64,000 nt of DNA from Fragilaria crotonensis. Its lineage: Eukaryota > Bacillariophyta > Fragilariophyceae > Fragilariales > Fragilariaceae. The stretch lies in NCBI GenBank assembly GCA_022925895.1, contig JAKSYS010000002.1:1-64000 (forward strand). The letters are read 5' to 3'. The notes under the pieces were generated by a model. That model did no database searches. It was given only the letters and a program-made list of their open reading frames with translations, and was not told the origin of the DNA. Below are positions 1 through 64,000 of the stretch, piece after piece. Position 1 is the stretch's first letter. Every line of letters begins with the position of its first letter. The position numbers and the translations under genes are program-made.

Positions 1-57
1 GAAAGGAAAGGAAGTTGCATCTCAATGGGATCCCTGTCGAAGGTATAAGAAGGAGAT

Positions 58-285
58 ATGATTGTCTACCCTATCCGGGTTTTCGACAATCCATCTATGG
101 CAACCACAAATTCGCCAGAAGGAAGACCCTTCGACTTCTTTTTGCGAGCAACGCATGACTTGTTCCGACATGAATTAGGTCACCAGTCGACTTCCGAGAT
201 TATCACATCCATCGTCAAGGTACACGTTGCTTTTATGGCGATCATCTCGTGCACAATATTGTACTACATGATTATGGGTTACTGA
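58..285 (+). CDS. Hypothetical ORF, possible 3' exon
   Basis: An open frame of 75 residues starts at an ATG and ends with a hydrophobic stretch (roughly residues 55-73) that could be a C-terminal membrane anchor. A stop codon lies in frame at 46-48, so if this is a last exon it must be joined to something upstream by splicing; the sequence GGTATAAG at 42-49 looks like a splice donor but no convincing acceptor follows. I do not recognise the protein. It may be a chance frame. Confidence 0.2.
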   Translation: MIVYPIRVFDNPSMATTNSPEGRPFDFFLRATHDLFRHELGHQSTSEIITSIVKVHVAFMAIISCTILYYMIMGY

Positions 286-399
286 ACAATCGTTGGTAAC
301 CACATTGCTTGCAAACATGGTTGCTTGTTGCGGGGTACTTCAAACAGGATTGATACATTACAATGAGCTCGAAGATGTGGCTGCTAAAGTTAATGCGAG

Positions 400-981
400 C
401 TAGTATTTAAACACCGTCATTTCAATCTTGTCCAAATCTTCGTAAATTGAATTGATGACTGCGGCACTATCAACTCGAACTTGTATTGATACCCTTGTGA
501 AGCTCTTCCCTCGCGGAGTGACTTGGCATTGAAGGTCTTCATCATCACCAGCCAAGGAGGTTACTATTTTCTTAACTTGTTCAACGTACTCTTCCTTCAA
601 GCTGTCGTCTCCATTCGTTCGGCCGACGGCGTTAAATTTGAATTCTGTTGGAAAATTCAACATTGCGTTCAAGATATTTCCAGCTTGTCGCTCATCGTCA
701 ACACCAACCTGTGGATCATAGGTTCCCATCAACGCATTTACACTGTACTTGAAGCGGTCCGTCATATTCGATCCGCCGTCGTCGATGCGGACAGTGGACT
801 GAACAAACACTGGTTCATCGGCATCGCTAGTGACGTCGCTGCCATCACCAGCATCTGATGAAAGCAAATGCCGAAAGGATGGTTTCTGGGGGGAAAGTAT
901 GAATGCTGACGTTCCTTGAATGACGAAAAGTGAAAGCGTTACGAACATGAACATCATGTTCATGCAGGGGCTGGAAATCAT
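400..981 (-). CDS. DUF493 (YbeD-like) protein, probably plastid-targeted
   Basis: The frame can be read upstream to 1119, but the ATG at 981 is preferred because it puts a hydrophobic leader (MMFMFVTLSLFVIQGTSAF) at the N-terminus, ending in a TSAF motif like the ASAFAP cleavage motif of diatom plastid proteins; an ATG at 963 is an alternative. The last 100 or so residues match the DUF493/YbeD fold: NFPTEFKFNAVG, then a segment around VTPRGKSFTRVSIQVRVDS, then a final helix and strand (INSIYEDLDKIEMTVFKY). YbeD is a small ferredoxin-like fold protein of bacteria and plastids, thought to regulate other proteins; its partner here is unknown. Family assignment is from the motif pattern, targeting is inferred. 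Confidence 0.7.
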   Translation of the reverse strand: MISSPCMNMMFMFVTLSLFVIQGTSAFILSPQKPSFRHLLSSDAGDGSDVTSDADEPVFVQSTVRIDDGGSNMTDRFKYSVNALMGTYDPQVGVDDERQAGNILNAMLNFPTEFKFNAVGRTNGDDSLKEEYVEQVKKIVTSLAGDDEDLQCQVTPRGKSFTRVSIQVRVDSAAVINSIYEDLDKIEMTVFKY

Positions 982-1615
982 CGTCCTTTCCACTAAATTG
1001 TGAGGTATGGTGACACACTGAGCACCGAGGCGCCGAGCGGTACTTGTACTGGGTACTTGTCCACGAGCATCAATCATGTCGTACGTCGTACAATGGTGCA
1101 CGAGGTTTGCAGCATACAACTATGAAACAGTAGCAATCCCGCAGAAGATGCTGCAATGGTCAGTGATGCTCAGAGCGATACCACGTCATGCCGAGCACGA
1201 CAGTAGACAGTAACACTCTAAAGGCCGGAGTTCGTCGAACAGGAGAAATGGCCATGACAATGATACTCTGATGAGTTTGTATCTGGGTACGGTATGCATG
1301 CATATCTGGCAGAGCTTATTGGTGAGGTCAATGCCCTGCAGCAATGGAAAGTGCACAGTGATTCCCATACATTGTGATCATGTTTCTACGCAGGATTTCT
1401 TGACTCGTGTAGTGTTATCGCCAACCCGAATAACCCCAAATCCGAAGTCCTCGTCATCTCGAGAGTGTCTCCAATCAATAGGATTGCAGGTGTTGGAGTC
1501 GATTTTCTAGGTTAAAGGATCGACGTTCAACGAAATCGCATGGTATTACAGTGTTGCCTCTACATATTCATCCTCAACATGAATTGGACCGCGAAGACTC
1601 GCGAGGTTGCATTCG
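982..1615. other. Intergenic, nothing identifiable
   Basis: This stretch separates the DUF493 gene start from the decayed zinc-finger gene. Only short open frames without recognisable domains are present. It should hold the promoter of the DUF493 gene, but no clear element was seen. Confidence 0.4.
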
Positions 1616-1983
1616 TCATTTCTTAGGATGCGCTGGAGGAAGTACCTCAGTACTCATCCCTGAAGCCCATTCTGCCACATTTTGGTTGTACTTTTCCTCC
1701 TTCAACTCTTTGCACCGTCTTTGTAATACCGACTTTTCTTGTGATCTGCGAGCGCCTTGGCATCCTGAAAATGCTTTGCGGTTTCAACACAGTAGAACTG
1801 CCCACCACCAGGGAGCTCGTCGTTGTAGTCAAACGCAATAGGCTTGCCAATTTCCTGAGCCTTTTCGATCTCATCTTGAATCTGGTCGGTGTCCTTGGCT
1901 CGATTCGACAGCCACGTCTTTTCTTTTGTATTTCGTTATCTTTTGCGCATTCCATGCTTCTTTGCTGTCATACCGGTACCCAT
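1616..1983 (-). pseudogene. Decayed Bud20/ZNF593-type zinc-finger gene
   Basis: Reading the minus strand from the ATG at 1983 gives the family's layout in pieces: a short basic start (MGTGMTAKKHGMRKR), a stop codon, then in the same frame an acidic linker and a zinc-finger region (ELPGGGQFYCVETAKHFQ), then a one-base frame change near 1710-1720, then the conserved tail RRCKELKEEKYNQNVAEWAS ending at 1616-1618. Bud20/ZNF593 proteins are nuclear export and pre-60S ribosome factors with one C2H2 finger. Here the second finger Cys is Thr (CVET) and the last His position is Tyr, so the zinc site itself is lost. A stop, a frameshift and two lost ligands together argue for a pseudogene and against sequencing error. 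A working copy elsewhere in the genome is likely. Confidence 0.7.
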
Positions 1984-3819
1984 GGTGAACGGTCTATGTT
2001 TGCTTCGGTGAAGGCGAACGAAAGGAGTACTACGAAGGAAGTTTGCTTGACAGATTATTCGAGCAAGAGGCGAGACAAGAGATGTAACCAGAATGTTTCT
2101 GGTTATTCAAGCACCGCGTCCTGACTTGGGACTTGGGACTCAAGAGCTCAAGAGTCCACGAAGGACAATTGATTTTTTCGCCACTGGATTCGGTGGCTGG
2201 GAATTGGATACTTTATCAAGTACTCCGTATTCCGTATAGTACTTGTAACGTAGTCCAGTGCTAGTAGTACAGTGTAGTGCTATGCTGTTTTTATATTTAT
2301 ATTTCTTCTTTCTTCATATGTTGTTCACTGGGAATACCGGTAGTTGGATGATACTACTACGGTAGTTACATACTACAAATACTAATCAACGTTGGCTCAC
2401 AGTTCCATATAAACAATAAACATTCCAACAAGACTACCAAGAGAAGTGCTCTAAAAGACTGCTACCCCTCAGTGAATGGAAATGGATATACCATATACCA
2501 TAGAGGACCAATGGATCGAGTGAACTTCAGCCCTATCTACAATCACTACAACTCAGAAATATAATTGAGATGCTATCTCGACTACATATGGTAGCATCCA
2601 TGATGCCTGGATATTTGATTTACGTCAGTGACCAAGGAGGACCAGACTGGATTTGGATGTGATCGATATGTTTTAAGTGTCCCGCCAATAGACCCGACTA
2701 GCAGCAGTAGTCCTACTGAGTACTTGCAGTAATCAGCAATTTTGATTGCAACAAGCTGTAGTTGTGATTTGTGATTAAGTCAGATCTGATGGTAGGTGAT
2801 GGTTCATGTTATACGTTATGCTCCAGAATTTACCGTGCATAGAATGTAAAACCGTCGTGGTGATGGTGGGATCCGTAGGTGGGATGGTGGGTTCGAGAAA
2901 TTGACGGTTGTATTATAGTATTATAGCGATGTACTCGGAGCTCGGAGTACGTCATACCTGTACTACGTAAGCGAAAATGTCATCAAATGATCGTGTGCGA
3001 TAGCCACGCACAACAATTTAAAGATTTTTATTTCTGAACGCCGAGATGGGTCTTCGAATGAAATCTCAAACCAATCTCTTGCGTGGTCACTATGTCACAC
3101 TGGACAAAACTGGCCGAAAATGTCAACCGTGGCCGGCTGAGGAATCGAAGTACAGTGAAATGACCACACTCGGAGAAACTGAGTGAAGTCCATTAGCTTC
3201 CTGGTACTGTACGGGGAACAACGTACTCGCAGTCCTCTATTAGAAGTACTTCGGTATAGTACCAGGTGTCCAACGTATCGGAATTCCTCGGACTAATAAG
3301 AAGAAGGAAAAGCATTAAAAAGACAATTGTGCGCAATCAAGGTGATACGCCATACAGTGCCATAGTCCGTAAGTCGTACACCGCGACGACGTTGACTAGA
3401 ATGTCAACAATGCCTAAAGGGCTTAAAGAATATCAGTTCACGGAAGGCGTTGGTTTAGATACATGAATAGGTGTCAGTGCGATGGCAAAGGAGGCCCAAA
3501 CGACATACCCCAACGGCGTTGTAAAGAGCCGATGCCTTCGGATGTATGCATACGGTAGACATTTGCGAAGATTACACGCAAGGAGGACTCGCTACTCAGG
3601 TTCTCTAGTGGTAGGTAAGTAGGACACTGCGTACCTCAGAGAATGACGGGCCCTGAATGCGAAACGCACTTCAGTCATTGTTCGATCCACCTCCTTGACG
3701 ACGGTCCAGTCACCGCAATCACGGAGCTTCCTTGTCCTTCCTGATATTCCATAGACTAGAGTTTTCATAGCAATAATATAGCTAGAAGATAAGGGCAGCA
3801 CCCATTACTCTATAAAACT
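1984..3819. other. Long intergenic region without recognisable genes
   Basis: About 1.8 kb with only short open frames (for example 3266-3466 on the plus strand) that match nothing I know. It is full of short GTAC, AGTAC and TAGTAC words, as are most spacers in this window. No RNA gene or complete transposon was seen. Confidence 0.4.
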
Positions 3820-4536
3820 CTAAAACTGAACGGGAAGGAGGGAAGGGTCGAAACGGTCTTGGGCGAGGCCCAAGTTCACGAAGATTTCTCCGTTGATGAG
3901 CTCCTGTGCGACCATACCTGCAATGCCAAGCATAGCAAGGCGTCCGTTCTGAAGCTCCTTGGTAGAAATCTCGAGGAACTCTTCGGCTCCCGAAGGCTTG
4001 AGTCCTAGAGGGTCAAAACCAATGTCACCAGGGTAGTAGTCCGCCTTGAGAGTTCCAACTCCGGCAACAGTTTCAGCGGATGGAGCTGACCATCCCTTGA
4101 GGGCACGGTTGAGCTCGAGACCCCCAATAAGAACTGCGAGAATCTCGAAGAAAAACGGCGAAACGGCGCGGACCTCATCCAAATGGCGGATGGCAGGCCC
4201 AATATCCTTGTTGGCCGCCTCGAAGAGAGGGTGGATCTCGATAGGCTCCTCGGTGACGAGCAAGCCAACGATAGCAAGCATGGCGGCACGGCCGTGCTGA
4301 GTCTCGGCCTCGCGGTAGTACTTCAGAGTTTCGAGGTCAGCTTCTCCCGCGAAGTTCAGGGGATCGAAGCCATCTTCAAAAGGAGCGATGGCGCCAGGGA
4401 GGCCAAACGCGAACTTGTTCGAGTCCGCAACCCAGCCGTTGAGCGAATTAAGAGCGGTGGAGGTCTTGGCAACCTGGCTGGGTGCAAAGGCGCTGGCGGA
4501 TCCAGCGAGGGCGAGGATAGCGGCGGCGAGCTTCAT
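3820..4536 (-). CDS. Light-harvesting chlorophyll a/c-type antenna protein
   Basis: This 238-residue protein is an intact Lhc-family antenna of the thylakoid membrane. The N-terminus MKLAAAILALAGSASAFAPSQ is a typical diatom plastid leader: an ER signal followed by an ASAFAP cleavage motif with the required Phe. Three membrane helices follow. Helix 1 (about residues 72-92) has the chlorophyll ligands in YYREAETQHGRAAMLA, helix 2 lies near SPFFFEILAVLIGG (about 125-142), and helix 3 (about 190-210) has ELQNGRLAMLGIAG, the matching E..NxR pair. FDPL motifs precede helices 1 and 3. The YYREAE...HGR form looks more like the Lhcr or related red-lineage group than the main Lhcf group, but I cannot place it firmly. 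The gene has no intron. Confidence 0.93.
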   Translation of the reverse strand: MKLAAAILALAGSASAFAPSQVAKTSTALNSLNGWVADSNKFAFGLPGAIAPFEDGFDPLNFAGEADLETLKYYREAETQHGRAAMLAIVGLLVTEEPIEIHPLFEAANKDIGPAIRHLDEVRAVSPFFFEILAVLIGGLELNRALKGWSAPSAETVAGVGTLKADYYPGDIGFDPLGLKPSGAEEFLEISTKELQNGRLAMLGIAGMVAQELINGEIFVNLGLAQDRFDPSLLPVQF

Positions 4537-4835
4537 CTTGTCTTGTTGTTGGCAAACGTAGGCTTCTCAAAAAGATTGTGAGATTAGAAGATTCGTCTGA
4601 GAAACAAGATACTCGTATGCGACTGGAACGAGTGGCGTGGCCTAGCTACTACGAAGTACGAGTATGTACTTGGTAGTGACGGTTGTTTGTGTTCATACGA
4701 CAACTTGTAGTACGTCATGCATTTCGCTCATTCATGTAGTCATAACAGGCATTGTATAGAGCACGGGTGAGTTTCCGGATGACCCTGGTACCATGAGAGG
4801 CACGAAGTACGCGGCGTGCATTTCGCGTCATACCG

Positions 4836-4854
4836 ACGTCAAATCAGGACGTCA
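4836..4854. promoter_or_regulatory. Two ACGTCA motifs upstream of the Lhc gene
   Basis: Two copies of ACGTCA (4836-4841 and 4849-4854) lie 13 bp apart about 300 bp before the Lhc start codon. TGACGT/ACGTCA sites are known CO2/cAMP-response elements bound by bZIP factors in Phaeodactylum. A role here is inference from motif and position only. Confidence 0.3.
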
Positions 4855-5482
4855 GCAACTTTACTTACGTAAACAACAAAGACGAACTTTTGAAACGTTT
4901 TCAGAGTCGTTTCGATTTTCGATTTTATCAAACGTCTGGGATCTGGTGGAACACATTCTTTCACCTAAAATAATTATCGAGAATTGTCTGTTCCTTGTTC
5001 CTTCACCAGACGGTAACTGGAGAAACGTGTCTATTGGGAACTGGGAAGTGGAAATGTTCACTTTAATACTGGAGTACTCCAGTATCGGAGTACAATACAA
5101 GTATGGCTCGTGAACGAGAGTCATGCAATGGAGCGTCTGCTGACAGTTTCCTTCATGTCGTCAAGGTCACTTCGTTGCCTCCACAATGTTTGACAGCTAC
5201 TGTACAAGCTACAAGTAAATTGTACTGTATCCTCCGCAGAAATGTATTCTTCTTGTCATTTATAACGCTACCGCTACACTGAGTATGGTACAAATACTAG
5301 AACAAATTGTATGCATATATGTAAGTACTTGTACCTGGTCTTACACTTCTATTATACGAGTAGGCCCGTTGCATCGAGATTCGTATTACTATTCTAGCAT
5401 CATCACACTCTGTCGTCATAGAACAGCAATAGATTGAGAACAAAATCACCAATTCGGAATCCAGAGAGGAAAATCAAAGCGG
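4855..5482. other. Intergenic, nothing identifiable
   Basis: Spacer between the Lhc upstream region and the repeats beside the ALKBH7-like gene. Overlapping open frames on both strands (4793-5113 plus, 4861-5124 minus) show no known domain and are judged chance. Confidence 0.35.
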
Positions 5483-5784
5483 TTGCTTCATAAAAGCCGC
5501 ATAATTATCTTCATATACATTCAGACGGTAATTCCATAGTAGTGCATTAATCAGTAACATCGACAGCACCCGGCATACCAATGAAACTCACCTTTCAATG
5601 TCGCACCAAGGATTCGACGATGTTCATGTGCATCCTGTAGAGAGGAAGGGGAGACGCGGATAACAGGTTAGGCTTCCAAAACAGCGGCCACGATACATGC
5701 TCATAAGAATCGAACTGCTTCATACAAGCCGCATAACTTTCCTCAATTGTGTTCAGACGGTAATTCCATAGTAGTGCATTAATC
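5483..5784. repeat. Two direct copies of a ~70-bp segment next to the ALKBH7-like gene
   Basis: Copies at 5483-5552 and 5716-5784 share a run of about 30 identical bases and a further similar stretch. On the minus strand both can encode a similar peptide (INALLWNYRLN...YAA.MKQ), and both lie downstream of the same GGTGAGTTT splice-donor-like sequence. They probably arose by a local duplication of an intron/exon border at the 3' end of the ALKBH7-like gene. Confidence 0.6.
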
Positions 5785-6569
5785 ATAAGCAGAAACAACA
5801 GGTCTCATTGGGAATCTAAACTCACCATCTTGATATTTGGCATCGCGAAAGATGATGCTGATGCGATTCTGGCGTTCAACCTCGACAGTCGTTCCATCAA
5901 CCGATTCAAACACTGACCCACTAGGGAGGAGCTCGTGGGCGTATTCATAGCGACTGACGCCAGTTAGTACATACAACGACAATGGCGGCAGCAGTAGATC
6001 CACAAACCCATCTTCTGGATTCCGGCCAACTTCAGACCCGGGTCGTAACCGCATAATCGAGGATGAGAGGAAGCTAATTCCGGCCACCATGCCCCCAGAA
6101 AACCGAACGGAATCGACATGTGCTTTGAGCTCGCCGTCACGCTTCAGGTCGATGGCATGACAGGGCAGCCATGTCGCATTGCGATCAAGGTGATTCTCCA
6201 ACAAGAGATGTCTAGTCTTTTCAAGTGTATTACGAGACATTTCCTGGAGCTCGTGCTCATTGATCAGCTCAATTTCTTTGTAGTCACTTATAACAGCATC
6301 CCAATGACCTTTTTCGTAGCGACGCCTGCAGTCAAGCGAAGTTAGGAACCTAACAGGTGCATCCACCAGTCATTTTTCAATGTTTCGTACCGTTGCATGC
6401 GTTTCTGAACGTCTTCTAGGATGCTCTTACCCTCCTCTGGAGAAACAAAATTGCTGTATACCACTGCTGATGAAATATCGAAGTCAGCTGGCGCATTTCG
6501 AGAATTCACAAGCTGACTTGACCGCAGTGTTGACAGAAGTCGGTGATGGCAAGCAGGGCTTCGAATCAT
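5779..6569 (-). CDS. ALKBH7: ALKBH7-like 2-oxoglutarate/Fe(II) dioxygenase
   Basis: Two exons are clear: 6391-6569 and 5826-6325 (or onward). The intron (6326-6390) is GT-AG, and joining it gives KRMQRRRYEKGHWDAVISDY, which fits ALKBH7 across the junction. The dioxygenase core holds the iron ligands in AHVDSVRFSGG (HxD) and YEYAHELLPSG (distal His), and the 2-oxoglutarate Arg in NRISIIFR. ALKBH7 is a mitochondrial AlkB-family protein linked to necrosis signalling and mitochondrial RNA in animals; the short basic start (MIRSPACHHRLLSTLRSS) fits a mitochondrial leader. The 3' end is uncertain: a good donor (GTGAGT, 5825 downward) sits before the stop at 5779-5781, so the last codons may come from reading through or from a further exon in the duplicated area. 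Confidence 0.85.
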
Positions 6570-7172
6570 GGCGCCGATGGTGGACTAGTGGGACCAAGCT
6601 GGAGAACATGGCGAAGTCTCAAAGAACGTGTGAACGAACCAAAGTGATCGGGTTATGATCGCACGATGATACTGAAGCAGGAAAGGTGAGCATGTTGCAA
6701 GTAACTGGTATTCAGAGTTCATGGTACTGCTACTTAGTAGTAGTACGATTGTACCAGTCCATGTACTGTAAATCTAAATCTACGGTAGTAGGCTCGTTGG
6801 TCGAGGCTCGAGGCTCGAGGCTCGAGGCGTATGAAACTGTACGGTGATGATTGATTATTCATGTAAGGCATCATATTTCATATTGCAGTACCTGGTACAA
6901 GTACCAGGTAGCTCCATTACAAAGATACAGACGTTCTCGAGTACTCCGTACTCTCTACTGTAGTATGCAGTATGCAGATAGCTAGCCTACTCGACTGGGC
7001 TCGAAACTACAGTAGAGATAGAGCGCAACAAAAGGGACTTCTAATGTTTCCACTTCTGCGATGAGCAATGGCGGTGAACTGAGGGTGAACTGAACTCCAT
7101 AATTGATTATGTGTGCTGTTCATCGAACTAAATGGCAGGTTTCTAAGTCGTTTTGACGCGAGATGGTGATTA
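6570..7172. other. Intergenic with a short tandem repeat
   Basis: No gene seen. A 7-bp unit (GAGGCTC) is repeated about four times at 6801-6829. The rest is rich in GTAC words. It must contain the promoters of the two divergent neighbours. Confidence 0.4.
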
Positions 7173-8516
7173 TTGCGCGTCGAACGTAATCAAAAATGCG
7201 AACTCCTCGTTTTGGTCCTTCTAGTAGTAGCAATACAGCTAGGGATTATGTATTTGTCGAATGAGAATCAAAATGCATTAGAGTCGAATATGATTGCTTC
7301 GATTGGCGAGGAGTTCAAGGTTGTCAAAACAAAAGATGATGAGAATAAGCAGCTCCAGGAAGATCGCTCCAAACTACCGACGATTCCATCTTTCGACATG
7401 AATTTTTCGGCGGATTCATCGAACCTCTGGGAGGACTCCGATGTCCTCCCACAATGGATGAAGGATTATTTTGCGTGGCATCAACTCCAGCGATCTCGAA
7501 TCACGCAAGAAAACTGGAAAGCCTTTCAGTATTGCGTCATGAGGTGCTTGGATACGGACAACCGATGTGGAGGTGCTGCCGACAGGATCAAAACAGTTCC
7601 GTTGATACTCTATTGGGCCGCTAGGACAAACCGTATACTCATGATATACTGGAGTCGTCCTACTTCTTTAGAGTCATTTCTTCTCCCGCCTGCAGGAGGC
7701 ATCGATTGGCGTGTTCCGGACTGGATGGTGCAGGATGTTGTTCGTGGAAGACCTGCAGGGAATGTCGCACGACTGCCCGCATATTTCATCAATGGTACCA
7801 TGGCCGTTGCTCTGCAAACTAAATTGCAATCATACAACGGCGGATCACTTTTTAATAATGAAAACATAGAGGGACCGCGCTTTGAGCACATCTTTCATGA
7901 CATGTGGCGAACAATGTTCACTCCATCTCTGCCGATACAAAAGATTATTCAACAACATCTGGACATGTTCAACCTTCGACCTGGTGAATATGCTGCTGCC
8001 CACGTACGAGGCCTTTACGGAAACAATAATTGGACTGAACAATTGCTATTTACGGTAGCAGAAAATGCGATCAACTGCGCCAGTAACTTGCGGCCGCAAG
8101 GCCCAATTTACGTCGCATCTGATTCTAAATGTGTCGTTGATCACATTCTTGGGAACATCGCACCACGCAAAACGACAAAAATTGTAGCATTGAAGAGAGA
8201 TTACGAACCTCTCCACTTGGAAAAAGCGTCCAAATGGCGGGATCGGCAAGCGTCTGAATACTACGATACCTTTGTTGATCTGTATCTTATTGCTTTGTCG
8301 AGCTGCGTTACGTACAACATCGGCGGGTTTGGCGAATGGGGTCTTTGGATCTCTCGGAATTCCAGCTGCTTCATTCGACATGGGAAACCCACTAGTCCGG
8401 TCAGAAAATGCGATTGGTCAGGTTTGGCGAGTCCTCAGTATTCGAGGCCCGCAGACAATGAGTCAATGTTCTTACCTCCATGGCGGCTGCACAGCTTGCG
8501 CAGTAGACACGAATAG
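7173..8516 (+). CDS. Type II membrane glycosyltransferase-like protein (fucosyltransferase-like)
   Basis: An N-terminal hydrophobic segment (LLVLVLLVVAIQLGIMYL, about residues 11-28) is followed by a long lumenal domain, the layout of a Golgi type II glycosyltransferase. Motifs recall the GDP-fucose transferase fold: CGGAADRIKTVPLILYWA early, AAAHVRGLYG in the middle (compare HxRxxD), and a late segment DTFVDLYLIALSSCVTYNIGGFG. Donor and acceptor are unknown. The start is odd: the frame opens right after a stop at 7167-7169, and no ATG comes before the membrane segment; the first in-frame ATG (7248) falls inside it. An upstream exon (for instance from the ATG at 7163, with a GTAATC donor) or a non-ATG start are possible. 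Confidence 0.6.
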   Translation: MRVERNQKCELLVLVLLVVAIQLGIMYLSNENQNALESNMIASIGEEFKVVKTKDDENKQLQEDRSKLPTIPSFDMNFSADSSNLWEDSDVLPQWMKDYFAWHQLQRSRITQENWKAFQYCVMRCLDTDNRCGGAADRIKTVPLILYWAARTNRILMIYWSRPTSLESFLLPPAGGIDWRVPDWMVQDVVRGRPAGNVARLPAYFINGTMAVALQTKLQSYNGGSLFNNENIEGPRFEHIFHDMWRTMFTPSLPIQKIIQQHLDMFNLRPGEYAAAHVRGLYGNNNWTEQLLFTVAENAINCASNLRPQGPIYVASDSKCVVDHILGNIAPRKTTKIVALKRDYEPLHLEKASKWRDRQASEYYDTFVDLYLIALSSCVTYNIGGFGEWGLWISRNSSCFIRHGKPTSPVRKCDWSGLASPQYSRPADNESMFLPPWRLHSLRSRHE

Positions 8517-8998
8517 CTTACACAAGGCAGAGTCTCGCATGGTCGTCAAGAACGATCAAGCGAGGAAAAGCCGTCGAAAGGTGGGTGCTTTAAATACGTC
8601 TACGACGATCCCACGCTGAACAACGGGTAACTCCATTGCGTCGTGAAACTAAACGCCATGAAAATGACGATAACTGGTTAGAACCACTAACGCTATACCT
8701 ACCGGTAGAGACATATGGTCGATGTGGTGATAGTCAGAAGACATTGCCGTGTTGTGTTTAGACCTCGTTCTCCATGTCCGCGCTTATCCAATCAAAACAA
8801 CGATCCCATTTGAAAGTTCTCCGGTGGTGAGAATTAGAGAATGAATTTGCAAATTTAACCAAGGGTGCGTCAACGAGCTGACTTGATTTTCTGAAAGTAT
8901 GTTCCAGTTAGGTCATCGTCGCGACACGTGGATTATAGTGAAGCTGAAGCAGATTCTGCCGCATAACAATCTCACGGCAATGCTAGTATTTGGTTCGA
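8517..8998. other. Intergenic, nothing identifiable
   Basis: No convincing gene. Could include 5' exons of the small gene that follows. Confidence 0.3.
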
Positions 8999-9417
8999 AT
9001 GATCTCGTTCAGGTGCTTTGTTCATTATTCCGATGTGTGAAAGCACGCTTGTTATTTGCAGGACACTTCATGAAACCATGGGCATATCGGTCGCCATGAT
9101 CGATTACGCTTCCAAGGAAGGTCTCGGAGGTAACGTCCCTCGTGCGGCTTTCTACGCGGGCGACATTCACATATCGAAAGATAGGTGTAAAAGACTAACT
9201 TGCAGATCGTGACCATGCGCAGCTACTTCGTTTTCGCTTGGATTCGAATTGGACACGTCCGTCGCTTCAAACTTGCTACGCCAAAGTCGAAGCTCGGCGT
9301 GTCGTGTGGGCGGACTCGGACCGTAACGTTGCCCTCTCTCAATTCGCTCAAAAACTGAGGAGTGGGTACAGTAGTGGAAGGAGGTCTGAGAAGCAGATTT
9401 CGCTGCAGGCCGACTAG
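8999..9417 (+). CDS. Small three-exon gene, unknown protein
   Basis: Exons 8999-9012, 9062-9129 and 9206-9417 join through GT-AG introns to give 98 codons with the stop, and the frame closes exactly. The second intron has a CTAAC branch-point motif just before its TTGCAG acceptor. The product starts MISFRTLHETMGISVAMIDY and continues through KEGLGDRDHAQLLRFRLDSN to SEKQISLQAD. I do not recognise it. It could also be the 3' part of a longer gene with exons further upstream. The support is frame closure and splice signals only. Confidence 0.35.
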
Positions 9418-9615
9418 CCCAGTTCACACCTACCATTCTTCCTCCAAGAAGAAAGCTAGCGTGTCACATTATGGAATGGAATTGGATGTGGCCCTTGTTC
9501 AATTGAGCCAGATGCTTCAGGACGTCGCGATTGAGTAGCGCGACCATGGCTACTGCAAGACGAACAGAACACAATGAATCACAAATGTGGTCAGCCTGCA
9601 GTCTGGCGTCCCGCA

Positions 9616-12001
9616 CTACCTGACACAGGTCTTCGCCCGAAGTGGGATGCAGTATATGCACCCATCTTTACCCATGACACCTCCTTCAAATTTATCCTTC
9701 GTCCCGATCATGTCGTCACTACATGGAAGTACATCAACATGGTCATCCCGCGGATCAATCTGCAGAACACCCAATGCTCGCTGTGGGATACCGTAGAGAC
9801 ATCCGTCACGTGCGACGAAGCCATTTTGATATTTGTTCTCACCATCCAACAGAAGTGGACCGACCAAGAAGGGTTCATCGGTTGTAACGTCAATCTTCAG
9901 CACTTGTTCTGCGTCACAAGGAAACAAATACACAAATCGCTTGTCAAGAGTGAGGGCGCCACCGAGATACTTGTAGCGACCGTCCTGCGGAATGCGATGG
10001 CGTCCACTCTGCAGAAAGGAAGAATCGCCGACCATGTAGACTTGTTGTGTATTAACGTTGACCACGAGCACCTGGTCAGCGTTGTTTGGCCGTATATTTT
10101 GTCTCCGGCAGCCAAGCCACCATGCCACTTCCATCGTCCTGGTGGTAAAGTAATCCCACCCGGTTGGAAGAGCACGCTGCAGTCGTCGTTGGTTGGGTCA
10201 ATCTTCAAAACCCGACTTCATTATGCGGGATGCCGTATATACATCCATCGCTTCCAACGATTCCTCCGAACCACTTCTGCTTGCCAGCACCGAAGGATGG
10301 GCCAATCTTCCAGACTTTGTTCGTTCGAGGGCAGATTTTCAGCACATAGTGAGCATTTGCAGGAATGCAATATACCATGCCATTCGATGCGAGATTACCA
10401 CCGTGGTAGAGCCACCCGGTCTCGCCTACTTGATGTCCCAACACGTCTTGTCCGAAAGTTGTTATTTCTTGCGTTTCTGGATTGATCTTCAGCACAGAGC
10501 TGGCATTAGAGGGAAGGGCAAGGCAGCATCCCCGAGGGAAATTGGCATCTTCCATTACTTCTTCTGGGACATCCAGACCACGCAACCATTTGAACTTTCC
10601 GTGCATCGGTGGCCCAATCATGTCCATCACTTTGGCGCGCACATCTATTCTCAACACTCTCCGCGCAGATCCAGGAACTCCGTAGATAAAGTCTCCACAA
10701 GACGATGGCATCCCGCCTAGGAATTTATCTTGCCCCACCATTGTACATTCGGTCGAAATGTATTCAAGAAAGGTTGTGGTTTCGCGAATCGGGGGACGTG
10801 CCGCGGTTATGTCTTGCGCAAACCTCACTCCCTGAATCAATGCGCTCTTACGCGCTGGAGTCCATTCGTCCTCCGAGTTTGTGTACGGGACCAAACCGTA
10901 TAACTCTGCTAGTCGTTTACTCACAAGCGGTGGACTTGTTCGAAAGGAACATCGATGATTCGTATTGTCTTGTTTGTGTACATGCCAGCTCTCCACATGA
11001 GGACGATGGTCACCAGTCCGTCGTTGTTTGTAGGCTTCCATCTTCTCCACGTACACTTCCTTGCCAGTCAACGAGGCAGGTTGCATACTGGTGTACGCAA
11101 CTGCTCTGAAACGAGGAGTAGATCCTGATGGAGACAACGCCGCATGCACCAGGTCGGACCGCCATAGGATAACGTCGCCTTTGGCGAGATAGATTCGTTT
11201 CGGCTCCAACGAAAAATCATTTTGAAGTCTATCGATTTCCTCATCGGTCAACGGAACCCAGGAGAACTTTCCACGATAAATGTCCTTCGTCAGTTCTTGG
11301 TGAATATAACCATGGGACCGTGGCCAGCACAGAAAACACCCGTCGACACCTTCTTGTTGATCTTCCAGTGCCACGAGGGATTGGAGCGTTTGAAAACCTC
11401 GAGTCGCGTGCCCTTGATCATAATGCTCTCCTGACGAGATACACTGCTGTTTGGTGCAAACTATGGGTTTTTCGGAAAGCGAATTCAACCAAAAGTCAGG
11501 TGGGCTAAAGTTGTCGCCCTCGGGCGCTGTGGGTCGGTGAAAGGTAAATCCCTCCTTCGAGCAGTGCAACTCTCGTGTCTGGTACAGAGGTTCAAAGAGT
11601 CGTTCGGCAAGCAGTTCTCTTATTTCTCCATGGACCCAACCAGCCCCCTTGGATTGGAACATATCAGAGAATGACTTATAACCAGTGTGTGGGAAAGGAT
11701 CTTTGTCCTCATTTTTTGGATACCAAGTCGAAGGGTCGGTTCGTGAGACCTGGGCGTTGCTCGAATCTTCTACAAAGTTCCAGATCGAGTCGATAGCTCT
11801 AGCGCATTCTTCAGACGTTAAGATCGAATTCAAGATGCAATATCCGTCTGTCATGAGTGACTCTCGAACATGTGAAAGCGGGGAATTCGACGGCAGATAG
11901 GCGAGGAGTGAATCATCCGTGTCGACATCCAGATTGACGCTTTTGATCTCATGCGTTCGCACTGAAGGGGTTTGCGGAACTGTGCAAGCACTCACACTCA
12001 T
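9616..12001 (-). CDS. PhyH-type dioxygenase fused to propeller-like repeats; tail frame-disrupted
   Basis: Residues ~30-340 form a phytanoyl-CoA dioxygenase-like domain of the 2-oxoglutarate/Fe(II) class: HYDQG carries the HxD iron ligands, LVHAALSP the distal His and PRFRAVAY the 2-oxoglutarate Arg. From about residue 415 come repeats of ~45-50 residues with the pattern KF.GG....GCIYGIP..A..VLKIDP, as in large propeller-like repeat families. I count three to four in the open frame that stops at 10205, and about four more further down. The latter lie in two other frames, so there is a one-base frame change near 10215-10220 and another near 10087-10093. The repeats either side still look well preserved, so this is either a recent break or an assembly error. 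The neighbouring sequence down to 9464 may hold a further exon. Substrate unknown. Confidence 0.75.
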
Positions 12002-12489
12002 ATTGGGCCTCTAAAAGCAAACAATTGCTCCAAGATAGTCTGGTCCAACCCTCACACTTCTGAGTCCTCCCAGGCCAACGAGACAGAATAGTGTGAAGCC
12101 ATCAACATATACTCTACGCTCTATGTACGGTAGACCCTGCCAGCGAGATCCAGAGTACCAGTATGGTAAACGCCGCCTACACTAACACTCGAGTTGCGGC
12201 GTCGTACTGTTGTACCAGGGCCAGGTACAGGGTATGTACCCTAGTACTAACGTACGTATTAGTACAACAGTACTTGTGCCGTCCTCCGAGGCAAAGTGCG
12301 CAAATGCGCCTTGCAACACATAAATATGAACTACGACGTATAGTATGACATACCAAGGGAAACGAGAGAGACTTGAGGTATGAGGTATGAATATCGAAAC
12401 TAGCTTTAACTATGCAGGAGTTATGTTGTCCGGCGAATCTCTCTTGACGTCAAAGAAGTATGACGAGTGAACCATGCAGGGCACGAGTT
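12002..12489. promoter_or_regulatory. Spacer upstream of the dioxygenase gene with a palindromic TGACGTCA site
   Basis: The stretch contains one perfect TGACGTCA at 12445-12452 inside the palindrome TTGACGTCAA, a classic bZIP (CRE-type) site. It lies about 440 bp before the dioxygenase start and just after the end of the adjacent bZIP gene. The rest is GTAC-rich spacer with no gene. Confidence 0.35.
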
Positions 12490-13330
12490 CTATACTTCGC
12501 ACAATGACTCCAAGAAGAAGTCATTTTCGTCCTCGATAGGATGTAAATCCGAGAGGGCTTCGAAGAGAAATTCTCCCATTTCCGTGTCATCGATTTCCTC
12601 GCTCGAATCATCAGAAGGAATGTTCACATCAGGAATCGGTGGTGGAGAAGCACTAACATCAGGGATCTTCGCTGCTGGAAGGATATTAGTTTGGTTTTGC
12701 GAGGTGCAAAATCCAATGAGATGGTGATCTGACTCAAGCTGTGGGTCTGGAGATCAATGCCATTATATGTTTGTACTTCTGTTCCACCTTTTCCTGATGA
12801 TGATGGTCATTCAAACTGAAGGAAGAGCGAGGAGACGAGACAGGACTGACAACGGAAGTCAGCTCCGGCGAAGAGATGGGTGAGACAACAGGTTCTGCAA
12901 TGGGTAAGACTTGTGACAGAGTTACAGGAGAGACGGAATCGTTGGATGCAGCGGCAGCAGCCTCGAGCTCAACAATCCGCTTTAAAGCAGCCGCATACTT
13001 GGTCTCTAGAGACCCCAACTGCCCTTCCAACAACTCGATGCGAGCACGAGTTCGTTGACGAGATTCGGCAGCAGATTCTCGGTTTCGCACGCGACGAGCC
13101 TCCTTCCGCCATTCTGTCAACTCATCGCGTGTCATGGAGACACCTGGATCGTAGCGAGCCTGACGTTTGATACCCGTAATGTGCGGTTTCTTAACCCCAC
13201 TTGAATTGGCTTCCTCGGGATCAACGTCGTCGTCGTCGTCGCTGTCTTCGCGACGACGCTTGCTCAACTTGACCTTACGGCGTCGGCGAGCCAGGGCGCT
13301 ACTATCCAAATCACTAGTTTCAACACTCAT
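12490..13330 (-). CDS. bZIP transcription factor A
   Basis: The first exon starts at the ATG 13330. It contains a basic, acidic-patched N-terminus, then RYDPGVSMTRDELTEWRKEA, the basic region RRVRNRESAAESRQRTRARI with the bZIP N-x7-R signature, and a leucine zipper (about residues 96-125). A Ser/Pro-rich stretch follows. The open frame stops at 12734, but the same strand then encodes an acidic segment in a shifted frame (NIPSDDSSEEIDDTEMGEFL ... DENDFFLESLCEV) down to a stop at 12490-12492, which looks like an activation domain in a final exon. The exact intron (somewhere in 12735-12850) was not settled. The basic region closely resembles that of the divergent neighbour at 13917, so they are paralogues. 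Confidence 0.85.
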
Positions 13331-13337
13331 TGTAGGT

Positions 13338-13386
13338 GATTGATGGTCAAGCCTTGAATATGATTGTGGTCACTTGACCATCAATC
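13338..13386. promoter_or_regulatory. Perfect 14-bp inverted repeat just upstream of bZIP A
   Basis: Arms at 13338-13351 and 13373-13386 (GATTGATGGTCAAG and its reverse complement) are identical, with a 21-bp loop, only 8 bp before the bZIP A start codon. It may be a 5'UTR hairpin or an operator with two TTGAC/GGTCAA half sites. Confidence 0.45.
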
Positions 13387-13916
13387 GAGTTGTGCGCGGC
13401 ATGATGGGGTCGTGGAAGAGTGGACTCTCGTCGAACCTCTGGTTGAGATTCATTACTAGGGGGCTACATGGGAATGTGTAGAATTTGCCACGCGGCAATT
13501 CGACCGATGACTGCTACACAGCATGCGTGCAATTTACAACATTGTTCGAGGCTCGATTGAAGAGGTCGCATTTCGAACTCTGTGCCACCTCAGAACCGCT
13601 CTGAACTTTGAACTTCTTGAACTATAAAAACTAAAACCCAAGTCTTGCTGCTCTTCAAGTGTTCTTGTGGATGTGTCGTTTCACGTCAATTCGATAAGGA
13701 AACTGGTTTCTTTGGCTGTGTGTTCTTTCTTGTGAAAAGCGGGTCTGCGTTCCGACATGCGTCAAGCCTCAACGTGGAGCGACGACCTCCTTCCAGAGGG
13801 AAGCATATCAACGTCATTGAACTGACACTCAACAGTCATACATTATCATTTACGTTCTGCCCCAGACATCTGATAGATTATATCGAACAATATCTTTTGG
13901 CGCGAGAGTCGTGAAA
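13387..13916. promoter_or_regulatory. Shared intergenic region between two divergent bZIP genes
   Basis: About 590 bp separate the two bZIP start codons (13330 minus, 13917 plus). It must hold both promoters. No further gene seen. Confidence 0.5.
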
Positions 13917-14471
13917 ATGACGGAAAACAACGATCCTGCCGCTGCTCGCAAGAGACGAAAGGAGATAATGCAATCTCTGCGAGCAGAAAACTGTTCCAAG
14001 AAAGAAGCTGAGGCGGCAGCGGCGGCTGCGGCTGCCGCAGCTGCAGCGGCAGAAGATGTTCTTCCTCCCAAGAAACGCAAAATGAAGAAAGAGGCTGCTG
14101 CCGCGGCTGCGGAAGCCAAGGACGCTGTCAACGAGGAACGTGCTGAGCTCGATCGCGATGACCGCTATGATTCGTCCGGTGAAAATCAATACGACTCATC
14201 TGGCGACAATAAAAAGATGCAAATTCGATACGATCCTGAGATCCCAATGAGTAAGGAACAATTGGCCGCATGGCGTCGAGAAGCGCGACGAGTTCGGAAC
14301 CGCGAATCGGCAGCCGCCTCCCGGCAACGGATTCGAGATCGGATCACTGAATTGGAAATCGAGCGGGACGAGTGGAAAACGCGATTTGTGCAGGCAACGG
14401 ATCGATTGGCTCATTTGGAAAGGTTGGCGCGTGGTGGTGATGCCGGGAGCAGCGTAAATGGTGATGAATAA
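13917..14471 (+). CDS. bZIP transcription factor B
   Basis: The ATG at 13917 gives 184 residues; an in-frame GTG at 13911 is not needed. The N-terminus is rich in basic residues and contains an uninterrupted alanine run (about 13 Ala) and a second shorter one. YDPEIPMSKEQLAAWRREAR leads into the basic region RRVRNRESAAASRQRIRDRI and a zipper (ELEIERDEWKTRFVQATDRL). The block from RYDP to the zipper parallels the gene on the opposite side (RYDP..M..(D/E)(E/Q)L..WR(K/R)EARRVRNRESAA.SRQR), so the pair came from an inverted duplication or a duplication followed by inversion. The protein is short and has no acidic tail like its partner. It may work as a heterodimer with it. Confidence 0.88.
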   Translation: MTENNDPAAARKRRKEIMQSLRAENCSKKEAEAAAAAAAAAAAAAEDVLPPKKRKMKKEAAAAAAEAKDAVNEERAELDRDDRYDSSGENQYDSSGDNKKMQIRYDPEIPMSKEQLAAWRREARRVRNRESAAASRQRIRDRITELEIERDEWKTRFVQATDRLAHLERLARGGDAGSSVNGDE

Positions 14472-14601
14472 TTGGCATGCATCGGCAGAGTGGGCAAGTG
14501 AACATGATCACAAAGAAGTGCAATTTGGGGTGAAGACAGTTAAAGATGTGAAATTATTCATAGAAAGGTTTTGAAAAAAGTGTTGTTCAATAACATCACT
14601 T

Positions 14602-15233
14602 TCATCGTGCGTCGCCCAGCAGCCTTCTTTGAATCACATTGTTGATCAAGCCGACGTCAATGTCGCAGATTTCCGGCAGCCCACCACTGACCATGAATGC
14701 AAGAATGAGTAGCATCGAACATTCTTTAAAGTGCATTGACTTCGAGGAACTTACTCGTCTGAAACCGTGGGAATGCCTACCGATTGAGGCTTCGAGTGTT
14801 CATCCCACATGGTGTGGATCGAGTCAGGTTTTGGCGCGATCGATGCATTCATAGCCGCATTGAGAAACAGAATCGACACCAGAATGCACACGAGTGAAGT
14901 TGGGATGTAAATATACCACGCCTTGGGTGCATAGTTTACGTCCCTGAAATATCCACGAGTCGTCAGATTTTCATCATATCATATGTGGCAATTGTGATGG
15001 TTCATCCTGCACTGGATACTCCAGCAACTTACCATTCTTCAAGGGTTTCTTCTGGTAATGCAAGCCATAACGTGTAAACTATTATCAGCGAAAGTGTAAA
15101 GAAGTGGAGAACAAAGCCGCAGTTCTAACGAACAGGACGAATAAGGAACATCGTAGAACACCGGATATGTGGCTCCAAAAGGAAAACTCACCTCCAATGG
15201 TGAAACATCTCGCTTTCGAATCGAACTTGACAT
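14602..15233 (-). CDS. PIGP: PIG-P, subunit of GPI-GlcNAc transferase (four exons)
   Basis: Exons 15192-15233, 15033-15124, 14755-14943 and 14602-14686 have GT-AG borders and add to 408 nt, exactly 136 codons with the stop. The protein (135 aa) has the PIG-P plan: first membrane segment CGFVLHFFTLSLIIVYTLWL with LPEE after it, then APKAWYIYIPTSLVCILVSI as the second membrane segment (compare the family's P.KYWA..LP.YL), the diagnostic DSIHT, and an end block GGLPEICDIDVGLINNVI that corresponds to the family's IP.I.DI.IS.VN motif. PIG-P sits in the ER in the complex that adds GlcNAc to phosphatidylinositol, the first step of GPI anchor synthesis. The small exons hide it from ORF-based gene calling. 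Confidence 0.88.
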
Positions 15234-15629
15234 GCTGTAGTGGTTGTTATGGACAGATAAAGAGATGTGTAGCAACACCGATCACGGCCGCTTGTGCTTG
15301 ATCAAGGATCACGTACGAGTACTTGTATCACGTATCTCAACCATCAGTGGCAATGTGGCAATGTGATCGTGGTCCTGTCACGGCTCTGAGTACAGTACTG
15401 ACGTAGCAGTACTGATGGGTTTTAGGGTAGGGGGTACGACCGTATGCATACCAACGCCTAGGCAACGTATTCGACCTACGAGGCTATGTACGAGGGAGCT
15501 AGAACTAGGTGCTATGATACAGTACAAAAAAATGTGATTTACCGGCTACCGTTAAATACTTTGATTTGAATTCGTCATGAGTCCCTTTCGGTGACTGGTC
15601 CCTCCATCCGACAAAATGAATGATAAGCA
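15234..15629. other. Intergenic between divergent PIG-P and RING-BRCT genes
   Basis: About 400 bp shared upstream region, GTAC-rich, with no gene and no clear motif. Confidence 0.4.
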
Positions 15630-17672
15630 ATGACCACGGCTGCGATGATTGCATGTGGAGATGCAGTCAACCAGCCGCCCATCATCAATATTGTTGAGCT
15701 CAATCCTGCAATTCAGAGTCTCAAAGATGCCCTTTCGTGCGCGTCTTGTCACCAAGTGGTTGTCAAAGACCTTCAAATCCATTTGTGCTGCGGTGGTGCT
15801 GGCAGGTACTGTCGTCCCTGCAGTAATGGCCTATCGCATTGTCTAGTTTGCGATGAGCCACTTGTATCACCCATGAGGTCGTTGGACCAAATTTTTGCCG
15901 CTATGATCGGCGCAACTTCTCAGCCTTCATCTGGCACCTTGTTGTCGCTTCTCCAAAAAATGGTGGACCACCATCAGAATGACATGCCAGGCGTTAGAGG
16001 GACTGATACACAATCACGGTCGGCTCAGATCCAGCCAACCCAATCATGCGTGGACGCCCTGGATTCGAAAAGGCCTCTGCGGTCCCCAACCAACAAGAAG
16101 AAGCGATTGTTTCGAGAAGTTCAAAATCTTACGACCGTGGGAACGGCTGCGACTTACCGGTTGGAAGAAAGTCCCAAGAAATCGAAGAATACACCTGCCG
16201 AAACGAATACCCGGATTTCGCCAACACAGCCATCTAGAAGTCAACCGCGGAAGTCGTCGAATGTCTCCAAGCACTATGAGACTTCGGACAACAGATGCCG
16301 CCACCGCGGGCAAGGGTGTCAACTAGACGCAAGTACATTGTCGAACGCGTTCTCAACTTCGTCTTCTTGTGAAAATCAATTGCAATCCATGGCAAATACA
16401 ATGCCTTCCACAATGCCATCAACTTATGATTTGGCTCATCGCCTAGATAGGGCCGCGTCGATTGCAGCCTCCTCTGGTAATGTAGCCGACCAAAGTCCAT
16501 CGTTGTCGCCACCGTTGATACAATGTTCCTCGACACCATTTGGTTCACTTCCTGACACGATGGATTTTGCTCGCCATTTATCAGATATCAAGTCCTCGAA
16601 ACCGCTGCAAAGTGGCAGAAATACGGCTGCCTTGACAACGGAGGAAAGCTTTGTTCAAACGTCGATGTCGCTAACTGAGGTTTCACCTCGCGGTGACAGG
16701 TTACATGAAAACGAGTCCCGTCCCAAGATTTGTCCCCCGACGACTTCAGAAGTTAGTTCATTCTCGACATTACCCGTGGATTCTCTGCCTTGCACGTTGA
16801 ATTTTGTTCGGAAGCTTCCTATAACACAATATGGTGGGTCCTTGCCTATCCGAGTCCCCGTTGTGGTGGCGGTTGAGACTATCACTCAAGACCAAGCAGA
16901 ACTCTGTCGGCGAACTGAAGGCCAAATACAGTTTGTACAACGTATCTGTCGAAGTACAATGGATCTGGATGACTGTGTGGTACTGCCAAGCCACTTTCTA
17001 GCGTCGGCCTCCGACGAGAAGGCGCGGACCTGCGCTCGAACGTATGAATATCTGAAGGCAATGGCACTTGGACTTTGTATTGTAGGCGCATCATGGATTG
17101 AGGATCAAGATGATACAAAACATGGAATATGGGGTGATTCGCAGCTTGCGCAACGAGCAACTGAGGTCATGAATGGAAATGACAAGAGTCCATACTCGTG
17201 GCTTGAGTCGGCGGACTGGTGGGGAACGAGTCAAGGCCCGTGCTGGAGCGCCTCCAGAAGAGCCAAGAATGCCGAACAACTGTTGGACGGATTGCTGGTG
17301 CGAATACTTCCATCTTGTACCACCAGTAGTCCACCATCCTTGTTAGAAGCAGAACAAGCAGAGCTGCTATGTCTCCTAACTGGAGCAACCTGTATTCTGT
17401 CCTTGGATGAAGATCGCAGCGCCTTTGACCTAGATGCAGACGGAGAGAAACGGATCCTACTCGTTCCAGATGGCTTTTCACGTGAAACAATCACACAATT
17501 ACTGTATTGCACTCAAGCAGGTCTACCGCAAGGCGCCACGATTGAAAACAGGATACTGTGGCAAGGGAAGCGTGCGGCTTTAATCCTGACGGAATCTTGG
17601 TTGATAGACAGCATCTCGGCTCAAGTTGTTGCGCCCTTGCCCCTATACGCAATCGGAATTCTGCGATGGTAG
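15630..17672 (+). CDS. RING finger plus C-terminal BRCT protein (BRCA1/BARD1-like)
   Basis: A 680-residue single-exon protein. Near the N-terminus (about residues 37-78) is a RING: CASCHQ, CCGGAGRYCRPCSNG, HCLVCDEP, preceded by a helix (NPAIQSLKDAL) as in BRCA1 and BARD1. The middle 350 residues are Ser/Pro-rich and low in structure. The C-terminus has a BRCT repeat (about 425-515) with RTYEYLKAMALGLCIVGASW, the usual T.KYL.A...G..IV...W, and a second, weaker one (about 565-680) ending in the helix ALILTESWLIDSI. RING plus tandem BRCT is the arrangement of BRCA1-type ubiquitin ligases in double-strand break repair. Ankyrin repeats of BARD1 are absent. Exact orthology is inferred. Confidence 0.8.
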   Translation: MTTAAMIACGDAVNQPPIINIVELNPAIQSLKDALSCASCHQVVVKDLQIHLCCGGAGRYCRPCSNGLSHCLVCDEPLVSPMRSLDQIFAAMIGATSQPSSGTLLSLLQKMVDHHQNDMPGVRGTDTQSRSAQIQPTQSCVDALDSKRPLRSPTNKKKRLFREVQNLTTVGTAATYRLEESPKKSKNTPAETNTRISPTQPSRSQPRKSSNVSKHYETSDNRCRHRGQGCQLDASTLSNAFSTSSSCENQLQSMANTMPSTMPSTYDLAHRLDRAASIAASSGNVADQSPSLSPPLIQCSSTPFGSLPDTMDFARHLSDIKSSKPLQSGRNTAALTTEESFVQTSMSLTEVSPRGDRLHENESRPKICPPTTSEVSSFSTLPVDSLPCTLNFVRKLPITQYGGSLPIRVPVVVAVETITQDQAELCRRTEGQIQFVQRICRSTMDLDDCVVLPSHFLASASDEKARTCARTYEYLKAMALGLCIVGASWIEDQDDTKHGIWGDSQLAQRATEVMNGNDKSPYSWLESADWWGTSQGPCWSASRRAKNAEQLLDGLLVRILPSCTTSSPPSLLEAEQAELLCLLTGATCILSLDEDRSAFDLDADGEKRILLVPDGFSRETITQLLYCTQAGLPQGATIENRILWQGKRAALILTESWLIDSISAQVVAPLPLYAIGILRW

Positions 17673-18078
17673 CGATTTCTGAGGAATTACTTATGTCGTG
17701 AGGCTAGGTATACCTATGTGATGAATTTTGACAGGGGACATCTCCTCGAGGCGAAAACCAACATGACAGCTGTCACTGGTACTGTCATCCCTCAATGCAC
17801 AATATGGTCACAGCACGAAATTCACAGAATCAAATACCAAGGTCACTTAAAAGGCGAGGTAGCGTCTGAAACCATAGTCTCAATTTGCGATTATTCAACT
17901 AGAGTCAAACATTTCAATGATGCGTAGAGAAACACTGAGAGCTTTTGGATCGTTCCACGATTCCGAGCATCCAAACGTCGTTGACGGACTCAGCTGCGTC
18001 ATCTCGAAGTGACGATTGAGCAATGAATTTCACCAGAGATCCCTTACCAGACGAAGCCGCATCTGTCGACTCCGGAGG
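17673..18078. other. Convergent 3' spacer
   Basis: About 400 bp between the ends of two convergent genes. No gene or RNA seen. Confidence 0.4.
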
Positions 18079-19200
18079 CTAGGCTGCCGATGCTTGCGGT
18101 TCATAGATTCGAGTAATGTCCTGCTCCGTGCAAGGCATCCCTGTGAGGGGGCATGTTTTATGTTCGCGCACATACAGTACCAAACACTTGTGACAAAAGA
18201 CAAATCCGGATCGAGAAGCCGATGGCGCAATCCATGGTTGTTGGCACAGGGGGCACACACCACTCGAGTCAGGGATGCGAATTCGATGTCGAGGATCCAG
18301 TTTAAATGGTGGAGGGGGTGGTGGGGGAGGAGTGAGTGCTGGGATTTGATGCTGCTGTTCCTCCTGACGAATGTGCTGTAAAAGTTGATGGAACCAACCC
18401 ATCATTGCAGTCGACGACAGGACCCAGAATGCAGCCCGTCGGATACTTGGGATCCACTTTTCTAGAGCCCGATTCATTGGACTTGGACTTGGATCAGGAA
18501 TTTGGCTAACAATATCATCATGAGTCAACCGTCTCACTGCGATTCTCAGCAAATGAGACAGCGGATGAAAGTACACACTCTTTCCTAACAAATAGAGGAA
18601 CTGGTAGGCCAGCACAGTTCCATTCTGAGTCATCCGTAGGTACGGATACATCTTAAGGAAGAAATCTCGAAACTGCGACCGACGAGTCGCGGTCGAACGC
18701 GTCCACTTTCGAAAAATATCCTCCATTTTTTCGTCCACGTACCAGCTCAAGGCCATCGACAAAGCGAGTCTCGTTCTGTCGTGAGGAGTCATGGATTCCA
18801 AGCGATTGCCGGGGTGTACTTTGACTCGCACACCACCGTAGATTGATTCCGACATGGTCGCTGACGATCCCGCGATACAACGTCGCTCGATCAAGTAGGT
18901 AATCAAGAATCGTACTTCAGGCCCGTACTTTTTGACGAGGAATTCCACGAAATGTAGCATCCGATTGAGCAACTTTCTCAGCAAGGTATTGGATCCGTGA
19001 GTCCTTTGCTGGGAAGCAAGGTGAGCCATATTTTCAAGGCCATCCTTGAGAGCTTTCTGAGCCGATCGCTGAGCTTCCTCGATCAACATCATTTCATAAA
19101 ACGAAGGAAGCGGTGAGAAGGGATTCATTGCAACCTCCTCGGTCAACAGCGCTCCCACGGTTGTGGGGATTGCGGGGTTCAGAATCTCATCGAATGACAT
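18079..19200 (-). CDS. PEX12: Peroxin-12 (PEX12), peroxisomal RING ubiquitin ligase subunit
   Basis: The 373-residue protein starts with LPSFYEMMLIEEAQRSAQKA, matching the conserved (R)PS.FE...E start of PEX12. Family features follow: a YGPEVRFLITYLIERR region, SATMSESIYGGVRVKV (the SFSE..YG motif), and membrane helices about residues 205-225 and 260-285. A proline run comes before the C-terminal RING-like domain (316-357): CPLCQQPWIAPSASRSGFVF then CHKCLVLYVREHKTCPLTGM. As in other PEX12 proteins only some zinc ligands are present. PEX12 works with PEX2 and PEX10 in the peroxisome membrane to ubiquitinate the import receptor PEX5. Confidence 0.9.
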   Translation of the reverse strand: MSFDEILNPAIPTTVGALLTEEVAMNPFSPLPSFYEMMLIEEAQRSAQKALKDGLENMAHLASQQRTHGSNTLLRKLLNRMLHFVEFLVKKYGPEVRFLITYLIERRCIAGSSATMSESIYGGVRVKVHPGNRLESMTPHDRTRLALSMALSWYVDEKMEDIFRKWTRSTATRRSQFRDFFLKMYPYLRMTQNGTVLAYQFLYLLGKSVYFHPLSHLLRIAVRRLTHDDIVSQIPDPSPSPMNRALEKWIPSIRRAAFWVLSSTAMMGWFHQLLQHIRQEEQQHQIPALTPPPPPPPPFKLDPRHRIRIPDSSGVCPLCQQPWIAPSASRSGFVFCHKCLVLYVREHKTCPLTGMPCTEQDITRIYEPQASAA

Positions 19201-19846
19201 GTTAGTGATACGTTATCTTTGTATCCTTGATATTGAAGTGAACGACGTTGGATGATCAAAGGCTTTGTCGTCCCCCCATGGTAAAGGCGATGACTCTCGG
19301 CTTGCAGCTCTCAAGGCGATTACATGAGACAAGCGACAAGTCATGCAACACTGTCTTGTTGAGCGCCAGAAGCACCATTATACTCGGAGTCTACTCGGCG
19401 AACTGAGTAACAGTAGCCAGTTCCAGTACCAGCTACTACGGTAGGGTACTGAGTACCATGATAGGAAGGACGAGAACACTGTACTGTAAACTGAGTACTG
19501 GAGATTCCGGTACTCGTAGACTGTAGACCTAAAAATGCGGGTATATAACGGCAATTTCGCAACGTCATTCCCAATGCTTGACAGAGAATCGAGCTTTCAC
19601 TGGAGTGCACTGAGCACTCCACGGTAGTACGAGGGGGTACTGCAAGTCTAGCACGCAAAGCCGTCGAAAAAACTTCCCTCCACCTCAGATCATTTCTTGG
19701 ATTCTTTTCGACGGGCGTAGGGTGCTAATCCTGTGTTTCGTTTTTGGTTTGCTCTTGACAGAAAGGGTTGCTCGACCCTCGACCAGCCTTACAACAAAGC
19801 AACAAAAGTTTGTGATAGTTGTTGATACCCAAGCGTCGAGGTCAGA
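19201..19846. other. Divergent intergenic region between PEX12 and RAD16-like genes
   Basis: About 650 bp, with many GTAC/AGTAC words around 19380-19640. It should contain both promoters. No gene seen. Confidence 0.4.
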
Positions 19847-22800
19847 ATGGCTCCCTTCGGAATTGGCAACGTAGTCTGGGTTCGAATGGGAGATGGCGAC
19901 CATGAAGAACCTGCTACCGTCGTCGAACTGGGATGTACAACCGATTCCGGCGAAGAAGGCGTGAAATGCAAGCTTCATGTCTCGTTCTATGAAACAATAT
20001 TTGCCTTGGACCAAGTTCGTGTCATGCCGACGGGCCGTCCCACGCGTCGGGGGTCCCGAGCCGTCCTTCGCAAAGTTGTCACCCCTTCACCTACGCCAGT
20101 AAGCGACAACAAACGAAAGGAGATTGTGTCGAGTGAGATTTCGAATGGAAAGAAAAAGAAAGCGAAGCTTTCAACTCCGTCGTCTCCCCATTTTGACAAG
20201 TCGAAAAGGAGGCCAGCGAAAGCTGAAAACGAATCCGAACGCGCGGGGGTTGGCGAAGCGGTCGACTCCAGCGAGGATCAAGCTTCTGTTAAATCGAAAG
20301 GAGTTTCCGCCAGAGTTCAAAAGGGAAGAGTAATGAAGCGTGATAAAGCAAACAAAAAAGCGCTCGATTCGAAAAGGATTGCAGTACTCAAGACAGTGTG
20401 TGATGACGAGGACGAGGATGCGAGCGCCCCGGACTTTAGCGAGGATTCTGCGAACTCGAACAACGATTCTGATGTACGTAGTGATGAACGTGTTGTAATA
20501 CCCAGGAAAGCTGCTGTGCAAAAGAAGTCGCCACCTGTTGCGAAGAGGAAGCTACCAACTAAGGATGACGACGAATCAAGTGAAGATATGACTTTAGTCG
20601 CGTTGAAAAAACATGCTGCCAAGGGAAAAAAGAGTGCTGTAACCAAGTCAAAGGCAGTCGCTAAGAAGGAACCAGTTGTGGAGGTCGCACCATCAGTCGT
20701 CGACGAGGAGAGCGATTCGGACACTGATCGTCCATACAAAGTTGAATACAGTCCTACTGGTCGCGCCACATGTAGGCGGTGTGACGAAACTATTCCCAAA
20801 GGTGCTTTGCGTATCTCCCATATTCCATTGTTCCGGGGTAAGGTAAGATTTCGATACCTGTTGCACCGTAAGCAATGTTCATTTCGCTGCTGATAGTTTG
20901 CCTCCTAGCCCGGCTATACTGTCTACCGGCACTTGAAGTGCGCTGTATTCTCAGAGGAAGTTGCGTGTGCTGAAGATGTGGGAGGGTGGAGAAAACTCAG
21001 CCTTGCCGACTACGCAGATCTTGCCCAACGTGTTCACGAAAGCAGAGAAGAGATTAAAATGGAGAACGAGGAGCTTGACCCTGACGAGCTCGTTCCTGTC
21101 TCATTTCAGGGAGAAATGAGACCACCACCTCCTGGATTGGTCGCTGACTTATTGCCCTTTCAGGTCGAAGGCGTCTCGTGGATGCATCACCAAGAGATCA
21201 ATGGTGAATCGGGTGTTCGTGGGGGAATGCTTTGTGATGAGGTATGTTAAGCCGTTGTCGCTTATTCGCACATGTTCGTGTCTAAGTGTCAAATCATATT
21301 TTCTACAGATGGGAATGGGTAAGACAATTCAGACAATCGTGGCGATTCTTGATAACCGTCCCAAGCTGCAGCATTGTATGCCCGGAGTAAAGCACCTACC
21401 GGACGAGAGAGAAGTGAGGCAAGCTGAAGAAGAACTATGGACGAAGCATAAAATGGAGTGGGAGCACGAAATGAAAATGAACAACGTGCCTACAGCCATT
21501 CTACCGAAGTCTTCTGCGAAGCTTTCGAAAGGAGGGTTCCGAGGTGGCACTCTGGTTATATGTCCTGTGATAGCTCTTTCTCAATGGAAAACGGAGATCG
21601 AAAAGTTCACTGAAGCCAATTCGTTGACTGTCGGTATATACCACGGCCCTGACCGTGCAAGAGATATGCCGCGAGAAATCATGTCCAAGTATGACGTCGT
21701 TCTCACAACTTATCAGGTGAGTCGTTAGGGTATCGCATTGATATCCCATGTAATTGCGAGCTTATCGTTTCGCTCCTTCAGGTACTTGAAGCCGATTTTC
21801 GTAAAATGACTTCCCCGAACAAGATTAAGTGTCCAAATTGTGGCGGAAAGTTTAAGGTGAGAAATGCTTTATTTGTGCTGTCTCATCTCACACTTGGCAC
21901 GCAACTGATGATCCGTTCCCCTTTCAGATTGACAAGCTCCGTGTTCATTTGAAGTACTTTTGTGGCGAAGGAGCTGTTAGAACTGAGGCGCAGGCGCGAC
22001 AAAGGCGAAACGACGATGATAATGGAAGGCAAGGGAGGAGTAGAGGAGCACAAGGGAATGGGAATGGGGCATCCACATCCAAGAACAGGGCAGCTGGAAA
22101 GAAGAATGTCCCTGGCAAACGCATGAGCAAGATTGCTGACTTCGATTCTGAATGTGAGTTGTCCGATGTGTCTCCAACGCTTCAGAGCTCTGGAAGGATG
22201 TCTCGCAAGGCTTCCGTTGCTGCTACCGCACGAATGTCCAGGTCAAAGAAGGAATGGATGATCGAAAAAAATGATGATTCCGACGAGTATGAACTCGCTG
22301 GTGATTCCTCCAGCGACGATTCAAGCGATGACGCAGGAGTAACCATGAAGAAAGTATTCCCACAAGCGCGACGAGGCAAGAATCCCTTGAAGCGTTCTTC
22401 TGTAGTCGACGATAGCGACGATTGTGGAGATCGGAAGAAGGTGTTCACGACCAAAGCGAAAAAGGGCAAGACTCCTGGAAAGGCGAAGATGGCCATGAAG
22501 AAGGGATCGAAGCAAGTGTCGGTGAAGAAGCATGGGAAGAAAAAGGATGACGATTCTGACGACGAGACATCTGATGATGCGGACCCAACTGATCCAATGG
22601 ATGGAATCGATATGGATCTACTGATGAAGGAAGCAATGGATGGCTCGAGGATGAGCCTTCTTCACAGCCTTTGCTGGTGGCGGATAGTTCTGGACGAAGC
22701 TCACTTCATCAAATCCAGAAGCAGTCAAACTGCCAATGCTGCGTTTGCCCTTATCTCTGTTAATCGATGGTGCCTATCAGGCACGCCGCTTCAAAATCGA

Positions 22801-24330
22801 GTCGGCGAGTTCTACTCGTTGATCAGATTCCTACGAATTGACCCTATGGCGCACTACTTCTGTCGGGCAAAGGTTTGTCACCAACTATATGCGTGATTTT
22901 GACCTAGCAGTGCCGTTTTCTCACCGTCCGTCGTTTCTCAGGATTGCAACTGTAAGTCATTGCACTACCGAATGCTGAACGGGCGATGCCAGGACTGTGG
23001 ACATGGATCTGTGCAACATTTCTCTCAATTCAACAAGCATGTGTTGAACCCAATCCAGCGGGCCGGGTATTCCGGTGATGGTCGTCGCGCGATGTTTACC
23101 CTCAAACGAGAAATTCTTGACAAGTGCCTGTTGCGCCGCACGAAGGAGAATCGAGCTGCTGATATGAAATTGCCACCACGACTCGTGTCAATTCGAGCAG
23201 TGCGGTTACATCCTATTGAGGAAGACTTCTACAATGCGCTCTATACTCAGACTCAGTCTTCATTCAACGATTATGTTGAACAAGGCACTTTGCTCAACAA
23301 CTATGCCCATATATTTGATTTGTTGATGCGTATGCGTCAGGCGGTTGATCACCCGTACCTTGTTGTTTACTCCAACAAGGATACCAAGGCCCGAGCAAGC
23401 AACGGTGTCGCAATCGCGAACGGCACTGCTGATTGCGGAATCTGCAACGAACCGCCGACAGATCTTGTTATTAGCTCCTGCTGCGAAGCCGCGTTCTGTC
23501 GCAGTTGCGTTGAGGACTACATGGCTGTTGACCGCGAGGGGAGTATTCCTTGCCCTGGATGCAGAGCACCTTTCTCTATCGATCTCAACCAACCGTCATA
23601 TGAGAAAGGTGTGGGACAGCAAAATCAAGCCCCCAGTGACCCGATGCCGCTTCTCAAGGACTTAGCCAATGTTCCTTCGGGCTCCATCCTTCGACGAATC
23701 AATCTGGCCGAGTATGCCACCTCGACAAAGATTGAAGCCTTGGTGGAAGAGCTGGTCATCATGAGGGAAACCAGCCCTGGGAGCAAAGCCATCGTGTTCA
23801 GCCAATTTGTCAACATGCTTGACCTTATTCGTTGGCGGTTGCATTCCGATCCTTGTTTGAAAGACATGGGCCTCGGAGCCCGTGCTCTTCACGGAGGAAT
23901 GGATGTAAAGGCCAGGGATGCGTCGCTCAAGGATTTCCGAGAGAATCCCGACGTGCGGGTGCTTCTCATGTCACTCAAGGCAGGAGGCGTGGCGCTGAAT
24001 TTGACGGTCGCAAACAATATTTATCTCATGGAGTAAGTGCAATTGCCTTTGCTGTGCAATGCTTATCATGTGATGTCTGATCTGATTTATTCGTGTCTTG
24101 GCAGCCCCTGGTGGAATCCTGCGGCCGAGATGCAAGCCATCGACAGAACTCATCGCTTGGGTCAGTACAGACCAATTCGCGCTGTACGCTTCATTGCTGA
24201 AGACACAGTTGAAGAGAGAATCTTGCAGCTTCAGGAAAAGAAGCGCTTGGTATTTGATGGTACGATTGGCCGAGATGCTGGCTCGTTGAAGATGTTGACA
24301 GTTGATGATATGAAGTCCTTGTTTGCGTGA
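19847..24330 (+). CDS. RAD16: RAD16-like SWI2/SNF2 DNA-dependent ATPase with PARP-type zinc finger and RING
   Basis: Seven exons fit perfectly in frame: 19847-20842, 20909-21241, 21309-21716, 21782-21856, 21928-22872, 22942-24032, 24105-24330, giving about 1357 residues. An N-terminal module ([20 protein letters not shown]) resembles a Tudor/PWWP-type reader. After a charged region comes a PARP-type zinc finger split by intron 1 ([20 protein letters not shown] ... YRHLKC, about residues 300-345). The helicase has motif [12 protein letters not shown] (~443), motif [17 protein letters not shown] (~859), a RING embedded before the C-lobe ([11 protein letters not shown]...CPGC, ~1084-1130), and motifs V/VI ([31 protein letters not shown]). 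The RAD16 hallmark [22 protein letters not shown] is present, followed by an acidic/basic insert of about 200 residues. RAD16 with RAD7 drives global-genome nucleotide excision repair in yeast. Confidence 0.92.
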
Positions 24331-24498
24331 TTTTCAAATGGCAATGATTCTTTCGGCCTTATAAATGTTATTGTTTAGAGCAACCTTAGAAATCGCGTAC
24401 TCCGAGTATGTGTTTAAGCTTTACTCGGTATCATCGTGGGGTGAAAGTAATAGTCCTTGACGAGAATGCAGATGAATATTATATACAGTCATTCTCGT

Positions 24499-25766
24499 CT
24501 ACTCAACCACAGGAAAGGAAGACATCTTCAAAATAGCACACATGCCCCATTCGTTCGTCGAGTTACGAGCAAGCTTGACATACCCGGCATCACCCCAGGA
24601 TTCACCCCACGAATTCTTCACCAACCAGTAAGGAATCTGGGTCTCCAAGTCGGTACCATACCCAACAGCCAACACACCGTGATCAACGTCGCCTTTTTTG
24701 CCGCAGCTCTCGTCGTTGATGCTAAGAAAAGAGGGTTGAGGCAAAGTGAGGAAATGACAAACAAAAAGTCTCATGTACCACCAGAAATAAAAACGTACAC
24801 TCCATCCCTGTAGAACTGAAAGGCTAACTGATCAGCTTGAATTGCGATCGAGATTGGCTGCATGGCGAGCGCGGCCAACAAGGCTCGTTCGTCACTGGGA
24901 GGTACGTCAACAAAAGTCTTGACGATCGATCCTGGAACGTCCGTGCACTTGGTGTTGCAGGTTCCGACAGCGGCTTTGTAAGGGTAATCTTTCTCGGAAC
25001 AGAGGCCTCCACTCTTTTCGTCAAACTTGAAGGCATTGTCCATACTGAAAGGAGAACGGTGAGATCAATATTCGGCTCGCAAAAACCTAGCGACAATGCA
25101 ACTTACAGTCCTCCATTGCATCCAAGATCTTGATGGTCGCAATCAATCAAGTTTTGTTCTGACAAGGCAACAAGCTCTCCAGTATGGATGAACTTGGCTC
25201 CCTCCAAGGCGCCAGTAGTACTGAACGCCCAACACGATCCGCAAGCTCCCTGATTCTTCACGGGAGTGACACCACCTTGCAAAATCCAGTTGGTGTAGTC
25301 AGGAAGATCCACGACCTCCTTCAAAGAACGCGCGATTTCCTCGGCAAGTGCTGAGTTGGAAACTTTTGGTTTCACGTCAGAGGCCTGGACAGGCTGGCCC
25401 AATTTGAAGTGGGCCTGAAACTCCTCCAAGGTCATGTCAGAATATTCATTGTGACCCAATCGATAAGAAGGAGAAGGGTGTTTACTGTTGTGCTGCTCAA
25501 TGAGCTCTGTCAAAGAATTATGAGCTTCAAGAAGTAACTATCAACAAGCAGGCTTTTTTCGCACGTCGAACAAGTGACTCACCGTGATTTTTCCTCCAAA
25601 TCTCGAAGCGCTTGGCCTTCGCATGCTCGCAAGTGTAGACTTTTCCATGCGCGTCAGCCCAAGTGTTAAACTGAATTCCCATCAACTCCGTTTCGAAGGA
25701 GTATTGGTCGAGACCCGAGGCGGCGACGGATGATGCTAGAAACGCAAAGATTGAAACGAACTTCAT
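24499..25766 (-). CDS. Cathepsin L-like papain family cysteine protease
   Basis: Four exons (25583-25766, 25107-25506, 24799-25044, 24499-24721) with GT-AG introns add to 351 codons. The precursor has a signal peptide ([17 protein letters not shown]), an I29-type inhibitory propeptide (RFEIWRKNH ... [13 protein letters not shown]), and a mature C1A peptidase. The oxyanion Gln and catalytic Cys are in [12 protein letters not shown], the catalytic His in [12 protein letters not shown] and the Asn in [13 protein letters not shown] (GCNGGL) is also present. It probably acts in the vacuole/lysosome or is secreted. The end of the gene is about 170 bp from the convergent RAD16-like gene. Confidence 0.93.
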
Positions 25767-26455
25767 GGCACAGTTTTAGAGTTGATGACAGCGGTAGTTG
25801 AAGGTTGAAATAATCACAAAGTGGTCGTGTACAATGTATTATCAACGACAAGATATTGTGGGCACGTCTAAAGACTCGACATGAAATGATGATGTGCTTC
25901 TTTTTTCGATGAGAATTTCCTTCTTTGTCTCGTCCGACCTTGGTCGGATTTCAAGCATTTGCCTGTGTTCGTTGGTGGTACAGTTGTACTCCCTCACTGT
26001 TGTATTGTTCACTACTATGTTATAGCACTACAACTGTGTTTTTCCACGTCTTGCACTTCATGCACGTTTTAGCGCTGGACAGAGCGTTGTGCTTGTGGAA
26101 TGTTTGGTGTCATGCGCGTGTCGGAGTCTTGTGGGGGGGGGGTCGAACATTCAATACTGGAGTACAATACAAGTAAATAGTATATACTGTAGTTAACACT
26201 GCGAATGGCGGAAAGCACGTAGGTCTATGCGTATGCATATTTGTACGGTTGGGCACAATATTTTGTACTCCAGTATGACATATCTACTAGTACAGTAAAC
26301 TCCCAGTTCGAAACAGGTTCGCTACTACTACCGTAGTAGAGGGCTATAAGACGTAAGACAAGAGAAACGTTTTATAACTGACGTTTTATAGGCCTGTTGT
26401 TACCATACATAGATTGCGGTTTTTCATTGCAATTGGCATTCGACACCATTATACC
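25767..26455. other. Divergent intergenic region
   Basis: Upstream of both the protease and the pseudouridine synthase. It includes a run of eight or more G near 26140 and GTAC-rich stretches. No gene recognised. Confidence 0.4.
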
Positions 26456-27652
26456 ATGATTAGAGAGCGGAGGTTGAGGATTGCCGCATTCCTCCTTACG
26501 TGCTTGCCCTTGTGTTGCTCTCTCGTAGAATCCGCTTCATCATCGAGTCGACTGATTTCAAACAATGATAATGTAAGGCTTGTCTTTGATGTTGATGATT
26601 CCAATCATTGTCGGGTACATCTTCAAGCCACCAACCCCACCAGTCCGGCAAGCGTGGCTGCAGTTAATCCAATTCCATTCAAGAAGAATCAGAAGAGACA
26701 CGTTTCAAAGAAAACACTAGTTTTGGAGTACGAAGAAAAGGTTGAACGCATGCATCTCATCAAGAGAGCTCAGCCACTCCTTTCGGATCAACTGGACGTA
26801 ATCTTTCACGACGAGAGCATGGTGGTCGTCCACAAACCAGCCGGATTTCTGTGTGTACCGGATATCAACAAGAACCCTAGTTTATTGGATCTGGTATGGA
26901 CCCAATACGGAAAGCCAGAGGAAGTTAGCGACCAAGAGTACGGGAACAACGCGTCTTCCATGATTGTTAACCGCTTGGACATGGATACATCCGGACTCGT
27001 CGTGTTTGGTCGGACCGCAAGCGCAACGCGAGCATTGAATCAAGCGTTTCGAGAACGACATGTCCTGAAAGAATACGAAGCGCTTGTATGTGGTCATATT
27101 CGGTTCGATTCGGGATTGATTGACTTGCCCCTACAGCGAGATCACGAGCATCCTCCGTTTATGCGAGTTTCGACGCCAAAATCAGAGGAAGCTGCGGCCG
27201 CCTTGATTGACGAATTGATACAATCTGGTTATAAGAAACAAGGACGTAAGAAGCCCAAGCCAAGCCAAACGACTTTTCGGGTGGTGGAAAGGTTTTATCA
27301 TCCATGCGATTCGTCAATTCCTATTACACGGTTACGCCTTCAACCCATGACAGGACGGACGCATCAATTGCGTGTCCACTGCGCTGCTATGGGGCATCCT
27401 ATAGTTGGCGATCCGACCTACGGCTTGTATGGTGATGCGGCAATGTACGGTGGATTGGAGGATGCTGTACTGACGCCTATCCCCGAATGTGAATCGACGG
27501 GGTTGCACCGTGCAAGTCTTGAACTCCAAACAGCGCTGGCACAAGTGCATCCTCCAAACGTCAAACCTATGTGTCTTCATGCAGCCTTGCTTCGCATGAG
27601 TCACCCTGCGACAGGCGACATGGTAGAATGGACGGCACCTGTACCATTCTAA
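26456..27652 (+). CDS. RluA-family RNA pseudouridine synthase with signal-type leader
   Basis: The ATG at 26456 gives 398 residues; the upstream in-frame TTG is not needed. The N-terminus (MIRERRLRIAAFLLTCLPLC then CSLVESASS) is a signal peptide, so the enzyme is likely sent to the plastid or another organelle through the ER. The core is RluA-type: VIFHDESMVVVHKPAGFLCV, the catalytic Asp motif NRLDMDTSGLVVFGRT (family HRLDxxTSG, here with Asn in place of His), FRERHVLKEYEALVCGHI, and the TGRTHQLRVHCAAMGHPIVG block with GDPTYG. It should convert uridine to pseudouridine in rRNA or tRNA. The target site is unknown. Confidence 0.88.
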   Translation: MIRERRLRIAAFLLTCLPLCCSLVESASSSSRLISNNDNVRLVFDVDDSNHCRVHLQATNPTSPASVAAVNPIPFKKNQKRHVSKKTLVLEYEEKVERMHLIKRAQPLLSDQLDVIFHDESMVVVHKPAGFLCVPDINKNPSLLDLVWTQYGKPEEVSDQEYGNNASSMIVNRLDMDTSGLVVFGRTASATRALNQAFRERHVLKEYEALVCGHIRFDSGLIDLPLQRDHEHPPFMRVSTPKSEEAAAALIDELIQSGYKKQGRKKPKPSQTTFRVVERFYHPCDSSIPITRLRLQPMTGRTHQLRVHCAAMGHPIVGDPTYGLYGDAAMYGGLEDAVLTPIPECESTGLHRASLELQTALAQVHPPNVKPMCLHAALLRMSHPATGDMVEWTAPVPF

Positions 27653-28253
27653 TCTGTTCTTGTTTGAGGTTCCTTCAGGACCGTTGTCGGAGCCATGGTT
27701 GAGGACCATGTCTCTTGGTTCCAACTCGCGTCGTGCTGTTAATGGTTGTATCCCATACGGAATTCGATTGCGTTTTCGTTTCCTTCCGTTCTACTTGCTT
27801 GACTTGTGGTGGACACATGCGTCACTTGTCAAATGGTCACGGACTTGCACTTTCTCCTCGCATGTGGAATATTACCTCAGAACACTGCAGTGTAGCCATG
27901 CAGGATTGAGCCCTTGAGAGCGATCACCTGAAACGATTTTTGTTTGTTGTGGGTGGATGGTTCGACAACGCTCCATCTTCCAATCCGAGAACTAATCGAA
28001 TCCTTTCCACGGAGGCTGGTTACAAGCAAAATCTGGCCCATGGTACTCCCCTATACTCTCTTCTTGTTCTAGATATAACGACTCTAGTAATTCAGGCTCT
28101 TGTTTACTGTTTACTCAGATGTACTTGTACCCTGATTACAAGCACGTAGCAGCATTTGGGAGGTGGAACTCAAAACGCTTATCCTCTGACCTCCGAGTGC
28201 TACTGTGCTACTGTTGCTCGAGTAGCACGACAGTACTCCGGTATGCCAAGTAC
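27653..28253. other. Intergenic up to the retroelement
   Basis: About 600 bp without a recognisable gene. The last five bases (28249-28253, AGTAC) are the target-site duplication of the element that follows. Confidence 0.4.
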
Positions 28254-28841
28254 AGTCAAGGTACAGCAGCTGACAGCTGTTATTGTGCCGTTATTGACGT
28301 TGAAATTTCGTCCCCGCCAGCTGAGTCCCATCCGGCTTTGGATACGAAGATTCTCACGCCAACTGTATACGGCGAATCGCCAGTACGAAAACTACAGTTG
28401 TCCCGGACTGCTTTCCGCCCTCATAACCTCCTTTTCTACAACACCAATTTGTCCACATTAACCCAGTGCAATTCAACTGCAATTTCCCTTCATGTGCCAA
28501 CTAATTTCCAACATGTGTCCCTCATCATGTTGGCTAAGTCTGGCCATGTTGCAACAGTTGTTGCGACTGTCAATTCGCTCGTGACGGCGGAGTTGGAGCT
28601 GACATTTCAATGCCCTTATCAGTGGGATGAAGGCTTTGAATGTTCACTCCCACAACCCTCTAACTTCGCGAAAGTAGATCGGCAAGATTCAATCGGACCT
28701 GGATTGAATTGGTTCCTTCAAAGTGAAACCTAGAAATAAGCTCATAAGTTAAACAACACTAGAATTAAAAACTCTACGTTTGACCGAACCCGGATTTCTA
28801 CGAACTAGTACGCAGCCTTGATCACGCCGTGTACTTCGACT
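28254..28841 (+). repeat. Left LTR of the Ty1/copia element
   Basis: 588 bp, nearly identical to 35727-36315. The ends are AGTC...GACT, a perfect 4-base inverted pair, in place of the usual TG...CA. Both borders are unambiguous because flanking bases differ between the two LTRs. Confidence 0.92.
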
Positions 28842-29044
28842 GGTTATTTTCGCCCAATAATAAGACTTACCCTCTAACGCACTTTCCTCTCCGGCAAGCT
28901 CGTTTCAAGTTCCTTTCCAAGGAAGTTACGCTCCGCGTCAAGGCAGGTCTCCTCCGGCGATCCTGCGACAGCCCCACGTCTTCCCAAGACTAGGCTGATT
29001 CATTGCTCTCTGCCAACTCGAGTACGCAGTCAGCAATCTGTTGA

Positions 29045-30660
29045 GTGGTTGAAGATCTGCTTTCCAAGCCAAGACTCCAATCATCATGTCGGTTCCACCA
29101 TCTGAAGGCTCTACGTCCCCGACGAATCTTCCAGACGAACCTGTTGTTGGAATCCTCGACTGCTGTCGAAGGCCGCGGCAATCCAGAAGGATTCGAGATC
29201 TCCGATCCTGTCGACGTTCGCCTCACCGAGGCAATCGCTCAAGCCAGGACTCTTGCTACTGATGAAGAGTCTGTCTTGGAGTTCCCAACTCAATGACTGC
29301 CCCAGTGGAGCTCCCAGCTCCTTCAAGCTCCAAGCCTCTTGTTCCCTCATTGGGGAATCACTTTGGTGACCAAGGATGAATGGTCTGCTTGGACAGGTGG
29401 AAAGCCCAACCACACCTGGACAGGTTTGGATGGCTCCATTGCTCTCCTAGAGCACACCTCTCCCAACCAGCTCCGCCCTGTCTATGTTTCTGCAGCCCAG
29501 AAGGGCTACAACTTCAGGAGAACTGGGCACAAGATCTCCTTCAAGCCAAGTGATGATTTGATCAGCTTCCAGAATGTTGTCTGGGATCATCTCAAGGACA
29601 CTGGCATGGACTCCATTGCTTACCTCAGGGACCCAACTGACGACGCCAAGATGACTAACGTTATCAAGGCTCACGCCAGGTACACGGTCCAGTCGGCAAA
29701 GTTGTTGGCGGAAGCTCAAGTTCAACGCTACGACAAGTATGACCGACCAACGATATGGCAGCCAGGACCTATTTGCTTGCTTCACTCTCTACTGAGCTAA
29801 GCAATAAGGTGACTGAGAAGTTGGATGATTCTGACTCCTTCCCAGTTGTTTGGCTCCAGTTCCTCAAGTCCATCCAGTCCACCTCCATTGAGAGGTTTGA
29901 AGATCTCAAGGCCATCATCAAGGCCAGGCTCCCAAGTCAGTACTCTGGAGAGAACCTTGAACAATTGGCAGCTCACTTTCGCAAGGATGCAAATGAGTTG
30001 ACAACTGCTGGCCAGTATGACCACAACCTCACTCTGGCCATGCTCAAGATCTTTCTTTTGGCTGGTGGTTCTGGCAATGAGGACTTCCGCTTCCCTGAGA
30101 TCTGTCAAGCAGAACTTGGAGCAAGCTCTTTGGACATTGGATTCAAGGACAAGGAAGCTGCCAACCTTCACATGCAAGTCAACAAGCTGACCTACAAGGA
30201 CATCTGCGCTCACGCAGAGGATGCCTACAGGACGCTCTTTGACAGGAAGGAGTGGCCACCTGCACGTCACACTCGCGACTCCAAGGCTCCACCAGCTGCA
30301 TTCGGAAACATGGCGACTCCAATCACCAGAGCTGAGGTACTCAACCTCATCCAGTCCAAGGCCTCCAACAATGGTGCTGGACTTGCCAAGAAAGGAGTCT
30401 GTCACAAGTGCAACAAGCCTGGACACTGGTCGCGCGAATGCCCAGAGAACAACAAGGGCAAGGGCAGGAATGGGAATGGCAATGAAAGACCAAAGGATGT
30501 CAAGTCCTGGAAGTCTACTCCTCCTCCATCTGGAGCACCCCAAGTCAAGCAAGCCAATGGAAAGGCTTTCAACTGGTGCGCAAGCTGCAAGCGTTGGACT
30601 ACTACCCACGCAACGGCAACGCACACTGGAGTCAAGAAGAGCTCTGAGGGCCCTCAAGGT
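29045..30660 (+). mobile_element. Capsid (gag)-like region of the Ty1/copia element
   Basis: Encodes a copia-type capsid-like region with a CCHC zinc knuckle (CHKCNKPGHWSREC) at about 30400-30441, followed by a Lys/Gly-rich stretch. Frame is interrupted; the region is described only as a fossil part. Confidence 0.75.
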
Positions 30661-31749
30661 GTTGGTTCTGCAATCAACAATGTCTCTCTTGCCTTCGATC
30701 CATCGGTGTGGACCACGGAAATTGAGGTCGTCCCAAGTGTGACTGACGCGCTTTATCCTGCGCACCATGGTGACCCGGATCCTCCCGTACTCGTTCTACT
30801 GCTCACCTACGTGATGGCAATATTTTCAGTCCCGTTTGCAAAAACTATGTGGACCTCCACGCTGGAAATTATTCAACTCGCCATGGCGCATTTTAACGCC
30901 GTCGATTGGAGCCAAGTCATGGCAATCCTTCGAGCGCATGTCATGGTCGTTCGCCCGCACGTCTCGCAATTTTTGAGGCTCACCAGGAGGCGCTCATTGC
31001 TCCATTGCTTTGGGCCTTACTGGCCATGGTCGTACTGTTCTGGCTTCCTAAGCCCAGCTCAACATCGCCTGAGCCTGATCCTAAGGAGCTACCTTCTCGC
31101 CGCCATCGTCGTGCTCTCAAGCAACACAATCGCAAGGTCACACGACGCGCGAATGTTCCCAAGCCGGAAGTATTCGCTCCCATGGACTGCATCGCAGGTA
31201 CCCCATTAACTTGCGATCCATGGGACGCTACATTCGGAGGAATGCACCAACGTTGGTTGAACAACAGCAGCAAGTGCAGTTGAACGACCTTCACTCCAAG
31301 GTTGCAACTCTCCTTCAGCGTGTCGACTCGCTCAAGCGCTCCATTCCGCGATCAACTCACTGGACCTGCCGCCACTGCAACGATACAATCGTCCATGGGC
31401 CAACTGAACCTTGCCCCAAGCTCCGTAACACATCCCGCTCGCCATCGGATTTGTCGACGCAAGAGGAAGGGCCAAGGATCAACCACTGCGATGTCAACGA
31501 CGCCTACCTCGACGCTCCGCTTCGCCAGCAGCGACGCCGCGCCGCAGGCTTCCCAAGTCCAACGGCGTCTATCGCCCCGTCTCTCCCATTGGCTTCCAAG
31601 GCCTAGGGAACCATCAGTGGACCTCCAAGCAACTTCAAGCTGCTCGCAAGATGGCAATGCAAGTGAACATGGCTAAGTTTCCAAACGGCAACTACTCCAC
31701 AATCCTTCGCATGGCTCTCCAGTCAACCGACCGCTTCCGCGAATCCCTT

Positions 31750-34700
31750 CCCAAGGCTTCAACGTTTCCTGTCATTTGGGACTCTGGTGCAAGCATCTCG
31801 ATCACTCCTGACCGCAAGGACTTTGTTGGACCCATCAACACCCCTGGCCCTATCACTCAACTGCAGGGCATTGCAAAGGGACTCAGGATTGAAGGCCAAG
31901 GTCATGTTCTGTGGGCAATGCAAGATACTCTGGGCAACCTAAGGATGCTCAAGGTCCCAGCATACTTGGTGTCTTGCATCAAGGTCAGGCTCCTATCCAC
32001 CACAAGCTTGCTCCAAGCTTACCCTGGAGAGACCATCACCATTGAAGCTCATCAACTGACCTTGAGTGGCACCTCTGATGAAGCCAGAGGGCAACTCATT
32101 GCAAGAGTCAACCCTGACAACAACTTGCCTACCTCTGATGCACACCGCAGCTCAGATACTCCCAAGGCAGTTGCAGCTCTCAACATTACTCTCAACACTG
32201 TTCATGAGAGCAACCTCAACTTGACTGAAGCTGAGAAGGAGTTATTAAGGTGGCACCACCGCCTTGGACACCTTTCCTTTCGCAAGATCCAATTCATCAT
32301 GCGAACTGAGTCCTGAGTCGGAGTGAGTCGCATCGATCACTCCATACTGCTGCTTGCCGAATTGTCAACCCTCCCAAGTGTGCCGCATGCCAATATGGGA
32401 AGCAACATCAGCGACCAGCTCCTGCCAAGATCACAACTGTTATCAAGGATCGAGCTGGAGTTCTCAAGGCAGACAACTTGCTCCCTGGACAACAAGTCTC
32501 CATTGATCACTTCATTTGTGGAACAAAGGGAAGGCTCTTCTCTTCAGCTGGAAGGAGCTTGAACTCAGACATGTTTGCTGGTGGCTGCCTCTTCATTGAT
32601 CATGCTTCCAACTTTGTGCATGTTGAGTTTCAGAAGCATCTGAACACTCATGAGACTCTGAAGGCCAAGCAGAACTTTGAGTTGATGGCAAGGGACAGTG
32701 GAGTCATTCCACAATCCTATCTCTCTGACAATGGTGGAGCTTCACCTCAGCTAAGTTCACTGAGCACCTTGGAACTCTGAAGCAAGTCGTCAAGTTTGCT
32801 GGAGTTGGAGCTCACCATCACAATGGCCATGCTGAGAGGGCAATCCAAACGATCATGTCGATCGCTCGGACAATGATGCTCCATTCAGCGGTACATTGGC
32901 CAGATGTGGCTGATGCAACACTTTGGCCAATGGCAGTCTCCCATGCTATCTTTCTCCACAACCATGTTCCTGATTTGGCAACAGGTCTCTGTCCAAGTGA
33001 TGTCTTCACTAAGTCCAGATGGGAGCAAAGGAAGTATCATGATCTGCATGTGTGGGGATGTCCTGTGTATGCTCTTGAGAAACCATTGCAGATGGAAAGA
33101 AGCTGCCTCGCTGGAAGCCTCGGTCCATCCGCTGCGTCAACATGGGGCTCTCAAGAAGCATGCAAGCACAGTCCCCTTGGTTTTGAATCCAGAGACAGGG
33201 TACATCACTCCCCAATATCACATTGTGTTTGACGATTGGTTTGCAACGGTGGCTACTAATGTGGATGCCCTCCCGGATTTTAATACAACGCGTTGGGCCC
33301 GTTTGTTTGGCGACTCAAGATATCAGTTCCCATTCGATGACGACGACGACAATGATGCTACAGAGGAAGCGCGAATGGACTCCCAAGCTACAGAAGCCAT
33401 CAATGAGAACCAAACAAGAGTTGCTGCCTCCATGGATGAAGCTGTTGCAATTGAACAACTCCCAGTTCCTCCCTTGGCTGAGGCTCCACCCAGGACACCA
33501 ACTGTTCCACAGCCATTGCCAAGCTCTCCATTGCTCACTCCAAGGCCTCCAACTCCCATGATGTCTCAAACGAGGAGCAGTCTATCGATCCTCGGTCTCT
33601 CCAGTCTCCTCCAACGCCAGACATCAGAACTTCACCTCTGCAACGCCGTCCACACTCCAGCTCACAAGCCAAGGAAGAGACGCCACGCAAGGTCCCAGCT
33701 ACCCCGATCTCCCAGTTCATCAGCCAATCTTCTCCCCAGTTCGGGAGCAGACCCCAATGTCTGAAACGAGGAGAGTCCTGTTCCAGACAATGCATTCGCC
33801 CTTGACTCACCACGTGACGAGCAACCAGTCAAGTCGCCTCCGCCACCAACGTCTCCGCGCCGGTCCAACCGCATTCGCGCAGCACCACAACGCCTTGGAT
33901 ACGATAACACTCAAGGCCATGGATACTTTGCTTCTCCAAGTGCTTGGATCTTTGAGGAAAATGGAATCATCCTTTCCCCAACTGCCTTCAAGGCAGCTGC
34001 ATCTGATCCTGACACTCTGAGCTTTGACCAAGCTATGGCTGACATTGAGCATGTGACCAAGTGGATGGAGGCAGCTGCTAAGGAAGTGGCAAGCCTTGAG
34101 AAGAATGGGACTTGGAAGGAAGTCAGTATCCTTGAAGCCAAGACCAAGATTCTCCCAGGGACTTGGGTATTTCGGCGCAAGCGATCCCCAGATGGAGAAG
34201 TCACCAAGTACAAAGCGCTACTGTGTTCGAGGCGACCTTGAAGAAGGAGAACCTGAAACCTATGCCCCAGTTGTTGCTTGGAGTTCAGTTCGATTGTTCC
34301 TTGTCTTGTCCCTAACATTGGGATGGCAAACTTGCTCCATTGACTTCAGCAGTGCCTTTGTTCAAGCCAACCTAACTGACCCAGTCTGGATCCACATGCC
34401 AAGAGGCTTCAAGTCTGATCAGCCAAGCGACCAAAGGACTTGCCTACGACTTGTTAAGAGCCTCTACGGTCTCTCGGTTGCTCCCCGCCTTTGGTATCAA
34501 CACATTCGTGAAGCACTCCTCCTCCAAGGATTGAAGCAGAGTGCCACAGACTCATGCCTCTTGTACAGCAAGACCATCATGATTGTTCTCTATGTTGATG
34601 ATCTTGGGATTGCCTACTCCAACAAGAAGGATCTTGACAAACTGTTCCAGGATCTTACTGATTTGGGTTTGGAGTTCACTCGTGAAGGCACCTTCACTGA

Positions 34701-35585
34701 CTTTCTTGGAATCAAGTTTGTCAAGGATGAAGTCTCCAACACTGTCACCCTAACACAAAAGGGTTTGATTCAGAAGATCATAAAGGCAACAGGACTTCAA
34801 GACTGCAACCCCAACCACACTCCTGCTATGCAAGCATGCCTTGGGATTGACCCTGATGGAGAACCCATGGATGAGTTCTGGAACTACCGCTCTATTGTTG
34901 GAATGCTCTTGTACTTGTCAACAAACACAAGGCCAGACATCACATTTGCAGTAAGTCAAGTTGCCAGGTTCAATCATTCTCCCAAGAAGAGCCATGCCAT
35001 GGCAATCAAAACAATTGTCCGCTACTTGCACCGCACTGCTGACAAAGGAACTATTGTGACTCCACTGGAGACCTCTCTTGATTGTTATGTTGATGCTGAC
35101 TTTGCTGGCCTCCATGGTCGTGACCCTGATCATTCTGACACCAGCGCCAAGTCCCGCACCGGCTACATCATCACCCTTGGAGGTTGTCCAATTCTCTGGA
35201 AGTCTCAACTGCAAACAGAGATCTCCTGTCTACATTGGAATCTGAGTACTCTGCTCTCAGTGCAAGCATGAGGACTCTGTTGCCACTTCGTGATCTTCTT
35301 GGAGAAATCTGCAAGGAATTGACTCTGCCACCTGACTTCAAGTCTACCATTCGCTGCCGAGTCTTCGAAGACAACAATGGTGCTCTGCTTCTTGCTACCA
35401 AGCAACGCATTACTAATCGCACCAAGTACTTCCTGGTCAAATGGCACTTCTTCTGGCACCACGTTCGCAACGGAGATGTTGAAGTGCTCAAGATTGCAAC
35501 CACTGACCAGTTGGCTGACTACCTTACCAAGGGCCTCAATCGAGAAGTTTTCGAACGCATTCGAAAGCTTGCTCAAGGTTGGTGA
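31750..35585 (+). mobile_element. Pol-like region of the Ty1/copia element (protease, integrase, RT, RNase H)
   Basis: Recognisable parts in order: aspartic protease motif DSGAS near 31780; the pre-integrase zinc motif HHRLGHLSF near 32260; integrase core about 32470-33110; reverse transcriptase about 34100-34950 with YVDD near 34590; RNase H about 35090-35580. Integrase before reverse transcriptase is the copia order. The region is broken. Confidence 0.85.
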
Positions 35586-35726
35586 CACGCGGCACCGCCG
35601 CATTTGTGTTGGGTGGATTTAAGAGTGTTCCCTCTTATCCTGCAAGCCCATATGTTTATGGTTCATGTCCTACATTTTCACCACACCATCACTAATCTAT
35701 TTCTTGTTTCATTGAATGAGAGGGAG

Positions 35727-36315
35727 AGTCAAGGTACAGCAGCTGACAGCTGTTATTGTGCCGTTATTGACGTTGAAATTTCGTCCCCGCCAGCTGAGTC
35801 CCATCCGGCTTTGGATACGAAGATTCTCACGCCAACTGTATACGGCGAATCGCCAGTACGAAAACTACAGTTGTCCCGGACTGCTTTCCGCCCTCATAAC
35901 CTCCTTTTCTACAACACCAATTTGTCCACATTAACCCAGTGCAATTCAACTGCAATTTCCCTTCATGTGCCAACTAATTTCCAACATGTGTCCCTCATCA
36001 TGTTGGCTAAGTCTGGCCATGTTGCAACAGTTGTTGCGACTGTCAATTCGCTCGTTGACGGCGGAGTTGGAGCTGACATTTCAATGCCCTTATCAGTGGG
36101 ATGAAGGCTTTGAATGTTCACTCCCACAACCCTCTAACTTCGCGAAAGTAGATCGGCAAGATTCAATCGGACCTGGATTGAATTGGTTCCTTCAAAGTGA
36201 AACCTAGAAATAAGCTCATAAGTTAAACAACACTAGAATTTATAACTCTACGTTTGACCGAACCCGGATTTCTACGAACTAGTACGCAGCCTTGATCACG
36301 CCGTGTACTTCGACT
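35727..36315 (+). repeat. Right LTR of the Ty1/copia element
   Basis: 589 bp, matching the left LTR almost perfectly. It is preceded by a purine-rich tract (about 35714-35726) and followed by the AGTAC target duplication. Confidence 0.92.
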
Positions 36316-36320
36316 AGTAC

Positions 36321-36711
36321 TGTTCTAGTTTGGTAGAGTCACATACGACTGTCATAGGTCCAAAACGAATACGAACAGGAACTTGTACCACGTTCTCCAG
36401 TATGTATGACATATACCAGTACAGAGCATGATACCTACTAGTACCTAGTACAAGTACATGGCTCGACGTCTGCTCTCAGAACACTGTACCGGTAGCAGGG
36501 GGTACAGTATGGATACGGTACAGGACGCTACTACTTGTACCTGGTACCGTAGGTGGGAGTCCAATCGTTTTGTAGGGGAGATGGTTGTGTTGACAGCAAC
36601 AGCTTGCCCCATTGCCGAAGTCCGAGAACAATCCGGACTCTGACTACTTTGTTGCCACTAAAGCAGCCACCCTTCTCTCGTTCCAGCCGTCTTTTCGAGT
36701 CGAGAATAACC
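36321..36711. other. GTAC-rich spacer
   Basis: Very dense in GTAC, GGTAC and AGTAC words (for example 36380-36550). Contains the 5' region of the CID gene. No gene seen. Confidence 0.4.
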
Positions 36712-37935
36712 ATGCCATCAAAATGGGCAAAGAGATTAGAGGAGCGCCTCGTCGCTCGGGCAGACACAACAAGTTTGGACTCATTGCAAACGTTGGCCCG
36801 GTGGGTATCATTCAATAGGAAACACTCCAAGGAATTTGCAGCACTCTTACGCAAAACAATGGCGTCGTCTCCGTCAGTAGCGCGTTCATGGCTTTATTGG
36901 CAGATCTTGGACCAAATCTTGCTGCAGGATAAAGACGACCCTGCCAAGTTTGATCGGTACGAAACGCTGCGAGTGGAGATTGGAGAACAGGTTGTCGTCC
37001 CGTGCATGCTAGAGATATCTGCGGAATTATTGCTCAAGGTCAAGCCTCTTTTGGAAGTGTGGGATACAGTCAATGTTTTTGGAGGACCTACTCTGATGAA
37101 TCAAATCAAGCGTGGTGCGGCGTCGCATATCAGCAGTTCCCAAGCGAAAGCATCTCCCGAAGTACCCATAAAACAGCCCCCCAAGCTTGCTCAGCCTCCT
37201 GAAGACGACGATGCTGACTTTCCGATGGATGATGTTTCTGAACCATCTCCACAGGTAATGTCAGCTATGGACGACCTGGAAGATCCAGTTGTGGACCTCA
37301 CCACCCAACTCAAGGAAGAACGACGCGTTTCGATTGTCGACTTCGACTTTGAAAAGCAAGGAATTCCCGCTGGTCCTGTCGAAGCCAGGGAGTTTCTAGA
37401 TCCCTGCAAGGCTGTGGCGACCTTACAAATCACACGAGACTTGCGCTCCGAATCGAGCGTCCACCTTCGATCACTTTTGACTGCCATTCCCAAGGACATT
37501 CGGAAGGACATGGAGGCCTACAAGAAGCAAAGGGACGAAAGTGGGGAGATGCCGGAATTGGACGAGGCCAAAGTTGAGTACTATTCCCGTGGCCTCCACA
37601 GTGAAATTTTAGACTTGAGCGTCGAAGAGGCGCTTGACAACGTTCGATCCTTCCGTGAGATCGTGACTAAACTCAAGGCCGCCCGCGAGAAACTCTTTCA
37701 CCTTCTGATCAAATCAAGATGTGAGTTCGGGTCGCGGCAAGCGGCACAAGCGTTTCTTGATATCGAGGAACTAACTGAGAAACTCCGGAAACGCAAGGAA
37801 CTGATCCTGGACGCCATGGATTTGGAAGGGGTGGAGCCACCCGACGAGAAGCCAGAAGAACCTATGAAGGAGTTGGAAGGCTTTAGCTGGTACAATCCAG
37901 ACGAGCCGTCGGTCAAGCGACAGAAGGTGCAGTAG
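36712..37935 (+). CDS. CID-domain protein, RPRD1/Rtt103-like
   Basis: The ATG at 36712 (MPSKWAKRLEERLV) gives 407 residues. The N-terminal ~140 residues look like a CTD-interacting domain: LQTLARWVSFNRKHSKEFAA, then VARSWLYWQILDQILLQDKD, then LEVWDTVNVFG, which parallel IQTLS.W...HRK..., LTFLYLANDVIQ and W..R.VF of RPRD/Rtt103/Pcf11. CID proteins bind the phosphorylated RNA polymerase II tail and act in termination. The centre is acidic and disordered; the C-terminal half has coiled-coil helices (LDNVRSFREIVTKLKAAREK and EELTEKLRKRKELI), as RPRD proteins have. No intron. Confidence 0.75.
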   Translation: MPSKWAKRLEERLVARADTTSLDSLQTLARWVSFNRKHSKEFAALLRKTMASSPSVARSWLYWQILDQILLQDKDDPAKFDRYETLRVEIGEQVVVPCMLEISAELLLKVKPLLEVWDTVNVFGGPTLMNQIKRGAASHISSSQAKASPEVPIKQPPKLAQPPEDDDADFPMDDVSEPSPQVMSAMDDLEDPVVDLTTQLKEERRVSIVDFDFEKQGIPAGPVEAREFLDPCKAVATLQITRDLRSESSVHLRSLLTAIPKDIRKDMEAYKKQRDESGEMPELDEAKVEYYSRGLHSEILDLSVEEALDNVRSFREIVTKLKAAREKLFHLLIKSRCEFGSRQAAQAFLDIEELTEKLRKRKELILDAMDLEGVEPPDEKPEEPMKELEGFSWYNPDEPSVKRQKVQ

Positions 37936-38484
37936 TCATGATAAGTTACGAAAAGAATTGCTTGCAATGCATCATCCTGGATTCATCGCTTTGCCTTCGC
38001 CTTATTATTGTTTTTCCCGTCCTCAAAGTGAAGGCACAGTGTACTCTACTAGATCACCTACGACAGTAACTGGTACTTGTAGCTTGCACCTGAATGCACA
38101 AGGCTTTGAGAGGGTGCTTCCAACGTCAACGACCGGTAATACTTGAATACCAGAGTGGTGATACTCTCTACAGTACTTCGTTTCGATAGATCGAGGATGT
38201 GAGGATGTTAACCCAACCCAGTACCCAGCACGTACTCCGAGAACATTATTACTGGAGTGCCGTAAATATTACGGATTTTTAGTCGGACCTTTTTGGCAAC
38301 AGATGAAAATCCGAAAATGTGACTGACACGTCACAGTTCAAACGTCCCTCCAACACATGTCATTTCTTTTGCTACGCACCTGCATGTATTGAACCTTTAC
38401 TCCTCGCTCACCGCCGTCAACACCGAGCGCTCCCTTCACTACCTTGTGATCACTCCCGCAATCGACCGTTGTCTTGGAGAAACG
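37936..38484. other. Intergenic, nothing identifiable
   Basis: About 550 bp between two genes on the same strand. No gene seen. Confidence 0.4.
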
Positions 38485-39554
38485 ATGCATCTATTAATCT
38501 TAATTTGCTTCTTCATAACTTCCGGCGCTGGTTTGTCGCCGATGGTGAGGACCATCCAACGATCGTCACACTCATCACTGGTTGCGATCCACTCTTCATC
38601 CCAAGCGAATTTTGATAAGTCGCAGTCCGTCCAGGGCAGCGGAGTGGTCGATCCCAATGTTTACAATGTGCCGGTCGAGACGGCTGCTGAACTCTGGACT
38701 GTGTCAGTCAGCCCAGATACTAAAGCTGGACGAGAGGCTGGGATTCCATTCTTGGACTCCAAGTCCAAAGACTACTTTGTCGACGATGTCCGAGTTGTCA
38801 TTTCTCGTGTTGGAGGAATGGGCCTGAATCTCTTGGAACTTGCTGGTGGTCGAGCGGACACGTTCGGCATCACAATTGTTTCTGAAGTTACAGGAAATGC
38901 GGTGACTGCTGGTGTACTTCCTGGCGATTCCATTGCGTCGATTCAAATTAGAACGAAAACCGTCGAAGGAACAAATGTGCAAGAGACACAGGAAACTTTG
39001 GATTGCGAATGTCGAGACTTTGATACAACGATTGGTCTGTTGACATCGATTCCATCCGAAATCAACGCTGTTGTTCTCAACCTCAAGCGGATCCGACGAT
39101 GGGCCAAAGTTCAAGTTGTCGTCGAGTACCCTCCATCCCAATGCGCCCAAGGCGTCGACAACAAGGTTTACTTGGAGCTATTTGCCGGAGAAAATTTGCG
39201 GCGAGCGCTCCAGAACCGCGGTATTGTTATGGAGGATGGAACAGCGCGCAAGTGCGATTTTTGTGGAGGGAAATGCACCGTCAAAGTGGACATGGGAATG
39301 CCATTGTTGAGTCCAATGAGTACCACCGAGGATAAAATCATGAAGAACAATCCGAAATGCAGAGTGAGTAAGACTTGCCGCAACCATGACAGCGATTATC
39401 TTTGCATTTGCTAATCCAATCCATTGCATTGTAGCTATCGTGCAAAGCAGTCATAGGGTACGGGATGCAGGAGGGAAACATGAGACTTAAAGTCAATTTG
39501 AATGCGTGGAATGAGGACGATCGAAAATCGTCATCTCCGTTCTTCAGCGGATAG
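38485..39554 (+). CDS. PDZ-like protein with C-terminal Cys motifs and signal-type leader
   Basis: Exons 38485-39363 and 39435-39554 join at GT-AG sites to give 332 residues. The ATG at 38485 starts a hydrophobic leader (MHLLILICFFITSGAGLS), so the product enters the ER or, in a diatom, perhaps the plastid. A PDZ-like segment follows (GGMGLNLLELAGGRADTFGI ... GDSIASI, about residues 110-160). The C-terminus has clustered Cys: CDFCGGKC, then across the splice NNPKCR|LSCKA, which could bind zinc or an Fe-S cluster. I know PDZ plus DnaJ-type or zinc-ribbon fusions in plastid assembly factors, but cannot name this one. It ends 23 bp from the convergent gene. Confidence 0.65.
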
Positions 39555-39577
39555 GAATCCACGCGCATAGTAAGGAG

Positions 39578-40813
39578 TTAGACATCGTGTGCGACAGATG
39601 CTGTCAGCTCTTTGATGGATCGCAATCTCGATAGTTGACTTTTGCGATCGCGATCGACGACGCCTGCATTGGTCACGGAAGGAGCGCAAGGCAATAACTT
39701 CGAATAAACATGCATGTTGCTCTGAACGAAAACAGTGTCTAGGCCCCGACTTTCGCACCACCTCGCGACGAGATTGGGATCCGGTTCGCCATTTACAGCA
39801 ACCGACGACGGGAGCGGGGAGGAAGTCCTGATCGCAAGAACTGCTTCTTCAGCAGGCATTGTCCAATCGTCAAAAGCATCTTCTTTGCCACGACACCTAG
39901 CGGCATGATGCCGAGCAAGGGGTATCAAGCTTGCAGTGAGGACCTCCTCGATTATCATTCCTAGGGCAACTTGAGCCGACACCTCTAGTGGGATTGGCTG
40001 CTTGATCATTTTCAGTTTTCGAGGCACTGGAACTGTTACCTTGAACGCTGATGTCGGCTTCCAGTTTTCCTTCATCCATCGGTAGGTTTCATCGTCGCTA
40101 TTATACATCCAAAATTCTTTGTGCTGATCTAGACGTCTCCTCTTTTCCCAGTGCTTCGTTGTCAGATGCATCTCCGGATCCTCGTTCGCCAGAAAGGTTT
40201 TTGACTTCCAAGTGATTCTCGCAGGCTTCATCGTCGTCACAACAGCTTGAGCCTTAATAAAGTTAAGCATCGATGGTGCCATAGGAATATTCGGAACGTC
40301 CATTAGGTCATTCTGTGGACACTCGCTGTCGCTCTTGAGGTGATTTGCCCAACCAATTAACGAACTGAAATCTGACACTGTCAAGTGTCCAAAAAGAGAC
40401 TCCTGACTTCCCCATTCAGCTTGTCTCCAGTCTATGGTGGGGAAATCGATCCTTCCGTCGTCAGATTCATCCTCGGACGACGAGGACTGCAACGCAATGA
40501 TGGTCTTTGTCAACTCATGCAAACCTCCATTTGAAAGACTATTCTTCTGTCGTCTCCGCTTGGATCGCCCATCGTACAATTTGCCCGTTCCCCTAGCTTC
40601 CAAGCGGCGTAGATACTGCTGCTCAGTCTGTACCTTGTCGGTGATTCTGATGGACGATGGAAACGAGATCACCGACCCAGATCGTTGCGTCGGCGGATGG
40701 TGATCCTCGTCGTGCGAGATTTCTTGCAGGAAGTCGAGGTCGTTATCAACCTTTGATTCTGAATCATCTTCGGAGCTGCTTACTTCATCTCGATCGTAGT
40801 CGTCGCTGCTCAT
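39578..40813 (-). CDS. Acidic, serine-rich protein of unknown function
   Basis: The ATG at 40813 gives 411 residues and starts MSSDDYDRDEVSSSEDDSES, an acidic CK2-site-like leader typical of nuclear proteins. A basic cluster (DGRSKRRRQKN, about residue 80) could be a nuclear signal. The C-terminal half has hydrophobic blocks, such as IPLEVSAQVALGMIIEEVLT followed by ASLIPLARHHAARC, that could form a helical domain. I do not recognise the family. Overlap in style with RNA polymerase I or chromatin cofactors is only an impression. Confidence 0.6.
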   Translation of the reverse strand: MSSDDYDRDEVSSSEDDSESKVDNDLDFLQEISHDEDHHPPTQRSGSVISFPSSIRITDKVQTEQQYLRRLEARGTGKLYDGRSKRRRQKNSLSNGGLHELTKTIIALQSSSSEDESDDGRIDFPTIDWRQAEWGSQESLFGHLTVSDFSSLIGWANHLKSDSECPQNDLMDVPNIPMAPSMLNFIKAQAVVTTMKPARITWKSKTFLANEDPEMHLTTKHWEKRRRLDQHKEFWMYNSDDETYRWMKENWKPTSAFKVTVPVPRKLKMIKQPIPLEVSAQVALGMIIEEVLTASLIPLARHHAARCRGKEDAFDDWTMPAEEAVLAIRTSSPLPSSVAVNGEPDPNLVARWCESRGLDTVFVQSNMHVYSKLLPCAPSVTNAGVVDRDRKSQLSRLRSIKELTASVAHDV

Positions 40814-41242
40814 TTGGAGACGCAGCAGCAGGCACCCAGGCTCGAACACATCCCAATCAATGCAACCGTTCGTTGGGATGTTGGATGTTGGATCCTGAAA
40901 TGCTTGGTCGTCAAAATCAAATTTTTGATTTCAGCAAGTTCTCGCACATCGAGTGCTTACACTGTAACGATAGTACATTACTGTAGTATGAGACTGTACT
41001 CAGATTACTGTTAGTACAAGTACTAGTACCATCAGGCACAATTGTACCAGGTGCCAGTACCAGAGTGATTCCGGTTACAGGTCATGAAAACTATCTCAAC
41101 CTTAATTGTAGATCACACCGAGTGCCATAACTCCTCACTGGCAGCCTTATAACGATAGCAACCCTTATCCTGCATCAAATAAATGTCTTCAGTGCAATGC
41201 CAAGTCAGTCATAGGCCGGTACAGCCGATACATATTGGACCA
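40814..41242. other. Intergenic, GTAC-rich
   Basis: Holds the upstream region of the acidic unknown and the 3' region of TGS1. No gene seen. Confidence 0.4.
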
Positions 41243-42767
<1,525 letters not shown>

Positions 42768-42921
42768 GATTAGAATGCAAGGAAATGACGTCAATCATGA
42801 CGTCACAGTACTAACCCCTTCGCGTTCTACCTACGGGGATACAGTACTCCGGTAAGACAGTAGCTTAGGGAGAGCATGCTGATTGGTAGGGGGCTTGACG
42901 TCATTTCCTTGCATTCTAATC
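42768..42921. promoter_or_regulatory. 27-bp perfect inverted repeat carrying TGACGTCA sites
   Basis: Arms 42768-42794 and 42895-42921 are exact reverse complements, 100 bp apart. Each arm contains TGACGTCA (42786-42793 and 42896-42903), and a third TGACGTCA lies at 42798-42805. It may be a bZIP-bound regulatory hairpin or the remains of a small palindromic element. It sits between the divergent TGS1 and DUF6824 genes. Confidence 0.6.
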
Positions 42922-43661
42922 GGATCCGGGCCGGACCATTCCTACCCTTCTGCGATAAGGTGCTGACTCTGGGAAAAATATAGGTGGTCCTGTACTCCAG
43001 CACCAGAGTCCAGAGTCCAGAGTCTACCGGTAGAGTCTGCTCCTACCGGTACTAGTACCGGGTGGTCGAGAACGTATGGCATATGACATAGGATACGACA
43101 CGTAAGTCGAGTTTGTGAAAAAAATACTCCAGTAGATGTTAGTATCATGCCCATGTGGCGATACCTACTACCAGGTAGAACTCAATGTAGACGATGGCAA
43201 GTTGGTGGACGTTTGACTTGGTATTCTCGTTCACAGGAGTGGTGTAGAAACGATACAAATAAAAGCTCGATCGGCTCGATGAGGGCACACACACGTGCTC
43301 AGCAGTGGAAAACTAATACTGTAGTACCAGCATCGTTACGAAGTGGTTGATGTTGTAATCCCGAGAACAGGTTGTTGAAGTTTCAGTCACAGTAGGAATT
43401 ACATAAATGCGACTACGGCAGGTGGCAGGTGGCATTAGTAGAAAGCGAGTGACGTAGTGCCTAAGTACCGTCCCTGCATTCCGGTTTGTTCGGAATTTGA
43501 AAAAAGGATGTCTCCTCACGATGTCTGCTTGTTGTCCGTTGCAAAGGCCACTTTTGACGGATTGTGCACGGCACACACAGTGGCTGAACGAAGCCATATT
43601 CGCTCCGTCAGTCACACTTGACGGATGACCATATGAATGGACAGGGAAAGCACGCCCTCGC
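42922..43661. other. Upstream region of the DUF6824 gene
   Basis: About 740 bp with GTAC and ACCGGTA words; no gene seen. Confidence 0.35.
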
Positions 43662-45755
43662 ATGTATAATTGCATGTCCAATTTGCCCGTTGACACATCC
43701 AATGGCTTAATACTAACAAACATGAATGATTCTCAGTTAGAACAACAGCTCCATCAAGCTCAGGTTCTCGTTCCGCACGACAATGACGTCTTGCTCGGTC
43801 GAGGTGCCTTGATCAGCAAGCACCCAGGAAACAAGTGGCTTAGACGCCTCGTACAATCAAACAAAGAGCTGTATAGACAATGTCAGAAACACGATAAGTT
43901 GATTTTGGCCAAGAACATAGTCCAGATGGTTCATTTGCGTAATCCTCCTGGACGATTTCTTGAGCAATCCACTGGCTTGTGGAGGCCCGTTTCAAACGCG
44001 GTGGCAGTACGTAAAACATCGCAAGCACTTAGGGAAAAGACTCGTAAGGGTCAAAGCGCAGCTGTTACCAATGAAGCTGCCCAGCAAATGACGTCGGCTC
44101 ATCGGGCACAAGAGTTCCGACTACTACTGCCAATTGTGGCGCAGAACGCACGCGGACCGGCACAAGAGCTCTGTCAACTAATGCCTACTAGTGAGGCACA
44201 GAACACTCTCGGAGATTACAGTTCTGCGTATTTAAAGAGCGATGTACCAACCATGGTGCCGCAAAGTCTGCAACCAGTGTCCTTTTCGGTTTTGAGACCC
44301 ATCAAAACGCGGACTGATCCTATTCTGTCTCCAATTGAACGGTATACCAGGAGTCTTCTCACAACAAATTCAAAAACCATGGAGGAAAAGGCACCACCAG
44401 AATCAACGTCTGCTCACACGTCGTTGAAAATGGTCAACGACCAGTTTTCTCTGAAGGGTCAAAAGGATGGATCCCACAATAGAACCTTCGTGCGAAATAC
44501 GATTGATGGGCCTTTCGAAGCGACGCAGCTCCTGCTACCGAATGACACCCGGCTTGGACACCCCCGGGGGATGGAACATATTGCGTTCGCGAATCAGCGC
44601 GAGGCGCAATTCAGTCAAAGGGAAGTCGGCGCGAGTGATCTTCAACTGCCTAGCGAAGAACGCCCTCGCGCCCAATTCGAGAATGCAATAGCATCGCGCC
44701 AAAGCGGAGACGAGACCACTTCAACTTCCTCGAACAGCAGAATCTCTGCACACGTGAGACGTTCTCCTCTGTCCCCCTGCTTCGATAGGATTCCCTCCCA
44801 ATCTGAAACGCGTCCTTCGCCTTTCTCCTCGGGTAGGGGGTCAATTGATGTGCCTGCTGACCCCGGAAAGCAAACAGCGAGCATACCTCAAATGAGTCTA
44901 CCACCATCCCTTTTGCGGCAGTTTCGTAGACATAACGTTACCTCTGAAGTCGAACCGGCAATTCTGCCGCAAGCAGAGTTACTGCTTCGATCAAGATATG
45001 CAAATCAGGAAACAGTCGTGTCGTCTATAATAGATAATCTTCACAACGACACGTGCTATTTCTCTACAAAACAGGCGATGTCGGATGATAAGAAAGTCGA
45101 AGATAACAACAGCGGACTTGCACCATTTGTTCTCGGCGATCGTGTCATCGAGATGAACAACAATCAGATACAGTCTATGGAATCAACACTTCCCCAGATC
45201 CCCGGTGATTCAGGAAAAGGAACCTCCGGTAGGGTTGATTTGGGGAGTCGTGCCCTAGAACTTACCCTTGGAGCACCTTTCAGCAATACGACTAATTCGA
45301 AAAGTTCTCCAAACGAAGTCGATGATACGGGGTCAGCTCGCAACAAAAGCAACGAGATTGCTCCGCTGTCCTTGGCAAGGGCCAGTTCATCGGTGGAAGA
45401 TGTGTGGGGAACGCTCTCCACCTCAGACGAGCGAATTACCCACCACGAGTATGACTGTGCTTCGACATTCTGTTCGGACGCTAACTCGAATGAAGGATCA
45501 CCTATTGGCGCCCGTGGAGGAATCGTGAACAATGCTGGTCGTCATACAGTATCTGACGGCTTGAGTTGCAGTCCCGCGTTCGATGGGATAAATCGATTGA
45601 ATTCGCATCTTGAATCTCAACAACCGTTGGAGATGATCGTCGGTGCTGATTTGATGCTGCCATCGCCAATGCGTCAGCATCCAACGTGGACGGGAATCAA
45701 TCTAGCAATACTTGCGAAGATGAAACTGCTCCACGACCCCACTGACGGACTTTGA
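43662..45755 (+). CDS. DUF6824-domain protein
   Basis: The first ~130 residues carry the domain that is abundant in diatoms: DNDVLLGRGALISKHPGNKW then a LVQSNKELYRQ segment, LILAKNIVQMV, GRFLEQSTGLWRPVSNAVAV and RKTSQALREK. In the family this is DxVL.GRG..N.H.GN..FR.LV ... GRFL ... W..V.D..A..K.SQALRE. Its biochemical role is not known; the basic, helical nature and the SQALRE end suggest DNA binding, which is inference. The remaining ~550 residues are Ser/Pro/Gln-rich and low in structure. A second ATG at residue 21 (MNDSQLEQQ) could be the true start. Confidence 0.75.
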   Translation: MYNCMSNLPVDTSNGLILTNMNDSQLEQQLHQAQVLVPHDNDVLLGRGALISKHPGNKWLRRLVQSNKELYRQCQKHDKLILAKNIVQMVHLRNPPGRFLEQSTGLWRPVSNAVAVRKTSQALREKTRKGQSAAVTNEAAQQMTSAHRAQEFRLLLPIVAQNARGPAQELCQLMPTSEAQNTLGDYSSAYLKSDVPTMVPQSLQPVSFSVLRPIKTRTDPILSPIERYTRSLLTTNSKTMEEKAPPESTSAHTSLKMVNDQFSLKGQKDGSHNRTFVRNTIDGPFEATQLLLPNDTRLGHPRGMEHIAFANQREAQFSQREVGASDLQLPSEERPRAQFENAIASRQSGDETTSTSSNSRISAHVRRSPLSPCFDRIPSQSETRPSPFSSGRGSIDVPADPGKQTASIPQMSLPPSLLRQFRRHNVTSEVEPAILPQAELLLRSRYANQETVVSSIIDNLHNDTCYFSTKQAMSDDKKVEDNNSGLAPFVLGDRVIEMNNNQIQSMESTLPQIPGDSGKGTSGRVDLGSRALELTLGAPFSNTTNSKSSPNEVDDTGSARNKSNEIAPLSLARASSSVEDVWGTLSTSDERITHHEYDCASTFCSDANSNEGSPIGARGGIVNNAGRHTVSDGLSCSPAFDGINRLNSHLESQQPLEMIVGADLMLPSPMRQHPTWTGINLAILAKMKLLHDPTDGL

Positions 45756-45911
45756 GGCGTTTACATGGCGATGACGATTACTAATGCTGGGATGCAGACG
45801 CTCCCTGGGCTTGCGTAGTACTATGGGACTATAAGTTGGAAGGCATGGGCAATGAGGGTTTCCTTCTTCATTATTTGACTATTGAGAGTCCAGCAACGGA
45901 GCGCGTTAGTA

Positions 45912-46913
45912 TCATCCCGTGATTCGCCTCCAGAGCTTCTGATACCACGTGGCCGTTGTCACCCAGTCAACATGATCTACAGTATCTTGGGAAGCAGCCC
46001 TTATTCTCGGTATCGACCACATCCCACTCCGCTTTGAAATGGCAGCATATTCAACCTTGGAGAGTGATTCGAGGTACCGAATGTCTCGACTCTTGTCCTG
46101 AAGTCGATCCGAACCGTGTCGACCAAAGACGACGTCGTGTTGGACTCGAGCGAGTCCCGACTTCACCAACATTGTGCCCAAATCGACTGGTAACCAAGAT
46201 CCACCTTCCCAGTAGGCGATACGAGCAATCGCGACTACATCGTCCTGATTATCCGAGGTTGTCGACAGTAGCTGGCATCGTACCAGTGCACGTTCTCTAG
46301 CCAACTCCTGCAACAGCAAATTCTGGTGCGAGGCATGGCTATCCTGAGATACTCCATACACCTGAACACGAATCAAGTCGCTCGGATCGTCGTTGCGGCC
46401 GAGAGCAACCGCTGTTGGACTTAATTGTGTCCCGATTTCAAAGTGATTTCTCGACAGCAGAAGTCCAGCAGGTGAAAGGTGCTTCACGCAGAGAACAACT
46501 GGGGACCATGCTATTGACGAAACAACGTCTGCAGTCGAACCAAGGACCGGCGATTCTACTCGAAAGACGCGACAAGTTAAGACACATCGACGGTAGAAAA
46601 GCGACTTGGGAATATCCTTTGTCGTACGATAACGAAAGAACAATGGTGTCTGAGATACGGCGTAGGCTCCCAAGAGAAGGACTGTCGAAAGGGTCGCATA
46701 GCGAACTATAATCAGATTTTCGTTGACAAAATCAGTGACCGAGTGCATAGACTGAGCTAAAGACTTTCGTAGATCTGGGCTCTTAGTGATAGCGTGTTTG
46801 TTGCTGTTGCTATCATCGCTTTCCATCAAGTGTAGTGGCGGCGTCCCAGCTCCATTGTTGTCGTCGGTTTTTTTTTCGTGCCACTCCTCGTTGGTATTCC
46901 TGTCATCGTGCAT
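45912..46913 (-). CDS. C3orf33-like membrane protein with SNase-like fold
   Basis: 333 residues. A polar N-terminus is followed by SVTDFVNENLIIVRYATLST and a membrane helix (VLLLGAYAVSQTPLFF, about residues 77-93). Then DIPKSLFYRRCVLTCRVFRV begins a domain with staphylococcal-nuclease-like beta segments; RVQVYGV, LARERALVRCQLL, VDLGTMLVKSGLARVQHDVV and AAISKRSGMWSIPR fit the order of C3orf33 proteins. The human relative is a poorly studied mitochondrial/membrane protein. Catalytic nuclease residues are not evident. Confidence 0.65.
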   Translation of the reverse strand: MHDDRNTNEEWHEKKTDDNNGAGTPPLHLMESDDSNSNKHAITKSPDLRKSLAQSMHSVTDFVNENLIIVRYATLSTVLLLGAYAVSQTPLFFRYRTTKDIPKSLFYRRCVLTCRVFRVESPVLGSTADVVSSIAWSPVVLCVKHLSPAGLLLSRNHFEIGTQLSPTAVALGRNDDPSDLIRVQVYGVSQDSHASHQNLLLQELARERALVRCQLLSTTSDNQDDVVAIARIAYWEGGSWLPVDLGTMLVKSGLARVQHDVVFGRHGSDRLQDKSRDIRYLESLSKVEYAAISKRSGMWSIPRIRAASQDTVDHVDWVTTATWYQKLWRRITG

Positions 46914-47344
46914 GCTGATTTCTCAATTTTCAGGGAGCAACAATTAGTATCTCACAGCACAAGAGGAATTGCAGGATCGAGGCGCCTCGTTTCAGAGATT
47001 GCGGTATCAGTCTGAAGTTGGAAAGGATATACATAGAGCACACACAATGAACAAATTGGAACATCATCACCCTGTGGCCACCGCAATTGTCACAATTGGA
47101 GCTCGCAGATCTGCTACAGTACCAATTCTATACTACTTGTACATTACTGTAGTATGCGATTTCTACTCTATTGTACTCCCGTTTTCGCTATCAGGCGAGT
47201 CGACAGGCTGTACAGCTGTCATCAATGATACACCATACTCTCTCTCTTGACTGCAGCAGTGTAGAAGCGAAGTTCTGGTGACTATCAATCATCTTCTCAT
47301 GCTTTTTCAAAGGCGTCAGACCAGAATGATAAAGGGCTTCAGTT
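46914..47344. other. Intergenic, nothing identifiable
   Basis: About 430 bp, part of it (47041-47250) openly readable but without a known domain. Confidence 0.35.
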
Positions 47345-48394
47345 CTACCTTTCCAACCGTCGCTGATTCTTGCCCTTGTTTCCTTGCGCTTTGTTTCGCT
47401 TTGCCGTTGGGGGGAGCACTTCATCCGGTCCACTAGGGAGCTGTTCGCCGCTTTTTTCGATTTCACGCTTGAGTTGCTGCAGGACTCGGATCTGTGCCAA
47501 CTTTTGCGGACTAAGCAAATCCCAAAATACCCCCGACGGCTTGGGCTTGCGGTTCGGTACTCGGATGATGCGAGTCGGAGTAACTATGATATCTACGGGT
47601 ACGTCGTGTTTGGTGAGCGTCGCCTCGGGCATGGGAACCACCTGTTCGTCGTGAACTGTAGTTACAACAAGAGTCGTCGCGGCGTCCAGGTTGCCCTGAA
47701 GACTAAGAATGCCCCATTCTAGTTCCGCGAAACCTTCCCCTTTACCAACACGCGCTCCAGATTCGGGGCAAACGGCGGTACTGCCAACAATCACCAAGTC
47801 AACATTGTACTTTTCATGTAGTCCGATGGGAGTTCCATATTGTGCAACACCCTTGGATGTTGTGACCTCATTGATTTCCACACTAGAAGGTAACAAATCC
47901 TTCCGCAATATTGAAAAGAATCCTGTTCGAAGCCTCGGTTGTGGAGTCAACAGCGTTTTGCCTTCAGCCAATACTCTAAATCGCACACCCTTTTGAGGTG
48001 TATCAGGGTTAACCTTGATCAATTTGGCATTGATAAACTCAGGGAGCGTTGCCAAACGAGCAGCTGCCCGATCTGCGCCTTCGAAATTCGGAATACGATG
48101 GTGTACCGGACGAGGTGGGCGTGCAATGTTCCGTTCCTCCAACAGGTCCCAGATGCGTTTTCGAATCACCCACTTCCAAGGTGTGCGAAGTTTCGAGAAT
48201 TCCTCTTCAGCCAAATCCTTCATTGCGTCCATTGCTTCTGCGTCTTTGGCGAGACGATTCTCTTCGTATGCTTCCTCATCAAATGTACTCATTGAGAGTT
48301 TGGTTTGGTCAACCCGCGAAGCACCTGGAATACTCGTGAATGCTGTCGAGCACGTAAGTGTTGCAGATAGGAAAAAGAACCGAAAGAGCATCAT
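47345..48394 (-). CDS. MTHFS-domain protein (MTHFSD-like), plastid-type leader
   Basis: The ATG at 48394 (with a second at 48391) opens a leader MMLFRFFFLSATLTCSTAFT with an STAF cleavage-like motif, so plastid import is likely. The mature part is the 5-formyltetrahydrofolate cyclo-ligase fold as seen in MTHFSD: WKWVIRKRIWDLLEERNIAR, FEGADRAAARLATLPEF, KVNPDTPQKGVRFRVLAEGK, YNVDLVIVGSTAVCPESGAR, GKGEGFAELEWGIL and VVTTVHDEQVV. A basic tail (KRNKAQGNKGKNQRRLER) follows, which may bind RNA. In MTHFSD proteins the folate cyclo-ligase activity is doubtful, so an enzymatic role is not claimed. Confidence 0.85.
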   Translation of the reverse strand: MMLFRFFFLSATLTCSTAFTSIPGASRVDQTKLSMSTFDEEAYEENRLAKDAEAMDAMKDLAEEEFSKLRTPWKWVIRKRIWDLLEERNIARPPRPVHHRIPNFEGADRAAARLATLPEFINAKLIKVNPDTPQKGVRFRVLAEGKTLLTPQPRLRTGFFSILRKDLLPSSVEINEVTTSKGVAQYGTPIGLHEKYNVDLVIVGSTAVCPESGARVGKGEGFAELEWGILSLQGNLDAATTLVVTTVHDEQVVPMPEATLTKHDVPVDIIVTPTRIIRVPNRKPKPSGVFWDLLSPQKLAQIRVLQQLKREIEKSGEQLPSGPDEVLPPTAKRNKAQGNKGKNQRRLER

Positions 48395-48871
48395 TCTGTC
48401 GACAACGGGTGCGCAATGTAAGTCAATCGTACGGTAGGAAGGATCGCTGGCTGCCAAACTGTGTCATCTGTCGTTACAAAATCGTGGCGATCGCAGTCTC
48501 CGACAAGAGATGATACATTTTGAGTTAAGAAACGACATTGACATGATGTGCTTTGTGCAGTGTACTGAGTCAGTGCATGCTTTACGATAGAATGTGTACT
48601 CGTACATACTGCGTACTTCATTTACCTGCAGCCTTCAGCTGACTGATGGCTGACGGGTCGTGTTACGGTGTACTGTGCACTCGGAGGGTCGGTGTCTTCG
48701 GAGTATTTGTGTACTGTCATACTGTCATACTTGTACTTCTACTACCGGTAGTCACTTCAGATAGACGCCCTTGAAAAAAACGCTCAAGTTGAACGATCAA
48801 GATATCTGGGGGTCAATTGTTGACGGCAAAAAATTCAAAAAAATGGAGTTCGTGACAAATTCAAGCGTCGA
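48395..48871. other. Divergent intergenic region
   Basis: About 480 bp with GTAC-rich and TACTGTCATAC repeats near 48705-48735. No gene seen. Confidence 0.4.
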
Positions 48872-50131
48872 ATGCATACGTGCATCATAAATCTGGCGAT
48901 GATCAGTAGCACTTTATTGCAACTGATACCATCCTTCATCTACGTCGTTTATCTGACGTCAACCACAACTGGCTTCAGTATAATCCTCACGACTCCGATG
49001 CGTCGAACATGTGGAACTTGGACAGGACCGCTACGAAGTGATCGAACACTAGCATCTGACTACGTTATCAACCTATCGGAATCCAGCTGGAGTGCCTATC
49101 GAATTAATTGTGTGACAACCGACAAAAATGCACCTAAGGGTGAAATGGCTGTGACATCGCTGTACACAGAGCTGTCTGATGCCGTTGACCCGGACTTCAC
49201 GTTGTCCGCAAGCGTGCTCAACGACATCATTACAGTCATGCTACAACATGGCCCCACTTTGTCGGGGTTGGACGAAACCTTGATTGCCATCCTTTCTCGT
49301 ATCATGGCACAATGGGTCATCCAAAAACAAGGAATCCTATCACAACCTTTCGCAGTTCAGCTACCGAATGAGGAGCTCACAGTCTCCCTTAATCTGCACA
49401 ATGAAAATGAGGTGTTGAAACTTTTTCAGCCGCTCATTAGGTCGACTGAAACTATGGAATTGTCGGAAATGGTAACACAAAATGGTGAATGCCTGGGCAT
49501 GGTTCCACGAAAGCTAGTTCACAGTGCCAATCTTCTCCATCGAGGTATTGGTATGGTAGTTGCCAAGGACAAACCAATTCTCCAACCAGGTTTCTCAGAC
49601 TTTCCTGACTTGTACACACATCGCCGGACCGACAGTAAGCGCATATTCCCGTCGCTGTACGATATGTTTGTGGGCGGCGTTTCTACAGCCCGAGAGGACG
49701 CGAAGACCACTGCCGCTCGCGAAGTGGCAGAGGAGTTGGGTCTGGAGCGCGCGCTCTGGGATCCGACCATGTTGTCCGATCCCCTGTTCAACTGCACCAT
49801 ATGTACTTCCTACAATCGCTGTGTTGTGACCATGTTTTGCTGCACCTTTGATTCCACAAAGGATGTGATACGATGGCAAGAGGAGGAGGTTGCGTGGGGA
49901 AACTTTATACCGTACGATGACATTGTAGCGTCTGCTGACCTGTCGATCCAAAGGTTGATCGACGGAAAATCATGGCCCGGTAGCATTCCACTTGACATGG
50001 AAGCAAGATTGTCAAGGAGCAAAGTGCACAAAGGAGTGGACTTGTCAATGAAAGATTGGGACTACGTTCCGGACGGTCTTTTGGTTTGGGAGGCATGGCT
50101 GCGATGGCAAAACGAGCCAAATGATAGCTGA
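48872..50131 (+). CDS. Nudix hydrolase (long form)
   Basis: 419 residues. The Nudix box is at about residues 268-290: GGVSTAREDAKTTAAREVAE then ELGL, matching Gx5Ex7REUxEExGU. The region around HRRTDSKRIFPSLYDMFVGG resembles the IPP-isomerase-like or diphosphatase Nudix proteins. A hydrophobic N-terminus (MHTCIINLAMISSTLLQLIP then SFIYVVYL) could be a targeting signal. The part before the box (residues ~90-190) has a separate helical domain and DPDF...LSGLDETLIAIL. Likely substrate is a nucleoside or isoprenoid diphosphate, not determined. Confidence 0.85.
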   Translation: MHTCIINLAMISSTLLQLIPSFIYVVYLTSTTTGFSIILTTPMRRTCGTWTGPLRSDRTLASDYVINLSESSWSAYRINCVTTDKNAPKGEMAVTSLYTELSDAVDPDFTLSASVLNDIITVMLQHGPTLSGLDETLIAILSRIMAQWVIQKQGILSQPFAVQLPNEELTVSLNLHNENEVLKLFQPLIRSTETMELSEMVTQNGECLGMVPRKLVHSANLLHRGIGMVVAKDKPILQPGFSDFPDLYTHRRTDSKRIFPSLYDMFVGGVSTAREDAKTTAAREVAEELGLERALWDPTMLSDPLFNCTICTSYNRCVVTMFCCTFDSTKDVIRWQEEEVAWGNFIPYDDIVASADLSIQRLIDGKSWPGSIPLDMEARLSRSKVHKGVDLSMKDWDYVPDGLLVWEAWLRWQNEPNDS

Positions 50132-50460
50132 CCTGAACCTCTAGTTCTCGTCGTAATTGCGCCGACTGTACCTTAACAACCCCTCCATTGTACACACCAT
50201 CGATAGGTCGATGAGCCTGGAAGGCGTGATAACTGTGACTCAGCTCCAAACCGTAGTCGAGGAATGTGACAACATTTACTGGTGGTAGATATAGTTTGTG
50301 GAACCTATGCCGACGAAATGTTACCAGTACTATCACGCAGAACGTCATGCTTCATGATGATGCCGTTGACCTTTAACGTGAAAAAGGTTAGACGATTTTG
50401 AGCTTTGATGGATAAATGGATACACCGTGGACCGTGGACAGCGGGTATGCAAAAAGAAAT
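50132..50460. other. 3' spacer
   Basis: About 330 bp between the Nudix gene and the tRNA pair. Nothing identified. Confidence 0.3.
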
Positions 50461-50482
50461 CGACGATGGCAGGATTCGAACC
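50461..50482 (-). repeat. Truncated duplicate of the tRNA-Ser 3' end
   Basis: A copy of the T-arm and acceptor 3' end of the adjacent tRNA (GGTTCGAATCCTGCCATCGTCG read on the minus strand). It lies within a ~40-bp direct repeat of the adjacent region and lacks the rest of a tRNA. Confidence 0.8.
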
Positions 50483-50500
50483 TGATCATACAAAAGAAAT

Positions 50501-50584
50501 CGACAATGGCAGGATTCGAACCTACGCGGGGGAACCCCAGCAGATTTCGAATCTGCCGCCTTAACCCCCCTCGGCCACATTGTC
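50501..50584 (-). tRNA. tRNA-Ser(CGA)
   Basis: 84 nt on the minus strand. The acceptor stem pairs GACAATG with CATTGTC plus discriminator G. The A box (TGGCCGAGGGG) and B box (GGTTCGAATCC) are present. The anticodon loop is TTCGAAA within the stem GCAGA/TCTGC, giving anticodon CGA, which reads serine UCG. The long variable arm (CTGGGGTTCCCCCGCGTA) is the class II serine form. A T-rich stretch follows the gene as a Pol III terminator. No intron. Confidence 0.95.
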
Positions 50585-50869
50585 CAGTACGTTGAATGTT
50601 CTACGTCTCTAATGCAATGAAAAATTTTGTATTTAAAGAGTAAGTTGTACTTTCAACACATATGCTTTGTGTATTACAGTACAAGTACCGTACATGACTA
50701 CATCAAGGAGCGGTATTCTGGATTTGAATATGACCGAACGCATATCACTGTGGTTGGCCCATCGTTGATCATTGATCATAAATCCTTCTCTACTTTGGTT
50801 CTAAGTTCATCCAGTTGGTGCTGTGATGTTATTTCATCTTCCTTGCTAAGACGTCCAGGGAAAGTTCGC

Positions 50870-53798
50870 ATGTCGGCGGAGTACGGCAGCGGAAGCGCTG
50901 CGACTCCTCCTCGTTCCGACAAAGCAACTCGACAACAAATACAACACGATGACCAAGACGTTGAGGCACTTGCAACCATTGTGACGAAGGATGATCTGGA
51001 GGGGATCGCTTTGTTGCGCCAAATTTTCCCAGAATTATCGGTCGAGGAGTTGCACAAGCTCCATACGGATCGCCTCCTGCGCCGCCAGCAGTCAATAGGT
51101 GGAACCCATCAACAAACAACGGCGGAGCCCCAACCGACGTCCTTGCTGGGGCGACGACTGTGGAATGAGTGGCTGTCTCGAGATCAGGATTCGAAGGAAA
51201 GTGAGCAGGATATAAGTGCGATAAACTGCTGGAGACCCATAGAATTGCCAGATGGCTTTCTGCAGTTGCCACCGTCACTGGCTGTCAGGAGGTTTAACGA
51301 CAAGAACGGAAAGTGGTACTATTTGGTAGTAAAACGCCTGGAAGAACAAGTCTTGGAGCAGCATGCGGCACTAGAAGACTTTTCAGGATCACCAGTACAT
51401 CTGTCTGAGAATCAGGGTTGCTACTCAAGGGTGATCCATCGTGACGTGAAGACTGGCTTGGGGATGAGTTTGTGCGAAGAAGGGGGTAGGGTCTGGGTGC
51501 ATTCCTTGCTGGGACGGGATGGGCGTCGATGGTTCACAGCCCCATCCGCATCGGAGCGAGGTGGTCCAGCCATGGCGGCAGGTGTTAAGCCAGGTCATTG
51601 GTTGCTTGGAATCAATGGTCGAGCGTTAATACCACCGTCGTCTGACCAGAAAACGTTGCTCCGTGATGCCGTCTCGGCCATTCAGTATTCTGCAGATCCA
51701 GTTGTACTTCATTTGCGTGAAATCAAGGTTGATTCCCTTCATCCCTTGGCTAGCAAAAATAAAAGTGAACTGTGTACTCCTCCGAGAGGTCCTGCATTGC
51801 TCGACATGACCACACTTACCTCGTTAGATGAGGATTCGAAAATTTCACATGACAAAGCGATACCTCCACCTCCCCGGATACACCCCTTTGTGATGGAACT
51901 AGATGCCAAAGGATTAATGAAAGGCATCGAAGGTAGGTGCGCGAGGGGGCTGCAGCCAAGGTGCTCATCGATACAAGCGCTGTTCTGACACTTCATCATC
52001 CTTAGACCAACTGCGATGCACAGAGCAATTACGGCAATTCACTGAGCGAACGCGTCAATGGGAATCCTTCTCTTCATTTCGTCTCGACGCCCGCACTTAC
52101 GGTCTTTGCTCTCATTTTGATCCGAGAGACCTGCCACCAAAGCATTGTGACGAGCATCTGGCCTTGGAGGGGGTAGAGGAGGTCTACATGCGTCCGTTTG
52201 CGCCGTCGACGCCATGCTTGGATCTGTCGACGGATGATATACCATATGAGTACCTTGCCCCGGGCGACGACTTGTCTGTTCTCACTGACGATGACGAACC
52301 ATTTCTCGTGGAATCAACAAGCTTTTTGAGTGATGGCAGACCAGTTGGCTTGAAGGAGTCATTGCATTCTCCAACGTCCTGGCAAAACTTTCCGGGACAC
52401 AGTAAGCAGCGGCAAAGTCGCACAACTAATGGAACCGGCGGTGAAATCTTCATACCTCTTATTGGTGTTCGAAAGGCACTATGTGTCCGAATCGTCAATG
52501 CATTCGTGGACGAGACGCGAACAGCTTATACGATTTGGGTCTTTGACGTAGAATCCGGACGCGAGTGGTATGCCCCCGTTCGATATCAGTCTGATTTTCA
52601 AGACTTACGGTTGGCTGCCTTACCGTTGTGCCCTTCGTTGTCGCATCTCCCCTTCCCACATATCGCCTGGAAAGTATTCGGAAGAGATAAGTCGGAAACC
52701 GAGGAGATCCGGGAGGTGAAGTGCCGTCAGCTCGAATATTTTCTCCGAAAACTATGTGGTTTATTGTATACGGATGCGCTGCATCCTGTCATTTCGGACA
52801 TTGCGATGCACCTGCAAAGCTTTCTGGGGTGTGACGGAGCTGATGCCAGCCTTCGTCTGCAATCCCAAATAACTCTCAACGAAGCGATGATACGACAGAT
52901 GACTGACGCTTCGCACAGCGGTTCGCAAATGAAAGTGCGCCTGCTGTTGAAGCGTGCCATCCAACGCTACGTGTATCGACTTTTCCTTCTGGAACAATTA
53001 CAGAAAGTTGTGAACGATTTTGTTGATGCCACCAGAGAGAGAGGTCCCAAACTGCGAGACATTGAAATCATCGAGTCTCAAGGACGCAACAAGCTCAAGG
53101 AAAGAGCCATGGAGGACCTGGTAACAATCCAAGCATTCTTGGATCAACTTCAAAACACCATAATGGAAGGCTGTCGGTCGGATTTCCATTCAATCTGCCA
53201 GCGCCGTGACTTTGCTGTTCTACGCCCCTTTATGGAGGGATCACGCGGCGATGCGTACGTTGATCGTGTCTTCCGCGAGGCTGTCCGCGAACAAATCGAA
53301 ATCGAGGTGTACGTGCCACTTCGAGGAGTCGTTTCGAGACTCCTGGTTAATGGATGGAGGCATGATGACATGGAGATTCATTTCAAAATGAACGAACTGA
53401 GGCGACGACCACAATCCAGAATGCGAATTCCTCCTGATCAGCAAAGTCCTTCGGGTTGGGCATCTGCGTCCCGCATTCTAAACGAAGGTGTCGGTATGAG
53501 CACCTTGCCGTGTGCAAAGCTGCGAGCAATCGTTGACTCAGCCACTGAAATCTCTCGTTTGTACGCACAAGAAAGGCGCGTTGGCGAGGGCTCTCAACAG
53601 GAGTTGGGAGCCGATAATTTTCTCCCAATTTTCATCTACTGTGTGGTTCAGGCCGAGATGGAAAGACCGTGCGCACTTTGTGTTCTGCTTCGAACTTTAT
53701 GCGAGCCAACGAATCGAATTGGGGAGATTGGCTACTATCTTGCGTCGTTTGAGGCTGCACTGACTCACATCCAGGAGATAAATCTAGCAGAGAACTAA
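50870..53798 (+). CDS. PDZ + PX domain protein (sorting/scaffold type)
   Basis: Two exons, 50870-51932 and 52006-53798, join at GT-AG sites and give 952 codons with the stop. A short helical start (DVEALATIVTKDDLEGIALL then RQIFPELSVEELHKL) looks like a CUE-type or UBA-like element. A PDZ domain lies at about residues 183-290 (TGLGMSLCEEGGRVWVHSLL ... AAGVKPGHWLLGINGRAL). A PX domain is at about 511-610 (KALCVRIVNAFVDETRTAYT, then EWYAPVRYQSDFQDLR), which would bind phosphoinositides. The rest is helical. It may act in endosomal sorting, similar in spirit to SNX27, but that is inference. The open frame before 50870 is not thought to be coding. Confidence 0.8.
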
Positions 53799-54023
53799 TA
53801 ATATAAGACCGTTTGTTTACGTGGACAGAGCACTTTGTGACCATAGGACGGCATACGCTCCATGGATATTACGAGGACCTTTCCGTTAGCCAACCGATCG
53901 AAGTGGGGAGGATCTACTCGTTCGTCGATTGTTGGACGCCTCACTAATGATAGAAGCCAAATAGCAACCCCTAAACAGTGCGTGAGATTCGCATCCTTGG
54001 ACATACTTCGAGTACCGACGAGA

Positions 54024-54833
54024 TTACAGAAATGCAAGTTTCAGATCTTTGCGCGCTTTCATTTCTGGAAGCACTTTTTCCTTGAGAAGGTCGAATGTAT
54101 CGGGCGCTGTGTCGGGAAGGGTACACACTGTGTATCCTTTCTGGTTTGCGTGTGTATCCAACACAACAAGATGAGTCTTCCCCAGATACATAGGCGCTTT
54201 CCCACCTCCCTGTTCAGATTCGCAGAGTGCTTTTAGTCGATTGGGGGTTCCTACCACAATTGCAAAGGATTGGTTTCTAAGCATTTCCTTCTGTTCCTCG
54301 ATGCTCAAGTGCTTAGCGAAGAATTTCCCGCATCGAATTTTCAGCCCGGATAGTTCCTTCAAAACAGCAACAGCTCTCCTTGCAGATATGCAGACAACGA
54401 CAACCATTGGTGATCCAATAGGTTTCCATCCCTTCAACTTCTTTTTCGTTACCACACTTCTCAGTCTCGCTTCTAGGGAACATTCTTTTGAAGTGACGAA
54501 CGCAGATGGGTGAATGTTCATTAACCCCTCAACCGATTCGCCCTTCATCTGCACGTAGTGTTTCAGTGACATTGTCAAAAATGCAGCCTGAACATCAGTC
54601 GGCTGTTTTTCCAGATCTCGACCTGCCTCAATCAAAACCTTCATGGAAGACTTTTTCGACGGAGCCTCGTCTGCTTTTTCAACTTCGTCAACTTAATCCT
54701 CATCGTCTCGCTTTCGCTTCTTCTCAACAATAACTTCTTGCCGTTCAATCTTTTCCCGTAATCGATCTTCAGCTGTATCCTGGACGGAGGGATTCAAGAA
54801 TTCATCGTCGCTATCAAGGTCGTCTCCTCCCAT
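54024..54833 (-). CDS. CMS1: CMS1-like small-subunit processome protein, in-frame stop near the N-terminus
   Basis: The ATG at 54833 begins MGGDDLDSDDEFLNP, an acidic start like CMS1. The frame reads on to KRKRDDED and then meets TAA (54693-54695), after which the same frame continues VDEVEKADEAPSKKSSMKVL into the conserved body: VVVVCISARRAVAVLKELSG, CGKFFAKHLSIEEQKEMLR, SFAIVVGTPNRLKAL and THLVVLD. CMS1 proteins work in 40S ribosome assembly in the nucleolus and resemble helicase cores without ATPase motifs. The in-frame stop is either a real mutation, a polymorphism or an error; translation could also start at the ATG at 54644, which would skip the acidic part. Confidence 0.78.
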
Positions 54834-55275
54834 GATGAGGTTTCTTTGGGTGGGAGGGAGTTTTGCAGATCTGTCACTCGACCCTCCAGATGATGATGGT
54901 TGGTGGTGACTGGTGCACAGCGAGGAAACCCAAGGGCTGACGCCGGTTGGACAAATTCCTCCACAATTTCTACCACACAATAAATACCCTGTGTACATAC
55001 TCGTGTATAGCGTATGTAGCGTACTACGAGTTCATAGGACAACATGCCAGGCAAGAACAATAGTAGTTACCAGTACTGGTACATGGGTGGACTGCCAGTA
55101 TACGGTATGCATGTAACATAGTAGGGGGGATGCATGCATAATATGATCAGGGTTTGACAGTACGTCCCCTGTGGTCACCGGAATAGTATAGTACACTAAC
55201 GCCTCGGAGAGTCCCTCTTTAGTATACTAATAGTACATAGTACTTCTACCTTCGTACTCCAGAGTACCAAACTAG
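54834..55275. other. Spacer before the minisatellite
   Basis: About 440 bp, GTAC-rich, with the variant sequence TATACTAATAGTACATAG near 55212-55230 that resembles the repeat units which follow. No gene. Confidence 0.4.
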
Positions 55276-55682
55276 TGTACTATTAGTGTACTATTAGTGT
55301 ACTATTAGTGTACTATTAGTGTACTATTAGTGTACTATTAGTGTACTATTAGTGTACTATTAGTGTACTATTAGTGTACTATTAGTGTACTATTAGTGTA
55401 CTATTAGTGTACTATTAGTGTACTATTAGTGTACTATTAGTGTACTATTAGTGTACTATTAGTGTACTATTAGTGTACTATTAGTGTACTATTAGTGTAC
55501 TATTAGTGTACTATTAGTGTACTATTAGTGTACTATTAGTGTACTATTAGTGTACTATTAGTGTACTATTAGTGTACTATTAGTGTACTATTAGTGTACT
55601 ATTAGTGTACTATTAGTGTACTATTAGTGTACTATTAGTGTACTATTAGTGTACTATTAGTGTACTATTAGTGTACTATTAG
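55276..55682 (-). repeat. 37 perfect copies of an 11-bp repeat; tail of the LINE
   Basis: The unit TGTACTATTAG (plus strand) repeats exactly 37 times in 407 bp without a mismatch. On the strand of the adjacent LINE this is (CTAATAGTACA)n and lies at the element's 3' end. LINE families with short tandem tails are known (for example the I and CR1 groups), so the repeat may be the retrotransposon tail, possibly expanded. Variants (TATACTAATAG) follow at 55683-55700. Confidence 0.9.
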
Positions 55683-55705
55683 TATACTAATAGTATACTA
55701 AATGC

Positions 55706-55766
55706 ACATGAAGGCGCGCCCCGCGCGTCGTTCATGTTCTTAGTTCTTTTCGCCCGTAGGGCGAAA
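55706..55766. other. Two hairpins at the LINE 3' end
   Basis: One hairpin pairs ACATGAA (55706-55712) with TTCATGT (55731-55737) around a GC-rich core. The next pairs TTTCGCCC (55748-55755) with GGGCGAAA (55759-55766), loop GTA, followed by eight T. LINE reverse transcriptases often recognise 3' stem-loops in their own RNA, so these could be the recognition structure. That is inference. Confidence 0.6.
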
Positions 55767-56008
55767 TTTTTTTTCTATCATCTTCATGTAGAATTGCTGT
55801 TTCAGTGTGGAGAAGAAGTGCATATCAGCACATAGATTATCAAAATCTAAGACTGATGCCTACTGTTATCAAAACTGATTTTACAAAATTTGCAGCACAT
55901 TTTGTTGCAAGTTTTGTGTGACAAGCCTGTTTACCATCAAAACAAATTGTTAATTTATATTTATTAGTCATAAATGAGGAACATTCATAATGTGTAGAAA
56001 TCTGCTTA

Positions 56009-56370
56009 TCAGGTTTTCATCATACAGTCAAACAAATGCCTGAGTGTCTAATCATGAGCATAACAATCATTCTACTACACAACATTGTGCAATGAATGTC
56101 ATTCCTTGGGCTTCAAATTAGGGACACCTTCTGGATTTGCCCCATCTTGGGCTGCAATCACAATTTCTGACATGGACAAGAATGACAGCTGCTCATCAGG
56201 TTTTCATCATGCTGTCAAACAAATGCCTGAGTATCTTACTATCAGGTGCATTGACAACAATCATTCATTGAATGTCATTCCTTGGGTCTCAAACTGGGGA
56301 CAAGCAACTGCCAATTTTGCCCCATCATGTGCTGCAATCACAATCTCTGACATCAAGGATATCAGTACTA
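56009..56370. repeat. Imperfect tandem duplication (~187-bp unit) in the LINE 3' region
   Basis: Copies begin with TCAGGTTTTCATCAT at 56009 and 56196. Both continue through TCAAACAAATGCCTGAGT, an AATGTCATTCCTTGGG part and GCTGCAATCACAAT, with substitutions and small indels. It lies between the last coding part of the LINE (56589) and its tail. Confidence 0.8.
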
Positions 56371-56588
56371 AACTCTTCATTACATGTTTATAACCGATCT
56401 ATTTCTAGGTCGGTGCGTTTCATGGTGCTGGCCTCACGGGCGGGCGAACAGGTTAGGGGCAGATCGAGACAAAAAAGCAATAGCTTGCAAGCTATGTAGC
56501 AGCGGGAAGATAACTATCTCAAGCGTGGAAGGCACCGAAGAGAGTTCAAAGAAGCAAATGCATAGTGCATTGCAGCAGAAGGAGTGAG

Positions 56589-57857
56589 TCAGACACCATC
56601 GACAGGCGATGACCTCCTGTAGTAGGATGTGATGGACGATTGTTGAAGTATGTGGGGCACGGAGGGTTGATCAGAAGGCAGCAAAGCCGGACCGGAGGGT
56701 GCCTCATGTTGTAGTTGAGCATAAGGAAAATATGTTGAAAGAAGCTGTTGTCTTGCTCCCTTCGCAGAGGAGTGGAAAGTAGCGAGACGTGCGAGCCGAA
56801 GCCATCGTTGTCTCTGCCGGGGAGACTGGCGGAGTCGCGTCTCCAGAGGTAGAGTAAAGTAGCTCTGCAGAATAGGTGAGAACGTGTGTTGCAAAGCATT
56901 TAGTTGGGATATGGAGTGGTTTAGCGCGGCATGCACAATGAGAAGACTGTCAGATCCATATTCATGTAGAACTTCATTTCTACTCTTCCAGATGGCGAGA
57001 GTATAATCTTGGACTGCCGAGATCACCTTAGTTAAGGTTTTCTTGGACTGACAACGGCGATCATGTTGGTGCATCCGTTGTATGTCCGCCGTGGGATATA
57101 TAAGGCCCCAGTCCAGACTTACAAAACCACGAAACAGGTGAGTCCAGCCAATGTTTGTTTGACTCTCAAGTGCCTGATCGATCGCTGCCTGAATGTCATG
57201 GCCGGAGTCCCCAGGTGTCAGAACGATGGGATCTAATGGAGTCTTTGTCCATGTTTGGATGACTCGAAGGAGGAAGGTCCCAGCGTCGCCAGATTTGGAC
57301 AGAACTGTTCGTAACAACGGAATCGCTGCGTCGTACCGAAACTTCTGTGCACGTGGGTCAATGCATGTAAGCATGTGGATAAAGTCTTCATCCTGGTGGC
57401 AGTATGGGCAGCAGCGTGCAATTTCCTGAGTATTCCCTTTGGACCCAAATTTAACTCGTTGCGAACCAAGATGGAGCCAATTGTGCACAATTTTTGACCG
57501 GGTGACCGGGTTCGTGAGGTTCGGTTTCCGAGCACAGGTCATAAAATCATCCCATGCAATACAGGACCAGGTGTGGTCAGACCATTTGTACTTTCGCTGG
57601 AGAAAGGTGCGATGGTGGGTTAAACTGATACACTCGCGAAGTCGTGCCACATAGTGCGATGAAATTATGTGTTGGTCATATTGGACGGCAACCTCAAGGT
57701 TCCGAGGAATCAGTGGGACGGAGAGCGTGCGCTCAGCTTCATGCAGCTCCTGCCTCTGTAGTTGAGTAGTAGCCATGGTGTCGCATAAAACATTGAGTTG
57801 CGCGGGAAAAGGAAAGTTTCTCCGAGGCAGTCGTTTGTTCTTGATGACTGTGCACAT
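56589..57857 (-). CDS. LINE C-terminal region with zinc motif
   Basis: Starts in the family motif PAQLNVLCDTMA and contains the cysteine/histidine motif CCPYCHQDEDFIHMLTC (zf-RVT type), as in many LINE C-termini. The stop is at 56589-56591. It is in a different frame from the RNase H part. Confidence 0.8.
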   Translation of the reverse strand: MCTVIKNKRLPRRNFPFPAQLNVLCDTMATTQLQRQELHEAERTLSVPLIPRNLEVAVQYDQHIISSHYVARLRECISLTHHRTFLQRKYKWSDHTWSCIAWDDFMTCARKPNLTNPVTRSKIVHNWLHLGSQRVKFGSKGNTQEIARCCPYCHQDEDFIHMLTCIDPRAQKFRYDAAIPLLRTVLSKSGDAGTFLLRVIQTWTKTPLDPIVLTPGDSGHDIQAAIDQALESQTNIGWTHLFRGFVSLDWGLIYPTADIQRMHQHDRRCQSKKTLTKVISAVQDYTLAIWKSRNEVLHEYGSDSLLIVHAALNHSISQLNALQHTFSPILQSYFTLPLETRLRQSPRQRQRWLRLARLATFHSSAKGARQQLLSTYFPYAQLQHEAPSGPALLPSDQPSVPHILQQSSITSYYRRSSPVDGV

Positions 57858-58377
57858 GATTCAAACGAACGTGCTCAAGCACGTGATGCGCAGAGCTCAT
57901 GGTAGACAAGAGATCGGCGTGGTTGGGGAGCCGTCGTATGGGGATAAGATCTCGGATAGTCTTGACATTGCTGATCGCGCCGGTGCTATCGACATACAAA
58001 CGAAAAGTACAGCAAATGTCAACTTGATGATACGTGGCGAGTTCATCCACATATAAAATGAGGGAGGCAATTGCAGCAGCTTCGCTGCGGAACGAACTTT
58101 GACATCTGTGCCATCCATCCACCGGACCAGCATTAAGAACGAGTTTTTCGCGGCCAGGAGAGCATATGATCCAAGAGAACGAGCCGTTGTGGTGTCGTTT
58201 GCCCCCATCTGTTCCAATTCGCAGTGTGCATGGAGTCTGGAGATATTGGAGCAGCGCTTGTTCCGCATCGCACTCTGCAAAGGTGTGGGATGAGATAAGT
58301 CTGCGCTCCGCTGGGGGTAGTTGTTGTATCCACTCGGCAAAGGAAGTGGCTGGAGGTGGTATACTTGCAAAAGGCAC
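57739..58377 (-). CDS. LINE RNase H region
   Basis: RNase H signature residues are visible: D in GTDGG, E in FRSEAAAIASL, D in YVDSTGAI and H in HVHSHQ. The open frame is offset from both neighbours, showing two frameshifts in this copy. Confidence 0.8.
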   Translation of the reverse strand: MPFASIPPPATSFAEWIQQLPPAERRLISSHTFAECDAEQALLQYLQTPCTLRIGTDGGKRHHNGSFSWIICSPGREKLVLNAGPVDGWHRCQSSFRSEAAAIASLILYVDELATYHQVDICCTFRLYVDSTGAISNVKTIRDLIPIRRLPNHADLLSTMSSAHHVLEHVRLNHVHSHQEQTTASEKLSFSRATQCFMRHHGYYSTTEAGAA

Positions 58378-59590
58378 TTGTCGAGCTCGTCGCTATCAAA
58401 ATATGGCAGCCCTCGACGTCAGTTGGGACTGCCTGAGACGGGATTGTTGCTGTGTACCAATTGGGTTTGACCTCGTAGAAGACCGATTCCCGTAACCTAG
58501 TAGAGACCAGGTGTTTGGGAAAGTGAACCGAGATATGGCGTTCGTTTGTCGCATCTCCCCTTGGTATCGAGGGATCGCTGCGATACAGGTTAGAGTCCCA
58601 TATCATATTGCCCCATCGCATCGTAGACTCCGCTGTCCAGGAGCCCAGGGGAGTGAGAAGACAAAGAGAAGAAGTAGTTGCCGATGAGTGTAGTAGATGT
58701 CGTAGAAGCCTGCGCCACAATCCGCATTGGTAGCTTGTTGGTTGCTCCTGCCGTGCGAAAGTGATATGACTTACACGATCCGGAATCGGATATCCTTTCC
58801 ATGTGCATGGATGTATCCTGAGCCCATCCGCGGTCGCAATGTCGCTTACGGTTGTGACACCAAGGAAGATTCGTACCAAATTGAGATCGATTAATTCCTG
58901 TTTTTTAAGTCCCATTGTAATAGCCATGTCCATGAGCAGAGAGTCGCCCTCTCGAGAGATCAGGGGTAACCGATTCTTTTTTACATATATCGAAATGTTG
59001 TGCTCGGCACAGAACTTCCTCAGGTGGAGTATCCAACAGTCGGTAAGATACGTTAATTCAATTTGTGGGGACGATAGGAGATCAAACGAAACCCCGGATT
59101 CAATTTGCAAATGACGGAGCGAGATTAACATAACCTGTCCCACTTTATGTTGCGTGCCCACATAATCGATAAATGATTGAATATGTGTCAGGCCTTGCTC
59201 AACTCTTAGATCAATGAGACCGCACCCAAACACCGAGGAGGGTGCAAACGCCACAGCATGAGGATAGTGTCGATTGTACCCCAATTTGTTCAATATACTT
59301 GCTGTCATAAGCGACTGTATTTTGTGTAGCGTACCGCTTGACATCGATGTTATGGGAAGCGAGTATCGAACGGACGGAAGGTAAAAGGAATTGTAGAACA
59401 ATTTTGACATTGCAGGGGAGAGGGAGGATTGTAGTAGACGCCGCGCCATGCCGTCCACTTTAATCCTCAGCGTAGCTGCATGTTGCGCAAATGTACCCGT
59501 GAAGTTCATGTACACTCCAAGACCTTTCAACTCGGTATCATTCGAGTGCTGACGAATAATATGATACTCGGGGTTGGTGCCGCTGGTCAT
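58133..59590 (-). CDS. LINE region between RT and RNase H (thumb/connection)
   Basis: The frame can be followed upstream as GGSLNLSKCSWTLQYWHWTK leading to LLMTSGTNPEYHII, the typical RT palm-thumb transition of such LINEs, and LGVYMNFTGT. It begins in a frame different from the RT core, so a frameshift separates them near 59720. After about 58390 the reading frame is no longer the coding one. Confidence 0.75.
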   Translation of the reverse strand: MTSGTNPEYHIIRQHSNDTELKGLGVYMNFTGTFAQHAATLRIKVDGMARRLLQSSLSPAMSKLFYNSFYLPSVRYSLPITSMSSGTLHKIQSLMTASILNKLGYNRHYPHAVAFAPSSVFGCGLIDLRVEQGLTHIQSFIDYVGTQHKVGQVMLISLRHLQIESGVSFDLLSSPQIELTYLTDCWILHLRKFCAEHNISIYVKKNRLPLISREGDSLLMDMAITMGLKKQELIDLNLVRIFLGVTTVSDIATADGLRIHPCTWKGYPIPDRVSHITFARQEQPTSYQCGLWRRLLRHLLHSSATTSSLCLLTPLGSWTAESTMRWGNMIWDSNLYRSDPSIPRGDATNERHISVHFPKHLVSTRLRESVFYEVKPNWYTATIPSQAVPTDVEGCHILIATSSTSAFCKYTTSSHFLCRVDTTTTPSGAQTYLIPHLCRVRCGTSAAPISPDSMHTANWNRWGQTTPQRLVLLDHMLSWPRKTRS

Positions 59591-59639
59591 AAGAAGTGGT
59601 GGATCATACTTAGAGATTGGAAGGAGATGAGGTCGCCCT

Positions 59640-60990
59640 TTAGTCCAATGCCAGTATTGCAGGGTCCACGAGCACTTCGATAGATTCAGGCTGCCGCCTG
59701 AGATATGAAGAAGCGATTCCCACAGTTGTCCCGCCCTTCGTAGCTATTTGTTCGACGAGGTCCTCAACCGAAAGTTCTCCCTTAGCGTCGAGGATGCCTT
59801 GATTTGTATCGTCCACAAAAGCGCCGACGCGCCATTTCGCACTGAATTCATTCCACGGATCCTGGAACGCCAACCCGGGAATATCGTCTTCATCGGATAT
59901 GCGATCGAGTGCGTTTAGTAGTATCACTACTAGGCCCAGCCATATGGCTGGCGAGGCACCGCTGCCTTGCCCGGTGCCAAAGAGTGGTTCCGTTTCCGTG
60001 CTCGAGTATTCCATCGGAGAGATGCCATACGCGTGTTTAACCAAATAGCGCATGAGCCTCAGTGTCTCAGCCTGACATTTGATAGCATTTTCTGGCATTC
60101 CCAGGCGCCGACAAGCTAACATGCCCAGTGACGTAACAATGCGGTCGTAGCACCCTGTCGCGTCATTATCCATGTGAGCACTGTTCGCCTTTGTTTGTCG
60201 AATTAGATCCTTCTCCAGCCTAGCAAGGAAGAGGGCATCGGTTGTCATTCTGCGAGGTCGCGATCCATGTTGTTGATCATTTAACGCCTGAGCTTGCTCA
60301 GCATTTTTTACCATTCTTCGGCCGTAAATAATTTTTAGAAAAAGATTGTAGTCGGCCTCGAAGAGGTGGATCACTCTTAGTCTGGTTAGGTACGGTCGGC
60401 CAGCATCTTTTTCAATGAGTGGTGTCACCGAGTGAGTCCATCGATCAGGGGCAAAACCATTTGTAATAGGCAAATTCAGTAGATCGGTGTGCAGGGCTGC
60501 TACGTCCAGATCAAGGATTGCCGTCCGATAGTGCCCAAGGTGTCGACCAGATGGGGAGGTGGATGTTGATTCCTTCCATGTTTTGACGGAGTTGATGTAC
60601 TGCTCAGGTGTGATGGTCGTATCAATGGAGTCCACTGAGTCGGGACGTTGACATTCCTCCAAAAATACTCTAAGTTCGCGCTGCATTGGGATGCCAAGAT
60701 GAGCGATGCAATCCCCTTTGATAATGGCCGAGGCAGTCTCCGTCAGTCCATTATAGCCAACCATATCAAATAGCTCGCCGTGCCCAAAGGGTGTATCCTT
60801 CGCTTGTCTGAACCAAGATCGATTGTAGCGAAGTAGCTCATCTTCAATGGCATCGTCGCAGTCGAGTAGTGTCTTATATTCCACCGAAGTTTTGTCCGAT
60901 TGGGCCATTGCAATTAGTTGGGTAGGAGATACAGTACCATCGGCATCGCAGAACCGCGATGCCACTTTGTGGTCTTTAACGCCTGATGGG
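59640..60990 (-). CDS. LINE reverse transcriptase core
   Basis: Contains RT motifs: PSGRHLGHYRTAI, SVTPLIEKDAGRPYLTRLRV, GSRPRRMTTDALFL, the fingers/palm DNDATGCYDRI, GTGQGSGASPAIW, and the active site FVDDTN (family xVDD). It continues in frame from the endonuclease across the nested MITE. Confidence 0.88.
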
Positions 60991-61562
60991 CAGGGGTGTC
61001 CTATTTAAGGCGACCGGGCCGGCGCGCCTAGCAGCGCCTTAATTAGTTAATATAGGCGCTTTTTTGGACCTTCAAAAAGGCGGTGTAAGGCGGTGGGGGT
61101 TAGGGGTTAGGGTTTTGGGGATTTAGAGTTAAGGTTTATGACTGTACAGTGCAGCTGCAACGCTCATCCCCACTTCAGTCCATCAAGAAAATGAAACTGC
61201 CAACAGACCTCACAGCTCACCATGAACAATCATGGATGTAACTTCAATTGTTTCAGCTTTTTTCACTGCAACAGTTGAGTTCCAAGTCCAAATTAAGCAT
61301 CTGGCTACTGGCTACGGATATACTGGAGTACTGTACAATATGGTACTGTATCCATGTTTTTACTGTATGTTGTTTATAATCTACTGGAGTACTGTCGTAC
61401 TATGCTACGAGAGTGCTCCGTACAAACTTACACGTACAATTCTACGCGATGGTATGTTTGTAGCGTAGAATCTACAGGACCTTATTTAAGGCGCTTTTTC
61501 AAGGCTTCAAAAAGGCGATTGGCCCCAAAATTAAGGCGCCCGCCTTAAATAGGACACCCCTG
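60991..61562. mobile_element. Non-autonomous hAT-like MITE nested in the LINE
   Basis: 572 bp with 22-bp perfect terminal inverted repeats starting CAGGGGTGTCC and ending in AAGGCG. The flanking 8-bp direct repeat CTGATGGG (60983-60990 and 61563-61570) is the target duplication expected for hAT. Both ends carry several copies of the subterminal motif AAGGCG in both orientations, likely transposase binding sites. No transposase is encoded; an internal frame (61232-61468) has no match. A telomere-like GGGGTTAGGGTT stretch lies near 61100. Confidence 0.93.
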
Positions 61563-63354
61563 CTGATGGGACAAAAAGCTTTGACAATCCGCCAGCATGA
61601 GTCCCTGCTTTCATTGACGCGTGAATGACACGAAAGGGTGTGCGCATATTTTCGACATTTATAAGGCGTTCCATTCTACGAATTTTTTTGTCATTTTCCG
61701 TTCGAGCACCAGCCTTGATCTCATCCTCCGAGAATTTCAGATTATGATAGCTTTCCAGAGTACCCAAGAGGTGAACCGCACGATGATCATACGCAGTGTT
61801 GCGTATGGTGCGAAGCAGTTTTATTGCCGCCTTCCATTTCTGTTTCAGGGATACAGCATCAGAACCGAGGTCGTTGTCTGCAGGGTCAATGTTAAGAGAT
61901 TGGAGTCGCAGTCGAAGCTTTGCCAAGGCAGATTGAAGACACAGACTCTTTTCAACTTCTCTCAGACGAAGATGCCAGTAGCGTGCAAGGAGCCCAGCTT
62001 CTCGCAGTTTTGGTGACCATGCATACTTCCCAGCCGGGCGTCGTGCCTCTTTTTCTGCATGAAGCATTCCTCGCGTCACATCTCTATCAATAGCATCAAA
62101 GCATACTTTACATTGCGCGGACGTGAGAGTGGGGGCCACTGTTGTGAGGCCCTTCACTCGATCCCAAAGACGATGATCATCTGCGTACTGCTTGAAAGCA
62201 GTAAGGTATCTATCAACAGATGGTTGATCTTCGGAACGAAGGACTCGTGCTTTCGTAGGAGCGATGGAGGCAACCGAGCCCATCAGCTTGGTAAAGTCGA
62301 GATCAATGAAAAGACCGCGGTGTTTCGAAAACACACCATTATCATATGCATTGTAACCTGCACGACAGATAGCCGAGGCAACTGCAGCTGAGCCAAACAT
62401 GAAGTCAATGCGCCTGTCCACCCCATACTTGTACGTTGCTGGCGGATCTGACGGGCCAAGGAGATGGAGGTCGGTGAGCGTACATTCGTCGATGAGATGC
62501 GCAAGACCGAAGTGTTTGTCTTGACCCAGCGTCTCATTTGCATCGAGAGAAACGATCACGTCATAGCCTTTGGATTGCAAATTATTAACAAAGAGGATAA
62601 TATCAATAATGAACTGTTTGCGAACATTCGGGTTGGATACTCCTTGGGAGAGGAGAAGGGAATGTTGCTGGTCAAAGAATCCGAATCCACCGGTTGGTTG
62701 TTGTCGGGGACTGCGATACGCCGTAAGAATGGCGAGACGTTTACCTCGCTTTCCAAGATAGCATAAACCTGACCACCTTCCAAGGCCTGATGGATCAACG
62801 AGGGGTATGCCTGTACTGCAGGATGACCATCGGCCTGTTGTTGCCATAAAAGTTCCACCTGGTTGGTAGCCACTGGAGCCAGAAGTATAGGTTTCGGGCA
62901 GTGTACTGGACGAACACGCACTGCGAGCCGAGTGGAAGTGATTTCCTATCGGACTCTGCAGGCTTCGGCGAACAGATGGCTGAGAGAAGTCCAAACCGGG
63001 ATCTGCCCAACAGAAAGTGCCAACTTTGAGTTGAGCCATACTAGAGACGTACAGAGCAATCTCGTCAACATCCTTTCTGAGACCATCTATGTTCTGAAAA
63101 TAAATTCGATGAAGTTCTCCCGGATCATCGTGGATAGAGTCGCCCCACGTGTCGTCTGGTGGTGTCGTGCTTGTAGGGGACGTTGGAAAGAAATCAAACA
63201 AGGTGTTTGCTTTGTTTGTCGGGAGTGCGGGTGATGCAGGGTTGGAGTCAGATGAGTCATACAACCGCTGCTGACTGTCTAGAGGGGCACAGATGGTATC
63301 GCTCCCGGGAGCAGTAACCAAATGTGCCAACGCGAGGGCGTGAAAGACTAACAT
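61563..63354 (-). CDS. LINE endonuclease (APE/EEP fold), ORF2 start
   Basis: From ATG 63354. Endonuclease marks include YFQNIDGLRKDVDE (the N of the first motif), VIVSLDANETLG, RRIDFMFGS and SKHRGLFIDLDF (near the SDH motif). The upstream ORF1 stop TAG (63348-63350) overlaps the ATG of this frame within ATGTTAG. Confidence 0.82.
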
Positions 63355-64000
63355 GGGTCCCCTCCCCCTGAGCCCGTGATTTCATTGTATTGGAGGCTCA
63401 AGGTGGATGTGGATGGTGACTTTGTTGGAGTTTCCGCTGCGCGGCGTTTGAGGGGGTTGGATTTCTTTGGTGTACCGAGGAGATCCAGGGTAGAGCCGCT
63501 ATCGGACTCAGGAGGAAATAGGAGTATACCTTGCATGCCGTGATGGATGTCATTCGGAAGTAGGTGGGGAGAGGGCTTCTGTCGTGGCCAAGGTGGTGGA
63601 GCATCGTGTTTGGCAGCTGTTGATGCAGATTGTGAACTAGTTTTCAATGTTGGCGATGTATGGTCCTTTCTCACCATGATTGCCTTAAACATGTCCTTGA
63701 TTTCCTCCAGCGATGATTCGAACTTGTCAAGCCGACTGTGAGCAGAGGCTGCGGTCAACCCGGATTGTGACGAAGAACGTGATGCTTTGGACTTCGCTGA
63801 CTTCGATGCAGTGGGAGAGTCAACAGAGTTTGTTCCCGACCGAAGGGCCAGTTGAGCTTCAAGAATCTCAATGCGCTTACGTTGGTTGATCTCCGTGGAG
63901 TTCACTTTGGTTGTCGTCTTTCCCTTTGTGTTCGAAAGCCAAGTTTCCTGAAGGGGTTTCTTCCATGCAATCGACCCCTTGGGAAGAGTAGCGCCTGCGG
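63348..64000 (-). CDS. LINE ORF1 with coiled coil, partial
   Basis: The frame is open to the window edge. After GSIAWKKPLQETWLSN comes a helical/coiled-coil part (INQRKRIEILEAQLALRSG), a Ser-rich linker and a second helix (LDKFESSLEEIKDMFKAIMV), then a Pro/Ser-rich end. ORF1 proteins of LINEs bind RNA; no zinc knuckle is seen in this part. The product continues beyond 64000. Confidence 0.75.
   Translation of the reverse strand, partial: AGATLPKGSIAWKKPLQETWLSNTKGKTTTKVNSTEINQRKRIEILEAQLALRSGTNSVDSPTASKSAKSKASRSSSQSGLTAASAHSRLDKFESSLEEIKDMFKAIMVRKDHTSPTLKTSSQSASTAAKHDAPPPWPRQKPSPHLLPNDIHHGMQGILLFPPESDSGSTLDLLGTPKKSNPLKRRAAETPTKSPSTSTLSLQYNEITGSGGGDPC

Follow-up and report, generated by a model that had tools for sequence, protein, structure and literature searches.

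The window, by which we mean the whole 64-kb stretch of DNA that was analysed, reads as nuclear DNA from a diatom or a close stramenopile. Among the eight ORFs searched against Pfam were a chlorophyll a/b-binding-family protein (3820-4536, E 1.9e-37) and a DUF6824 protein (43662-45755, E 1.2e-24), the latter family being typical of diatoms. The sole match of an Rfam search was an 84-nt tRNA gene on the minus strand (50501-50584, 55.5 bits). Also present in the window are a Copia element (28254-36318, RVT_2), whose LTRs are identical at 586 of 589 positions and whose reading frames are nonetheless broken, a MITE-like intergenic inverted pair (42758-42931) with 37-bp arms that are 92% alike and about 100 bp apart, and a 70 bp direct repeat (5484-5785), 87% identical at a spacing of 232 bp.

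A broken LINE-like element occupies the minus strand from the end of the window at 64000 down to a stop codon at 56589, and its 5' end lies beyond the window. Its coding part consists of the following pieces, together with one nested insert:

63348-63998, minus strand: end of an upstream, ORF1-like open reading frame, which runs off the window
61531-63381, minus strand: APE-endonuclease-like piece (QNIDGL, DANE, RRID, SKHR), which runs into the nested insert
60991-61562, no strand assigned: nested hAT-like non-autonomous insert of 572 bp, terminal inverted repeat CAGGGGTGTCC... (CAGGGGTGTCCTATTTAAGGCG), 8-bp duplication CCCATCAG
59640-61004, minus strand: reverse-transcriptase-like piece (DATGCYD, GTGQGSGASP, FVDD, in order)
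58133-59743, minus strand: piece connecting reverse transcriptase to RNase H, in a frame that differs from its neighbours
57739-58392, minus strand: RNase H-like piece (TDGG, SEAAA, VDS, HSH, in order), again in a different frame
56589-57860, minus strand: last ORF piece, carrying a CxxC-x7-H-x4-C knuckle and, towards its C-terminal end, two PIP-box-like motifs

The ORF1-like frame and a possible ORF2 ATG overlap by 7 nt (ATGTTAG, 63348-63354), and overlaps of this type suit termination-reinitiation in some LINEs. The endonuclease, reverse transcriptase (RT), RNase H and knuckle are assigned from motifs of general knowledge, and by these motifs the domains follow each other in the expected order (EN-RT-RNase H-CCHC). 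Within the RT piece, motifs A, B and C begin at residues 281 (DATGCYD), 343 (GTGQGSGASP) and 396 (FVDD) of 454, an order that was reached in 0 of 20000 shuffles using patterns that were shaped with the LINE sequence in view. When five of the LINE pieces were searched against Pfam at E up to 1, no RT, endonuclease or RNase H family was obtained and the sole match was the unrelated, sub-threshold TPR_CcmH_CycH (E 0.011); the five pieces exclusive of the C-terminal one likewise gave none of these families at E up to 10, with the unrelated CLEC16A_C (E 1.6) as the sole match. A PDB sequence search returned no matches for the RT piece and one unrelated chain (E 0.19) for the endonuclease piece, and single-sequence AlphaFold models for the LINE were unusable (mean pLDDT 39.4 and 35.0). 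Because no curated profile recognises any piece, nor the PDB search the RT and endonuclease pieces, the name LINE refers here to the ordered motifs. Judged by these, the element would be a LINE-like non-LTR retrotransposon with an APE endonuclease, an RT and an RNase H. With regard to LTRs, no repeat of the LINE 3' region was found elsewhere within the window, beyond which the 5' end of the element lies.

The two PIP-box-like motifs (QQLLSTYF and QSSITSYY) are located within the last 60 residues of the final ORF piece (56592-56771, minus strand). None of 20000 shuffles of these 60 residues had such a pair, and a fraction of 0.00015 did when all 423 residues were shuffled, figures that are flattering because the second motif was sought after the first had been noticed. 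In human LINE-1, a PIP box of ORF2p is placed between the endonuclease and the RT (PMC10830420).

The stop codon is followed by an 886-base 3' region, which bears an AT-rich duplication and has two hairpins at its end, and then by a tandem array. The features of this end, and of the flank outside it, are:

55997-56357, minus strand: a block of about 180 bases present twice, the copies being about 74% identical and spaced 187 at one end
55748-55766, minus strand: hairpin 1, with an 8-bp stem and a 3-nt loop
55706-55737, minus strand: hairpin 2, of 7+1+5 bp, in which an A bulges out five pairs away from the loop
55681-55702, minus strand: TTTAGTATACT and ATTAGTATACT, a graded pair of variant units confined to the hairpin side
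55276-55682, minus strand: 37 perfect copies of an 11-bp unit, which reads CTAATAGTACA on the LINE strand
55219-55237, plus strand: perfect 19-nt inverted copy of the LINE-side edge of the array, about 36 bases outside the array

The order on the LINE strand is thus stop codon, duplicated AT-rich region, hairpin 1, hairpin 2, three bases and array, which confirms the succession given in a preliminary description of this DNA, including the 37 error-free units. The tandem duplication of about 187 bp noted there is likewise real with respect to its 187-base spacing, and its divergence makes it old: copies 55997-56180 and 56184-56357 agree in 144 of 195 alignment columns (a gapped BLAST piece gave 75.6% over 176 columns).

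Perfect 11-base periodicity runs from 55273 to 55683 and contains 37 exact units of TGTACTATTAG (plus strand). Tandem Repeats Finder reported 38.9 copies at 55273-55700 with 99% matches and a score of 835, the other two rows for the window scoring 57. Phased on the LINE strand, the array begins with TTTAGTATACT and ATTAGTATACT (55702-55681) and continues as 37 x AATAGTACACT (55680-55274). The outer edge is abrupt, with 6, 11 and 9 mismatches in the three 11-mers that follow the last perfect unit, and the sequence beyond it is unrelated (CTAGTTTGGTACTC...). Nothing array-like was found in the 301 bases on the hairpin side, where the scores are attained by 117 and 488 of 500 shuffles. Exceptional folding of the single-stranded unit was considered and rejected, as 86 of 300 permutations of it gave folds just as good.

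Both hairpins are predicted, and they adjoin the array as the preliminary description had them, hairpin 2 standing three bases from the first variant unit. The 74-nt segment 55775-55702 has a predicted fold of -27.5 kcal/mol (shuffle mean -15.9, z = -4.46), with 0 of 200 shuffles as good. In a longer fold the start of the first variant unit pairs with the outer stem of hairpin 2 (ACUAAG/UUUAGU); the fold of 55660-55790 has z = -7.54 (0 of 200 shuffles), over a stretch that includes some of the array, which is itself self-folding. A scan for stem-loops of at least 8 perfect pairs, a loop of 3-8 and at least 4 G or C yielded 15 in the window outside the array, overlapping registers counted separately, and hairpin 1 is among them. 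No second occurrence of hairpin 1 or hairpin 2 was found in the window at up to 3 mismatches.

Relatives of the LINE were searched for in collections of viral and prokaryotic contigs, and none was found in the 17 loci obtained; because these collections are of viruses and prokaryotes, the missing relatives say little. With the RT piece, 2 pattern-matching stretches were found in the viral contigs and 9 in the prokaryotic contigs, of which none was confirmed. Degenerate RT-motif patterns gave 0, 1 and 0 stretches in the viral contigs and 15 in the prokaryotic contigs, and the best tblastn match of six LINE pieces to these 16 loci had E 0.047, so none of them shows a relative. Neither two units of the tail nor the 19-mer of the array edge had a match in the viral contigs. 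The 19-mer of hairpin 1 was found at a single locus of the viral contigs, in the core of a longer hairpin; the second-best match of this locus to the window has E 0.39. Among the literature matches listed, within a scope that mostly leaves subscription papers outside, an 11-bp LINE tail and the tails of diatom LINEs are unnamed in titles and abstract openings.

The copy as assembled is, by its reading frames, dead. From the RT piece onward there are three frame changes, all in the same direction (frames 2, 0, 1, 2 along the minus strand), and the hAT-like insert splits the endonuclease-RT ORF. The insert appears to have entered a single open frame, since its 572 bp plus the duplication equal 1 modulo 3, matching the offset of the pieces. 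Frame changes may arise or be inherited quickly, because the Copia element with near-identical LTRs is also frame-broken, and those of the LINE could include assembly errors. A recent expansion of the array, as suggested in the preliminary description, found no independent support, given the three frame changes, the nested insert and the UTR duplication of about 74% identity. We also rejected the perfection of the array as proof of its age, in that 407 bases would remain unchanged by chance with a probability of 0.44 at 0.2% divergence, 0.13 at 0.5% and 0.02 at 1%. A perfect array inside a broken copy leans mildly towards later homogenisation.

We think it somewhat probable that the LINE has the array as its 3' tail. 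This reading is preferred because the array touches the hairpins, because imperfect units are found on the hairpin side only, and because the outer edge breaks directly after a perfect unit. The predicted pairing of the first variant unit with hairpin 2, the 301 bases free of array-like sequence on the hairpin side and the likeness to UnaL2 described below also speak for it. The preliminary description had read the array in the same way, and the anatomy (stop codon, 3' region, adjoining hairpins and hairpin-side variants) fits; the recency attached to that reading does not stand, and the GTAC words and the inverted copy discussed below point to the host. As a tail, the array could have arisen as follows. 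The LINE RNA would have ended in the two hairpins plus a few 11-nt units, and the element's RT would have recognised the hairpins and begun at the last unit on a nicked target. Repeated backward slips would have come first, and copying inward across the older variants only afterwards. Slippage of this one-sided kind would produce outer units free of errors, variants beside the hairpin alone and a sharp boundary with the target; replication slippage could later have extended or homogenised the array. Recognition of the hairpins, slippage and a tail that belongs to a family rather than to this single copy are what we infer from the arrangement.

A LINE tail does not predict the 19-nt inverted copy of the array edge. 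Its Smith-Waterman score of 31 was reached by 0 of 500 shuffles of the flank, and the best of 629 tiles outside the array scored 26. In direct orientation the array edge matches the flank over 17 nt, and 17 of 500 shuffles reach the flank's direct score. A second member of the family lying tail to tail in the flank was considered; the 117 bases before the 19-nt copy fold, with no match to hairpin 1 or 2. The inverted copy might be accounted for by a GTAC-rich host stretch or by a MITE-like element.

The first of these belongs to a possible, on balance unlikely, explanation by which the array is a host minisatellite, expanded through DNA replication slippage out of GTAC-rich intergenic DNA where the LINE has its 3' junction, or by which the LINE landed beside, or targets, such repeats; the hairpins would then be the true end of the LINE and the array would be non-element sequence. 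GTAC and AGTAC words run through the flank and the array and are rare in the LINE 3' region. Over 16 intergenic segments, the array flank among them, GTAC has a density of 8.3 per kb, and in that flank by itself of 15.9 per kb, compared with a single occurrence in the 886-base LINE 3' region (1.1 per kb) and 2.7-3.3 per kb in the remaining LINE. Because GTAC is common in host intergenic DNA and occurs once in the 3' region, the change of style falls at the inner edge of the array. Across the intergenic segments the density ranges from 0.9 per kb (8517-9573) to 42.7 per kb (36319-36552), and coding sequence has about 3. One of the 16 intergenic segments, at 0.9 per kb, is as GTAC-poor as the LINE. 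AGTA/TACT behaves likewise, at 15.0 per kb in intergenic DNA, 27.1 in the flank and 6.8 in the LINE 3' region; TAGTA/TACTA has no matching depletion (4.1 per kb intergenic vs 3.4 in the 3' region). Under Markov models of order 1-3, one unit favours host over LINE by 1.1-1.4 nats and host over the LINE 3' region by 0.5-0.8 nats, so that by this measure the composition of the array appears to lean weakly towards the host intergenic style.

A host origin is further favoured by a partial array-like stretch in intergenic DNA (40973-41028, Smith-Waterman score 26), and error-free units, in a copy whose frame changes three times and which bears a nested insert, agree with ongoing homogenisation. Against it, the array abuts strong hairpins, and variants are located at the LINE side only, where an old host array would be expected to be worn at both ends. 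The exact 11-mer unit is moreover absent from the window elsewhere, save for an inverted 12-nt match near the array (55188-55199).

A further possibility, an improbable one, places the array within a separate MITE-like or fold-back element of about 486 bp (55217-55702) that would have inverted ends TTTAGTATACT...AATAGTACA and would have inserted where the LINE ends or close by. In its favour, the ends match in inverted orientation over 20 nt if one 11-bp unit is skipped, or 19 nt ungapped, and both start at TTTAG with a possible TA duplication, but the array edge is nearly palindromic and also has the 17-nt direct match, so the inverted ends may be accidental, and no second copy of such an element was found within the window.

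Returning to the array as a LINE tail, the 3' end is real and well-formed, and its unit is unusual. If the tail belongs to a family, its 11-nt unit would exceed in length those of the poly(A), TAA and TGTAA tails named in the literature cited here, it would supply diatom genomes with minisatellites, and it would offer a test of whether the length of slippage follows hairpin recognition. If the array is host sequence, it would be an ordinary minisatellite beside a broken LINE. A bolder proposal, which we regard as speculative and doubtful, is that a highly diverged diatom LINE lineage makes its own long minisatellite tails: a two-hairpin end would cause the RT to slip in 11-nt steps, each roughly a turn of an RNA-DNA hybrid, and 11-bp minisatellites would thereby be seeded genome-wide, while the PIP-box-like C-terminus may hold the slipping enzyme on PCNA. 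As for affiliation, the Ambal clade (Repbase) is a candidate and at present a lead; one study has a relatively high proportion of Ambal annotated in the diatom Pleurosigma pacificum (PMC12803021).

Known LINEs with repeated 3' ends resemble the Fragilaria element to different degrees. LINEs that end in TAA or TGTAA repeats are described in PMC3747384 and PMC5135761, and the (TAA)n of the Drosophila I factor is, according to the former, likewise a tandem end other than poly(A), with a unit of 3 nt. Hebe, from bdelloid rotifers, has 72-bp tandem repeats in the 3' UTR with a copy number of 1-4 (PMC2861651); these differ in being inside the UTR, before a poly(A) tail, and are thus closer to the 187-base-spaced duplication than to the array. 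The nearest likeness is to UnaL2 of the eel (L2 clade), whose tail, according to PMC3747384 and PMC5135761, consists of a stem-loop and (TGTAA)n, both of which are needed, and for which template slippage was proposed. As in the stringent tail of the UnaL2 type, a stem-loop directly before a short tandem unit is present here, as a predicted fold in one sequence. UnaL2 differs in its 5-nt unit, whereas the array described here has an 11-nt unit in 37 copies, two hairpins, a diatom-like host and a hairpin recognition that is putative.
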